Source: Sistotremastrum niveocremeum HHB9708 (taxonomy: Eukaryota > Basidiomycota > Agaricomycetes > Sistotremastrales > Sistotremastraceae). Taken from it: a DNA stretch of 64,000 nt. Location: assembly GCA_001630475.1 (NCBI GenBank), contig KV419401.1, positions 558,001-622,000 of the forward strand, written 5' to 3'. The translations under genes and the position numbers were made by a program. The notes under the pieces were generated by a model. It was not told the origin of the DNA. It made no database searches and saw only the letters and a list, made by a program, of their open reading frames with translations. Positions 1 through 64,000 of the stretch are shown one piece after another. Each line of letters opens with the position of its first letter. Within the stretch, counting starts at the first letter, position 1.

Positions 1-1496
1 TGTAATTCCTTAGGAAGTAACAAACGCGTCCACGTATAAGTATCTTCTGTGGTGCATCGGGTGTTTGGATACCATATTTCCGGGTCCTTTCCGCCGTTCT
101 GATATTGAACGGTGGTCAATACAGAGTGACGACTACCGCCAGCTTGCAGCAGATGATGTGTAGTAAGGGCAGGCCGGAATGGTATTTTTCGCCATTGCGA
201 TTTAACGAATTGTGGACAAATCGTCAATGTCGGATCTGTCCAGGTCTCCCATGATGGATTGGAATCGTCCATATTTTCCACCAATAGATCGTAGAGTGCG
301 ACGCCCCTGTTCGTAATTCTGACATTTCCCAGAATTGGAGGGCCATCGAAATCGTAGATGCATTCGTATTTCCACGTGAGCTCTTGCAAAGGAGATGCAT
401 ACCACCCGTGTTCCGAATATGTTAAAGTAGTCATGTCGGTAGGTATGTCGAGCAATACGACTGTGTGCTTGAAAGCGGGGCCGGTGCGACCATCTCGCAC
501 ACCCAGAATCAGGTATGGCATCTTTGGATGGAAATGCAACGAGAACAGCGTGAAATTCTAAAGATTGTTAATCAAGAAATAGTCAAGATTTGAAGGAAGG
601 TCTCACGGGATTCAAGCGATCGACCTCCGATTGCTCGCTTGCAGCATTGCTGAAAGCAAGTTTCCCACCCGTACCATCGCGCCAATTGATCACATAGAGT
701 TGCCGTTGGCAAACAAGAGCCAATAGCGTATCAGTCACAGCAACATTTTCGACAGTTTCTGGAAGACTGATTGAAAATATCGGCTGTACAAGCGGCGAGT
801 CTTCAGGCGAGTCTTCACTGCTGGAAGGCTCGAGCATGTTCAACAATACAACGAGTCTGCGAAGATATGAGTTTACAAGGTACTTGAGCAATGCAAGAGT
901 AAAAACAAACGTTCGGTCAGGTCCCGCCCTCTCAAATTCACACAGCGCCGCTACAATGTAGGATTCCGTAGTCGTTTCAACTGAGGCGCAGTGATAAATT
1001 GTTCCACCGAGCTCAGTGGTGAACGGTGTCTGATTGCGATCAGCGGGTTTCAGGAATATGGCTTTTTTGTTTTTCGAGACGAGAACCCAGCCACTCCCTC
1101 CGATGGTGTGGACCACAGGGCGCGTCGATTTTCGATTTCCAGTCCAGTGATGGAGTTTGGTGAGGCTACGCGGATAGCACAATCTTTCACTAAATTTATC
1201 GGAAAGATATACTGAACGAGTTGCAAGACGTGGAAGGAGTTCCAAAGCGACTGTGTCGAGTGTAAATCCCGGAGGGATTGGAATTGTGTAGGCATCTTCT
1301 GTTTCAGACCAGAGCTGGCGTTCACAGCATGCGATGGCCCTAAAGTATCGACACGTCTATGAAGACAATAAGAGATGAATCAATGAGCAGCTTTCTTAGT
1401 ACGGACCTTTGAGACACTCAAAACGTCACGAACTGTGCACCCTTTCACAATCTGGAACAAAAGCTCCACCGGTATGTCTCGAAACGTAGCAGGCAT
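1..1496 (-). CDS. F-box domain protein, 3' end beyond window
   Basis: F-box proteins recruit substrates to SCF-type ubiquitin ligases through an N-terminal box that binds Skp1. The start at 1496 opens with MPATFRDIPVELLFQIV, a typical fungal F-box beginning (P-x-E-L-L/I), followed by VRDVLSVSK and TCRYFRAIA. Two short introns are clear: 1357-1406 (50 nt) and 558-606 (49 nt). Both joins keep the frame, and the frame then stays open to base 1, so the C-terminus lies outside the window. The rest (about 430 residues visible) has no motif I recognise; it is hydrophobic and beta-like, as in other basidiomycete F-box proteins with unknown substrate domains. The F-box is clear; the target is unknown. 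Confidence 0.75.
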
Positions 1497-2851
1497 TTGT
1501 GATGGTTATGGTGATAGTCGATGGAGAGTATAGTGATGATGGGAAGCAAGACAATCAGCAAGATGATTGTGTTGGTTTCGATAAGATGAGAGACAAGGAA
1601 TTCCGAGACATGGCCAAGTCAAAAGCGCTCAGCCTGATGTCGGAGAACAAATAAGCGCTTTGACTCGGGTCGGGACTCCGGATCCGTGCCGACGGCATTA
1701 TTCCCCGCAATATCCGCTGAATTTCCTCTCTTTTTTGTCTTGCTCTCTCTTAAGGTGTAAGTTATCACCGTTGAATATACCTCGGTGACGGAATTTATGG
1801 AATACCATCTCCAGGTCAAAGGGCTGAAAAGAATGCTCTTCTCTGGCCGCACCAGTCAGTAGCATGAGATTTTCACACGGGTGGATCAGACTTACTAGTA
1901 TTTGTTTATTGCTTGACAAATTCTAGCCACTCTTTCGTTCTCCATACAACAGTACCTACACCGTGATACTGATACACTCACACGTGCGTTCACAGACTCG
2001 CTTTTGCCTGAACCTCTCCCAAATAGCATGTGCTACTCGTATTCGGTCATTGCCGACTGCTTTAGGTTACCGACTAAATTTACGTCCGTTAGTAAGAGTC
2101 CGCCTCTGCGACGCTCAATGTCTGTGAAACTTCGAGATCCTTTCCCTATCGATCTGAGTCCCCGAGTCATAAATGACGGGGCATCGTATGAACGTTCTTG
2201 CCGCACTCTTGGTGTGAGAGAGTCTCGTAAACTCAGGTTAAAACCGCTTTGTTCCCATTATCTGTTGAGGCCGATGAATGAAAGTTCCGAGTAGCTCCGA
2301 CTCTCAGCTATGTAGATCAGGGTCCTTTTTTGGAGGTTTGATGCCCATTGGATATTGTATGAGTGAGAATCGATCAAATGTGATCAGATTTGGACAACCG
2401 TGAGTTCAATGCCTTTCAACTTGTGCATCAGCGAGGTTCTCGGATTGACCTTCCCGTGAAGTTGGCCGTATATGGAATCAAGACTTTCGACTGTGGCTTC
2501 AGGTCCTCAGCAACGCCGCAAACGCCTCGTGAGTCAGACGACGTTGCATAACCCACGTACTGAAAGTCTGGAAGAAGGTAATAGCCCTGTCGTTCGCGTA
2601 GTCGATTCCGATGGGGAAGCCAAGTGAACGCACATGCAAGCTGGAGAGTGTCCCATACCGCCGGTCATTCATTCATACAGAACAGCCACCGCGCAGGTGC
2701 ATCTCATGGGATATAAATGAAGTGGAGCATGCCTGCTCTGACTAGTGACCAGTAGCCACCTTCTGGAGCAAACCAGCATCTCTGCTCTCCCAGCACAACT
2801 TCTTCGCTTGAAAACCTCGATACATCGAGTCACCTCTCATATTGATTCACT
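1497..2851. other. Intergenic, divergent promoters
   Basis: This spacer separates the divergent starts of the F-box gene and the lactonase-like gene. Only short unsupported frames occur. A TATA-like box lies near 2712. Confidence 0.6.
2712..2718 (+). promoter_or_regulatory. TATA-like box of the lactonase-like gene
   Basis: TATAAAT occurs about 135 bp upstream of the ATG at 2852, leaving room for a 5' leader of roughly 100 nt. This is sequence pattern only. Confidence 0.4.
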
Positions 2852-4538
2852 ATGAAGTTTCTTGTCAGTTCAGTCTGCGCTTGCGCTGTCGCTGTCAACT
2901 TCATGGCCGTGGCTGTTGGAGCAGCACCATTGGGGGCCGTCTATCGTACGCCCTTGCCTTTCACCACCTCTTAAATTCGTCTGAAAACACCCTAGTAATG
3001 ACCAATGTGGAATCCGGAAACTGGATTGTGGCGCATAACATTCAAGCTGGTGGAATCTTGGTGAGTGCAATAGGGACATTAACTCGCCGCAATGTTGATC
3101 AAAGCTTCAGACTTTTGGGAGTTTCACTCCGACAGGTGGCAAAGTACGACGCTCATCAATGGCATCGTCATGCGTGCTCATCGTCTGACCAGGGACTACA
3201 TGGTACAGATAGTCCTCCGCCCAATACTCCGGATGCGACCTTCTCGCAAGGCACTGTCAAGGTACACGGAAATAATCTTTTCGTCACCAATGTCAGTTCC
3301 TATCTTCATGATCGATCGGAGGAGGATCTCGCTTACCTTCGTGGCAGCCGGGCTCGGGTAGCATCGCCATGTTCTCAATTGACACGACGAGCCCATCAGT
3401 CCTGACTAGGATTGGTACCTTTGATAGTGGAGGCGAATTTCCCAACGCTATCGCCATTTCCGCACAGACCGGTCATTGTAAGATTCTCAACCTTCTCATA
3501 TGTCCATAGTTGACATTCTTACTTAGTATGTGTCGCAAATGGAGGAGCCGTGAGCGGAGTCCAGTGAGTTATATTTTGGACAGAAGTCTTCTCCGTCTGA
3601 CCTCATCCGAGATGTTTCACAATCGACCAGACCAAAGGGCTGTCAAAAATTCCTGGAGGCTTCCGTACTTTGCATCTCACTCAGACCACACCACCGCTCG
3701 GGCCCGGAGGAACAGTCTCTGGTCTTCTCTTTTCGGAGGATGGAAGCAAGCTGTTTGTCGCCGTTAAGGGTTTCCCCCCAACGCCAGGTACGCTCTCGCG
3801 AACCTAGACTGTTTAAGCCCTGATATTGATCCGGTCATCATTGTCAAGGGTATATTGCAACCTTCACCGTCAGCAAATCTGGGGCATTATCAAACACCTT
3901 TACAAAGTCCACTCCCCCCAACGGCCTTCTACCTTTCGGGATGTCTACAATTCCCGGCACCCAAGGCATCATCAACGCTGATGCGGGGGCCGGATTCACG
4001 GTCTTCGACTTCACCAACGCAAACACGGCCAAGTCTGCTATTACGACTCCTTTGAAAGGACAAGTGACTCCGTGCTGGACTGTCTTTTCCCAGAAAACTC
4101 AGACTTTCTTCTTGACGGACGTCGGCGCCGCTACCATCAGTGAGGTCTCCGTCGACAGGTCGACACTGAAAGCCACAGTTGTCAAGGTAAATCTTCCCTA
4201 GTATCCTTGAGGGGTCGGATGGTGACCTCTTGACTATCTCTTATAGCAATACCAACAAGAAGTAAATGCGGCAACAGCTGACGATGACATTGCAACCATC
4301 AATGGGAACGAGTAAGTAAGCCCGCTAGCGCCAACGAGCTCGACTGATCAGCGAGTTCATCAGCTATCTCTATGTACTAGAGGGCAACAACACTTCAGTC
4401 GGTGTCCTCGCCCTAAATGGCCCTGGCAAAGCAGTCCATATCCAAACCCACAATTTCTCACGAATCGCTGAGGATGCCGGAATCACTCTCGAGCCGATCA
4501 ATTTCCAGGGCATGAGCACTTGGGTTAAGTCAACCTAA
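2852..4538 (+). CDS. Secreted lactonase-like seven-bladed beta-propeller protein (3-carboxymuconate cyclase-like)
   Basis: The protein starts with a signal peptide (MKFLVSSVCACAVAVNF, cleavage near VGAAP). After nine exons the joined product reads through features typical of fungal proteins annotated as 3-carboxymuconate cyclase or lactonase: SGNWIVAHNIQAGG, an HGTDSPPPNTPDATFSQGTV stretch, VCVANGGAVSGVQ, GGTVSGLLFSEDGSKLF and DAGAGFTVFDF. Nearly every intron is 45-60 nt with GTAxGx or GTGAGT donors and in-frame joins. The TAA at 4536 gives about 380 residues. It is a close paralogue of the gene at 62665, with matching intron positions wherever both are visible. Family knowledge: bacterial and fungal relatives are propellers acting on lactones, but many secreted fungal members lack assigned activity. 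It ends tail to tail with UPO-A. Confidence 0.8.
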
Positions 4539-5162
4539 ATAGGTTATACACCTGTAGTCTATACTATAAAACGAAATACACGAAGCGAGCGAAATGGCGC
4601 ATGTCATGTGAGAGAAATCGTCTGTTACTTTCTTGCTCCATCGGTGTTCAAATGAACCTTCGGACATGTCCCGGAATTCCGAACCCGCCACTTCCTGCAT
4701 TTGGATATGGTTCCGAAAGTGCCTGATAAAAGACACCACTCCCGACTCCCGAGGCTTCTTGAGACGGGAGCAAACCTTGTAATTTTCGGCGTAGATCGGA
4801 GATCGCGCAGTCTAAGGAACTAAGATACACGATTGCTCTTCCAGTTCGCTCCTATAATGCGGCTGAGCCTCTGCACTTGGCGTTCTTGATGCGTCATTCT
4901 GACGCATAGTGTCCCGCACATTATGAAAGCTGTCCACGAACGCAAATGCGCTGCGGATAGGGACCAAGTATATGGGCCATGTCCCCGGTTTCGGCAAATA
5001 CTAATCCACGCTTACGTGCCTGATCGAGAATCCAGCTACGAATACTTATCATAAGAAACAACGCTTGAAATTCAGGCTTGATTAAAGAGTTGTTTAAAAA
5101 AAGGGGTATCAGAGTAGAAGCGAAAGATTGTTCAAGACGAAATCATGCTACCTAAATTAAAC
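4539..5162. other. 3'-3' spacer between lactonase-like gene and UPO-A
   Basis: Convergent intergenic stretch containing only short shadow frames. Nothing else seen. Confidence 0.6.
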
Positions 5163-6747
5163 CTATACTCCCGAGGGGCCGGTAGGGAAAACGGCGGGAC
5201 ACCCAAACGGCTTAGCAATAGCCTGAATGAGAGTGTTAACGTTTTGTTTGAGAATCCCAGTGGCCTTGGAATAGGATGCAGGAAGATTTTGAACTGCAAG
5301 GTTGAAGTATATAGGAGAGCACTGTTACGAGCATTCAGCGTTCGAACGTGCGTATTCATGTTGAGAAACATACTGTGTCGATTGGTGCATCGAGGACGTA
5401 ATTTCCGTTTGCATCGTTTGCACCTGGTGCAATCGGGTGCGCGCTCAGGATTTGATCAACTCCTTCGCCGATCAAGTTGATGTCCCCAGGAGAGGAGCGA
5501 CGGTACCAGTCATCGGGGAAGGTTTGGTTGCGGAAGAAGGAGCCCATGACAGGGGTGCTGAGAGTCCCATCGGTTCCTTGAGATGATATGAGCAGCGTGA
5601 ATTCACGAGCAATTATTGACATACCATTTGCAAAGAAATTCAGAACAAAGGCAGCTTCACCGTAGCTTAGAGCAAACCGACCAACATGGTATTGGAGCTG
5701 GTGATTGGCAAGATGAGCTGCACGAATACGGTCGGTAACAATAGCGAATGCTTACCACAGGATCCTTGACTTGATCTTCCACGAAACGAGCAAACTTGAA
5801 TTCTTGCATGACTTTGGTGGTGACTATAGACCCATTGCCAGTGACAGGAGAATCATCACCAAATCGTCCTGTGTAAAGGAGGAGCTAAACGTGGAGCGTG
5901 TTCAGTTTCTCGATTAGCGACATGCGCAGTAAGGTACCTCATCATATAGACTGTCCTGGAAATGAACGTTGTCGCCAATTGCCGCGTCTTGTCGGGTCAT
6001 CGATACATCCCCTTCCACCGCAATTTTAACATTTTAGACTCGGTTGTCAGGGACTGCGCAGCTCACCCTCAAATCGTCCATGTTTAGAAATACCACCCGG
6101 TGGATTGGGTCCGTCTATTGCTCCAGGTAAAACGGGTACGAGAGGGGAAGCTCCGCCAATGGAGACGAGGTTCACGAATGCATTTCCCCTGGCGAGCTAA
6201 TCATCGAAGGTCAATAATAATTTTTTATCACGCGCTGACAGTGACATACCATGGCGAACCCAGCCAATGCTCCTGCGAGATCATGCTCCATGTTGAAGCC
6301 CTCCCGAACAGCTGTTATGATCTGTTCAAAGGACGCTATACCACTGAGGTAGGGCGTTTGTTAGTTGCATTTCTTCGGGCGCGTGACTTGGCTCACTTTC
6401 GTGGGAGGTAACCGTGGTTGGCAAGTGTGTTCAACCCGGCTAAAAGATTATTAGCTCGGGTCTGCTACATGAAATAGATTACTCACGGCAAGGGCCCCGC
6501 TGGTCGTTGGGTCCAGGTGCTTGGAAGGGGTGGGCATTATCTGCCAGCTATATCAGTCATAAACTGACAAGATATAAAATGCAATCATACCGGGAATCAT
6601 CTTAATGCCTGTAGCATTTGAAACTGGGGGCACAACGATGACAACGCCTTTCTGAGCTGAAGGAGTGGACGCGGCTGGAAATGCCACAGCGCTTGAGATG
6701 CACAAGAAGGCGGTAGACAATTGCAAAGCTCGTGAAGGCGACAACAT
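5163..6747 (-). CDS. Unspecific peroxygenase UPO-A (heme-thiolate peroxidase, long type)
   Basis: UPOs insert oxygen into organic substrates using H2O2; they are secreted heme-thiolate enzymes (EC 1.11.2.1, chloroperoxidase family). Ten exons give about 371 residues. There is a signal peptide (MLSPSRALQLSTAFLCIS), then HPFQAPGPNDQRGPCPGLN with the PCP motif, whose Cys near residue 70 is the heme ligand. GRFEGDVSMTRQD carries the EGD metal-site motif and the following Ser. The acid-base pair sits in GRFALSYGEAAF (Arg, then Glu seven residues later), as in the Agrocybe-type long UPOs. Two C-terminal Cys (CSPIYF and PFGCP) could form the known C-terminal disulfide. Introns split the codon after the PCP cysteine and the EGD motif. 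UPO-B and UPO-C are close paralogues. The gene looks whole. Confidence 0.9.
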
Positions 6748-9027
6748 GTTGAAGAGAGGAGGGGTGATGGTTATTTTTTGTCAAGGAGACGACATGAGTG
6801 CTTTATAGGCGTGTAAAGCATCGCCAGGTCCTAGACCTCTGGGTCAAGGCGGACCGGCTGAGAAGCATGATATGTGAATCTGCGGCGCAGCGTAGGATCA
6901 TGAGTAGAAATTTGATTCAATGAAAGGCGAATCTCGCTATTCTGTCACGTTCCAGGTTGGGCCAGGTGTAACCTTGGAAAATCGAAGGTTCGGAACCGGT
7001 AACACGAAAACACCTGATTCCGATTGGATGCAACGAGGATTGAGGTCTGTATTGAGGCAGCTTGGAAACGTTATGATCTCTTGACGCCCTGAAACTGCGC
7101 GTTGTAAAACTGACGAAATGTCGACTCTATACAAATTGAATCACATAGCTTTGCGCAACGTTCGTGGCGCGAGGAGCGGATCAGTGAGTAAGGGGTTGAC
7201 TCTGCGCCAAATTGATTCCGCAGTTGCTTCCGATGCATGGCGATGTAAAAGGCAAGCGTTTCGGCAAATTTAAGCGGCTCAGTTGCTGACTAAGCGCCTA
7301 ATTGAGCAAATATCCCTAAGGAATTCCTGAGTCCGTCCTCTGTCCACCCTTGCTCTCATGTCAAAGTAGGATTCACGTGTACAAACATCTCTTTGCATCT
7401 TCTACAGCGTCGGGGTCGGCGAGAAGATGTCCGACCTCACCGACGAAGTATTGAAGAAGTCATCCAAGCACCGAACTTCCAAGTCGCGACGCAAGCGTAC
7501 TTCGATTCGGCATCACAGGCTATCCAGGGACCACCTGGTCCACCTATGATATCGCACTCATTTCTCATTTTACCGACAATCCTTTCAGATGACCTAGCCC
7601 TATTGCGTGTCAATACGGGCAAGACGGGAGCAAGAAGAAAGCATCCCCTTACATAATCAATTAGCACGAGTTCCTAGGGCGACGTTAGATCTAAGATTCT
7701 GAGCGCGGACGCTGCTGAGCTAGTGCTTACTACAAAAAGGCGGAACCCTGCAATTCCCGCGGCGCCACCAGCGGGACCGAGTCCATGTGGATATGGGCCA
7801 AACCTAAAACAGAATGACGGGCGTTACCCACGAGCCAAGCCAAGACTACAGGGATTTTTTGGTTGAGTCCCATTGAGCGAAAGGTTTCATCCATAGTCAT
7901 AAGTGCGCATCAAGAAATGACGAAAGCGCTCAGACCAAGCGGCTATACGGATACAGAGAGACTCCTGCCGCCTTGTTGCGCATTCAGCGGGCGATGTTGA
8001 AGCCAGTCACAGTGGCACCACAACCCAAATGGAGGTCGCATCAGTTCAAGGCCCCAAAAGGAGCCACACATATTGGCAATAGCTATATATTGGCCGTCGC
8101 TGTCATCCGAGTCTAGTCGTCGCCAGAAGTAAATGAGCGACACTTTGCATGGAGTGAAAACCAAGGTGAGAATCCAGGGAAGCAATCAAGCGAACTTCGA
8201 CTCAGGTTCGACAATTGATCCGAAGCTTTTCAGTTATTGTCTACCTTGCCATCGGTTGCGGGGGAAGCACCAGTATCGATCAGCAAGAACGTTCCGATCT
8301 TCTGGGGATCGGAAAAGCAGCATAAGGCTTCCAGGCTTGCGCTTGCGAAATAGTAAATGTGCCTGAGGATAACGGGTCAAAAGCCACCGAGTGTTCCCTG
8401 CAGGCAAAGACTGTCAAAAGATCTGGGCGTCCGAGAGCTGGAGATACTATGGGGAGCAATGAGCGAAATGAGATTATAAAGGACGGAAAGCAACCAAAGA
8501 CGGCGTACTTGAGAACATCGAAGGCTCGCTCACGAATCACTCGGCTATGTCAGATAATTCGGAGCATCTTCAATGCATCTTTGATCCTCCTATTGAAGGC
8601 GAGGGTTTATTGAGTCTCAGCGTCCGCTTGGACTGCTTGGGCATCCAGTGACTGCCATTGCCACAATCATCCATCGCTCTCTCGTCACAGGGTGGAGGCC
8701 GTCGATGAAGCATAGGAGTAAGCTGCAAGCAAGACTAGACGAAATTAGCATCGATATTCCGGGAGAGATATGCACCCACTGGCATGAGGCCGAGGGAGGC
8801 TCAGAAACATATCACTATTCAATTTTCTTTCGCTTCATTTTGTGACCAGGGAATACCCGCGGGCCGGGAACGATGCGGGAAGAAGCAAGCATCCAAAGAA
8901 GACCAAGACGCGCAACGTCACCCCCACAATACGAGAACAGAAAACACACGGCATAGTAATGCACAGGTCGCTGAGGCGATTAACGTACAATTTTGGCACA
9001 CCTGCATTATGAACCGAGCACACCTGG
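6748..9027. other. Gene-poor stretch of about 2.3 kb
   Basis: No gene could be supported. Short frames at 7393-7656 (plus), 8280-8540 (minus) and 8359-8613 (plus) look protein-like in places but have no start, splice pattern or motif I trust. Decayed gene remnants are possible. Confidence 0.5.
6801..6807 (-). promoter_or_regulatory. TATA box of UPO-A
   Basis: TATAAAG on the minus strand lies about 53 bp upstream of the UPO-A start codon. UPO-B and UPO-C have TATTTAAG at a similar distance, suggesting short leaders and TATA-driven, strongly inducible promoters. Confidence 0.5.
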
Positions 9028-10327
9028 CTACTCACTTTTCGTGCGCTTCTCTGCAGACCGAGCTTCTTCATCCCAGCGTCGCTTGAGCCCTCTCAGTGGT
9101 AGGTCTCTTTCCTCTGCTTCTTCAGCGCTGGGTGTATGCTTGTGCTCTTCGTCCGTGACCGATCCGATGAGAATCTCATATGCCAGACTGCCAACATTGA
9201 CCCTCCTCCAAACTTGCTTCATCTCTTTGGGAGATGTACCCATTTCCACAAGCTCTGCGTTGCTGAAGCTTGAAAGCCCATATGCATCAAAATACGAGAA
9301 TTCAATATCTGGTTCATTGTTAGAGAGATGTTGCTGGTAAAACTGCAGGTCATGATGGTGAGATGTCTGCCTACAAGCTTCACGATAAGACAAACCTCAG
9401 GGATTTCGCGTTTTGCCCACCAAACGGAGTGACAAACGCCCAAGGCCACATCACTGTCCGTCCATACAACCTCAAACGAAGCCGGCCGCTTGGCCGTCGC
9501 TGCATTATGCCGATAATCACCACTTGGAACGTTCGGATTCCAGGTATTATCCTTCAAATCCACATTTTTTGAAAAATCGAAGAGTTGCCAGTGCTCAAAT
9601 GAAGCAGATTTAACGTTAAAATCAGGATTTTGCTCCAAGTTGATCAAGATGGCGGTAGGTGCGAGTGCTGCCACGCAACAAACTGCCAATTTCTTCCTCA
9701 TATCTTTCACAGTCTGGGAATTGCTAACCTCGCATAAGATTGTGGTGCGCGAATCCAGATCTTCTCTCCTGGGATTATAAGGATCAAACTTTTGGGTTTG
9801 TTCAACCGTAACGATGAGGTCGCAGATGAAGGGTTTTCCGGTGGAATCGAGGTGCCGCCCGCCGATAGACACGACATTGATGCGACCCAGTTTGCCAGAG
9901 AGCTCCACGTCGAGTCGTCCGTTCTCCTTCTTCGCATTCAACAGACGGCCAAAGGCAGAGGCTGTATAGTCGTGTACGACATCGGTATATTCCATAACCA
10001 GCAGGCCATTAGGCAATACATCAAGCCTATCAAAGATGTCAAGAAAAACAGCCTGAGTGAGGGACATCAAAGCTCAACGCACTTGAAATCGCCCGAATCG
10101 TTCTCAGGGTCAAGCGACGGGTTCTCCGCAAAGATCTGCTCCAAGAGCTCGTCAGATTGAGGAGCAGGAAGATTCAAATGAAGCTTGAGGATGTGGATCT
10201 TTTGTTGAAGAAAGGCGGCGATGTGAGGGCGTGCAGCCTCTATCGTAGTTACGACAATCAACTCCCTCGCATATGTCGCAGTCGGCGCCGGAAAGTGACC
10301 AATGTCTTCGCAATTAATGGATGACAT
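9028..10327 (-). CDS. Unknown protein, possible restriction-endonuclease-like core
   Basis: I do not recognise a named family. Three exons join cleanly: the first intron ends at a CTTTGATAG acceptor, joining GDFK to LDVLPNG; the second runs from a GTTTGT donor to an ACCTGCAG acceptor, joining REIPE to FYQQHLS. The product is about 400 residues, intracellular (no signal peptide or membrane segment). The middle contains a conserved-looking run with FICDLIVTVEQ followed by TTILCEVSNSQ and a KDMRKKL helix. This D...ExS..K spacing resembles the PD-(D/E)XK or Uma2-like nuclease fold, but that is inference from pattern only. The C-terminus is charged (RRWDEEARSAEKRTKSE). The start at 10327 is the first ATG in frame. 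Confidence 0.6.
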
Positions 10328-10572
10328 TAGTCTCAATGCTCGCGAATTTGTCGTGAATTAGCTGTGATCACCTGTCACTGCGCAATGTCGCTGGAGAAAG
10401 ACATCGAAGGTGGTAGGCCTGCAGGGTGGCCGCAGGTGGCGTCGTTGAAGTTGCGGCTTTCGGGGGACTTCCGAAGGAAAGTACCACTTGAAAAAAGAAA
10501 ACATGGATGCAGTATCCAAAGCTCGGAAACAATATAGCCTAGATTCAGAAGAGCTACCACAACATAATGGGC

Positions 10573-11585
10573 TTATTTTTTCCACGGAAATTTGAACTTG
10601 TCAAAGCTCCATGAACTACGTGGAGTCGAATTTCCAGAACTCGCCCCAGCCGAAGAAAGTGTATCTATCGTCAATGACCTGAAAGGCAGACGAGATCGTG
10701 CCTGAACAGCCTGAGTCTGACGCCACAACATCTGGGCAATCTTCAGCACTTGAAGGTGCGACTCAGGCCCATTTCTACTCAAACACTGTATCGCCTCATC
10801 CCAGCTCATCAAATTCGTCACATAATCCACTTCGTCAGGCATCTTCGTATTTTGTTCCATCACCGCGTCGGGGCCTATTTGAGCGACGTACCAGAATGTG
10901 AGGTATTCTGTCCCGGTTGGTTCGGGTGCTCGAGAGCGGAATCTACGAGGTCGGGCGTGGAACATGGTTATTGCTATAGCCTCGGTGCTCGGCGGATTGG
11001 GAGAGAGGATGAGGGGATTGGCATTCGGTTCAGGGCAGTTGTGAGGTATGATGAGAGGGAGGGGCTCGCAACGATATCCAGACTGAGATTGAGTCGTGAG
11101 TCAGGGTCCAGGGAGTAGTGATAAAATCATCGACGGACCTCTTCGTATCCCTCTCTTATTGCTGTATCCTGGATACTCTCTCCGACGTCTTTTCTCCCTT
11201 TGGGGAGGAAGTACCGTTTGGACTTCTCAGAGTAGAGGACTACGACGTTGTCGGTCGAGGGTTGTATGATCACGACCCCCGCGCCAAGTTGCAGATCTTG
11301 AGCATGGAATAGGGAGTTGGGGACAGTGAAAGAAGATAGCTCTGACAGTTTGAGAGGCTCATGTTGACACGCTCGCATGTATCGATCAAGATCAAACGTC
11401 TCGTCGTCCGTTGCTTCCTGATCTATCGCAGTCCCAGGCGATGCAAGGAAAGGATTGGAGTTGTCGACTGGATGAGACTCATTCCTGCCATCCGGTATAT
11501 GCAGCTCGGAAAACGATGGCTCGATTGACTGATACGTCGACGACCGTCTGTCCTCATCGCTCGAATTCAGTTGGCCCAAATCCAT
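10573..11585 (-). CDS. Nudix hydrolase
   Basis: Nudix enzymes hydrolyse nucleoside diphosphates linked to another moiety; the box binds the catalytic metal. The protein starts at 11585 (MDLGQLNSSDEDRR) with about 90 polar, probably disordered residues. A beta-strand follows (AGVVIIQP) and then YFLPKGRKDVGES. One intron, starting GTCCGTCG right after the EE codons, completes the Nudix box on splicing: G-x5-E-x7-R-E-x2-E-E-x-G-Y is satisfied exactly (REGYEESGYRC). After the box come a proline-rich insert, an EYLTFWYVAQIG strand and a Ser-rich tail ending KFKFPWKK. It resembles fungal diadenosine- or diphosphoinositol-phosphate-type Nudix proteins, but the substrate is not determinable. Confidence 0.85.
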
Positions 11586-12052
11586 ACAAGGGAACTTACC
11601 TAAGCGGCACTTGGGGTGTTCTCAGTTCGAATTTGCTGAAGAACTGGGACATGGACATGATTGATGAGAGACAAAGGCGTTTGAGCATTGGTGAGTGCAG
11701 TGACCAGCATGCTTTCTTCGTTACGTCTTCGTCCTGCCATGCTAACCCTCGAACCACGTAAAGTCGGTTTGAAGGACGTCAACTAATCGCTGTACGTTTT
11801 CCATGCTTGTGGAAACATGGCGAGACGCAGGATTTGCTTCATCATGAGGTCGTCGCGATGTTTCGATGGCCTCGATAGAAGATGAGCGCTGAGCGTAAAG
11901 GAAATAGTGCCTTACATAATCAGTCCTCCAACTGAGGCTCCACCATCGCGCTCAGCGTCTTTGGGCCGGCACAGACACTCTACCGCATCATGATGAGGAG
12001 CAGGAGGGACGAGATTGACTCCGAGTCTTGGAGCCAATTCATCGGATTCAAA
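11586..12052. other. Left flank of the mariner insertion
   Basis: Intergenic stretch with no supported gene. A 67-codon minus-strand frame at 11912-12115 runs through the transposon terminal repeat and is rejected. Confidence 0.5.
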
Positions 12053-12107
12053 TACAGCTAACTTCAAAACGATAGGCCGTGCGAGCTGCGAGCAAACACA
12101 GGGTCCC
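12053..12107 (+). repeat. Left terminal inverted repeat of the mariner element
   Basis: Perfect 55-bp inverted match to 14968-15022; looser similarity continues about 12 bp inward. Includes the target TA. Confidence 0.95.
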
Positions 12108-12250
12108 CGCGCCACCTACCCCACTTTTTGCCTAAGCGGGAGCATATCCCAGCCTCGACTCCATCGATGATGTAACTAGTATCATAGGTAGAATAAAAAG
12201 GACGAATACTACGTGATCCCCAACCACCCCAGAATATTCAGAGCATCCTC

Positions 12251-13646
12251 ATGGCAAACTGGTATCCGCAAGACTATTGGGATCATCGGGCAGCACATCA
12301 GCGCCGAGGCGGTCAGCAGATGGCATATCTCTTGGGCCAAGCCCCGATGCCGCCATTTGGTGGCCGCGACTATGCTCTAGCCGGAATCAACGGTGCACTG
12401 GAACATCCTCATCTCGCAGGATTCGACTTGGTTCAACGTCCGCCTCCAATCGGCCAAGTGCAGCTTCTCCAACCTCTTCCAGTCCCACCTCCCATCCCAC
12501 GTCCTCAGCCCGTACCCCATGCTATGCCTGTGGCTCGGATCGAAGCTGTCCCCGAGAATCAGAAGCGTCAAATTCTCTTCCATCTACCCATTCGCCACGT
12601 CGACGCAAAGACCGGGGCCGAAAGAATCACAACGGAGGATCGCAAGATCGATGTTGCTGAGGATTCAGAGCCGCTCGATGTCCGTGAACGTGCTCTCCTT
12701 CTCATGAACATCGCAGTCAATCCAGATATTCCCACTCTGCTCACATATCGAGTCTCGAACGAACGAGCCCGCGAGTCTCACAGTTTCACCACGAAGGAGG
12801 AGGTCGCGAGAGCTATTGAGTTGTATTGGCGTGCCGTCAAGAATGCACGGTCAAAGGAGGTGTATCTCCAGATTGAAAACCAGGTAGATTCTCAGTACAT
12901 TCGTACGTGCCCTTGATTGACTCAGTGTGCAGACTCCCGTTCCGAAACCGAAAGAGAAGGAGAATCCCAAGAAGAACCTCACGCACGATGCGCTGAAGGC
13001 GATGAGCGGAGAGTTGGAGCGGGAGATTGGGATTGTTGAGAAGAAGACAGAGTGCACAGAGCACCGTGGAGAGTGGTGTTTCGTGCAGTCGCATGGAGCG
13101 CATGCAAGGTTGACACGATGGGATATCATTCGCTGGGCAAAGCTAATCGTGCGTGTACATGTGTCTCGACTTTGGCTCAGAATCTGACTGTGAGCTCAGC
13201 ACGACGGCAAGGTGGAAGAAGACTGCGACACACCTCCAAACACCCATGACTTCGCACGACTCCATGCCACCCCTCGCAAGGCCAGGGAGCTGAAATCGCC
13301 TCCCAAGAATGAAGTCCACGTCCATTTCGGCAACAACCCCTTCCAAGACATCACAAATTTCAGCCCACCAACCACATCGTCTGCTCAGAAGAAGAGGGCC
13401 CGGATTGACGAGATTGAGACGCCTCGAGTTCACGAAATCCTCCAGTCGCTGGAGCGCAGACATGCTCCCGCCCAATTCCTCAAGTATGAAGCAGCACTGG
13501 CGGCAAAGGATATCCACGACGCAACGGCAGCACACCTCTTCTCGGCAGACTACTTTGAAAGAGCCATTGGAATGACTGAGGGAGCAGCAAGGTTGTTTGT
13601 ACAGAGAGTTGCGGGACTGGTTGATGCGGCACGGGAACAAGCATGA
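12251..13646 (+). CDS. Accessory protein of the mariner element (Cys/His motif plus SAM-like C-terminus)
   Basis: Three exons (12251-12883, 12933-13148, 13200-13646) join in frame to 431 residues with no stop. The N-terminus (MANWYPQDYWDHRAAHQ) leads into a proline-rich linker around residues 65-100. The middle exon carries a CTEHRGEWC..H..H array (C-x2-H-x4-C) followed by LTRWDIIRWAKLI and later DTPPNTHDF; this resembles a putative zinc-binding module I recall from many uncharacterised Agaricomycete proteins. The C-terminal 65 residues (FLKYEAALAAKDIHD, then FERAIGMTEGAARLF) look like a small SAM-type helical bundle. A basic KKRAR sits just before it. A DNA-binding or transposition helper role is inference; it lies wholly inside the inverted repeats. 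Confidence 0.75.
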
Positions 13647-13699
13647 ACGTACAAGAATTCATTTGAGCAGTGTATTTTTATTGTATATATATGTAAACT

Positions 13700-14857
13700 T
13701 CACGCCATATGTCCACTGTGATGATACCAACCTTCAATATTCTCTGGTGTCATGGCTTCATGCACCATCTCATATAGCACTTGGAACGGGTCTCCGTCTA
13801 GTTCGCCCCGCACGTAGTTGTTTTCTCGGCGGATGAGAGCCTTCATTGCCGAGAACCCTTCTTCAATTGGGTTGAGATCTGGAGAGTATGGCGGGAGGAA
13901 AACGATGCGCATGTTGCTATGCGACAATCAATAAAAGTGATAACATGACGAGAATGGGCGCACCGAGAATGCACAAGTTCCCGAAGGGCTTCAGAGTGAT
14001 GGATGCTAGCATTGTCCATCACAAGAACCGAATTTGGGAGGGGGAATTCCTGCATATGATCCAATAGAATTTCAACAAAGTCGTTGAATAGCTCCGCATT
14101 CCATGATTTGTCGATGATATCAAGATGCAACACCCCTTCAAGCGAGATCGCTGGAAGAATTGAGTATCTGCAACTTGTCAGGCTAGCAGAGAGGACGGGA
14201 ATGGTGAGCGTACCTTGTTCCGCGAGCAAAAAAGTCCCGACGACGAGCTCTAGTGCCTGTAGTACTCCATGCCATTTTACGGCGCGTGGTATGTCGATTA
14301 CACGCAGACTCGTCGCAAAAGACGAGCTGCTCCGCGGTGTATGTGCTGGCCATCATCTCACGCCAAAGTCGACGCTGTTCATCGTCGCGCTCGGCAGCGG
14401 CAACAGACGCCTCAAGATATATCAGTCGATGTCATCAACGAAGGGAGAGATGCTACTCACCGTCTTGCGTGTCAATCCGCGTCTTTTCAGCGACCGCCCA
14501 ATTGTCTCAGCGGATACCTCGACATTACAGGCGTTCCGGAGACTCTGCTGAAGCTCAGACAAAAATATGTCTGGCTTGCGCTCAATCAGCGATTCGAGAT
14601 ACTAGAGAGATGGTCAGCATGGGCACGGGAATTTGTACAATACTCACATCGACATCCCACGACGATAGCTCTCTGGGCCTTCCGATTGGACACAACCGCT
14701 GCCCTGTCACACTCCCAGTGTCTCGAAAGTTCTTGAGGACTCGAGTGATAGCGCGCTCGCTGATCTCAGTCGCTGCTGCAATCGCCTTGACCGTCATAGT
14801 TCGCCTCATTATCACGATGAGTTCTTTCTGCGGGATAGGTATGTCGCGTCGAACCAT
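13700..14857 (-). CDS. Tc1/mariner (IS630-type) DD34E transposase
   Basis: The transposase cuts and pastes the surrounding element. It starts at 14857 ([19 protein letters not shown]) with a helix-turn-helix ([21 protein letters not shown]), then a second winged domain ([11 protein letters not shown]). Five exons join in frame through four introns of about 45-55 nt. The DDE catalytic residues are in place: D1 in [11 protein letters not shown]2 in [10 protein letters not shown], and the Glu in [12 protein letters not shown]. Exactly 34 residues separate the second D from the Glu, the DD34E signature of Tc1-like enzymes. Stop TGA is at 13700. No disabling change is seen. It converges on the accessory gene. 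Confidence 0.93.
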
Positions 14858-14967
14858 GATGAGGATAGAGTAGCCGTAGAAGTGGATTCATCGTCCTTGA
14901 GCTGGGATAGTCGTCAGATAGTGTTGCTGGTGGAGCGCCTTTGTTTATTTATGTTTGTTGGTGGGGC

Positions 14968-15022
14968 GGGACCCTGTGTTTGCTCGCAGCTCGCACGGCC
15001 TATCGTTTTGAAGTTAGCTGTA
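14968..15022 (-). repeat. Right terminal inverted repeat of the mariner element
   Basis: Perfect 55-bp inverted copy of 12053-12107 ending in the duplicated TA. Confidence 0.95.
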
Positions 15023-15098
15023 AAGAACGTCAGCCAAGCTCTCGTTCAAGCTTTCGCTCATCCACCACGTCCACGTCCACTCTGGCTCTCAACCCAGG

Positions 15099-17096
15099 AT
15101 GACATCAAAATCTAGAGTTGGCCTACAGCAGTGGCCATTAGTCCCTACGCCGTATGTGGCCTCGATGCCTAGCGCGCCGAAGAATGATGAAACGATTCTC
15201 GATATGTCCAGCCCGTATCACAAGTCGAAGAAACGGTAAACCCTTCTTCGCTATGTTCTGATGCAACACTCATTCGTATTCGAGTAGACAGGTCCCGTGG
15301 GTACGCCCAGAATTTGACGGATGTGTGTCAAGCTAACGCGAACATTTAGGTGCCTATACCATCAGGATGGAAACGCCATGTTCATCCCAGCGGATGGATA
15401 TACTTTGAGAAACCCGAGGCTCGCATCATAACCGACTACCCAATGGGTTCCCCAGAACTTCAAGCGGCATTGAACAAACTCGACAAAGAAGACTCTGAGA
15501 CCATACCTGAAGAATTCGAGCTATGGATTGGACAAAGTACGTCCTATTCTACCTATATCTGATCAATGCTTACAAGTCCGAAGGTGCACAAGACGCAGAC
15601 CTAGTGTACATTGATCACGAACGTCGTCGTGCACTTCCCAATTTGAAAAGCGATGAATCGGACATTGAAGATCATATGAAGACTGACGAAGACCGAACAA
15701 AACGTATGCGCCTTACCGCTCAAACCACATAATCCGACTTAAAGTGCGTTAGATTTGCGTCTAGAATTATCATACTGGCGATACCTCGCCGAACACCCCT
15801 GTCACGCTCGATTACCACCCAATGTCGAAGAAGATGCTCTAGCTATATTATCCTTCTTCATCCAAGGTACTTATGATATTCAAAGCCCTGAAATAAGCTA
15901 ATGGGGGTCCCAGATCGAATATTAAACCCAGAAGACAGCGTCGTTCCATTTTCGAAGGAGACCAGCAAGGAGTTGATGGATCTACTGAGCGCAATGACAT
16001 CCGACAAAAGCTACGCCTCAAATGCCAGGAACAGCCATGTCAAGACTCATTTCGTATCTCGTCTCATGGAGCGCATCGGTAGGTCTCCTTACAGTCAGCC
16101 GCGAACCAATCTTCATCGTCAATAGTGGACGAACGACTACGCCAACATTACGGTGAAGAAGGTGCTCGTCGATATCTGAAGAAAGGACGGCATGCACGAG
16201 TCATCCAAGATGCTAAATCACCCTGGGCAATCGATCTCCTGCTCGATTTCTGCATGGTGTTTCTCTTCTTCGGCACCCCATTCGCATACCTCCGCCACGT
16301 CAACGAATTCTTCATCACCGGTACGTCCCCCTCCCTCCCTTCCCCTCTCTCTTTCTGATGAAAGTACTTATCGCGATGCAGCGCTGGGTCGTACGGAGAC
16401 AATCAGCGAAAAGTGGCGCGCATTCGTGGATGAGAACGTCACAGATTGGTCGGATACGAATCTCGTGGCTACAGTCCTTGTCAGCGCTGCAGTAGGCTTT
16501 CTAGCCGTACCCGGTATCGACGATATTTCCCGCCTCTTTGCTCTATTCTCCATTTTATTCGCTCTTTCAAGTCTTATCGCAGGACTGTTGAATGCTTGGC
16601 AACATCAACATGAGTCGCGTGCGAGTCTCGAATTGACCATCATCGTACGCCCCCCCCTCTCTATTCCCTTCGATGTCAGGATTGACATGATATAGATGAA
16701 CTTCTTCTCACAAGCCGAACGGCCCCTCCGAACATACAAAATCCTCGCCCTCCTCCTCGCACTCCCCATGGCCCTCCTAATCTGGGCAACAGTCTCATTC
16801 GCAGTCTCCATAACCATCTTCTCGTGGCACGGTCTCGACACCACATTCGTTCAGAACAACCCGGATTTCAAGAGTCGTACTCAGGATGGTGTACCTGAGG
16901 CTTTTGAGTTTACGAAGTATACGGGGATTGCGACGACGAGTGTTGCGTGTGTTGGAGGGTTGTTGGTTATCATTTCGTTGGTTTATTTTTGGCATGTGAG
17001 TTTTTCTTCGTTTTTTGGTGGGAGAAGAGGTGCCGATGTTGTTTATTGTAGGTGTGGACACCGCCGAATCCGAATAGGTGGCATAAGCGGAAATGA
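15099..17096 (+). CDS. WW-like domain membrane protein, unknown function
   Basis: This belongs to a family of Agaricomycete proteins I recognise only as hypothetical. The N-terminus is polar; then VPIPSGWKRHVHPSGWIYFEK resembles the start of a WW domain (two Trp, Gly, aromatic pair) and is followed by LVYIDHERRR, the usual partner motif. Several introns of about 50 nt follow. The C-terminal half has hydrophobic segments: DLLLDFCMVFLFFGTPFAYL, an ATVLVSAAVGFLAVPG region, and ILALLLALPMALLIWATVSF plus TSVACVGGLLVIISLVYFW near the end. The last exon gives VWTPPNPNRWHKRK. The first frame needs a 13-nt exon (15288-15300) between exon 1 and exon 3 to keep RQVPWVPIPSG in frame. The mariner end lies 76 bp upstream, so the promoter may have been altered. 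Confidence 0.8.
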
Positions 17097-17548
17097 GAAA
17101 GTGGGCTTTCGTCCGGAATCTAATTTATTCAAGTTTTCCTTGTTGTCTGCCACGAGCTCGTTTCACCGATCATGACATCTTGTTCTACAACTTCATTCCT
17201 AAGCTGGGTGTAGTGACACGATGACACAAATCTCTACATAAATGTAGTCCATTAACCTACTGACGGATCGAAGTACTTATTGATACTGGCGTACAAGAGA
17301 TCCGCCCATTCTTCATCAATAAAGTCACGAATAATCTGCCAGCGAGGACTTCGTTGAGGATTTCTTACGTGTATATAATTAGTGACTGATACTCGAGTAC
17401 AGTCTGTTTCCGAGAACAATAGGAATTGGTCATCGCGGCGACGAAGGGTGACATTTTGGTGCACTGACGGATGCAAGTGGTTCGGCTGGCAGATTTGATA
17501 ACAAAACCCTTGTGATCATATACCTTCTTTAGGCCGGCCCTGCAAGTC
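17097..17548. other. Spacer with one weak minus-strand frame
   Basis: A 74-codon minus-strand frame at 17252-17476 looks protein-like (RDFIDEEWADLLYASINKYF) but opens with a non-ATG codon and has no upstream exon I can define. It may be a gene remnant. Confidence 0.4.
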
Positions 17549-17659
17549 GGGCGCGTGGCGCAGTTGGTAGCGCGCATGCTTAGCATTCGGACAGCTTGGG
17601 ATTTGAACCCTTGCTTACGTAATTGCATGAGGGCCAGGGTTCAAATCCCTGCGCGTCCA
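17549..17659 (+). tRNA. tRNA-Ala (anticodon AGC) with intron
   Basis: The mature tRNA folds as a cloverleaf: acceptor GGGCGCG pairs with CGCGTCC (one G-U) before discriminator A; the D arm is GCGC..GCGC. The anticodon stem CATGC/GCATG encloses loop TTAGCAT with anticodon AGC at 17582-17584. The T arm is CAGGG-TTCAAAT-CCCTG. A 38-nt intron (17586-17623) sits one base after the anticodon, the canonical place. Without it the gene is 73 nt. A run of five T follows at 17660-17664 as the Pol III stop. Confidence 0.93.
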
Positions 17660-17664
17660 TTTTT
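17660..17664 (+). terminator. Pol III T-run after tRNA-Ala
   Basis: Five T directly after the discriminator base fit an RNA polymerase III terminator. Confidence 0.7.
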
Positions 17665-17809
17665 GCGCTTTTGAAACACTTTCTTATATTTTCTGAACGT
17701 TTGGGGCTTGGTTTCAGGGCTTTCAGAATTTTTTTGGGCAATTTTCGCTTTGTTCTTGTGATTTTTGGTGAACTTTTGTGATTCGAAGTCTGGGATTGCG
17801 CTGTAAAAT

Positions 17810-17834
17810 TACTAGTAGAGTAGCTCTACTAGTA
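17810..17834. repeat. Short perfect inverted repeat
   Basis: TACTAGTAGAG, a TAG spacer and CTCTACTAGTA form an 11-bp perfect hairpin. Its role is unknown. Confidence 0.5.
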
Positions 17835-18811
17835 TACCGACTTCTTATCAGATTTGGGGTGGTACTATATGGCAGAGTTCGCTCAACATCATCGTGTTTC
17901 GTATCTGAATTTAAGGAGGCGCCCACGGCAAGTGCCGAAAATTTCTTGGGAATTCAAATCCCGACTTGCCCAAGTGTTTGCATCTGGTTATCGACTCTGT
18001 CCAGCTCACAAACACTTGTCTTTCCTAGTGCGATAAGCATATCGACTACATATCATTATAGAGCGAGTCGAAGGGAAACGTAGGGCGGAATCGAGAACCG
18101 GTGAGTAGGGAAAACAAAGCAGATTGACTCGTTGTGCGTGACGTGTGCGTCCGACTACACGGATGCGAGTGCTATGGAGCTGTGATGTTCACGCGCTGCT
18201 ATGGAAGTTCCCTGTAAGTGCTGTCCCGATGCTCTATAAACAGGATCTGTCTACAGGCGCCATGTGTCTACATAGCGCTACGAAGCGACTCATAGCAGTA
18301 CAATTATGTTACCGGCCACGAAAGGCGTTTCCTGATGCTCACAACCCCGGTCGGTTTTCTCGTTTGATTTGATTGTTTCATAGCGACTCGCGAGATATCC
18401 ATGAGTTTCGAAGAGACCTCACTCGCGGGAAATACAGCAAGGCAGTGATCACTTAGTATGTGGTCTTCTGGTCAATCAGACACGGAAGAAAGATGTTCAC
18501 GAGCTGAAATCACAGTTTGGTTGTCGTGTCCTGCCAGTGGATGTATCCCGCTAATGCAAATGTCTAGTACACCTGACGAGAGCCAGCAGGTGAGTTGCAC
18601 ATGCTGATCAAGTTATCAACAAGATGACGAAAACGAATGACCGTGGTATTGTTACTGCTACATCAGCCAATTGGATCCAGGCATCAAAGTACCTCCATAG
18701 TGCGACACAGTCGTACCGAAATCCGTATGGTGTGGTAGCAATCGGTACGTCTACCACTATAGCAGCGAGGCGAGTTCGAATTGATTGACAAGGCGTATAT
18801 ATTAAGAGAAT

Positions 18812-20365
18812 ATGGCAGTGGGTGTGGTAGAACTTCTGGACTCTGACGGGACCGTACGGCAATACACCATGCCCGTCGTTAAGGACTCTCACAGCTACAG
18901 GATAATCACAACTTTGACGCCTCCGGCGATGTCTCGAGACGTTATCGACAGACGTTCTCTAGTAACACCCGGTCCTTTCCAACTCTTTGCTTTCGCTTTA
19001 CTCCTGACCGCTCAGGTTGGACTAACGTTCCTTCTTGTCACACTCCTCCTTGCCAAAGTTCGACGTACGCTTTCCTTCTATAACCTCCTTGTTATCACAT
19101 GGGTTCTGGTCCCTATATATCTACTGCTGTGAGATCCACATGCAACTTCAACTTTCGTGCCCGATTGTTGACTTTCAGTGCTAGATTCTATACAAAGCAA
19201 TATGATGTCCCCCAGGTTCACAGCGATATTTGTGCTGCTCAGGCAATACTGAAACACGGGGTCGACTCCGCGTCAGTCATGATGCCGTCATCGTAAGCCT
19301 GAAGACTCTAACTTTTTCATCAGCTTTCTTGTTGCGCTCTTCTTGCTGGCGTTCGAGGTACTCTAATTCTCATTTCTAATCTTTCTGATTGGCTCAGTTG
19401 CAAACTCTTAGTCCTGGCGGTTAGCAAATTACGGGATGCAGAATCCTCCAGTCGTTTTTCAGAGAATTTTGGTAAATTACTCTGAGTTTTGGACGGCACA
19501 GTGGGATGATTGCTCCTCAGGTCATGGCATTACCGTATGCCCACTTTTTCGCTTCCTCAATATTGGTTTTCATAGTAAGTTCACATCCTTGTCCGTATGA
19601 TAGGTTCTGACTGAATGGCAGCGTGGAAAAACCTCATTGGCTCGCAAATACGTGCCATACTATTCCTTGTACTGCATATTAGATGGGGACCACACACTGT
19701 ATACTATAGTGCCTTCTGCATGCGTCATCTGCGAGTTTGACATGAATTACGTAGAGATGCCATTGAAAACGCTGAACATGCAGTCATGATGCTGGGCACG
19801 ATACTCTATGAAGGTTGGTCACTCAATCGTGTTGATAAGATACTGATGCCGTTATACAGTGAGGACCGCACTCGTCTGTAGGAAGATGACGAAGGCGGCA
19901 GAAAACATGGACATCAAGAATGACTTGGGATTTTCAACCTTTGTTCGTCTCAGTGTCTTCACCATCTGGCTCCTGATCGGGTAAGAATAGACCACATTTT
20001 CAGCGAACTCACTTGAACCAGTCCACAAGTCTATTCTGTGTCCTGAGCACGGCTCCAGGGCCTCCAGGCGAGGTTTCAGAGTCCGTGAACATTCTGCGTC
20101 AGATATCGTTATTCATCCTCTTTTCATGTGAGTAGCAAGCATTATCAAAAGAATTTGTCTGAACGCTCCAAAGCGCCGCTCATGGTTTTCCTGGTCTTCT
20201 CGACTCAGAAGGTGAGCCATTTGATTGTCAAAATTTTCTCATGGCCATAACCGTCTCAAGGACATCATTCGCTTCATATTTTGTCGTCGGCCAGTGACAA
20301 GATCGCCCCAGAGGCTCACGGAAGCCTCGCCTTTGGCTGGATCTCGGACGCTCGAGATCAAGTAG
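18812..20365 (+). CDS. Seven-transmembrane orphan protein of the Agaricomycete receptor-like family
   Basis: Around nine exons join to a polytopic membrane protein. The N-terminal ectodomain (MAVGVVELLDSDGTVRQY) precedes TM1 (FQLFAFALLLTAQVGLTFLL). Then come NLLVITWVLVPIYLLL, a conserved-looking DICAAQAILKHG loop, SSFLVALFLLAFE, ILVMALPYAHFFASSILVF, VMMLGTILYEVRTALV, SVFTIWLLIGLFCVL and a last segment LMVFLVFSTQKDIIRFIF. The tail is short and basic. The order, the C-x2-Q motif after TM2-3 and the xSTQKDI end match a large family of mushroom 7-TM proteins that look like receptors but have no known ligand. Middle exon joins were chosen by frame, so small boundaries may shift. A GPCR-like role is inference. 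Confidence 0.7.
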
Positions 20366-21232
20366 ACTCCTTCAAGGGTTCTAGATGAGTAAGGATCTGT
20401 GCCCAATAACGGAGAGCCTTCGCTCAGGTATGTCGATGGTAGCCCTTAAGGCCTTCGTTACAATGTAAGAATGTATAGGGCGCCTTGAAGGAAGCTGAAT
20501 TCCGAGTCACACCCAAAATGCGAGTACGTATCGAGCAGATATTTTCGCACAATCGCACTGAGCAGTTGCCTCTTCTCATCGTCAATAAAATCAAGTTGAA
20601 CAAAATACTAGTATTGTCGGCTACACTGCAGTTTCTGCCAATGTGAACGTCAAGGACGCATGTGTCTTGTATAAAATATCAATGTACTGTTTTGACTAGT
20701 TCATCAGCTTCAATAAGGCATATCGATGCAAATAAACGGTCGACAGGAATGGTCGTTGGTGAGTGACTGTGACATCATTATCATGACACCGCGTGATGTC
20801 ACAACAACAACAACAAATTCAATTAACGTCCTCGAGGCACAGAGGTGCCTATGGTAGACGGCTAACTAAGGTACAAAGCAAAGCAACGTGTGTCACATCA
20901 CGCAACGCTCAACCTCGACCGACCGCATCCACATCCACATCCGCACTTGCATCTGTAGCTCATTCAGAACGCATCTTCCACACATTTCTCTTAATTGCAA
21001 CCTCCATTGCCCACACTGGTTTGGAGCCGCCGACTGCCGCTTAACGAACAACCGCTTTGATTCTTCAACCCTTGAAAGCAAGTTCAGTCTGAACAACCAG
21101 CAACTCGAGCTCGCACCAACGAGGGAGCGTAAGTCCTGTACTGGTGATTTTCAAGCCTTTGGCATATTCATACGATTACTTCTAGGAGAAAACATTCGAA
21201 TCCATCGCCAGAAAAGTTTCTGAATCAGGGTC
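20366..21232. other. Intergenic upstream of the MYND pair
   Basis: No gene seen. A short CAA microsatellite occurs at about 20800. The last 350 bases may hold the leader of the first MYND gene. Confidence 0.5.
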
Positions 21233-22471
21233 ATGACGCGTCACTGCGTAGTCTGCGGGGTCCTAACGAAAAAGGCTTGCACCGGATGCTCGAGAACTCC
21301 TTACTGCAGCAAGAAATGTCAAAAGGAGAACTGGGTCCTACACATCCTCGAGTGCGACAACCCCGGACGCGAAATCACTACCGCCGACCGACTTGCAGCG
21401 GAGGTCGCCCATCCTGGCCAGATTATCCACGAACAGACATGGACCGATTATGGATTCTTTTCTCTGGCTAGTCGCGAAGATGGCACGGCCCTTCACAACG
21501 TTTATCATGACATTTTCATGATCGTTGGCATAAAAGCTCCCATGATCCATCAATGGCGTCTCGAAGGCACACTCCACACCGCACTCATCGAGATATACAA
21601 AGCAACAGGATCTCTGCTTGATCATGCCAACCTCATTTGGCTCTCTCAGCATCCCGATCTCTTTGACCCTGAGATTGTTGGCCGCAGCGCCGAACAGAGA
21701 CGAGCCGCTGTTATGACAGTGGTGTGGGCGCATCTAGGTGGTTCGGAGGACACTACTCATGAAGAAATGGAAGAGGAAGTTGCGAAGTGGCCACTGTACA
21801 AGCAGATCTGCTGGGAGTTCTACATCATCGTCTTCAGTCATTGCAGCCCCGCAGTGAACAGCCCGACTACCTGGCTCGCTTTCGGCTTCTGCCTTTTCAC
21901 CGATAATCCGGTTCGTCAGCCAGATGGTCCTCTCGGTTATCCGCTCCGCCCATTGTATTCGCAGCTCGTTCAGCGATGCACTTTCGACGAATTTTACGAA
22001 GCGTTCACTACGGCATCCCTCATTGCGCTCATGGACAAGTATGGATTGAAGGACGAACGCACTTCCATGCCTCAAGCCCAGGAATTCGAACGCCATCTCT
22101 CCCAATCTCCCGATCGATACCCGGATGTATGGGGTCTCAAGTCCTTCGTCCTGTTCCCTGATCAAGGTCCTATGCCATCCCTCATCCTCTTCGGATTCCA
22201 CAATTGCCGCGACGATAAGGAAATTAAGCAGCTCAGCGGAGTCTATTTCACTCTGTTTGAAGACTTGGAAGTCCCACCTTTCCAAATCCTGGAGGCTGCA
22301 GAGAAGGATCGTCTCTTCGAATTAGTCACAACGCTTCCCGGGTACCACCTCAGTAACACCAACAAACGATTTCTACGCCGCGTCCTCAACACAAAAAATC
22401 GCCTTATCTTGTCGAAGGATTTCAAACTCACTCCCGAAACGATGAAGAAAATCCTACCTCGCCGAACTTGA
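21233..22471 (+). CDS. MYND-type zinc finger protein (tandem copy 1)
   Basis: A single uninterrupted exon codes for 412 residues. Residues 5-40 form a complete MYND finger: CVVCGVLTKKACTGCSRTPY followed by C-x3-C, W-x2-H-x3-C, giving the C-x2-C, C-x2-C, C-x3-C, H-x3-C set that binds two zinc ions. MYND domains usually mediate protein binding. The remaining 370 residues are alpha-helical looking (GREITTADRLAAEV, WDFYFI-like blocks) and shared along the whole length with the next gene, but I know no function for that part. No signal peptide or membrane segment is present. The absence of introns contrasts with its neighbours and may reflect the family or a retrocopy origin. Confidence 0.9.
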   Translation: MTRHCVVCGVLTKKACTGCSRTPYCSKKCQKENWVLHILECDNPGREITTADRLAAEVAHPGQIIHEQTWTDYGFFSLASREDGTALHNVYHDIFMIVGIKAPMIHQWRLEGTLHTALIEIYKATGSLLDHANLIWLSQHPDLFDPEIVGRSAEQRRAAVMTVVWAHLGGSEDTTHEEMEEEVAKWPLYKQICWEFYIIVFSHCSPAVNSPTTWLAFGFCLFTDNPVRQPDGPLGYPLRPLYSQLVQRCTFDEFYEAFTTASLIALMDKYGLKDERTSMPQAQEFERHLSQSPDRYPDVWGLKSFVLFPDQGPMPSLILFGFHNCRDDKEIKQLSGVYFTLFEDLEVPPFQILEAAEKDRLFELVTTLPGYHLSNTNKRFLRRVLNTKNRLILSKDFKLTPETMKKILPRRT

Positions 22472-23003
22472 CCTCCTTATATTCGTCGTCAACACTTTTC
22501 CACAGCGCCATACATCCTTTGGCTACTTCTTTCATGTGTCTAATCTTCTTGAGAATGTTCCTCGTCCTTGCTATGTATAATACTAGTGTATACAATTTTC
22601 TGGTATCCTGAATCTTGCTGATGGTATGTGGCCCGTCGGAGTTTCAAGAGGTTGAGCTGGCAACGGAGGCGTTGGCTCCGTCGGAAAGCTACTGTCATCG
22701 CCATCACATACATCCTCAAGCTCAGACTCAAATTTCCAAGCTGCCAGATTCATATCAAGATACTGCATAGCCTATTATTCTAGAAACGTCGCCTGTCCGC
22801 CACAGCGTCACCTCCGAACCCAGTCTCTCTCGAGCCCTAGAAAGACGCACCATCGACGGTCCATTACACGAGCCACACTTTCGAGGAGGCAGAGACCAAT
22901 TTGAACCGACCCCAGAGCCTTGTAAGCTGTGTGCTTCAAGTACTGGATGCTTTACTGATGCTTTATCCAGAATCTCATTCTCTCGCATTCGACGAAACCG
23001 AAC
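22472..23003. other. Spacer between the MYND pair
   Basis: Regulatory spacer for the second copy. Nothing else seen. Confidence 0.5.
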
Positions 23004-24200
23004 ATGCCAAACTGCGTAGTCTGTAGAACCCCTACGAAAAAGAAGTGTCATGGATGCTCGATTACTCCCTACTGCAGCAGGCCTTGTCAGAAGAAAGATT
23101 GGATGGTCCACGTCGTAGTTTGTCATCGGCCTGGCCGAGAAATCACAACCGCAGACCGCCTCGCTGCCATTGTCCTCGCCGGCCACGCAGAATCCGAGGA
23201 TGCGACATTATCTGATTATGGCTTCGTCAACCTTTCTTGTCGCGAAGATTGTGTAACCCTCTGTCACATCTATCGCGAGGTCTTTACGATCCTTGACATC
23301 AAACCAAGTTCGCTTCATCGTTGGCGTCTCGAGGACACCCTCTATACCAATCTTCTCAAAGCGTATGAGGAGGCAGGAACTAAAGTGAATCTCGCTCATC
23401 ATGCATGGCTGCGTCAGCGTTCCAACATCTTCGATCCCGCGACGGCTGATTCTCCAGCACAACTTTGGAGTCGCGACGTCATCTCCAAACTTGCGACACA
23501 TGTTGTAGGAATGGCAAAGAACTCCTCCGAAATCGTATCGATGTTAATGATGGCTTCTTGGCCCCCTTATATGAAGCTTTGTTGGGATTTCTATTTCATC
23601 ATCTTCAGCGGAAGCAAACCCACGGTACACAAGCCCGAGCCATGGATCAAGTTTGGATTCTGTGTCGACGATAAAATCGATGCCGTGCCCTGGGAAGGAC
23701 CTATACAGCATTTGTACGCTGAGCTCATACGACGCTGCACTTTCGAAGAATTTTGTAAAGCATTTAACACTTCATGCCTCGTGGATCTCATGGACAAGCA
23801 TGGGCTCAAGGAGCGTCGTCTTGCCCTTGCCGGAGCCGCAGATTTCGAGCGAATACTCTCACAATCTCCCTATCACATCCCTTGCGTTTGGGGCCTGAAA
23901 TCCCTCGTGCGATATCCTTCTGAAGTTCAGCCATCTCACTTGTTCCCATTCGGTTTCGCCAACTGTCGCACCGAAAAAGATCTCATGCATCTCGCACGCG
24001 TCTACGCGACTCTTTTTACGGAGAAGACCATCCCACTCTTTCGAATACAATACGCTGCAGAGCAGGATCGTCTCTATCAGCTCGTCATGAGTATTCCTGA
24101 ATTCAGTCCTTCTGCCACAGAGAAGCGCTTCTTACGACGTGCCCTCAGGACCCAGAACAAAGCGAGATTCGGTTCCAAACTCCCTCCCTGCTACACTTAA
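23004..24200 (+). CDS. MYND-type zinc finger protein (tandem copy 2)
   Basis: A single exon codes for 398 residues, collinear with the previous gene: the MYND finger at residues 4-38 (CVVCRTPTKKKCHGCSITPY then C-x3-C, W-x2-H-x3-C) and the shared GREITTADRLAA junction, the SLIxLMDKxGLKxxR block and the LRTxN C-terminus. Both copies are intronless, on the same strand and about 530 bp apart, so they are a tandem duplication. They have diverged clearly at protein level, so it is not fresh. The retrotransposon begins 63 bp after this stop codon and probably replaced its native 3' flank. Confidence 0.9.
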   Translation: MPNCVVCRTPTKKKCHGCSITPYCSRPCQKKDWMVHVVVCHRPGREITTADRLAAIVLAGHAESEDATLSDYGFVNLSCREDCVTLCHIYREVFTILDIKPSSLHRWRLEDTLYTNLLKAYEEAGTKVNLAHHAWLRQRSNIFDPATADSPAQLWSRDVISKLATHVVGMAKNSSEIVSMLMMASWPPYMKLCWDFYFIIFSGSKPTVHKPEPWIKFGFCVDDKIDAVPWEGPIQHLYAELIRRCTFEEFCKAFNTSCLVDLMDKHGLKERRLALAGAADFERILSQSPYHIPCVWGLKSLVRYPSEVQPSHLFPFGFANCRTEKDLMHLARVYATLFTEKTIPLFRIQYAAEQDRLYQLVMSIPEFSPSATEKRFLRRALRTQNKARFGSKLPPCYT

Positions 24201-24263
24201 TTCGGTCCATCATCTTCTCCTTCCCCTCCTCTATCCTTATGACTTTACTATCGCTCCCATATC

Positions 24264-25139
24264 TGTAAGGTATCCTTACCTTGTCTAGCCGTTAAGTTGC
24301 CAACATTCGTCTTCGTTATCATTTTACTTCGTCGAGTCCAGCCTCGGAGATAAGGATCCGAAAAGTCAACGTGATCACGTTGAAAACTTCGAACTCCGCC
24401 CTTCGCACTCGAACAATGTCCTCTCCCTCTCCCTTCGTCATCATCATTCCAATCTCGATTTCACAATCAATCTATCTATATCCTCGATAATCACATTCAT
24501 TTCCAAGCCCTACAAACCCGTCCCCGTCGCATTCGACTTCAATCTCCGCCACCTCCATGCAGCCCATCCATGCGACAATCATCTAGTTTCAGTAATGTTC
24601 GACACTCTTTAAGATTCGGAGTCATCCCATCATCCAACGCCACATAACCGACATCTATTTATCATCATCCCGCTGTTCCGCTGTCACATATCACCACATG
24701 CCATCCTCTCGACTCGTCCAATTCACACGGGAGATCCGCCTGTCGACGTCATTCATCAGCTTTGATTGGTCGGAAACTTCTCTTATGGTTCTATCTTAGT
24801 TGCGCAGGCCTTTTTGTATCGTAAACATGTTGCTTCATCAGTCCTGTCACCCCTCATGTAGACTTTGGCCAAGTCATGTTACCAGATAACTCTCTCACAC
24901 TTTTTCATTGGTCAGTAGTTCGTATTCTAGCTACTATAAGTACAGCCATGTATTGACCGATGTAGAGTATCAATTTTATGTCCCTTTCCACCCTCTAAAA
25001 TCATCAGAACGAAAATCACCTCAAAAATATTCTTCTTCTCTTTATTTTCTCTTGGTTCGCATTATCGTCGGCCCCAGCGTCGAATTCTTGGTACGAGTTA
25101 TCTTAGGATTTCTCAGTCGACCTGCCAGTCAGACTTACA
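24264..25139 (+). repeat. 5' LTR of the Gypsy element
   Basis: Begins TGTAAGG and ends CTTACA; matches 31824-32699 line by line at a fixed offset of 7,560 bases with no difference found. An ACTATAAGTACAG promoter-like sequence lies near 24932. Confidence 0.95.
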
Positions 25140-25141
25140 AG

Positions 25142-25158
25142 TGGAGCCCACCGCGAGG
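25142..25158 (+). other. Candidate primer-binding site
   Basis: TGGAGCCCACCGCGAGG starts with the TGG expected opposite a tRNA CCA end, two bases after the 5' LTR. The tRNA type was not identified. Confidence 0.5.
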
Positions 25159-25576
25159 GGCCCATTTTGTGAACCATTTGTTTGTTGATTCATCGAGTTC
25201 CATACAGCATTTCGTGGTGTCGATTAAGTACGAAGGCCCAAACCTGTCCTCGCTCTGCAATCACTTGTGTGTAGTACTTGTTCTTGCCTTACGGCGTTTA
25301 CTTGTGCGCTGCATCGTTGTCGGGAATACCTTCAGAAACGTCGTCAGCCAGGGTCGCAAATCGTACCCGTGGGCATCCGCAGTATCTCGCTCTGTTAGTC
25401 CTTTTCGAATTCCTTTTGCACTATTCCCCCTCTGGCTTTGATCCTTCCTTCGGGAACTCTTGCTTTACAGGACTCAGGTTTTACAGACTTCAAATCAGCT
25501 CACCTCACCGAATCATACCGTTCGAACACGGTAGTGGGGATCAGCGGCTTCCCCGTGAGCTTTTCTGACCTAGTCC

Positions 25577-28360
25577 TTGCGTTATAAAAATTCTAATTAC
25601 ATCATTTCTACCCCAATCCTCACCCGAGCACGTTCACGAGCGATCCAGGCATCTTCAGACCTGTTGATTCAAGACATAGGCGACACAGGCGAATTTCTAC
25701 TACACGAGGGCGAAGGATCATCTGCGGATTCAAGCTCTAACGACGAATATCCCCTTAGCCGGCTTTATCTCGAAACACCACTTCCAGACGACCTCAACGA
25801 CTTCGATTACATCCCTTCAAGTCCCACTCCATCCTCCAGCAAAAAATCTCTCTCAACGACGTCCCAATCTCCACCCATTCATCTTGCGCCACCTCCTTAC
25901 ACTCGCGAAAACTCATTGTCTGATCTCATCACTCCATCGGAAGAACCTACTACTACGCCTTTGACTCCTACTCCTTCACCGGATAACGGACAACAAGAGT
26001 TTAGGCTTCATCCAGCTGAGTTTCCAAACAATCTCGAGAACTATAGTGACATCACGGCGTCTAGTTTAAACGACGACGACCTTGCAGGACTCTTTCCTCT
26101 ACTAGATTCACCACCAATTGTCAGCCAATCACTTCCTCCAACATCCACAGTCACCATGGCTCTTCCTTTCGTCATGCCCCTCCCACACCTCAAAGAAGCA
26201 CCATACTTCGATGGAAAATCCCGCCATCTCACCAAATTTCTTAACGAATACGAAGCTCTTGCAACGCGTGCCACGCTCACGGCAGTTGAGAAGTGTAGAC
26301 AAGTCATCAATTATACAAAGACGTCTGAAGCCGAATTCTGGAAAACACTCGAAGGCTACAAAAACAATATTTGGGCCGACCTTCGGACTGAAATCATCGC
26401 TTCGTATCCAGGAGCCGGAGGCGCCACAAGATATATCGTTGAAGATCTTCGAGATCTAGCTAAGTCTCAGTCACGCCATAAAATCCGTCACACTGAAGCA
26501 CTTGCCGATTACACCAGGAAGTATCGTGCTATACTCGGTTGGCTCGAAGTCAACGAACACGTAGGCGCCGAAGCTCACAAACATTACCTCAAAGGCTTCG
26601 ATAAAAAGCTTCGTGCCCACATTGATCTACGACTCAAGATCCAATTCCCCAATAAAAGTCAGCGCTCGATCTTCACTGTCACTCAGCTTTACGATGCTGC
26701 CAAAGTCAAAATCTCTAGCTCTGATCCTCTCAACACTCGGATTCATTCTCAAAAGAAGAAACATCGCCATCATCGTCATCGCACCAGCTCCCGCCGAAAC
26801 GATTCAGAGTCCGAGACTGATTCTGAATCAGATGCATCGGTAGATGAGTCCTCGAGCTCAGATTCTGACGAAGAAACTCGGCAAAAGAAGAGTCGAAAGA
26901 AAAGAGATCGGTCTTCTTCGCCAAGACGTTCCTCAGCTGAGTCTTCTTCTAATGTCAAACCCGAGACCAATGACAGCAATATCGCTCTTCAGCAGCTCAT
27001 TGCTCGGATTGATCAGCAGTCACAAGCCGCTCAGCAACAAACTCACGCTTTCACCAACGCCATCGCTTCCCTCTCCAACGTCATTCGTCCTCAAAATTCT
27101 CCTCTCGTCTCCGTCCAATCGACAGTCCCCCTCAACTCCGGCAGTACCTTCACGTTCACCGGATGCGCATTCTGTCGCCAAGAAGGTCATCAAATTCGGT
27201 CATGTCCTCATGTACAAGAATATATTCGTAATGGCAAAGCTATTCGAGATGCTAATAACAAGATCGCAACCCCCGCAGGGAATCCGATACCACCTGGCAT
27301 GCGTGGTCAATCCATGAAGGATCGCCTTGATACTTGGCTAGCTGCAAATCCCACGCTCCGAGCGCCAACCATCGAAGCGCCTGCCACTCAGCTACTCATG
27401 TTTGACGCTTACCTCGACAATCCAGCGCCTGTTTTTACCTCTGCCAAAATAGAAGAGGTTCCCTATGGAACTACAGATGAGTCTGATGACAATATCGATT
27501 TGTTAACTGCAATTGTTGCTGAATTTCAGGCGAAGAAGAAAGCAAATGCAAAATCGAAAGATGCGCAGCCTTCGTCTCATAACACACGAGCGAATCCTCA
27601 GCCGACGTCTCCACTTCCGCCCTCCAATCCCCTCCCTTCGACTTCTTCGTCAAATCCTCCTGTTCCTCCTCGTCCTATCCTCCCTCGATACAAGTACCAA
27701 ACTCCCATCGAAGATCCAGCCCTTCTTGGCGAAGTCATGGAAATGATCTTGAAGAATAAGCTCGGAGAAATCCAGACAAAGCACCTACTTGCGATAAGTC
27801 CTCCGTTACGTGCTCGCATTGTAGAACTTCTGAAACCTCAGCGAATGGATTTAGCATCAGTCAATCTCACGGAACCCCACATGCATGGCGATTACATTGT
27901 TGCCGATCACTCTCTCCCACTTCAAGAAGTCTCAACAGTTGTAAACGGGAAATTCAACGAATGGGGCGTACTCGATGATGGTTCCTCAATCATTGTCATT
28001 CGTGAAGATCTATGGAAAGAAACAATGCTTCCGATCTCGCCATCTCATGCAATGCGAATGGAAGGAGCCGATACGAGTAAAAGTGTCACCCTGGGAAGTG
28101 TTCAAGATCTTCGTCTCACAGTTGGTGAAATCACAGTTTTAGTTCAAGCACAGGTCGTCAAAAATGCACCGTTCCGACTTCTTCTAGGACGACCGTTCTT
28201 CTCGGTCACGCAAGCAACTCGTAAAGATACTTCAAGCGGTGATTATCTCTTAACCATTCGAGACCCAAATCCTCCCCATCACGTCATCACCATTCCTACT
28301 CGAAATCGTATGCACGGTCAAGCATATCCGCCAGAGTCATCTTTTCATCAAGGGAATTGA
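25577..28360 (+). CDS. Gag-protease region of the Gypsy element
   Basis: A long open frame (about 900 residues) with an acidic, Ser/Pro-rich N-terminus, a capsid-like retrotransposon gag region, a basic and Ser-rich stretch, a zinc knuckle (CAFCRQEGHQIRSC) and, near the end, an aspartic-protease-like domain around GVLDDGSS. The exact initiation codon is not certain. Confidence 0.85.
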   Translation: MRYKNSNYIISTPILTRARSRAIQASSDLLIQDIGDTGEFLLHEGEGSSADSSSNDEYPLSRLYLETPLPDDLNDFDYIPSSPTPSSSKKSLSTTSQSPPIHLAPPPYTRENSLSDLITPSEEPTTTPLTPTPSPDNGQQEFRLHPAEFPNNLENYSDITASSLNDDDLAGLFPLLDSPPIVSQSLPPTSTVTMALPFVMPLPHLKEAPYFDGKSRHLTKFLNEYEALATRATLTAVEKCRQVINYTKTSEAEFWKTLEGYKNNIWADLRTEIIASYPGAGGATRYIVEDLRDLAKSQSRHKIRHTEALADYTRKYRAILGWLEVNEHVGAEAHKHYLKGFDKKLRAHIDLRLKIQFPNKSQRSIFTVTQLYDAAKVKISSSDPLNTRIHSQKKKHRHHRHRTSSRRNDSESETDSESDASVDESSSSDSDEETRQKKSRKKRDRSSSPRRSSAESSSNVKPETNDSNIALQQLIARIDQQSQAAQQQTHAFTNAIASLSNVIRPQNSPLVSVQSTVPLNSGSTFTFTGCAFCRQEGHQIRSCPHVQEYIRNGKAIRDANNKIATPAGNPIPPGMRGQSMKDRLDTWLAANPTLRAPTIEAPATQLLMFDAYLDNPAPVFTSAKIEEVPYGTTDESDDNIDLLTAIVAEFQAKKKANAKSKDAQPSSHNTRANPQPTSPLPPSNPLPSTSSSNPPVPPRPILPRYKYQTPIEDPALLGEVMEMILKNKLGEIQTKHLLAISPPLRARIVELLKPQRMDLASVNLTEPHMHGDYIVADHSLPLQEVSTVVNGKFNEWGVLDDGSSIIVIREDLWKETMLPISPSHAMRMEGADTSKSVTLGSVQDLRLTVGEITVLVQAQVVKNAPFRLLLGRPFFSVTQATRKDTSSGDYLLTIRDPNPPHHVITIPTRNRMHGQAYPPESSFHQGN

Positions 28361-28369
28361 TTCGTCCCA

Positions 28370-31300
28370 GTGAGCCATTCTATTCCCACGAGACATTTTC
28401 CTTCGCTGCTGTATACCCCCAGAACACGCCAGAAAATTCAAAATATCATGAAACAATTTCCTTCGACTTCCCTTCTTTGCCAGCATCGCTTCTTGCATCT
28501 CGTCCATCATATTCCGACTCGTCGATACCTCTTCTTGGTCCTGCATCCGTTCCACAAGCTTTCAAGACTCTTCATTCACTTCTTGGTCAAGGCCTTTCGA
28601 CTCACGAGCTTACGCTCCTCATTCCTCCCGAAAACTCCACAAAGCGAACCGGTGTTGTCTACAAGAAAAAGTACAAACCTGTCAAAAACCAAATCAAGCC
28701 CGTCTCCACCACTCTTCCCGAAAAGTACCGAATCAACAGACGGATCGTTGGCAATCCCCTTGAAGATCTCCCACCAATTCCTGCAGATCCACCTCCTTTT
28801 ACGCCAGGCAAACGTCTCACGCAAGAAAGACTCGACGCAATGGAGCTGAATAAAGATGGATTTATGTTGCCCGCTGAGTTAAAGCTTCTTCATCATATAC
28901 TCAAGACTAACGAAATGTATTTCGCTTGGGACGAAAGCGAGAAAGGAAAATTCAAGGACTCCTACTTCGACCCTCTCATCATTCCCACAATCGAACACGT
29001 CCCTTGGCAACAGAAAAACATCCCCATCCCTCCAGGAATTCTACAAGATGGTCTTCTGTGTCATCAAGAAGGACGGAAAATCACTCCGAATTGTCCACGA
29101 CCTTCAGCCACTCAACGCCGTCACCATTCGAGACTCTGGTGTCCCTCCTCATATTCTAGAAATCGTCGAAGAACTAGCCGGACGCTCTGTATATTCCCTT
29201 CTCGATTTATTCGTCGGCTACGACCATCGCTCCCTCCATCCGGAATCAAGAGATCTCACAACGTTCCAAACTCCTCTCGGTACCATGCGACTCACCGTCC
29301 TACCTATGGGAATGGCAAATTCGGTTGCAATATTCCACGGTGATGTAACCTTCATTCTTCAACCGGAAATTCCTCATGTTGCTAGGCCCTTCATCGACGA
29401 CGTCACAATCAAAGGCCCAGAAACACGTTATGAACAGTCCGACGGCACGTACAAGATGGATCCAGAAAACCCAGAACGTCGACAGTTCATGACGGACCAT
29501 ATGCGAGATATGGGCAGAGTGATACATCGAGTGGGAAAAGCTGGCGGTACATTCTCAGGCAAGAAAGGTTTCTTCTGTTCCCCAAGAATTAATGTATTAG
29601 GCAATGTCTGTCTTTACGAAGGTCGTCTTCCCGACTCGTCAACAATCCAGAAGATCTCCGATTGGCCCACCCCTACATCCATCACCGAAATCCGCGGATT
29701 CTTAGGAGTCTGTGGTGTTGTCCGCCACTTCATTCTCAATTTCTCCGCCAAAACTCGTCCTCTCATCGATCTCGTCCGCAAAGACGTACCTTTCATCTGG
29801 ACCGACGCTCAAGAACAAGCAGTTGCAACTCTCAAAGACGATGTCATCAAATCCAAGGCTCTTCGACCCATCAGCTACTCGGTCGATCGAGAAGTTATCC
29901 TCGCTGTGGATACTTCAAATATTGCCATCGGATTTATTCTATCGCAAATTGGAACGGACAAGAAGCGATACCCAGCAAGATTCGGTTCTATTGCGTTGAA
30001 TACGAGAGAGTCGAGATATTCCCAAGCTAAGTTGGAGCTTTACGGATTATTTCGTGCTTTGCACTCGCTGAAATTATATTTGGTCGGAATCAAGAAACTT
30101 GTTGTGGAAGTCGACGCAAGCTATATCAAGGGTATGATAAACAATCCAGATATCGTCCCAAATGCCGCTACGAATCGCTGGATCACTGGCATTCGTCTAT
30201 TCGACTTCACCCTTCGACATGTCCCTGCCTCACGCCATCAAGGTCCGGACGGTCTCTCTCGTCGACCTCCTGTTCCAGAAGATCCGCCGGAGCCTGCAGA
30301 GGAAGCAGAAGATTGGTTAGATCATCAACTTGAGTCTTATCCATTTATTTGCGTACCTTCGTTCACTATCCACCCAGTCCTCGCCAATTTCTCTGACGGA
30401 ATTCCCACCTCCTCCGAAATCCATATCCATTTCCAACGACTCGACACCATCAAGATCTACCTCACCACACTCCAGCTCCCAACGAATCTCGATCCTAGGG
30501 CCCTTCGCAAGTTCCTCACCGAAGCATCAAGATATTTTGTGTACGAGTCAAAGCTTTACCGAAGAGTCAAAGGCGGAGATCATCAGCTATGTGTTACCTC
30601 AGCCGAACGATTAGCATTGCTCACCACGGCGCACGATTCTTTAGGCCATAGAGGATTCTTTCCTGTTCGACAAACCCTCCTCAAGCGATTCTGGTGGCCG
30701 TCGATGGCCGACGATATTAAATGGTTCCTGAAGACGTGTCCTCAATGTCAAACTCGGCAATTCATTCGGATTCACTTACCCCCAACCATCTCGCCACCAG
30801 CTTCTCTCTTTGCGAAAGCCTACATCGACACTATGCACATGCCAAAACACCACCACGTTCAATATATCATCCAGGCTCGCTGCAGCCTCACTTCCTACGC
30901 CGAATACCGCATCTTACGAAAGGAAAACACTCGGACGATTGCCGCATTCATCTTTGAAGAGTTGTTATGCAGATGGGGTTGTCTAGTCGAAATTGTGACA
31001 GACAATGGAGCAGCTTACGTGGCGGCTATGAAGGAACTCCGAGATAAGCATCATATCACTTGGATTCGCATTTCGCCGTATCACTCTCAATCAAATGGCG
31101 CAGTTGAACGTACGCACCGGGATATTCGAGAATCCATTGTCAAAGCTTGCGATGGCGACTTATCTAAGTGGCCTTCCGTAACTCCATATGTATTTTGGTC
31201 TGACCGAGTCACAGTTCGTAAAGCTACAGGCAAATCGCCTTTCGAAATGGCGCATGGAGTCCAACCCACCCTTCCCTTCGACATCTCCGAAGCCACATTC

Positions 31301-31828
31301 CTCGGACCAGCCATCACTCGACAACTCTCACACAACCAACTCGTCGGAATACGTGCCCGCCAACTCCAAAAGAGACCCGCCGACCTCGCTCACATGCATG
31401 ACCAAATTCTTCGTCGTCGCAAACTCTCTTCCGAAGAATATTCTCGACGCTTTCATTCTTCGCTCAGGACCTTCGATTTCAAGCATGGAATGATTGTATT
31501 GGTTCGCAATATTATTCTAGACAAAGGAATAGGAATCAAGACCGAACCTCGATACATTGGACCCTATATCGTAGTCAGGAAAACAGTCGGCGGCGCATAT
31601 GTGTTATCCGAACTCACCGGTGCAGTCATATCCTCTCGTTTTAGTGCCAATCGACTCGTTCCATTTTATTCCAGACTCTCCGACAACATCCTCATTATTC
31701 CCAATCCTCTCGTCTTTGAACCCGACCCTCGTTTCACCAGCGAAGACCCTGCATTCGAAGACCTCGGCCCTCTGTTCGAAGGAGATCTGACTGAGCCCAG
31801 TTCAGATCTAAGTGATGAGGGAATGTAA
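28370..31828 (+). CDS. Pol region of the Gypsy element (RT, RNase H, integrase)
   Basis: Contains reverse transcriptase motifs (LDLFVGYDHR, FIDDV), an RNase H-like segment (AVDTSNIAIGF), an integrase zinc-binding HHCC region ending TCPQCQTRQ, the DDE-type integrase core (VTDNGAAYV, SQSNGAVERTH) and a C-terminal basic domain. The order RT-RNase H-IN is that of Ty3/Gypsy. Treated as an element part, approximate bounds. Confidence 0.85.
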
Positions 31829-32699
31829 GGTATCCTTACCTTGTCTAGCCGTTAAGTTGCCAACATTCGTCTTCGTTATCATTTTACTTCGTCGAGTCCA
31901 GCCTCGGAGATAAGGATCCGAAAAGTCAACGTGATCACGTTGAAAACTTCGAACTCCGCCCTTCGCACTCGAACAATGTCCTCTCCCTCTCCCTTCGTCA
32001 TCATCATTCCAATCTCGATTTCACAATCAATCTATCTATATCCTCGATAATCACATTCATTTCCAAGCCCTACAAACCCGTCCCCGTCGCATTCGACTTC
32101 AATCTCCGCCACCTCCATGCAGCCCATCCATGCGACAATCATCTAGTTTCAGTAATGTTCGACACTCTTTAAGATTCGGAGTCATCCCATCATCCAACGC
32201 CACATAACCGACATCTATTTATCATCATCCCGCTGTTCCGCTGTCACATATCACCACATGCCATCCTCTCGACTCGTCCAATTCACACGGGAGATCCGCC
32301 TGTCGACGTCATTCATCAGCTTTGATTGGTCGGAAACTTCTCTTATGGTTCTATCTTAGTTGCGCAGGCCTTTTTGTATCGTAAACATGTTGCTTCATCA
32401 GTCCTGTCACCCCTCATGTAGACTTTGGCCAAGTCATGTTACCAGATAACTCTCTCACACTTTTTCATTGGTCAGTAGTTCGTATTCTAGCTACTATAAG
32501 TACAGCCATGTATTGACCGATGTAGAGTATCAATTTTATGTCCCTTTCCACCCTCTAAAATCATCAGAACGAAAATCACCTCAAAAATATTCTTCTTCTC
32601 TTTATTTTCTCTTGGTTCGCATTATCGTCGGCCCCAGCGTCGAATTCTTGGTACGAGTTATCTTAGGATTTCTCAGTCGACCTGCCAGTCAGACTTACA
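31824..32699 (+). repeat. 3' LTR of the Gypsy element
   Basis: Apparently identical copy of the 5' LTR, followed by the ATATC target duplication. Confidence 0.95.
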
Positions 32700-32704
32700 A
32701 TATC

Positions 32705-33108
32705 CTCTGTATCCCTAGCGCTTCTTCCCGTTGTACTATCCCGGTTCCTTCTGTAATGCCCTCTACCCTTCTGCCCTCGCTTTGTAATGAAATTTCGTGG
32801 TCACGTACATATTTTCCAGGTCCATCGGGTTAGCGGATTATCGGCTCAAATCTTTAACTTGTCCCATCTTCTGCAATTGTTGGCGTTCGCTCTTCGACTC
32901 TGTCCGGTTCCAACTCTCTCGGCTCCCTCCAATAACGCACGAATGTCTCTTTTGTTATTTAGTGGGAAAACTGGCAAAGGCATGATTTCTTGAATTTCTT
33001 CTCACTCTCGATAATGACGCCGGGTATGACCGCAGCAACCCTGGGGTCGTCACGGTTGCCGTCTTCCTCGTTGATTTGGTCCCGTCTCCGAGTCTCCAAG
33101 CTTCAACC
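32705..33108. other. Promoter-side flank of the membrane glycoprotein gene
   Basis: Short spacer between the 3' LTR and the ATG at 33109; no gene seen. The LTR is close enough to influence this promoter. Confidence 0.5.
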
Positions 33109-33985
33109 ATGAGGTTCATCAGCTCTCTGGTCCCGTGTCTGCTGTATCTCGCTCTTGTGCGCGGTCAAATCTCGACGCCCATTCCGGAGGGAACAGAGGT
33201 CCCACAAAGCAGCACGACGACGAGCGCGCCTAATGAGATCACCGACGCTCCTGGCTTGTAAGCATCCGTTTTCTCAAGTTCTGCGTAGACTGAGCATCGA
33301 TAGTTCCGAGTCTACGTATCCGGCGACAATCACGGAATGTTATCTCGCTCAGACGGTCTCGGGAACCTTGGTCGCAGTTGAAGGCTTCCCGTGCGTCTCA
33401 ACTCATTTGCCTTCGAGCTGGAGTTCATTTACGTTGATAGGGGCGCTACCGACCTTCCTGATGGCGCAGAGTGCTTTGAGATAATCAGAGAGGGAACGCT
33501 CGTCGCGGAAATCGAATTGTGAGTTTACTCTGATATCATAATGATGCGTTCAGCTCATCAAATGTAGGTTCACCGTGGGCCCTGGAGGGGATACAGTAAC
33601 GATTGGCGCACTCAGCACGGCTTCCCCCAGCCCTTCTCCTACTCCTGCTCCCAAGAAATCGCACAGTGCTGCCATCGCTGCTTCAGTCTCTGCCGTTGGG
33701 GGTCTTATTCTCGTCGGCTTGGTACGCTTCTTCTTTTCCTTTTGCACGGTGTACCTAATGCGTGTCCTAGTTTATCATCTGGCTGCGTCATCGCCGAAGA
33801 ACTAGTTCTGCTTCTCAGATGGCAAGTTCGAGAGCTGGGGCGTGGGTACGCCGCTCTGGATGGGTCAAGGATGAGAAGGTTGCTGAAAACGAGGGCATCG
33901 GTCAGTACTCTTACATTCATGTCTTGAGGATTACCTGAAGAGTTTCGCAGCACTCGAAGAACGAAAGTCCCCTGTTCACACATGA
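33109..33985 (+). CDS. Single-pass membrane protein, secreted ectodomain (twin of 59939-61006)
   Basis: Six exons give about 210 residues. A signal peptide (MRFISSLVPCLLYLALVRG) precedes a Ser/Thr-rich segment ending SAPNEITDAPG. The ectodomain has STYPATITECYLAQTVSGTL and AECFEIIREGT with two Cys, then a Pro/Ser stalk (ASPSPSPTPAPKK). The TM helix is AAIAASVSAVGGLILVGL with IIWL following. The cytoplasmic tail is basic (RHRRRTSSASQ, then RRSGWVKDEK). The architecture resembles a cell-surface sensor or anchor but has no domain I recognise. The gene at 59939 is a clear paralogue with the same intron positions, which fixes the splice choices here. Stop TGA at 33983. Confidence 0.75.
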
Positions 33986-34485
33986 TCGCCTAAACTGCTT
34001 TGCCAAAGAAGACTCCTGTACTGCTATCTTGCTGAATCATATTGCTTCAAGGACTGTGTATGTACGTTTAGAAGCTGTGTTGTATGTCTTTGTTCATGTT
34101 TCAATCTACTGTCCTGTTGTCTTCACTGGCCAGTCTTTCGCACCGTCTGCGTCGAGAGCCTGCTATATTGTTGGTGCATCGCATTGCTGAAGCTTGCTTC
34201 TGTCTCGAGTGGGACCCGATTATGTCTTCCCCCGACCCGTGGATTGGGACGGAGGCATGCATGCAGCGTCGTAGTGAGATGGATGAAGTTTTGCTCATAA
34301 TTGGCAGGTAATATTACAATCAGACGTGGATTCTTCTCTGCTATCTTCGATTGCGTTCCTTCTTGGTGCGTTGTCCGGGCGTTCCTTACCTCTAGACGGT
34401 GAATAAGCCAATCACAATGAAGATGGAAGACGTACTTTGCGTTTGTTGTCGACATTGGGGTACGATTGCGTGTGTATCATCATTC
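33986..34485. other. 3' spacer
   Basis: Convergent spacer of about 500 bases, no gene supported. Confidence 0.5.
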
Positions 34486-35696
34486 TCAGTCAGATTTCCG
34501 AGCGAGCAAATCTGCGCAGAAAAGGCCTTCCGGATCCACTTGTTGCTTGAAGATACTCCCTAGGAACTTCCATTCGTTCAGCGCATACTGTCTTTCAAAC
34601 TCTTCATCAAGATATGCAATCGACGTAGGTTGTCCTGGATCCTCTTCGCTCTCTTTCACTAGACATGATCATGAAATTGGGGAAGAACAATAGACCACTG
34701 CGACATACCTCTGAATATCACTCCATGGATGAGGCCATAGATTCCAGAACGAGCCTTCGCGAGGTATCTGAACCGATCGTCGGGAGGGTTCGTATCCCGG
34801 AAGCTGTTTAATGGCTTTCCGGAAATCTCTGTTTTAGCCATCTCTGCCGTCTTTGCAGCATCGGCGCGCTTCCTTTCAACGTCAGCAAGGCCGCCCTTGA
34901 TTTCAGCAAGCTGTGCAGGGCTTAAAGAATACGGATCGTTGGCTCGCGCTTGATCCAGCTCTAAGCCGTCGATAACTACACAAAATGAAGAGATCAATAA
35001 ACAATGGCGAACATGGCTTACGAGAGTTTAAGTGAGACAAGAGCGACGCGTAAAGACCGCGTGTCGTCATTAGGCTCACGGAATCCTCTCCTTTTCGACG
35101 AAGTATGTGACCGATATGAACCAGGAACCAGCCTTTCAATGTTGCTGGTGTGAGATAGTATCCAATCTCGCGTTGAACAGCCTTGACCTAGTTCGATTGG
35201 AAGTCAATGTTAGTAAGTGACTTTGTGAGTGATGCATATATACCTTCTCGGTCAGAAAGACTGGCGACAAGGACTCAACAGTTTTCGCGTCCCAGACAGT
35301 TTTTTCCGGTACCTCCCCCTCCGAGTATTTGTAAACGGTAGCTCGCCATGACTCCAAGACATCCATTTTTTTCTTCCTGGCTATAGGGTCTTCGTCGCAG
35401 TCTTTATTGATGTTATCATGCCATTCGTGAACGGTCATGCCACTTTCGGACGCTAAGCGTGCGTATAAAATTTTGTTCTTTTCCACAAGTTTCTTGACTC
35501 GATCCATGTCGATTTCAGAGAGAAAATCTGGTTGCCGAGCCGCGCGATGTTTCACAGGCTGATTATAGGGAGTCTCGGTGGCTGCAGGTAGAGACTTTGG
35601 AGTGGGGATCACAACTCCATGAGTGAGCGTGTCATCGTTGGATTTGGCAGGCAGAGCATGCTTCCGGAAAGATGGAGTGTTTCGAGATGCTGGCAT
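34486..35696 (-). CDS. Unknown intracellular protein
   Basis: Four exons join in frame from MPASRNTPSFRKHALPAK at 35696 to ...ADLLARKSD and a TGA at 34486-34488, about 350 residues. The N-terminal 60 residues are basic and low complexity. The rest is helical and charged: DMDRVKKLVEKNKILYARLA, a VKAVQREIGYYLTPATLKGW block, and RKRADAAKTAEMAKTEISGK, which could be a short coiled coil. The C-terminus has SIAYLDEEFERQYALNEWKF. No signal peptide, membrane helix or catalytic motif is visible. I do not recognise the family; splice consistency and codon-like composition are the evidence that it is a gene. Confidence 0.65.
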
Positions 35697-36624
35697 CTTT
35701 GAAGATACGAAAAGTTCTAATTCGGGAGCAAGCCAGGACCGTGTCGATGATTCGGAGTCAACGATGTCAGCGTTTTGTTAAAGCGGTTCACGCCGTCCGG
35801 ACTCGAGAAGCGTTGGTTCACAGAGCGAGGAGGCCAGACTTGAAAGGAAAACCGTATGCAGGAATCGGACTCGTGAAGATGAGCCAGCTGAGCCAATTGT
35901 TGTCGGAGTTCGAATTTATTTTACATTGAATAATCCCGCCAACCGCATTTACCATTACGAAAAGCTTCAGACCAGGTACAAAACCTGAGCCAATATAGGC
36001 CGCTGGTGTTATGAATATGGATCTTGACGCTTTTTTCCCTTATGACTTTATGATTATTTGAGTCAGCCGATTGTCTTCGCACAGGATCATTATCACTGTT
36101 TATCAGGATGCAACGTCATGCACTGAGTCACTGACACAACCGTCGATAAGACATGAAAACTCAGAAACAGTATCGTCATAGTACGGTTTTGCAGAGTCCG
36201 GAGTGGTGCTGAGATGAAAACGGGACCATGAGCGTACGCATGAGAACCTCGCTGTGCCGGAATTGTCGGAAGATCCGAAATGATGGAGACACCGAGCGGC
36301 AGATCTTAGTGGCATTGTTGCGGAAGCAGTGCCTTGCTTATCGCTTATCGTCGATCGTGGATCAGCGATCTCTGACTCGGGATACCCGACCCCTTCGTGC
36401 CATTGGAGAGGTTAGACGGAACCAACTTTTGAATTCCCGTGGATTCTGGTGGGCAATCCTCATCTTCGTCGACCATTACAACCCGTCACTAAATTACATC
36501 CAATGTCAAAGCGTCTGATTTCAACGCAACTGCACCGAAGTGGTTCGCCTCGTCCTTCGACCCCCTTCCTCATAATGGATAGGATATGAGACTTGAGAAC
36601 GGCTGACTAAAGGAGACAATTTCC
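35697..36624. other. Intergenic, no gene supported
   Basis: About 930 bases with only short frames. Confidence 0.5.
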
Positions 36625-37266
36625 TTAGTCAAACCGATTTCTATTGTCGAGTGCAGCCTCTAGTTCTGCCAGTTCACGGTGCAACCGCCGAAGCTCCATC
36701 CTGAAAATATGATCAACGTGCGTGAAAGCCGATGAGAATGGAAAATAGCACCTCCAGTGATTTAAGATTGCAACGGCAACCCTCAGCGCGTCCGCTTGTC
36801 CTCTCGCGTCCATATACGCAATCTGACTGGTGAGGAGATCCCTTTGGCCACGGAGGTATTCTTGCCTTAGCTCGTCAATTAGGGTCTTCATATTGTTCAG
36901 AGCCTCCGAGCGTTTGTGCTGCGCTCGGATCTCATTGTTCTTCTGTGCCTGCGGTCGTGTGCGCTCTACACCACCCTGGTCGTCCGCACTCATCAACGGA
37001 CGGCTGGCGATCTGGATGGGACTTCCTGGCAACTCAGAGGCAGGACTGACGACGATTTGGCCCATTGTAGGCCAGGCAGAAGCATGTGCACTGGGCAGCG
37101 AATGCGGAGGAAATGGCTCAGGGTGTGGGTATGCAGGTGTGAGAGATGGCGAGGTATTCAAGCTCTGAAAGCTTGTGTTGTGAACCATCATCTCATGTTG
37201 ACGGGCTGCAATGCAGAGCTGGCACCGATTGCAACGCAAGCTACAGGGAGCCAGATAGTTCGCCAT
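36625..37266 (-). CDS. Cysteine-motif coiled-coil protein, family copy 1
   Basis: From the ATG at 37266 the protein begins MANYLAPCSLRCNRCQLCIA, a closely spaced C-x3-C-x2-C-x2-C motif that may bind zinc. A Pro/Ser-rich middle follows, then a long charged helix: QAQKNNEIRAQHKRSEALNN, MKTLIDELRQEY, DLLTSQIAYMDARGQADALR. After one short intron (near 36700-36752) it ends RMELRRLHRELAELEAALDN, a strong coiled-coil tail. An in-frame ATG at 37416 would add 50 residues, but the paralogue at 39661 starts at the site matching 37266. Function unknown. Copies 2 and 3 lie within 7 kb. Confidence 0.6.
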   Translation of the reverse strand: MANYLAPCSLRCNRCQLCIAARQHEMMVHNTSFQSLNTSPSLTPAYPHPEPFPPHSLPSAHASAWPTMGQIVVSPASELPGSPIQIASRPLMSADDQGGVERTRPQAQKNNEIRAQHKRSEALNNMKTLIDELRQEYLRGQRDLLTSQIAYMDARGQADALRVAVAILNHWRCYFPFSSAFTHVDHIFRMELRRLHRELAELEAALDNRNRFD

Positions 37267-39002
37267 AGAGAATACAGACGGCGAAGAGAATTTGTCCGAT
37301 TTATAGTGTCGTAGAGCGTTGACCCAACTTGCTTGAAGCAATGAATAGCGATGCCGAATCTTAGAAGTCCATGAAGGGGGAGACGTGGCGATCAAAGGAC
37401 GCTCTTTTGGGCCCATGATGGATTCTCCTAGAGACGAAACGAAAGGTCCATGTTGGAAACCATGGAGTCATCCTCCCAGCTGAATAACTTCATGAATCGA
37501 TTGAAAGCCACAGCGCAGTAGAGGGTCTGCTCTCGCGCAGTCCTGGTACATCTGAAGGTCGAGAAAAATTACCTTGACTGACATGACGCCCTGACAATAG
37601 AAAAAAATAGTTCTCTATCTGAGAACGTAGCTATAGACAAATGCCATACCTCCTTCACCTCACCCCATTCGGTAAATTACCATCGCACAAAATGGGACAC
37701 GCCAGGATCCTATAGGACACGCCAGCTCAATACCACGGCCGTGATCTGGCCGTGATCGGTCTTCCAAGTCACTGCTTTCTTGTGATAGATTGTGTCCCGA
37801 AGGAATTGCTCCAACTGCTAAAGTCAACCTTGAGCAGAGGATGAAACCATCGACGTTTCTCAAATGATGACTGGGACGCCGGCCCGGGCGGCTATCGGGC
37901 AAGTTTGCCTTGCAGGCATCAACTTGCTCTGTGGCCTCTTTCCTCCAGTTTTCTTTCGAAGGGTCCAATTGCATGAAATTCGCACCGGAAAGAACCAGAT
38001 CCCGCAGCTCGTTTATCCATATCAAACCGTTTCGCTGTTTCCGTGTGAGAAATCCACAGAAAGTGAGTCACGAGTCACGACTTCACGAGTCGCGACACAC
38101 ATCCATGATTGTGATGCTCAATGGGCTCTGCGACTCCAAGGGTGAGTGATGAATCGGTTGAGCAGCAACTTGAGCTCCAATCAAGGATGTCATGTTCGTC
38201 AAATCTCAGCTATGTCACAACGATAACCCCTTCAAGCTTCGGCTCGGGCTCGAACATTTTCACTCGACGATCATGGCACAGATCTGATGGCACTCATGTA
38301 TGATCACTTATCTACTCGCTGGTTCCCGGCAATTATTTTCATTTATTTTACTATCGGGGAGCAAGGAGTGTCATACCTACAGGCCGATCAGGATGTGGTC
38401 ATGGAGCAATACATGGCAAAAGACTGAGAACAGGATAAGTTACGAGAGCACCCCGTACAATCTGACCAAAAGTAGGTGATCGCTTCAGATTCCGTAAAGT
38501 AATGACTGGAAGGGTTCTGCCATTGAGCGTCCCTGAATCTTCACTGAGAGGCTGGAATGCATGCACTACTACGGCACGGAAATCTCACATCCAGAACACG
38601 TCGTTGTGTGGATGCTGGGTTGATCTTGGGAACCGCTGGACTTACGCTGGATTAGATGCCAAGACAACAGCACATATAGGTCTCATCATAGAATGTGAAG
38701 GGGAAGAAAAAATGCCATTTTCTAGTAATATACAGCAAACGAATCACTTAGACGCCGATCCCGTAACCTTTCGCGAATGGGAAGGATGCTGTGCGGGACG
38801 TGTCACAGTTGGGACACAACGGATTGAAGTGCCGGATAGGAGAGACTCGAACATGGGCAGCAGATACCCCTCTTCTGGAGTGGGGTATCCGGTATTAGTG
38901 AGAATATACTATGCTCAAATAGGGCTGAGGGGTTTCTCTGCGCGTTACCTGGAGGGAAGGTCAGGATTGAATAACGGATCGCGATAGATGGCGAACATAC
39001 TT
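37267..39002. other. Gene-poor stretch
   Basis: No gene supported. A minus frame at 37660-38025 begins protein-like (ELRDLVLSGANFMQLDPSKE) but soon loses that look. Confidence 0.45.
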
Positions 39003-39661
39003 TTAATATCGGCCATATTGAGGACCGCCCATCGACATCGCTTGCAGATGGCTTATTCTATCGCGAAGTTGGCGGATCTCATCTCTGTCGAACAGGATTA
39101 TTACACGCAAGCACTAAAGAACTAATTGGAATTAACCTCCAATGTCTACAACAAGAATGAGCAATGTCAACGATGGCGAGAAGGAAACCGAATCACCTGA
39201 TCAGCTGAGCTGCCATGATGACGGCGTCAGCACCTCCTCGCGTCTCCATATGCGCGATTTCGATGTTAAGCAGGTCTCGATCTCGCTGCTTGATCATTTC
39301 CATCAAAGTCTTCATTTCGCTCAACGCATCTGCTTTCTTCTGTTGGCTCTTCATTTCGTTCTCTCTCTGGGCCTGCCGGCGATCAGGATTCCTTGAAGTC
39401 GGAGATGCGTCCCCGGGCAATCCGAAATAGTCATGGGGGGTCGGTCCAGGGAGAATGTGGTTGGCAGCATACGGTTCAGAGGTAAAAGCTGCACCTGCAT
39501 TCACTAGCAAACTGTGAGCACGATGAACCACAGTCGGTGATGGAGAAAGACTAACTTGGATAATGGAAGGGATATGGGTTTGAAAATTGGGACTGTGATG
39601 AGATACAGGCTTGACATCTGCCGCATTGGCGGGAGAGGCAGGACAAAATGTTTTGGTTCAT
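39003..39661 (-). CDS. Cysteine-motif coiled-coil protein, family copy 2
   Basis: Three exons. Exon 1 starts MNQNILSCLSRQCGRCQACI, matching the C-x2-C-x2-C motif of copy 1. A GTTAGT donor and an AATGCAG acceptor restore the frame into SAAFTSEPYAANHILPG. The helical part RRQAQRENEMKSQQKKADAL, then RDRDLLNIEIAHMETRGGAD aligns with copy 1. A second intron (39085-39196) leads to the terminal coiled coil DEIRQLRDRISHLQAM and stop TAA at 39003. The reconstruction rests on the match to copy 1 and on good splice sites. Function unknown. Confidence 0.55.
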
Positions 39662-42600
39662 GGTATGGGAAGAAGATCTCAAGCAGGGGGGATTCTTGAC
39701 ACCGTTGTTTCTTTAGCTTGCTATCAGGCACTCATGATATAGAGCGGGGTGATAGTTGTGCAACTTACGGGCCCAACATTGAATGCCGGACCTCGAAGGG
39801 TGAACGAGGTGTGAACGTGTCCTACGTGTCCCGGATTGCATCCTTCATGAGCCAAAGTTATCTCATTCGCGCTCCTCTTCCGGCAAGAAAGTCAGTACAA
39901 AGGTGAATTAGTGGCGCGGTATCCTGGCTTTAGACAAGTCCGACAAGATTTGATGGGTTAGATGCAGAGCCTGGAAGAGAACAAGAGGTGTTCATTACGT
40001 AATCATTCTCGTTGGCGAGTGAAGCCACCGGTAATTTCTTCGAAAGCAGTGTACGCAGTGCAACTCCTACACACGACCACAACTATCTACACGAAGCGAC
40101 ATTCTCTCCAGAATAACTGGGCATTATGACGCTCAAGGGCCGTGTCGTGTCATTCGGACTCATTCCCAGACGAGTCATGCGTGTCCTTGGACCTTGATCA
40201 CTGATCAGGAGTGCACTAGGCCGCGGTACATCCTGTGTATGGCTGGAAATTGGAACTTCGGGACTTGAGCGATTGCTATTCAAACGTAAGCGCTTAAATC
40301 GAACTTGAACCGAACAATGAATGACGATAAAAGTTGGGCTATCCTCAAGCGATCAAAACTAGCTTGTAGTCTTTTCTGGAATTCTGTTAAGGAGACATCC
40401 TCTTCTAGTCAACAAGAGCGGACCGCCAGTCATCATTTGGCATCTTCGTTCCAGCGTATGAATCACGTCTTGTACTCAATTTGATCTTATCTGTTCGTAC
40501 TGGTTTTTCTGCTTCCGTCTCTGGCCTCCTTTTCATTCCATTTTTTTTGTTCCTTTCCGTTGTGATGATTTCTGATGGCTCATGGTTTACCGTTATCACA
40601 GCTGACCTGGACCTTGAAAACCAGACTCTCTACCAGTACTGTCAATCAAATCTACATTTTTTGAAGGAACCGGATCAACAGCAGTCTGATTTTCGCCGCC
40701 GCATGTTCTTCACTGATGAGATCGTTCCAACCAAGATGTCGGTGTGGTTTATTTCAAAGCATGGGTCTGAGTATTCATGTGAATTCCTACTTGAAAATCA
40801 GCGCCGCAAGACTCACGATGGGCGGGCCAATTGAGATTGTCGCTACGAGTTTCAAGCTGGTATTACTACCACTGATATGGAAATTTCCCATTCAACCCTG
40901 CACAATGGAGACAGCACCGCTCCAGAGTGAGGTCAGTACTCGTCCATCGATACCCAACCATGGAGCGAATCGACAGCCAGTATTTGGGTCTTCCTCGCGT
41001 TGATTCGCTTCAGGCAATCGAAGCCTTATATAGGATCACATTACCTTACCTACGATACCCTCAAGCAATACAAAGAGGTACGCGACGATGACGACCCGGA
41101 GTAGGGCAGAACCCCCGAGTTCAGCGAGGCCCTTCATCTACTCTCCGCATTGAGCTCAGATCCTCCACTGTTCCGCTGAAAGGCGAGGTCTCAAGGAAAT
41201 GAAGGCCTTCTGTATTAACTTTGTACTGGACGCCTCATATGCACATACGTAATCCCACCCCCGGTTCAGCGGATGATTCTGAAACTTCGGATGTCGGAGC
41301 AACCTGAAGCCTACAGATACTGGATACAACAAAAGCAGAGCTGGTCTCTTAGTTGTTCTTGCGTTCAGCCATACTTGGTATATAATCCCGAGCCGGAGTT
41401 TGAATTTTTCGACCCGTTAATTGCCACTATCTAAGCCGGCGTTTAACAAGTTACCGGATGCGGTGCTCTGCGGGGGTTGATTCGGGTCAAAATCGAAGAT
41501 CAGATGAATGCCTCATGCTACAGCATCAAGGGCAGAATCAACCTCGCAAATGCAAGGAGGTCGAGCGTTTGTGTGACTCCCTAAAATGCGGTGTCCTCGT
41601 GTGCGGCAGCCTTTCCGAACACCATAAGTGGTAAGGTTCCTCATGTCGGACGCGAGTTAGATGCGTTGATAGATTAACCTCCATGTGCATTTGGGGAAAC
41701 AAGGACGCATCAGTTTGTCAACCCCAATCCTGACCTTCGACTGATCCCATGGCCATCGTGGTTGCTGCATGCCAGCTTGCGACTGAAACAGGTGTTGTAT
41801 TGGTCTCGGAAACTCTTTTCCAGAAACTGATAAGTCGTTTTCGAGGTTCTGACAGAATGGGGTTTCGTGACAAGCAGAATATCGGTGTCCGTTCATGTTC
41901 CGGAATCTGGCTCAGGTTCAGTCTGCTTCTCCTTTGTTAGGTTCCGTATCCGCGAACTATTGTGAAGGTTATACGCAGACAGAATACAGGCTCAACCTGT
42001 CCCACGAGCTCTCCTTTTGGGTTCCGCCCGATTGTGAGGGTTCGAAGTTACAAAAATCAAGCTCCTAGTCTAAATCCGGGTCCGAAACTCGTCAGCAAGC
42101 GTAGTTTGGAGTATTTGAGGGAGACGCAAAAGACCCCACAGCATGGTATAACCCGTCTGATACACTGCATGCCCCAATAGGAGTCATTGCGTTGTCACGG
42201 ACTGAACGACTTGGTTAACATCACTCCGTGACTGACAATCTCTCAGTGCCGTGGCTTATATGGGAGCATAAAGAGCAAGAGAGTCGATAAGGATAATCGG
42301 GATCACCACGTGTTGCCCTCGATCGTCTTCTGAGATTGTTGGTACATGAGAACCTCCGTTTCTGCGACGTGTCAGCCGCTTGAATTTACGAAGCGCGTTC
42401 TCGAGACTTGGATTGGCACTCTCTGTCCATAACACTGAGCTTCGCTGTGGCCATTGGGATGAATCCAAGTGTGACTTGGAAGTGGTGAGCGGGCTCGATC
42501 GAAGCTCGGAAAAACAGCGTGAGCTTCAGCTCCCGTTTCTTTCGAGGGGTTTGACTCAATTGAAACAGCGTACAGAAATAAAACACCCCAAGACAGATAT

Positions 42601-42943
42601 ATAAGAATGTGAGATTTTTGTGCGATTTTTGCTTCAGCAATGTATGTGAATGCATGTAAAATGGGACGCAGCGATCATAGACGTTGAAACCTGTGACAAT
42701 CGGTATAAGCAGCTTCCGAAAGTCAGAGCCCGTTTTCACGCTCTCATTGGTACTAGTGATTCACGCCCTGATGTTACCATTGAGATTCAGCACCAGCCAT
42801 GATGCTAAAGAGACGGCATTGGGTAACTGCACCTGTCATTGAAACCAGAGGTTTGGCTAATGTTTTGGCGCTCTGAGCTCTATAAAGCACGTCAAGTGCA
42901 TTCAAATTCCGCATCTTCCTTTCTCTCCACCTGTTTAACGGCG
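39662..42943. other. Gene-poor region of 3.3 kb
   Basis: No gene supported. A minus frame at 40083-40283 has a Pro/Ser-rich run ending SDQGPRTR that faintly recalls the middle of the coiled-coil family, so a decayed fourth copy is possible but unproven. Confidence 0.45.
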
Positions 42944-43584
42944 ATGTCGACCTCCCGAACAGAACGACGTGCGAACATCTCAGTCGTATTCGATAACACC
43001 AGTCGATCAGAGCCAGTTTACTCGGGGTCTCTACCATCAAACAGTGAGCTGATAAACAAGAATCTCTAGCAGTGACTAACCTCGCTTCGCTGTTGCATTG
43101 GGTTTTTCACAACCAGGTGTCGGATATCGATCGACAGCACCGTATAAACCCAAGGTTCTCACAGATTCAAATCGTAATTTCTCGAGCGAGCGACAAGCTC
43201 CCCATCATGAAGAAGACGACCCAGTGGAACAGAAACGGCTGGATGAAGCATGTCAGAATCTGGTCCAGCTGATGCGAACCATAGCAGAGGAGGATCAAGA
43301 TATCCTCGACTCTCGCATCGATCCAAATAGCATTCAAGGATCGGAGGATGCAGCACGTGTTGCGCTCGAAGTACTCAGGTGAGTTTGCACAGCCAGGTTT
43401 GATCATCCGTAATGACACCCTATGTCTAGTGATTGGCGGTGAGCAAGCTGTAGATCAAAAATTCTTTCTCCGAAACTGAAATCTTGACAACAAAAGGTTG
43501 AAAAAAGAGAATTTACTGCGCCGAATTTCAGAGCTCGAAAGGGACATTTCGGTTCAAGAACATGCCGCAAGGGCACCCTACTGA
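42944..43584 (+). CDS. Coiled-coil protein, family copy 3 (no cysteine motif)
   Basis: Exon 1 from ATG 42944 (MSTSRTERRANISVVFDN) splices at AACA-GTGAGC to an acceptor before GTGTCGGATATC, giving SVGYRSTAPYKPK. The main helix (DEACQNLVQLMRTIAEEDQD, then ILDSRI and GSEDAARVALEVLR) matches the DRDLLNIEIAHMETRGGADA part of copy 2. A last intron (about 43380-43495) leads to LKKENLLRRISELERDISVQ, the same terminal coiled-coil position as in copies 1 and 2, then stop. About 150 residues. It is on the opposite strand and lacks the N-terminal cysteines. Function unknown. Confidence 0.55.
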
Positions 43585-44175
43585 GCCCAATCACGCGATA
43601 CCTATACCATTCAGTGAGTGTGAGGGGTTCTATGCGTTCCAAGGCGACTGCAACGGATGTAATCGAAAAAGCCACAGCGCAATTTCTATAGCCAAATGTA
43701 GAGCCTCGTTGTAGTTACTATGATATTCATCCATGATCTTTGAGATGGTGGATGTCTATCTATGGCAAGCCCGATGCAGCCGGCATTGACGAAGTGGGCT
43801 GTTGACTCAGTGTTGAGTGACATGAGGAAGAGGCAGTCGCAAGTTTTCGAATCACGAGTCCGGTTGCATCCGAGTCGCAGGATCAATCAGAGCAAATAAC
43901 CTCGACGTCGTTATATTTGCAGAGAATTGACTGTTTGAGAAGATTGGAGTAGATTCCGAATTCTCAGACTGCGATTGTGGACATTTCGACATGAGGTTTC
44001 TTTTCTCTGAGTGAAGAAAAAATTCCAAGGCCTCCAAGCGAAGACTCGCATGTAGTCAGATTTCATATTCCGCTCGCGCACCCTGCCCTAAAGAGACCCT
44101 CTGGTTATAATTTTTGCATCCTGCTTCCCTCAGTCATCGACACATCTACAACCCCATCCCCCCCCATCCAACAAG
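43585..44175. other. Upstream region of eEF1B
   Basis: No gene. The last 70 bases hold a TTATAATTT box near 44105 and a C/T-rich run before the ATG, typical of strongly expressed fungal translation genes. Confidence 0.55.
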
Positions 44176-45187
44176 ATGTCCGTCGACGCTGCAAAACTCG
44201 AGTCCCACTTGGCCTCCCGCTCTTATGTTGAGGGGTATGTTTCGTTCCATCTCCCTACAAACTTCTTTGTACGCTTTCTCGTGATGACTCCTTGCTATGG
44301 TCCGTGTTTCCAAGTAGGCGAATTAAGACCTCGCCGCTCAAAATATGCAGTCAATACATGGCTTCTGACTCTTTCATTTCAATTCTTTTCCCCCAATATT
44401 CTCAAAATTGTTACTAATTTCCATGCCTCAGCTACACCCCTTCCCAGGCTGACGTTCACGTCTTCAAGGCTCTGGGTAAAGCTCCTGACGCCTCCGCTCA
44501 CCCCCATACTGCTCGTTGGTACACTCACATCCAATCTTACGAATCCGAGCACTCCGATCTCCCTGGTTCCTCCACTGCCGGTCAGGCATTCACCGCCGGC
44601 TCCGCTCCCGCCCCTGCAAAGGAGGCAGCTGCTGAAGACGATGACGACGAAGTCGATCTTTTCGGTGACGATGATGAAGACGATGCTGAGGCTGAGAAGC
44701 TTAAGGCTGAGCGTGTGAAGGCTTACAACGAGAAGAAAGCTGCCAAGCCTAAGACTATCGCCAAGGTTAGCATGATCTTTCCCTCCTTCTCTTGAGCTTC
44801 TATTCACCTCAATCATCCTAGTCTGTCGTTACTCTTGAGGTCAAGCCTTGGGATGATGAGACTGATATGGCGGAGCTCGAAGCCAACGTCCGTGCTATTG
44901 AGCAGGAGGGTCTTGTCTGGGGTAGTAGCAAACTTGTTGCGATTGGTTACGGTATCAAGAAGCTCCAGATCACTCTTGTCATCGGTGCGTCCCACATTTC
45001 ACGCATTTATCTCTCATTATTCATGTCCTCCAACAGAGGACGAACTTGTCTCCCTGGATGAGCTCCAAGAGAAGATCGCCGAAGATGAAGATCACGTCCA
45101 GAGCTCGGATATTGCTGCCATGCAGAGTACGTTGCTATTGACTCGTCAACCTTCCACGCACTAACGATGACCTTCCCAGAACTCTGA
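44176..45187 (+). CDS. EFB1: Translation elongation factor eEF1B, guanine-nucleotide exchange subunit (EF-1-beta)
   Basis: eEF1B reloads eEF1A with GTP during elongation. The N-terminus ([20 protein letters not shown], spliced to [16 protein letters not shown]) is the GST-like partner-binding domain. A linker rich in Asp/Glu contains [20 protein letters not shown], the conserved acidic segment before the exchange domain. The C-terminal domain is [44 protein letters not shown] and the [11 protein letters not shown] end, as in yeast and animals. Five exons; the last is only 8 nt (AACTCTGA) and codes the end of Lys, Leu and the stop. Length about 215 residues, normal for the family. Confidence 0.96.
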
Positions 45188-46062
45188 TCTCATTTGTAGT
45201 TCGATCTTACTTCGTTGTAAAGTACTGTGAAAATATAAATTGTCAAAGTGTTGTACCATTGCGCGCCCTCATCATTGTTCTACAGCGAATTGACTCCAGA
45301 TGTGCCTTTTAGAGACGGGTTCCCGGAACAGCCCTCCGTCAATGTAATCCTCATGGATTCATCCGATCAAGCGACCAGCAAGCCGATTCTAGTGCAGCTC
45401 CCATATTTCAGTATCATTGTCCTTGCCAATTGTGTTGTCCTCTCGGCGGTTACCTTTTCACCACACACTAATCCCGGCCGTCCATTCGCGGTCAGGGCTG
45501 TTAATCGGCCATCACACTTTACCTTCGAGGACGAGCATGAACGGCTATTTTTCGAGGTCACATGAAGTTCACCGACTTCGGATCAAATTTCTCCCCGAAG
45601 GAAAGACACATTTTCGAGCAACTCAGTTTCGCTCTCTGTGACTACAACGATACACGGGCCACAGGCTCACCTGTATGTGTCGACTCGACGACTTTTCTGC
45701 GACTCGGGCTTCCTCGCCATCAAGGACGCTTCCTGGATTGACGATCCGGAGTGGGACGTAGATTTGTGTGGCAAGGGTTCTAATCATCAATCATGCCGAG
45801 GATGCTCATGATGCCGAATCAGAACTCCATCCTTCGAGGTACAGGTGCTCGGTCCCGCAAGCCTCAAAACATCCCGCCTATTTTATAGCGCTCGCCTTTC
45901 TGTATCCATTTCTCTCGGCCATTCTTGCATGCCCACCGATAATGACCGAACTGAGGATGCTCGTGAATAATTCTAAGCGTCTTCGGCATCGTCGAATGTT
46001 TATAAAAGCAGCCTTGAAGAGCCAGGATTCTTCAGCTGACTAGTTAGCTGAGTCTCCAGAAT
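45188..46062. other. Intergenic, no gene supported
   Basis: A plus frame at 45248-45565 (105 codons) is the longest; no motif, splice partner or signal was found. Confidence 0.45.
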
Positions 46063-46589
46063 ATGTTCACTGGATCATCCCTTCATAAACTTCTCCTGGC
46101 CTCCGTCGCTTTGTTAGGCGCATCGCGCGCATTGGCACAGTCAATCCCGGCAAATCCTTGCACGCCTGGTGCTATTGGTGTCGGGATCGATTCACTGGTC
46201 GACAACAGCGTACGTGCCTTGCTTGCTGATGATAGGCAGCATTATTGATCAATTTTTGCTGCTTTCTAGTTTGGAATCATAGTGGACAACGACTGTAATC
46301 TCGTTGATCACGTAGGCAGCTCTTCTCCACCCAACACGGGAAACGGCGGTGTGTGTGGCACTGACTGGGAAAATGGTTCTGTCACGACCTGCAACTCCAA
46401 GTATGTTTCTCCGTTCACCGACGGATTCTCCAAAATTTACATTGTTTCTCTTCCAGCAGCTCTATAGTCGAGACGGTCACTCTCGCAGGCGGTTCCGCTC
46501 TGACCTGTGCTCAGAATGATGCGTTGGCTAGTCTTGCCTGCACAAGTAGTTTCCTTTTCGGGGACCATATTCTCTATTGCTGCTCTTAG
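46063..46589 (+). CDS. Small secreted eight-cysteine protein
   Basis: Three exons code for about 135 residues. A signal peptide (MFTGSSLHKLLLASVALLGA, cleavage after SRALA) leads to a mature part with eight cysteines: NPC, NDC, GVC, TTC, LTC, LAC and a terminal YCC. Eight Cys could give four disulfides. The total equals that of hydrophobins, but the spacing is wrong (no internal CC pairs), so it is not one. Splice joins are S-FGIIVDNDC and N-SSIVETV. The product ends CCS. This fits the small secreted protein class of mushrooms. Function unknown. Confidence 0.7.
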
Positions 46590-46883
46590 TTCAGGGAGTT
46601 TCGAGCGACAGAGCGGATCTGGCTGATTCTCAGCCCAATGATGTGTAAATTTAGTCATTTCGGAAATATAGTAAAATTTTCCTGACACAGTTCGTCATTG
46701 TGCGGATCCAATTGCGACCTGTCTTGTGCTCCGAACATGAAAAAGGGCAAGAAAATAATCCAAAGTCCGATTTTTAGGGTTTGAGGGCGGCAAACAGGGC
46801 CAAACAGCACCCTCCCTTTTCTCTCGCTCGCCTCGACCAGCCCGCACCCTTACGCTCTTTTGCCCCAAACTAGAATCATCGCG

Positions 46884-47952
46884 ATGCAGTTCGTCGCCGT
46901 CCTCTCTTTACTAGCCCTTTCCGCTGTCCAGGTCCAAGCTGGAGACAGCGGGTCATCGGTAAGTTCGCGACGATGTTCGTGCTGAAAAGAATGTGATAGC
47001 TGACCGCGGGTACCCTTTCATCCAGTCGCCTGCAAATACAAAAACCACGACAAGCGGTGGTGCAGCTCCTACCGTAGCTGTCATCCCGACCGACATCTCG
47101 TCGGGTTGCTCGTCGTTCCTCGCCCAGTTAAATAACGATTCTTCTGTTCAAGCCTGCCTTTCCCCCATCCTCAGTGCCACATCCGCCTTCACCCCTACCA
47201 ACTTGCCCGATGCCACACAACTCTCATCCGCTCTATCCACCCTCTGCGCACCAGCAGTTGCTGCTGCCTGCCCCCAAACCCTCCTCCGCTCCCAACTCGC
47301 CTCGTTCCAATCAGCTTGTTCGGCCGAGCTCACCAACTCGCCAGAAGGCACCGTTCGGGCTTTCTACGATTTTCTGTTCTCCATCACCCCCTTCCAGCAA
47401 GCCGTCTGCTCAAAGGACAGCACGGGTAAATACTGCGTTCAGCAGATTGGGAGCGTGAACGGAGCATCAGCGAATGATGGAGCTATCAGTGGTTACATTC
47501 AGCTTGCCAAGTCCTGGCTCTCATCGGTGTTCGCCTTGCCCCTGGCAAGACGCGGTGCCTCGAACTCAACCGCCGCCGCGTACTCTCCCAACGCGACGAC
47601 ATATGCCACCACCGGTCTTCCCTACCTCTTCCTTACCCCTTCTTCGCCATCCGCAGAGCTTTGCTCAGCATGCGCCCAGGCCGTTCTCGCGCCCTATGTC
47701 GCCTTCGAGACAGCTGTTCCTTATGCCTTCGGCATCAACAACTCCCCATTGCTCGGAAAACAAAGCACTTTGTGGTCCGCTATCTCCTCCGGATGCGGTG
47801 GAAGCGTTACTGGGTCAATCTCCCAGAATGCAGGTGCCAGTCTTGATGGTGCCGCTGGCGCTCTCGGTAGCGGCGCAACCACCGTGAAGGCAGGTTCAAT
47901 TGGTCTTCTCGGAGCTCTCGTCGGGCTGGTGGCAATGGCGGCATCACTTTGA
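46884..47952 (+). CDS. GPI-anchored secreted cysteine-containing protein
   Basis: A signal peptide (MQFVAVLSLLALSAVQVQA) is followed by one short intron and a long second exon. The mature protein has a Thr/Ser-rich start, then a domain with regularly spaced Cys (SGCSSFLAQL, QACLSPIL, STLCAPAV, AACPQTLL, QSACSAEL, AVCSKDS, KYCVQQ, AELCSACAQ, SGCGG). The C-terminus is a Ser/Gly/Ala linker and a hydrophobic tail (IGLLGALVGLVAMAASL), a classical GPI signal. About 340 residues. I recall similar fungal GPI proteins carrying an uncharacterised domain (DUF7729-like, from memory). Likely at the cell wall or plasma membrane. Confidence 0.85.
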
Positions 47953-49674
47953 GTCTGGACTCAATGATACCTTAGTCGCCTTTATTCTTCACTCATTCTT
48001 CGTGTCTCTCACACGATCTTTCTCGCCATCATTACGTTCCTTACTTGCACGGTGACATGGTGTCTCTTTTTCTCGCATAGTTACCAAGTCTTTATTTTCT
48101 CACTTTTGATGATGGTTATCTTATGTTCTCTTGATACCCCCCATTTCATAATCGTTTCAAAGTAATGGAACCAACGATGCTGGTCATCGTCAATGTTACT
48201 GCTGTGTCGAATCAAATGCAAAGTGCCTTATCTTTTAGCTAATTAAGCAGAGTGGCTCGGGGTCCTGCCTCGTTGCTATGGTGCCGAAAGGACCCCGGAG
48301 CCGAATATTTTATTTCTTCTTATTTTCCACCACACCTCGTTCTACGAGTCCAAGTTCGAGATCGTCCTGGTATGACCTTCACACTTCACATATGCATGCG
48401 CTTAACAGCCTTGAGCGGTGCAACTGGGGGATTTTCTTGACAATTATGGCTGTGTTTTCTCGAGACCGGCGCTAAATCAGAGTGAAGCAACTCAACTCGG
48501 CCCGTCGCTTGAGACCTATGCAGCCTTTCTCAATCGACCTTTCTTAATGGATTTTCTATAGCATTCTCACTCGTATTCTCTTCAACGGCGCCGAGCATTC
48601 TCTCTGTCTGATTCGACGTGGTGCAAGAGTGAGAACATTGCTTTGGCGGTGAACGAAGAGGGCCATCTCAACATCATACACGCTGTATGATTTTACGTGG
48701 TATGGCTTATTGTCTTCGACATCTTCAACGTTTGTGCTCCAACTTCTGAGCGCTGGATGCCTCTGATGGCTGAACAACGCCGTTCTACGAGAGAGAAATT
48801 CAGAAGGCTGTGATATTGGAGAGGATATGCATATGATTTCTATGAAGAACAGCCTGCATGCTTAGCTGAGCGTAGATCTTCTCTTCCTGTCCGCGTGTTT
48901 GCTGTTGAAGCTGAAGCTCCGTGTACGTCGATGTCCGGACTCCGGAATCTTCAGGAGACGAGAATTGTCTACTTCGCTGGTGGAGATTAATCTCGATAGC
49001 ATCTGAAATCTGGATCTCCATGTCAATGGTTCCATACTCGCTCTCCCTCCGCACTCCTCATCATTTTCTTGCAAGCTTGTTTTGCCGTGGCTCTGATCCT
49101 TCACGCGAATTCCTGCTCCAACAGTCGTTGCAGCTTAGCTTTGGCGAGCATCCATGGGCTCACCTGACGTTCGGAAGCAACGGCCACCCTATAAAAGGCT
49201 CATCATGAACAACTGCAGCATGTATCATTTAATTCAGATTGGTGCCTCGATCTGCGTGTTTCTATGTCACGTGTCCTGAGAGCATTTGCTTTGTCCTTGT
49301 TGCGTGCCTCATGCCCTGTCAACTCCAAATTATTCATTTTCTTTACGATTCACAAACACTCTGCTATTCCGTGCTCAATGACGCCTAAGGTCATGGCATG
49401 AAAGGGTCCCCAGCATTAATTTGGAGCGTGCTCAACGCTCTGCCAGGCTTTGCGTCTACGCCTTGATGGGCTAGACGCTTATCTCGATTTCATTTCCGCC
49501 TCCCTTCAACCGCCTTGTGAAGCAGACGGTTAGTGGTGCAAGTCGTGAGAAACAAGTTCATATGCGTTCAGGTGATTTGAATCCATGTGAACGAGATATT
49601 TTGTGGACTGCTTATAACAACTCTTGTTGCAGACAGCGATCCTCAGAGCCACAACAGCTTCAGTGGTCTACAAA
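47953..49674. other. Intergenic stretch of 1.7 kb
   Basis: No gene supported. Overlapping minus frames around 48800-49104 are mixed and start with non-ATG codons. Confidence 0.45.
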
Positions 49675-50533
49675 ATGTATCTCTTTCTACTTTCCCTTTT
49701 CTTTTCCCCTTTCATAATTCCCTTCGGTGAGCTCGAATCTATATTATTCATCATACTGTGCTTGATGTTGACGTCGACGAATTAGCTTGGGCTTACGATA
49801 TAGCACGCGAAGGCGGCGCATGTCGTGGATCCCAACTCGTCAACCAAGAATTCGTCATGGCGCATAACGGCCATGCTATCGATATCTCGACTTATTCTTG
49901 CGACGATCATAAGGACTACCTGGGTCAAGACCCTTTCAACGTTCAAGAGAAAGCGCAATCCTGCATGCCGCCATGTACCGGCGAAGTGGTAAATGACACG
50001 TTCATTGTATGAGAATAATGAGCTGATCTCACTCTCGGCTTTTAGTGCAAGGATTATTCTGCGCGCAGTTTCTTCTGGAATAACTGCACGGATCTGACTC
50101 AAGCCCTCGCTAGTCTCCGTAAGACAATGTGACCTCGCGTTCACTCGCGTCACTGACATCATATATCCAGCATGGGGTCAGCTCGAGATCGGAGCCAGGC
50201 ACATCACCCAGGCCGGTTTGGGCAACTGTCGCTACCGTCTGGTCAACTTGGGCACTGAGCCAACTTACTACTGTTGGAAAGACGTTGTACGTATTTCTCC
50301 TTCTTGAGAAGCTAATTCTTTCGCTTACTTCATTGACAATCAAGGCCCAAGCTGCGAATGAAATCTCTCTCAAGTGCAGATTCCCTAATGACCCTGGACC
50401 GGAGACCGGTATCACCGCCGGTGGCTCCTGCCATTTGTCTCAAGGCGGTCGCGACTTCACACTCGAGTATGTACCATTCATGTCCAAAGTGATGAATGGA
50501 TTGCTCATTATACATAGGGTCGGCTACTTCTAA
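49675..50533 (+). CDS. Secreted ten-cysteine protein, unknown
   Basis: Exon 1 (49675-49726) codes for a signal peptide MYLFLLSLFFSPFIIPF. It is spliced through a GTGAGC..ATTAG intron to AWAYDIAREGGACRGSQLVN. Four further exons follow with GT..AG introns of 50-60 nt. The mature protein has ten Cys (ACR, YSCD, SCMPPC, CKDY, NNCTD, GNCRY, YYCWKD, LKCRF, GSCHL) and ends LEVGYF. About 165 residues. The sequences ISTYSCDDHKDY and ITQAGLGNCRYRLVNLG look conserved, but I do not recognise the family. It is the third secreted protein in a row in this part of the window. Confidence 0.7.
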
Positions 50534-50870
50534 ATGAGGGCGATCCAGCTCGCGCACCTTTGCATTGATGCTGCTCGGATTTTTAGCACTTCATAGAGAC
50601 TATCATCACGATTTCTTCCAATTCTTCCAGTACACAATTCCTCCTTTTCAATGTTCATTGTTTTGTCTTTTGATCTTGGCTCGCCTGAGGCAATATCAGA
50701 ACGCGCCGATGGAAGGAATTGCAAGCCCATGCCAATTAGTGCCGGTCCAAAGTGAAGCTCAATAAATGACCAGAAATATTCCTGAGAAAGAGAAGCTAAT
50801 AACGCCAGGTCCGAGATTCGAAGTCGGAGTTTCAGACGATCTGAATCTAGAGAGCTAACTAAGCGCGAAC
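50534..50870. other. Short spacer
   Basis: No gene seen between the ten-cysteine protein and the MITE. Confidence 0.5.
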
Positions 50871-51337
50871 TACAGTCGACTCCCTCTTATCCCATGGCCT
50901 TCGGTGGACGTCCAATTCTATGGGTTAGTGGAGAGTATGGCTTACAAGAATAAAATGAATATATATATAATATTTTTAAAATGATTTAAATATTATTTTC
51001 CACGATTTTCTTCACAGGAGATACTGATTACCAGCATTAGGGTCTATCCAGATGTCATTACCGTGCCTTCTCGCCTCGTCTTCGGCCATCAATTGGTTTC
51101 TCAGGTCAAGATGAGTCGCTAAGGGACGCTAAAAGCACCAAAATGTAATAAAATATTCATTTATATATTCATTTATGGGTTATGGACCTTCAAACAGCCT
51201 TCAAAAATCCTATGGGCTACGGGGTATGGCGGGAATATGGGTTATCAATTAGGAACGCATAGCGTTCCACCCCCAAGCCATGGGATAAGGCGGGTTATGG
51301 GTTGTGAGAGCCATGGGAAAGGAGGGAGTCGACTGTA
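50871..51337. mobile_element. MITE with TA target and pogo/Tc1-like ends
   Basis: TACAGTCGACTCCCTC at 50871 and its inverted copy GGGAGTCGACTGTA ending 51337 extend to about 28 bp (through ATCCCATGGC) with two mismatches. The outer TA fits a TA target duplication. The 467-bp body is AT-rich and non-coding, so it is non-autonomous. The ACAGTCGACTCCC start resembles pogo/Fot1-type ends rather than those of the mariner at 12 kb. Confidence 0.75.
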
Positions 51338-51380
51338 TTGCTTTCGAGCATTCTCCGTGTTTGCCAACTTGTCCGCCAAG

Positions 51381-51458
51381 GTTAAACTCCGACCGGGCCG
51401 GCGGGTGGGAGGGGAGTGCACCCGAACGGCCTGGCAATTGCTTCAGCGAGGGTGATAA
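51381..51458 (-). pseudogene. Orphaned 3' tail of UPO-B beyond the solo LTR
   Basis: On the minus strand this piece reads ITLAEAIARPFGCTPLPPAG and then PVGV-stop, collinear with the ends of UPO-A and UPO-C. It holds the last conserved Cys. The solo LTR separates it from the rest of UPO-B, so it is not translated as part of that gene. Confidence 0.85.
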
Positions 51459-51735
51459 TGTAGGGAATTCTGTTCATCCTCCCCTATTTCCTTCCCCTAT
51501 TTTCCTCATGCTCGTTTTCCGCATATCTCGGACATGTGATTATTCTCCTGTCTTTTAGAGCTTCTATGTTTCATGTCCATGCGATACATTGACTCTATTT
51601 TCACTATAAGTACAGCTAGTTTAGAGACTGATCATGTACATCTCCTGATTCGCCCCCAATACATCTCTGGATACATAGCCCCCCTTCGAGCCTGCACATG
51701 CGCGACGAGACACGGTTGTGATCTCGTTTCCTTCA
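51459..51735. mobile_element. Solo LTR inserted in the last exon of UPO-B
   Basis: The 277-bp insert begins TGTAGGG and ends CTTCA, is flanked by a 4-bp ATAA repeat (51455-51458 and 51736-51739), and interrupts a UPO exon uninterrupted in the two paralogues. It contains ACTATAAGTACAG, also found in the full-length Gypsy LTR. No internal coding region is present, so it is a lone LTR left after recombination, probably of a related family. Confidence 0.8.
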
Positions 51736-53300
51736 ATAACATTCTGCGCTAGTATCCCAGTGGCATTATTATAGCTAGCTGGAAGATTTTGGACCGCAAG
51801 ATTATAATAAGGTGGACTGCACTGCAGTCATCGAAGTCAACAAGCATGCGTCAACCTGAAGACACACTGAAACATGATTACTCACGACGTTCAACGGTGC
51901 GTCTAGGACATAAACGCCGTTCGCATCGTTTGCACCGGGAGAAACGGGATGCGCGCTAAGGATATCGTTGACGCCTGTGCCGATGAGGTTGATACTGCCC
52001 GGCGTGGATCTTCTGTGCCAATTAGCAGGGAACGTTTGATTTCTGAAGAAAGAGCCCATTGTTTGTTGGCTCAAAGTTCCATCCGTTCCTACGAATCCAT
52101 GCTTTTATATACACAGGGTTGATTATTGGATCAAACACATACCATTCGCGAAGAAATTGAGGACAAAGGCGGCTTCGCCATAGCTCAGTGTCAATCGCCC
52201 AACGTGGTATTGAAGCTATAAGGTTCGTAACTCAATGCTCCAGGAATAATGATCGTGGGTCGAGCAATTGCTCACGGCTTTGTTCTGAACTTGATCCTCT
52301 AGGAATCGGGCATATTTAAATTCTTGCATGACCTTGGTTGTGACAATGGATCCGTTCCCCGTGATAGGGGAATCATCCCCGAATCGACCAGTATACAAAA
52401 GAAGCTGCCTGTAAGTGAGTGGCGCTCCTCATGATTCTCCGCAGACAATACCTCGTCATAAAGGCTATTCTGAAAATTGACATTATCTCCAATGGCTGCA
52501 TCTTGTCGCGTCATGGAGACATCGCCTTCGAAAGTTCAGTCAGTCAGAACCATCTTCAGGGTGAACGCTCGACTAACCTTCGAAGCGGCCGTGTTTGGAT
52601 ATACCGCCGGGCGGATTAGGTCCATCAATTGCTCCCGGAAGCACCGGAATCCAAGACGAAGTTCCGCCGATCGAAACTAGGTCCAAGAACGCATTACCCC
52701 TGGCCAGCTGGTCCAGACGCGGAATTAGATAACGGGGAAATCGAAGTGCATACACCCGTTGAAAGCGGGCCTAAGAGACGGTATGGGATACTCTACCATT
52801 GCGAATCCTGCTAATGCGCCTGCCAAATCGTGCTCCATGTTGAATCCTTCTCTTGTAGCATTGACGATCTGTTCGAAAGAGGCGATACCGCTGTATAATA
52901 ATCGTTCTTAGGGTTGATAAACTGGGAGGAGCCGTGAGTTTTACTTGTGGGGTAGATAGCCGTGATTGGCCAGTGTATTCAATCCAGCTGAGTAGTATTG
53001 AATGAGTAGCACATCCAGCGAATGTATTTCGGTTGGAGTTCAGGTACGCACGACATGGTCCACGTTGATCACCTGGTCCTGGTGCGACGTATGGATGTGC
53101 AGCATCTGTGGACGCACAAGACTGATGAGACGTATTCCAAGGCTTATAGTGTGATAATTACCTGGTATTTGTTTTATTCCTGTGTCGGTGGAGACGGGAG
53201 GAACTACGATGATAACTCCCCCTGAGTCAGCAGCGGCAGGCGTTGTGAGAGTTGAAAGTGCCCAAAGCAGGGGGGAAATCCATAAAACGATTCGACCCAT
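51621..53300 (-). CDS. Unspecific peroxygenase UPO-B, C-terminus replaced by LTR sequence
   Basis: A signal peptide (MGRIVLWISPLLWALSTL) starts the protein. The heme-thiolate motif is rebuilt by splicing (GPGDQRGPC-PGLN). GRFE-GDVSMTRQD holds EGD, split by an intron as in UPO-A, and GRLTLSYGEAAF holds the Arg/Glu pair. Exons and introns match UPO-A and UPO-C. In the last exon the frame leaves the UPO sequence at QNVI and runs into the solo LTR for about 37 codons, stopping at 51621. The natural last 25 residues, including the final Cys, are cut off at 51381-51458. The catalytic core is complete, so a chimeric-tailed enzyme may still be made, or the gene may be dying. Confidence 0.85.
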
Positions 53301-53355
53301 CTCCAGGGACGCGGGTGGGACGGCAAGTCAACAAGTCTCTGAGGCGATAGCTCGA

Positions 53356-53363
53356 CTTAAATA
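53356..53363 (-). promoter_or_regulatory. TATA-like box of UPO-B
   Basis: TATTTAAG on the minus strand, 55 bp before the ATG; UPO-C has the identical octamer at the same distance. Confidence 0.5.
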
Positions 53364-53454
53364 GTACTGTCCCAGGTGCTATCTAGTACCCCAGTGTCTC
53401 TCTTCCCGAACATATGACGAATATCCGAGGACAGCAGGACAGTGTCAGGGCAGA

Positions 53455-53473
53455 GTCCTGAGCGGTGTTATAG
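53455..53473 (-). promoter_or_regulatory. Upstream block shared by UPO-B and UPO-C
   Basis: GTCCTGAGCGGTGTTATAG matches 58897-58915 with one mismatch. It lies about 155 bp upstream of the UPO-B ATG (about 200 bp for UPO-C), a candidate regulator site or duplication remnant. Confidence 0.45.
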
Positions 53474-53875
53474 GGCATTTGATTTTGCAAACAATTGTGC
53501 CTGAGGCTGGAGATGTCGGAAAGAAGTGAGATCAGTTGCGGAGAAGAGTATTCCGTTTTCGGCTTCTCCGGATCCGGAAACTTCGATCTTGTGTTGTGAA
53601 TGAGCACAGTGTTTGTCGGCCGGCGTACTCGGCCTTCGTTCCAAGAAAGAGATGAGACTTTGCCAACTCATTACCTAGAGAGAAATATTGCATAATTCCT
53701 GAACTTGCACGAATGCATTTGATGACGCGTAACAGATATTCTCATGTCGAAGCGCACCCCCGGTCACCCGTTGACAACGAACTACACATTGTTAGAGGAG
53801 AGGGAGACATGGCCAGTGTGGCTATATTCCATGACCGACGAGTCTGTTCTGCCCGCGAAACAGTTTAATTAACTT

Positions 53876-54796
53876 TTAATGATGTAGGCTTCGCCGCCCT
53901 CTAGACCTTCTCCAATCATTCGATAACTCATCCAACCACCAATACGTATAATTTCCCAGTTTATTCTCAGAGATTTGCCCAATGACAAGCGTACAGTTCA
54001 GCATACCGAGTTTACTCGCATTAACCTCATCGTTACCCCACACTCCATTCGCATAAATTAAAATACAGCACTCTTCATCCTCGCGCATCCTTTGACGGAT
54101 ATGAGCCTCGATCAACTCTTGATCCCCTGGTCCCTCCCCTTCTTTGCACGGCGAAAAAACCCTCGCTTGGACTCTCAGCCTCTTCAACTTCGGAAAAAGG
54201 CGCCAAATAGGCTCGAGATAGCTGAATTTCCAGATATAACAGGTCAAATCCAGCCTCTCGATCCTCTCATTCGACGCATTGACGATTTGGAGATCCCTCA
54301 GATGAGAGTATTCGAGAATTATGTGACGAGGAGCCATCGACCCCCAAGTTGTGGAACTGATGAGGCATCCGCCTCCACAAGCTAAGCTTCGTACGTTTGG
54401 GAAGGAATCACTGATCCCATAACACTGGGCTGAGTCCTCGCCCAGATTGAACAGGCCGCGGGGGATGATAGCGAGGTGATTGACGAGAGCTTTGGAGGAT
54501 TGGGGAACTTGGGAAATAAAGAGAGGGAGTTGGACATCGTCGAGCATTATACGTGTGTATAGGAGTGATCGAAGGACCTGAGACCAGGAATGAGATAGGA
54601 GGAGGAGAGAGGAGGCGAATTTTGGTGAGGTCATGGAAGCGAAGTCGAATATCAGAAAGAGAATTTCTGGGGGGAAATGGTGGAATGGGGAGTCTGACTC
54701 AGAGTGAAAGTTTGAGCGTGCGCCGCTCTCGCTCATCATGTTCAGCATTTGTGTTGTTTTGTGCAAACCTTGCGCCACAACTTCAAAAGAGGCCAT
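53876..54796 (-). CDS. F-box-like protein
   Basis: A single exon codes for 306 residues. Residues 35-75 contain FHHFPPEILFLIFDFASMTS, then LLLLSHSWSQVLRSLLYTRI, the usual basidiomycete F-box-like pattern (P-x-E-I-L-x-x-I-F, then S-x-x-W). The rest is a variable repeat-like region with Leu at intervals (RIERLDLTCYIW, FPKLKRLRVQARVF), compatible with leucine-rich repeats that choose the substrate. An inner Met at residue 18 (MLNMMSESG) is another possible start. It sits between UPO-B and UPO-C on the same strand. Substrate unknown. Confidence 0.75.
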   Translation of the reverse strand: MASFEVVAQGLHKTTQMLNMMSESGARSNFHSESDSPFHHFPPEILFLIFDFASMTSPKFASSLLLLSHSWSQVLRSLLYTRIMLDDVQLPLFISQVPQSSKALVNHLAIIPRGLFNLGEDSAQCYGISDSFPNVRSLACGGGCLISSTTWGSMAPRHIILEYSHLRDLQIVNASNERIERLDLTCYIWKFSYLEPIWRLFPKLKRLRVQARVFSPCKEGEGPGDQELIEAHIRQRMREDEECCILIYANGVWGNDEVNASKLGMLNCTLVIGQISENKLGNYTYWWLDELSNDWRRSRGRRSLHH

Positions 54797-57052
54797 TGGG
54801 AGTGCGTTTATAACCAGCTCACTAGTAGATAGCAGTATCCATATGTCTCACTCCAGCTTTGCCAGCACTCCGCTCATGTGCCAATGACGGCAGAACCCGT
54901 GAACTTGCGGCGTGAAGGTATCGTGACAGGCCAGTGTCCACCTGGTACGAGATCCACGTAATCGGAGGGCGAGCCAAATCAACGGGCGAGAGAAACTCAG
55001 GAAAATCCGTCCGGTGTGAAGAACGAGACTTTATAGCTGCGATATAGGGGCATACCCACGGGGCCACGGGACCAGCCAAAGGGGTATCAGTGTCATCACT
55101 AGCAGTAAACATGTACAAAGGGCGTCACTTGGACTATCAGAGCAGGACCCTGACCATCGTAGCCTGGTTTACTGTCAGTCAGAGTCTTGAAAGATTCAGT
55201 CTACATGTACCGTTGAGGCTGTTGAGGTACAATGGATGACGCCAGCGCCAGACTCGAACCCGGACCTCCAATAAAATTTTGGGATATTACCTCAAAGTCC
55301 TGAGCAATTGGCTACGCATCAGAGGCTGGCGATTTGTAGTCCAGTGTGAGAATCGGATGATTGTTTGGGGAGTGTGGACGGCCGGTGTTGCGTCCAGAAC
55401 GTCGATGGCGTGCTCCACGCGCCATGGCTGGATGAAGACAGGAACTAGCCTATTGTAGTAAATTTCTGACACCCTACCGAGATGTGCCAGCTGACGAGAT
55501 ATACTCCTGACCAGCCAGTCGAATAATACGGCCTAGGTGTGAAAATGTGCCGGTGCCACGTCAGTTGGTGATGGGCATGTCTCAGGAATATTGCCAGTAG
55601 AAGATAGGCTCCATCAATAAAATTGAGAGCACTTCTCGAAGGTTGAGAGGAACGTCTAGGAGAACATGGATGACATTGGATGCCGTCTCAAAGCAGGAAT
55701 TGAATAAATTTGGAGGACAAGATAAACCGCCGGAGTCGGAATTGTTGAGTACGTTTTTCATCGGCAGCCAGCACTGTCGAGTCCACAGCGTCTTCACCGC
55801 AATGAACTCTAGAATCTAGATATTCAGCCTAAGAAAGACATATCAGGTTCATTATTGTCACCTCCGAATTATTGTCAGCTCGGCCTCGAACGATAGACAG
55901 GTATCAGCCTCGAGATGGTTACCAGAAGTCCTGGGACGATATTTGTGGAAGGACTAGAGCTACGAATTAGACTCAGCCTACGACGGATCTATCGATGGCC
56001 TACCAACACTCTCTTGACGTCTTTCTGACTGGGAACTTCAGACTCCTCTGTTGGCATACTAGTATGCCACATGAACTTGGCCGCAGTGAGACTCCCCGTC
56101 CTGGTCGATACCCACTCGTCACTTCTTGGGTCCATGCGAATGAAGGGGAGAAAGATAAAAGAAGATGTGCTCAGTGAAGAATAGAAAAGAGCTAATCATG
56201 ATGGACCTGGTCAGTTTCGGTAAGTGTCCTTAATTGTGCAAGAAGAGTCTTAGAAGACACGTTGATGATAGGACGACCTCGACTATAGCTGGCTATCATC
56301 TTGACTGTATTTACCGTCACAGAATATCTCGATCCCACTACTCGTAATATGTTGTTCCCACCAATTGCAAGTGGCAGCCTGAGTGCGGCACCGTGACAGG
56401 CATTTCAAAAAATCTACATCGCCGTTTTGTGCATCACTACCGTTGTGCTCTGCAGCTGCTCATGAAAAGTATAGAAACATTTTCAACGTCGACTATCCAT
56501 TGCACCTGTGCGACCCCGTGCTCTGGGCTCCAAAACTTTCTGGCGGAGCCATCGTGGCAAATATAGCGGTATCCACACCACCAACTACATAATTCAATGA
56601 TCAGAGCTCGGAATTGGACCCAGGTTTATCCCCCATCCCATGGTTTATGTTCAAGGAGACGAACAAGCTGCGCTCGTGTGCACCGATGCAGAGGCGATCA
56701 TCCCGGTTTCTTGCACATCTTGCAATACACGAACTACTATTGATGCTCATTGTTTATGTTCAGACAGTATTAGCTCGCGTGAGGCAACATTAGAATTCGC
56801 AAGCGGAAAGAATTAAGTTGCAAAGCTACGCCACCACAGTTCGGTGCACAATAAAAGCTAAATATCGAATAACCCAAAATATACCTAAAAAATAAAAACA
56901 CGAAACCGTAGTCCAGATTTAAGCATCAATCTGAGGCGAGACGGCCCGAACCGATCAAAATACTATAATACGGCACTAGGACTGAAGCAATGCTTTCGAG
57001 ATTTCTCCGCATTTGCTTCCGTCGATATCAACGTCAAATTTAGTGTTAAGAG
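54797..57052. other. Gene-poor spacer between the F-box gene and UPO-C
   Basis: About 2.2 kb with no supported gene. A tRNA-like sequence lies at 55233-55321. An AT-rich patch occurs around 56850-56920. Confidence 0.5.
55233..55321 (-). tRNA. Degenerate tRNA-like sequence
   Basis: On the minus strand TGATGCG at the start and GGCGTCA near the end pair at six of seven positions. TAGCCAATTGCTCAGG resembles an A box and GGTTCGAGTC a B box, and the end is TCATCCA. The D and anticodon arms fold poorly, so it is more likely a decayed tRNA or tRNA-derived SINE head than a working gene. Confidence 0.3.
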
Positions 57053-58694
57053 TTAGACTCCGACCGGGCCGGCAGGAGCGACGGGGGGACACCCAAACGG
57101 CTTCGCGATTGCCTGTACGAGCGTGATCACGTTCCGTGCGAGTATCCCAGTCGCATTGTTCAAACTAGCCGGAAGATTTTGGACGGCGAGATTATAATAC
57201 GGTGCGCTGCACTACAATCGCAGAATCACAATCACAATCAACATAAGCACTGATATGAACTTGTAGAATTGGGGAACACGTACGACTGGTAAGGGAGCGT
57301 CGAGGATATAACTTCCATTTGCATTGTTAGCTCCGGCTGCGACGGGGTGTGCGAGGAGGATCTCGGTTGCTGATGATGCTATGAAGGTCAGATTTCCGGG
57401 CGAGGATTTTCGGAACCAGTTATCTGGAAAGGTTTGATTGCGCAAGAAAGAGCCCATGGTTTGTTGACTTAGAGTTCCGGTGGTTCCTGCCATTCGATTA
57501 TTTGAGCACAGGATAGGGACATAGGGATAATGTGGGCACGGACCGTTAGCGAAGAAATTGAGGACAAAGGCTGCTTCGCCGTAGCTCAGGGATAATCGGC
57601 CGACGTGGTATTCGAGCTACAAAATGACGATTTAGCGTCTGTAGAGGTAGGAAAAGCGATTGAGAAATGAAACGCACCACTTTATTCCGAACTTGATCCT
57701 CCAAGAATCGGGCGTACTTGAACTCTTGCATAACCTTGGTAGTGACGATAGATCTATTCCCAGTGACCGGGGAATCATCTCCGAATTGACCAGTATACAA
57801 GAGAAGCTTCATCATCGTTCGCGTCAGTGTTACGACTCAATCTGTTCATGGACAATACGTACCTCGTCATAAAGACTGTCCTGGAAATTCACATTATCCC
57901 CAATCGCAGCATCTTGTCTCGTCATCGAGACATCGCCTTAATTAATAGGAGGTCAATTCGCGATGCCCACTAGTACAAGCAGCGACTCCACGGACCTTCA
58001 AATCGACCGTGCTTAGCCAGACCTCCAGGCGGATTAGGTCCATCAATTTCATCCGGAAGCACAGGGATCAAAGGGGACTCTCCACCGATCGATACGAGGT
58101 CTAAATACGCATTACCTCTCGCAAGCTACCACACACACCTCATCAGACAAATAGGATAGAAAGACGGGAGGAGGGGAGGAGGGAGTACCATTGCGAATCC
58201 GGCTAGGGCACTTGCGAGGTCATGTTCCATGTTAAATCCTTCGCCTACGGCGGTTACGATTTGTTCGAATGAGACGATGCCGCTGTGGGGTTTTTGTGAG
58301 AGGGTGTTTATGGAGGGGGGGAGGAGGGGGAGACTTACTTGTGGGGGAGATAACCGTGGTTTGCGAGGGTGTTCAATCCGGCTGGGAGAATTAAATGAGT
58401 AGCGTCGTGGGTTCAAGTTGAAGGTTAGGTACGTACGACATGGTCCACGTTGATCGCCTGGGCCAGGAGCGACCCAAGGGTGTGCAGCATCTACGAATAA
58501 GAACGAGAGTAAGAAATTGCTTTTAGTTCGAAAGCACGAGAATGTCAGATACCTGGTATTTGCTTGATACCCGTATCATTAGATACGGGAGGAATGACGA
58601 TGATCACACCACCCGAGTCTGCAGGAGCCTGAGGCGGGGTAGTAGTTGTGAGTGAACAGAGGAGAGAAAGACTGTGCAGGAGCATTTGAAGCAT
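57053..58694 (-). CDS. Unspecific peroxygenase UPO-C
   Basis: The third member and, like UPO-A, apparently whole. The start at 58694 gives MLQMLLHSLSLL as signal peptide, then the ADSGGVIIVIPPVSNDTGIK segment shared with UPO-B. Splicing restores GPGDQRGPC-PGLN (heme Cys), GRFE-GDVSMTRQD (EGD) and GRLSLSYGEAAF (Arg/Glu pair). The final exon reads CSAPYYNLAVQNLPASLNNA and ends AKPFGCPPVAPAG-PVGV with both C-terminal Cys. It resembles UPO-B more than UPO-A (HPWVAPGPGDQ versus HPYVAPGPGDQ), so B and C are the younger pair. It has a TATTTAAG box 58 bp upstream. Confidence 0.9.
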
Positions 58695-58752
58695 TTTGAC
58701 AAGTGCGGCTCGACAACGAGGAGACGTGAAGAAGATTCACGCGACAGCCCAA

Positions 58753-58760
58753 CTTAAATA
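58753..58760 (-). promoter_or_regulatory. TATA-like box of UPO-C
   Basis: TATTTAAG, minus strand, 58 bp before the ATG; same octamer as UPO-B. Confidence 0.5.
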
Positions 58761-58896
58761 CTCTTCCTCCCCCTCCATTGACACTCAGCGTACCTACTGT
58801 ACAGGCTTTGGCCTAGCACGGTCCTCTCTTCCCCCCGGGCCCGAACACGGTATTCCCATCTTCCGAACAAGCAACGCATGTATTCGTGTCCTGAGT

Positions 58897-58915
58897 GTCC
58901 TGAGCGGTGATATAG
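58897..58915 (-). promoter_or_regulatory. Upstream block shared by UPO-C and UPO-B
   Basis: GTCCTGAGCGGTGATATAG; one mismatch to 53455-53473. A looser match (CTTCC-GAACA) continues on the far side. Confidence 0.45.
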
Positions 58916-59938
58916 AACACTTCTCCTCAGTTCGGTGTTTGAAAAACTGGTTGAAAAATGGTTGTGCCTTTTCTGGTGCCTGCAAGTGTGCCTGGGACGG
59001 AAGCAAAGATATCGGAGTTCCCTTCAAACGCTCCGCAGGGCTCGGAATTCCCGGGACTGTTATTGTAGAATCCGCATCTGGACCTTGATGTTGGCCCTGG
59101 AAGTCCCTGGTGAGCGGAAGTATTGTTGTGAAGTTGTGAAGTCGAGATTTGCCGTTTCTGTGGAATCGTCTATTGTACCTTATATTTATCAGACCACCAG
59201 GACCAGGACGGGGACTAGGAGCTGGGTCTGAATCACCGAAATCATCGGAGGACGAGAATACAAGAATACAAAGACAGTTGACGCGTGAAGCTTGAAGGAT
59301 TTTTCGTCGAGGGCATTCATGTTGCGGTCGCAATTGCCAGCTGCCAGCTGGTCAAAGTCTCGACGCACTTTTCCATGTTTGAACTCCGCCACGATCTTGT
59401 TCTCCCGGGCCCGGGCGTCGAACCCCTCAGTACTTCTTTCTCGAATCCGAAGCTTCTCTCTCTCTTGGTTCTTGAATAGCGCAGACTGGTGTGTGTGTTA
59501 CGTTTCAGAGGAAGTGGATATCGGAGAAAGAAAGGCGGAGAATTCGGATGCTGGGAGCGAGAATCGAAGGTGCTGTAGTAGAATGGAATGGATAACGGAA
59601 GATTTGAAAAGTACAAAGGTACACAGGAACGATGAACACAAGGTTATAGAGGATACAACGAGCACGAGGAAGAGTACGACGCGAAGCGGAAATCGGAGAA
59701 GAGGAGAGGCATACAGGAGTTGGTACAGCGGAGAATAAGCAGAGGGTGAATATGAAGAATCGAAAGTGAATCTGTGAAACGTGAGATGCATATGAGGTCC
59801 GGTAAAGATCGAGAGTCGAGAGTCGAATCGAAGAGAATCAGCGCTATTAATCAGCTTTCGTGTCACTATATCAGAGGAAGAAGGAATAACTGGGTGAGAG
59901 GTGGAGGAAACGTCCATCTCGCGGTCGCCTGAATGATC

Positions 59939-61006
59939 TCAAGAATGAGGATGTTGTTCTTTCAGCGCTACACAACCCATCAACCCTCAATCCCTTGCAA
60001 AAAACATAGAAAAGGGAGAGAACACACCGATCCCATCAAACTGAGGCTTCTCATCCTTCACCCACCCCGATCTCCTAACCCAAGCGCTCGCGCGGGAATT
60101 CGACATTGAGATTCTCGAAGACGTCCGTCGTCGATGACGCAGCCATATGATCAACTACACCCATCGTCATCGTCAGTATCAGCTCGTGAGTAGAGATGAG
60201 GAGAAGGGAGGGGAAGGGGAGGGGGGACTTATTCATCGTCATTATCACCGTTAGTAAATGAGGAAGGAGAGGAAGGAGAGGAAGGGGGGGAAGGGGGGGA
60301 AGGGAGGGAAGGGAGGGAAGGGAGGGAGGGGAGGGCTTACGAGTCCAACGAGAATAAGACTTCCGACGATAGATACAGACGCTGCTATAGCTTTCGTGTG
60401 GCTCGATGAAGAAGAATTGGAGTTGGAGGAGTTAGAGGGGGATGAGCCTGAGCCGGTCGTTTCGGTTGGTGCGTTCGTTGAGAGTCCGTTAGGGCCAAGT
60501 GTGAATCTAGAATATAATGAGATTTAGGGGAAGGGAGGGGAGGAGGGAGGGGACGTGCAAGGCGTGTTCCTCGATATCTGTTCCTGTGCGAATTATCTCC
60601 CAACATTCGGCAAAGGGGGGAAGATCAGAGGATGCGCTACCGCCCACACCACATCAATTTTCTTGAGATCGGAGGATGTTAATGGATGGACGTACGGGAA
60701 TCCGAGCTCTGAGAGTGTCCCGGAGAAGGTTTGGATGAGGAAACAAGTCGTTATCGTCGGTGGGTAGGTCGACTCGAATCTACCATCCACCCATCCGTCA
60801 GCTCACAAGTCCACCACTTGGGTAAGGAGGTATGCGTACATTCCTGGCGGATCGGTAATTTCGTTCGGAGGACTGCTCGTCGTGGTACTAGACGTAGGAT
60901 TTGGATCCGCAGAAACTGAGACCGCAGTTGAGCTCTGCGCTCGCGCGCTTCTCAGTCCCAGTCCCACCGCCATTGAAAGGTAAGTTAGAATAGTTGTACA
61001 CTTCAT
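59939..61006 (-). CDS. Single-pass membrane protein, secreted ectodomain (twin of 33109-33985)
   Basis: The start at 61006 gives MKCTTILTYLSMAVGLGLRS as signal peptide and a Ser/Thr segment ending SSPPNEITDPPG. The ectodomain is FESTYPPTITTCFLIQTFSG and later FAECWEIIRTGT with the same two Cys as the twin. Next are a Ser/Asn-rich stalk, TM helix KAIAASVSIVGSLILVGL, and the basic tail IIWLRHRRRTSSRI, RRSGWVKDEK, ALKEQHPHS. The stop lies at 59939. Six exons occupy the same positions as in the twin. The intron after ECWEIIRTGTDIEEHAL seems to start with GCACGT instead of GT, and the next one holds a long G/A-rich repeat. Function unknown. Confidence 0.75.
60270..60336 (+). repeat. G-rich purine repeat within an intron
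   Basis: Repeated GGAAGGGAGGGAAGGG units on the plus strand with more than eight G-runs of three or longer. It lies in the intron after the membrane-helix exon and could form G-quadruplexes. Confidence 0.8.
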
Positions 61007-61804
61007 CGTCCTGTTACAGAGGTACAGAGTAGAGTACAGAACGAGGAAGACAGGAGGGACTGAGGAGGTGCCCTGCACTGCACTTTGGGTCGTGCCTGGG
61101 AATTTACACCGTGTTTATGCTGTAGCGCCCGACTGGCGTGCGAGATATCTATTTTTGTGAGTCTGGAATGAGAAAATCCGTGCATCTATATATGTATACA
61201 GTGGAAGGAGTCTGTCGATAGTGCAATAGATCGTAGTCCATTTCTTGGGGAGATTGGCGAGAATAAACGCAGAAATCGCAGAATGGTCCACACGCTCCTC
61301 GCGCATTGCAGAACCAGGGACGGGTGCTCACGATCGAATCCACAAGTCTCTCGCAGAATGAAAGAATAAGGAGAATCAAAGTCAAAAACCAAGGCAACAA
61401 ATTCAAGATCCCAAAATCGATCCCACGCCGTCGTCGTCGTCGCTGTCGTTGGCAGATGGTTCCTGGAGAACGCATAACGGCGGGACGTACTTTCCACGTA
61501 TAGTTTGATTATTGATAGAGTTGGATTGAAGGATTTGAGGAAAGGGCTAGAGATACCTCCTCAATCGAGCGCCGGGCTCAGCGCTCAGTAGCCAGCATCC
61601 AACATCTAGCAAAGCAAAGCGCATCTCTATCCCGCCAAACCGAGAACCAGCACCAGAACCACGGGTATGCGTCCCAACGTCGTCATGGCCCGCGACGACA
61701 GTGACGACAACAAAGAGAGTGAAACTGAGTAACCGGGTCTTGAGTTGATCCCATCATCCCTTCCCTCACATCACCAGCCTGAGGCCTGAATACAGACATC
61801 CACT

Positions 61805-61830
61805 CGGGCATCGGGCATCGGGCATCGGGT
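61805..61830 (+). repeat. Tandem 7-bp repeat CGGGCAT
   Basis: Three and a half copies of CGGGCAT. Function unknown. Confidence 0.7.
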
Positions 61831-62306
61831 AGCAACTCTCTATAGTTGGAAAGTAACCGGAGAGAAATGGGAAGGGGAGTGGTCTGGATTTCTTTCAGGT
61901 CCATCATCTGGGAGTCTTGGCTTTCGTGATTGAATCCAGGTTCAAGATGCGAGAGCTGCCAGTGTTCAAGCGAGGAGAGGTTTGAGCCTTGCTGTCGGAG
62001 ATCAAAATGTCATGCTCGACAACCCGCAAATTCAAATTGCTACTTTGCTTCCTTGTCTTCATATCCACTGGCAATGTCTTCTTTGCTCACTACCAACCAA
62101 TGACTCCTTATTGTATCTGTCGAAAACTTTGCTCAGTCCTCCTGCCAACCCAACCCAAAGAAAGAAATTGATGAACCGCTCACTCGGATATCCCGTCTCC
62201 ATATGCGTCTCCGCTAGCGCATTGATGATAAGAATGATGAGAGTATCCAAGCAAACCTTACAAACCTAACGAACGCCAACACCGCGGAACTCCAAGCCCG
62301 ACCTGT

Positions 62307-62329
62307 CATCCATCCATCCATCCATCCAA
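62307..62329 (+). repeat. CATC microsatellite
   Basis: About five CATC units followed by CAAT variants. Confidence 0.7.
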
Positions 62330-62437
62330 TCAATACAATCAGAGTCTAATCTCCCCTCTGTCTCCTCGTGCTCCCGCTCTCAGGCCTCAGGCTACAAGTG
62401 ATGATGCATGATGGACTCGGGATGATGGCTTCGTTAC

Positions 62438-62446
62438 TATAAATAT
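62438..62446 (+). promoter_or_regulatory. TATA box of the second lactonase-like gene
   Basis: TATAAATAT, about 220 bp upstream of the ATG at 62665, with a C/T-rich leader between. Confidence 0.4.
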
Positions 62447-62664
62447 CTGACTGAATGATTTCGGTTCTCCATCTCTGGCAGATCCCTAGCGAGTCGACAT
62501 TGTCATTGTCATTGCCCTCTGCCCCCCTCAGCCTCAGCCTTAGGCTATCTTCCTCTCGTATTCTCGGTTTTATCCTGGTAGCAGCGCTCCAACCTCTCAT
62601 TCACCACACATTCCTTCTCTCCTTCTTTATCCTATAACTATCACTCGAAATCGAAATCGAAATT

Positions 62665-64000
62665 ATGAAATCCCTCCTCTCCACCTCTGCTTCGATATTC
62701 CTATTCGCCGGAAATCTGGCTTTCGTTTCTGTGTCTGTGTCTGCAGCTGGTATACCCGCTATATGTCAACAATCAGCTAAACAAGCTGCAGTCCACGGAG
62801 CTGTATATTGTACGTCCCCCCTCTTTCCCTCCCCTCCCTCTTCCCTCACCGGGTCTCTTCCCTCCTGCTTCTTGGGATATAAGACTAACGCTGATTCTGG
62901 ATAGTTATTAATAATGATGGAAATGCGAATAAGATCATAGCACATGAGATTCAACAAGATGGGACTCTCGTACGTTTCCTCCCCTTATACCCTTCGATTC
63001 TATTGCTAACGAAAATATCAGAAATTCGGAGCGTCGACGTGGGCTGGTGGACGCGTACGTCTCCCCCCCGCTTCTCTAAATAATAGATTAACACTGAATG
63101 TGCTACGTAGGGATCACACGGAAACGAAGCTCCAGCCCCAAACGGACCAGACGCCCTATTCTCCCAAGGCGCAGTAAAAGTCTCCGGCAACCACCTCTTC
63201 ACAATAAACGTACGCCCCCCCCCCCTCCCCTCCCCTCCGAATTAAATAAAAAATAAAAAATAAAGATATTGACGCGTGTGTAGGCCGGATCGAACACTGC
63301 AGCAATGTTCGAAATCAACCAGGAGAATCCTACGAAATTGCATATGGTTGGAACGCCTGTTAGTACGGGGGGTGAATTTCCTATGGCTATGGCTGTTGAT
63401 TCGAAGAGGGGTCAAGGTACGTCTTTCTCTCGTTTTTCTTACGAATGGCGAACGAGGACGACGAACGACTGTTTTTAGTGTGCGTCGCGAATGGAGGAGC
63501 TGTGAATGGAGTCCAGTAAGCCCCTTGATTATTCGTGGAGATTCGTTGGTACTGATTTTGTGATGTGAAGATGCTTCAAAGCGGATAATAAACAAGGATT
63601 AATCGAGATCCAAAACACCCTCCGTCCGCTCAACATCAAACAATCGACTCCACCTACCGGTCCCGCAGGCACCGTCTCGCATATCCTCTTCTCAGAAGAC
63701 GGTACTAAGCTCTTCGCTTCCGTCAAGGGTGTCCCTCCCACCCCAGGTACATCCCCCTCCCATATCCTCCAACTATCCGACCCACTAATTCTAAAACGAA
63801 TAAAGGCTTCATAGCAACATGGGACGTCAACCCCGACGGCACTCTCTCACCCTCCTTCAAATCCTCCCCACCCTCCAAAGGCGGTCTTCTCCCATTCTCA
63901 ATGACAGTAATCCCCGGCAAGAATTCCATCCTCAACACAGATGCCGGTGTGGGCTTCTCAGTGTTTGATTTTTCAAAGGGGGATCAAGCGAGTAGTAGTG
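62665..64000 (+). CDS. Secreted lactonase-like beta-propeller protein, 3' end beyond window
   Basis: Paralogue of the gene at 2852. A signal peptide (MKSLLSTSASIFLFAGNLAF) is followed by VYFINNDGNANKIIAHEIQQ, GGRGSHGNEAPAPNGPDALF, VCVANGGAVNGVQCF, GTVSHILFSEDGTKLFASVK and DAGVGFSVFDF. The first seven or so introns correspond in position to those of the left-hand copy (for example splits inside GVQ-CF and after PPTPG), confirming both gene models. The frame is open at the window edge, so about the last fifth is missing. Several introns contain long C-runs. It is divergent from the membrane protein at 61006. Confidence 0.85.

What the first reader, a model, noticed from the sequence alone, without database searches (positions are those of the whole stretch)
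12053..15022. A mariner transposon carrying a second, intact gene
Tc1/mariner elements normally hold one transposase gene. Here a 431-codon spliced gene with a Cys/His motif and a SAM-like C-terminus lies inside the same perfect inverted repeats, tail to tail with the transposase and 53 bp from it. Both are undamaged, which suggests both have been kept under selection as a two-protein system. Sequence shows the layout; the helper role (DNA bridging, target choice, silencing escape) is inference.
Basis: partly seen in the sequence, partly recalled or inferred. Interest (0 to 1): 0.75.

Follow-up and report, generated by a model that had tools for sequence, protein, structure and literature searches.

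The report
Mariner transposon with a second gene
A small jumping gene of the mariner type, apparently in a fungus, carries an intact second protein gene of no known family next to its usual enzyme, packed so tightly between the element's ends that it looks like part of the element, though one copy cannot show that the second protein helps it jump.

Summary
A 2,970-bp element (12053-15022) is bounded by 55-nt perfect inverted repeats with TA at both ends. It holds an intact five-exon IS630/Tc1-type transposase (322 aa, DD34E) and, tail to tail with 53 bp between stop codons, an intact three-exon 431-aa gene. The second protein matches no Pfam or NCBIfam family. It has a Pro-rich start, a stretch modelled at modest confidence in beta-grasp/PB1-like order, a C-x2-H-x4-C-x4-H-x2-H motif, a basic KKRAR cluster and a helical end; the SAM label is not confirmed. 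The gene nearly fills the interior (143 bp from its repeat, 53 bp from the transposase), which favours a resident gene over random capture. Selection and a two-protein system remain unproven: no fungal genome could be searched, and one intact copy is not evidence of selection. Multi-gene Tc1/mariner elements are published (ciliates; Fanzor-bearing elements), as are accessory genes in other DNA transposons of basidiomycetes, so this is a new variant of a known kind. Best reading: an element-encoded nuclear adaptor that helps the transposase or counters silencing (0.5); main rival: a captured passenger (0.28).

The parts
12053..12107 (+). left terminal inverted repeat, beginning TACAG (TA = presumed target duplication)
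   Evidence: 55/55 complementary to the right arm; unique terminal 26-mer
12108..12250 (+). 143-bp spacer, presumed promoter and 5' leader of the second gene
   Evidence: 49% GC; function inferred
12251..12883 (+). second gene, exon 1 (aa 1-211): Pro-rich N-terminus, then a stretch modelled as strand-strand-helix-strand-strand-helix-strand (aa 106-210)
12933..13148 (+). second gene, exon 2 (aa 212-283) with C-x2-H-x4-C-x4-H-x2-H (aa 252-268)
   Evidence: no structure model was made of this exon
13200..13646 (+). second gene, exon 3 (aa 284-431 and stop): basic KKRAR (aa 347-351), helical C-terminus
13647..13699 (.). 53-bp gap between the two stop codons, 25% GC, presumed shared bidirectional terminator
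   Evidence: role inferred
13700..14857 (-). transposase gene, five exons (14857-14648, 14601-14461, 14410-14214, 14167-13964, 13916-13700), 322 aa, D150, D234, E269 (DD34E)
14858..14967 (-). 110-bp spacer, presumed promoter of the transposase gene
   Evidence: function inferred
14968..15022 (-). right terminal inverted repeat, ending CTGTA on the + strand

Best explanation
This is one complete, potentially autonomous Tc1/mariner (IS630-Tc1) DNA transposon that encodes two proteins: a DD34E transposase and a 49-kDa accessory protein. Shown: the ends, both intact genes, their layout, and the family of the transposase. Inferred: the accessory protein is nuclear (KKRAR), folds into an interaction domain (beta-grasp/PB1-like), a small metal-binding knuckle and a helical, perhaps oligomerising, C-terminus, and serves the element, either by binding the transposase or its ends to assist transposition (as the second protein of PIF/Harbinger elements is reported to do) or by keeping the element from being silenced. 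The convergent arrangement would give each gene its own promoter next to one repeat and a shared AT-rich terminator.
For: Both genes lie inside 55/55 perfect repeats with TA ends. Transposase: IS630 model E 1.9e-49, DDE_3 E 1e-30, three catalytic acids with 34 residues between the second and third. The second gene has no internal stop and canonical introns. It nearly fills the interior (143 bp to the repeat, 53 bp to the transposase stop), as expected of a resident gene rather than a captured fragment with flanking host DNA. The exon 1 model has the order E-E-H-E-E-H-E with block-mean pLDDT of 54-76 over it, and PB1 and Ras-association domains are among its weak structural matches. Precedents of element-encoded helpers or accessory genes: PMC9710019 (passages), PMC12730594 (abstract and passages), PMC7325037 (section 8), PMC3627910 (passages).
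Against: Only one copy is known. No relative of the second protein was found in any collection searched, none of which is a fungal collection. No domain is supported by sequence, and structural matches are not significant (best E 0.12 for exon 1, a de novo design, and 8.1 for exon 3). The transposase has basic clusters of its own, so a need for a nuclear carrier is not indicated. Many Tc1/mariner elements move with the transposase alone (general knowledge).
Confidence: 0.5

Rival explanations
1. Passenger: the second gene is an ordinary fungal host gene captured whole by a mariner element, carried but not used by it.
For: Capture of genes by DNA transposons is documented (Fanzor1 in Mariner and other elements, PMC3627910; TET/JBP genes moving between transposon lineages in fungi, PMC12730594). 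A recent capture would also be intact. From memory only, proteins of this general build (Pro-rich start, Cys/His motif before 'L-T-x-x-D-I-x-x-W-A', helical end) seem common as hypothetical proteins of mushrooms; no call tests this.
Against: The gene lies close to the repeat (143 bp) and the transposase (53 bp) with little spare flanking DNA. No homolog lies elsewhere in the 64-kb window (best other hit E 1.5), which is a small sample of the genome.
Confidence: 0.28
2. Chimera: the second gene is the cargo or former core of another mobile element, joined to this mariner by recombination, so the two proteins belong to different elements.
For: Mixing of accessory genes between transposon lineages in basidiomycetes is published (PMC12730594). 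The protein has no known family.
Against: None of the six other inverted-repeat pairs of 14 nt or more listed for 11500-15600 brackets the second gene alone; direct repeats were not looked at there.
Confidence: 0.12
3. Repressor: the accessory protein limits transposition of its own element (dose control) rather than helping it.
For: By layout it can be transcribed separately from the transposase; self-limiting proteins are known in other transposons (general knowledge).
Against: No direct evidence; it does not resemble the transposase or any detected DNA-binding domain.
Confidence: 0.1

Closest known systems
Tc1/mariner elements with one gene (IS630-Tc1-mariner group)
   Same: TA ends, inverted repeats, DDE_3 transposase with DD34E and N-terminal HTH matches
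   Different: carries a second, unrelated 431-aa gene
Ciliate TBE and Tec elements (PMC7325037, section 8 read)
   Same: Tc1/mariner-type DD34E transposase plus further genes, one of them in the opposite orientation in Tec; TBE includes a zinc-finger protein
   Different: both have three ORFs; Tec has ~700-bp repeats and a site-specific recombinase. Here two spliced genes, 55-bp repeats, and no detected recombinase or known zinc finger
[quoted passage not shown] PMC3627910, passages)
   Same: Mariner transposase and extra genes inside TA-flanked repeats
   Different: the extra proteins there are Fanzor1 or recognisable enzymes; this one matches no family
PIF/Harbinger two-gene elements (PMC9710019 and PMC4482050, passages)
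   Same: transposase plus second protein encoded in one small element; the second protein is reported to be needed for nuclear localisation of both
   Different: different transposase family, TWA target, second protein with Myb/SANT/MADF, which was not detected here
Fungal DNA transposons with TET/JBP genes (PMC12730594, abstract and passages)
   Same: accessory gene within a fungal DNA transposon, proposed to counter silencing
   Different: Mariner is not among the lineages listed in its abstract and the word does not occur in its text; no TET/JBP match here

Membership tests
Tc1/mariner (IS630-Tc1-mariner) element | TA target duplication | tested here: inconclusive
   TA at both outer ends; no empty allele available to prove duplication
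Tc1/mariner (IS630-Tc1-mariner) element | terminal inverted repeats | tested here: met
   55/55 nt
Tc1/mariner (IS630-Tc1-mariner) element | IS630/Tc1-type DDE transposase with DD34E or related triad | tested here: met
   NF033545 168.8 bits against a cut-off of 100; DDE_3 106.9 against 28.6; D150, D234, E269
Tc1/mariner (IS630-Tc1-mariner) element | N-terminal paired HTH domains with GRPR-like linker | tested here: inconclusive
   HTH_33 25.8 bits against 25, but HTH_Tnp_Tc3_2 25.7 against 31.5, HTH_32 26.6 against 33.7 and HTH_23 18.3 against 24.6, all below their cut-offs; GRPR read in the sequence, its meaning recalled
Tc1/mariner (IS630-Tc1-mariner) element | placement in a named subfamily by phylogeny | not tested
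   no fungal reference transposases at hand; bacterial IS630 matches at 26.6-34.9% identity in the 8 rows listed of 1174 plasmid records
Single-gene mariner | transposase is the only gene | tested here: not met
   431-aa second gene
PIF/Harbinger two-gene element | second protein with Myb/SANT/MADF domain | tested here: not met
   the only Pfam listing for the second protein up to E 10 is YnaL at E 0.59, below its cut-off
Fanzor-bearing Mariner | Fanzor/TnpB motif with C4 zinc finger in the second protein | tested here: not met
   no such Pfam match; only three cysteines in 431 aa
TET/JBP-bearing fungal transposon | TET/JBP dioxygenase domain | tested here: not met
   no such Pfam match
PB1 / beta-grasp domain (aa 106-210) | PB1 sequence profile or significant structural match | tested here: inconclusive
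   no Pfam match for the cut-out segment; predicted strand/helix order fits; PB1 domains at ranks 3 and 17 of the 50 rows listed of 534, E 0.26 and 0.85
SAM domain (C-terminus) | SAM sequence profile or significant structural match | tested here: inconclusive
   no Pfam match for the cut-out segment; helical C-terminus at block-mean pLDDT of 48-69 from residue 71 of the model on; 1pk1 SAM match last of five, E 9.8

The most novel reading that the evidence does not exclude
A lineage of fungal Tc1/mariner elements works as an obligate two-protein system, in which a new family of scaffold protein (beta-grasp domain, Cys/His knuckle, helical oligomerising end) is needed for transposition or for escape from silencing: a kind of helper not described for this superfamily in the papers seen here, where the extra genes are those of ciliate elements and of Fanzor-bearing ones.
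Probability: 0.3. Interest if true: 0.7.

Novelty: new variant of a known kind. Interest (0 to 1): 0.45.

Why it matters
Tc1/mariner transposases are generally regarded as self-sufficient, which is why they serve as tools across kingdoms (general knowledge). A conserved partner protein in fungi would mean that part of the superfamily has become dependent on, or regulated by, a second element-encoded protein, and would give a handle on how fungal transposons assemble, choose targets or escape silencing. If the gene is only a passenger, it is a clear case of whole-gene capture by a very small element.

Tried and rejected
Exact scans of the terminal 24-mer in viral contigs and genome contigs gave none; one degenerate motif pattern for each protein in viral contigs gave none; tblastn of the second protein in plasmids gave none. 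These are prokaryote, plasmid and viral collections, so the misses say little about fungi.

Known accessory families (TET/JBP, Fanzor, Myb/SANT, methyltransferase, kinase) were set aside for the second protein by lack of any Pfam or NCBIfam match. SAM label: not accepted, not excluded. Sequence search of the PDB gave noise for the second protein (E 7 and 7.7) and Sleeping Beauty at E 0.016 as the best for the transposase.

An insertion inside a gene was looked at: joining the flanks with one TA gives no open frame of 50 codons or more across the site, so it looks intergenic; a Nudix domain lies to the left on the minus strand.

Eight sought a fungal Tc1/mariner element with a second gene; they held 0, 4, 0, 23, 28, 49, 618 and 30 papers, of which 0, 4, 0, 23, 15, 20, 15 and 20 were listed. 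I saw none in the titles and abstract beginnings listed; this covers open-licence papers only. Passages of PMC12810828 were also seen and not used. A lead not resolved: the Marasmius oreades Mariner family MarorTcMar-18 is 3,972 bp (PMC9674265, passages), longer than a one-gene element needs; its gene content was not stated in those passages, and the name does not occur in PMC8290104.

Full report
What is there. The window holds one complete transposon at 12053-15022. Its ends are 55-nt inverted repeats that match at 55 of 55 positions; the terminal 26-mer occurs nowhere else in the window with up to three mismatches and in none of 100 shuffles. Both ends carry TA, as in Tc1/mariner elements; since no empty allele was available, duplication of that TA is not proven.

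The transposase. On the minus strand, five exons joined by four GT-AG introns of 46, 50, 46 and 47 nt give 322 aa without a stop. It matches the IS630 transposase model (E 1.9e-49, 168.8 bits against a cut-off of 100) and Pfam DDE_3 (E 1e-30), with HTH matches before it, of which HTH_33 is just above its cut-off and HTH_32, HTH_Tnp_Tc3_2 and HTH_23 are below theirs. The catalytic residues D150, D234 and E269 stand with 83 and 34 residues between them, that is DD34E. Bacterial IS630 proteins on plasmids match at 26.6-34.9% identity in the 8 rows listed of 1174 records. This is a Tc1/mariner element in the broad sense; its subfamily was not placed.

The second gene. On the plus strand, three exons (12251-12883, 12933-13148, 13200-13646) with introns of 49 and 51 nt give 431 aa. 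The stop codons of the two genes are 53 bp apart, in a stretch of 25% GC. As for chance: the 239-codon open run around exon 1 is only moderately unusual (13 of 1000 shuffles reach it), while 431 open codons along one path have a probability of about 4e-9 by composition, before any correction for choice of splice sites. Codon usage ranks the proposed frame first of six, but one antisense frame is close (0.196 against 0.153 bits per codon), and the table was made from four window sequences only, so this is weak support. I accept it as a real gene.

What the second protein looks like. Neither the whole protein nor three cut-out segments match any Pfam family (the only listing is YnaL at E 0.59, below its cut-off); there is no NCBIfam match and only noise in the PDB by sequence (E 7 and 7.7). 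Structure prediction from single exons, without an alignment, gives a disordered start and, at block-mean pLDDT of 54-76, the order strand-strand-helix-strand-strand-helix-strand over aa 106-210. That is the order of a beta-grasp domain of the PB1/Ras-association kind (recalled). Of 534 Foldseek matches up to E 10 the best 50 were listed and none reached 0.001; PB1 domains of Cdc24 and p62 rank 3 and 17 and a Ras-association protein (NORE1A) ranks 12, with E from 0.26 to 0.85, while the two top matches are de novo designs and many others are unrelated folds. This is suggestive and not significant. Exon 2 holds C252-x2-H255-x4-C260-x4-H265-x2-H268, which could bind zinc (inference). Exon 3 holds KKRAR at 347-351, a possible nuclear signal, and ends in several helices (mean pLDDT of the whole model 53.0).

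Does it belong to the element? For: it lies between the perfect repeats, nearly fills the space that the transposase leaves (143 bp to the left repeat, 53 bp to the transposase), and is intact. A captured host locus would usually bring flanking DNA (general knowledge). Against, or open: this is one copy. Intactness of both genes in one copy shows only that this copy, or its parent, is young; it is not evidence that selection kept the second gene. No fungal genome could be searched: the window's own genome is not held, and the collections that were scanned are of prokaryotes, plasmids and viruses (second protein; transposase; terminal repeat; no related locus in any of these eight).

How it most likely works. 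Shown: the element has what is needed for cut-and-paste movement, namely matched ends and an intact DD34E transposase. Inferred: each gene is transcribed inward from a promoter beside its repeat, the two transcripts meet in the AT-rich 53-bp gap, and the second protein acts in the nucleus as an adaptor for transposase or chromatin. The nearest worked-out analogy is PIF/Harbinger, whose second protein binds the transposase, an interaction reported as necessary for nuclear localisation (PMC9710019, passages); the nearest fungal analogy is the TET/JBP genes carried by several DNA transposon lineages, thought to counter silencing but not tested by experiment (PMC12730594, abstract and passages). 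The transposase has basic clusters of its own, so nuclear import need not be the reason. I give 0.5 to an element-serving helper, 0.28 to a captured passenger, 0.12 to cargo from another element and 0.10 to a repressor.

What is known. Tc1/mariner elements with more than one gene are in print: ciliate TBE (three ORFs, one a zinc-finger protein) and Tec (three ORFs, one in reverse) (PMC7325037, section 8 read), and Mariner elements with Fanzor, endonuclease and methyltransferase genes, several of them in algal viruses (PMC3627910, passages). I found no domain in the second protein that it shares with them; their sequences were not compared directly. In the listings of eight literature queries on this point I saw no fungal Tc1/mariner element with a second gene (four of the eight were listed in part); the library holds open-licence papers only, so absence from print is not claimed. 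One lead is a 3,972-bp Mariner family in Marasmius oreades (PMC9674265, passages), whose gene content I did not see.

Host. No call names the organism. Short GT-AG introns, Peroxidase_2 paralogs and MYND genes fit a filamentous fungus, probably a basidiomycete; this is inference.

Verdict. It is a new variant of a known kind, with an accessory protein of no known family, worth one quick search of fungal genomes. Interest 0.45; if the pair proves conserved, 0.7.

Noticed in passing
24264-32700: An LTR retrotransposon with two identical 877-nt direct repeats (24264-25140 and 31824-32700; TGTAAG...CTTACA with ATATC on both sides if the last A is counted as target duplication) and two long open frames with protease (first) and reverse transcriptase, RNase H and integrase zinc-binding (second) matches: a very recent insertion.
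   Followed up: partly
5162-6347, 51381-53107, 57052-58492: Three diverged paralogs, read on the minus strand, with Peroxidase_2 (PF01328) matches: one peptide from each gave E 2.3e-06 (above the cut-off), 1.4e-05 and 0.021 (both below it). Probably heme-thiolate peroxidases or peroxygenases.
   Followed up: partly
21224-22468 and 22959-24197: Two neighbouring MYND-finger open frames in the same orientation, apparently a tandem duplicate just before the LTR element.
   Followed up: partly
14208-14870 (+): A 221-codon open frame antisense to the transposase; probably a by-product of its codon pattern.
   Followed up: no
33768-33802 and 60123-60157: A 35-nt inverted repeat pair, 86% complementary, 26 kb apart; may be two copies of a short repeat.
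   Followed up: no
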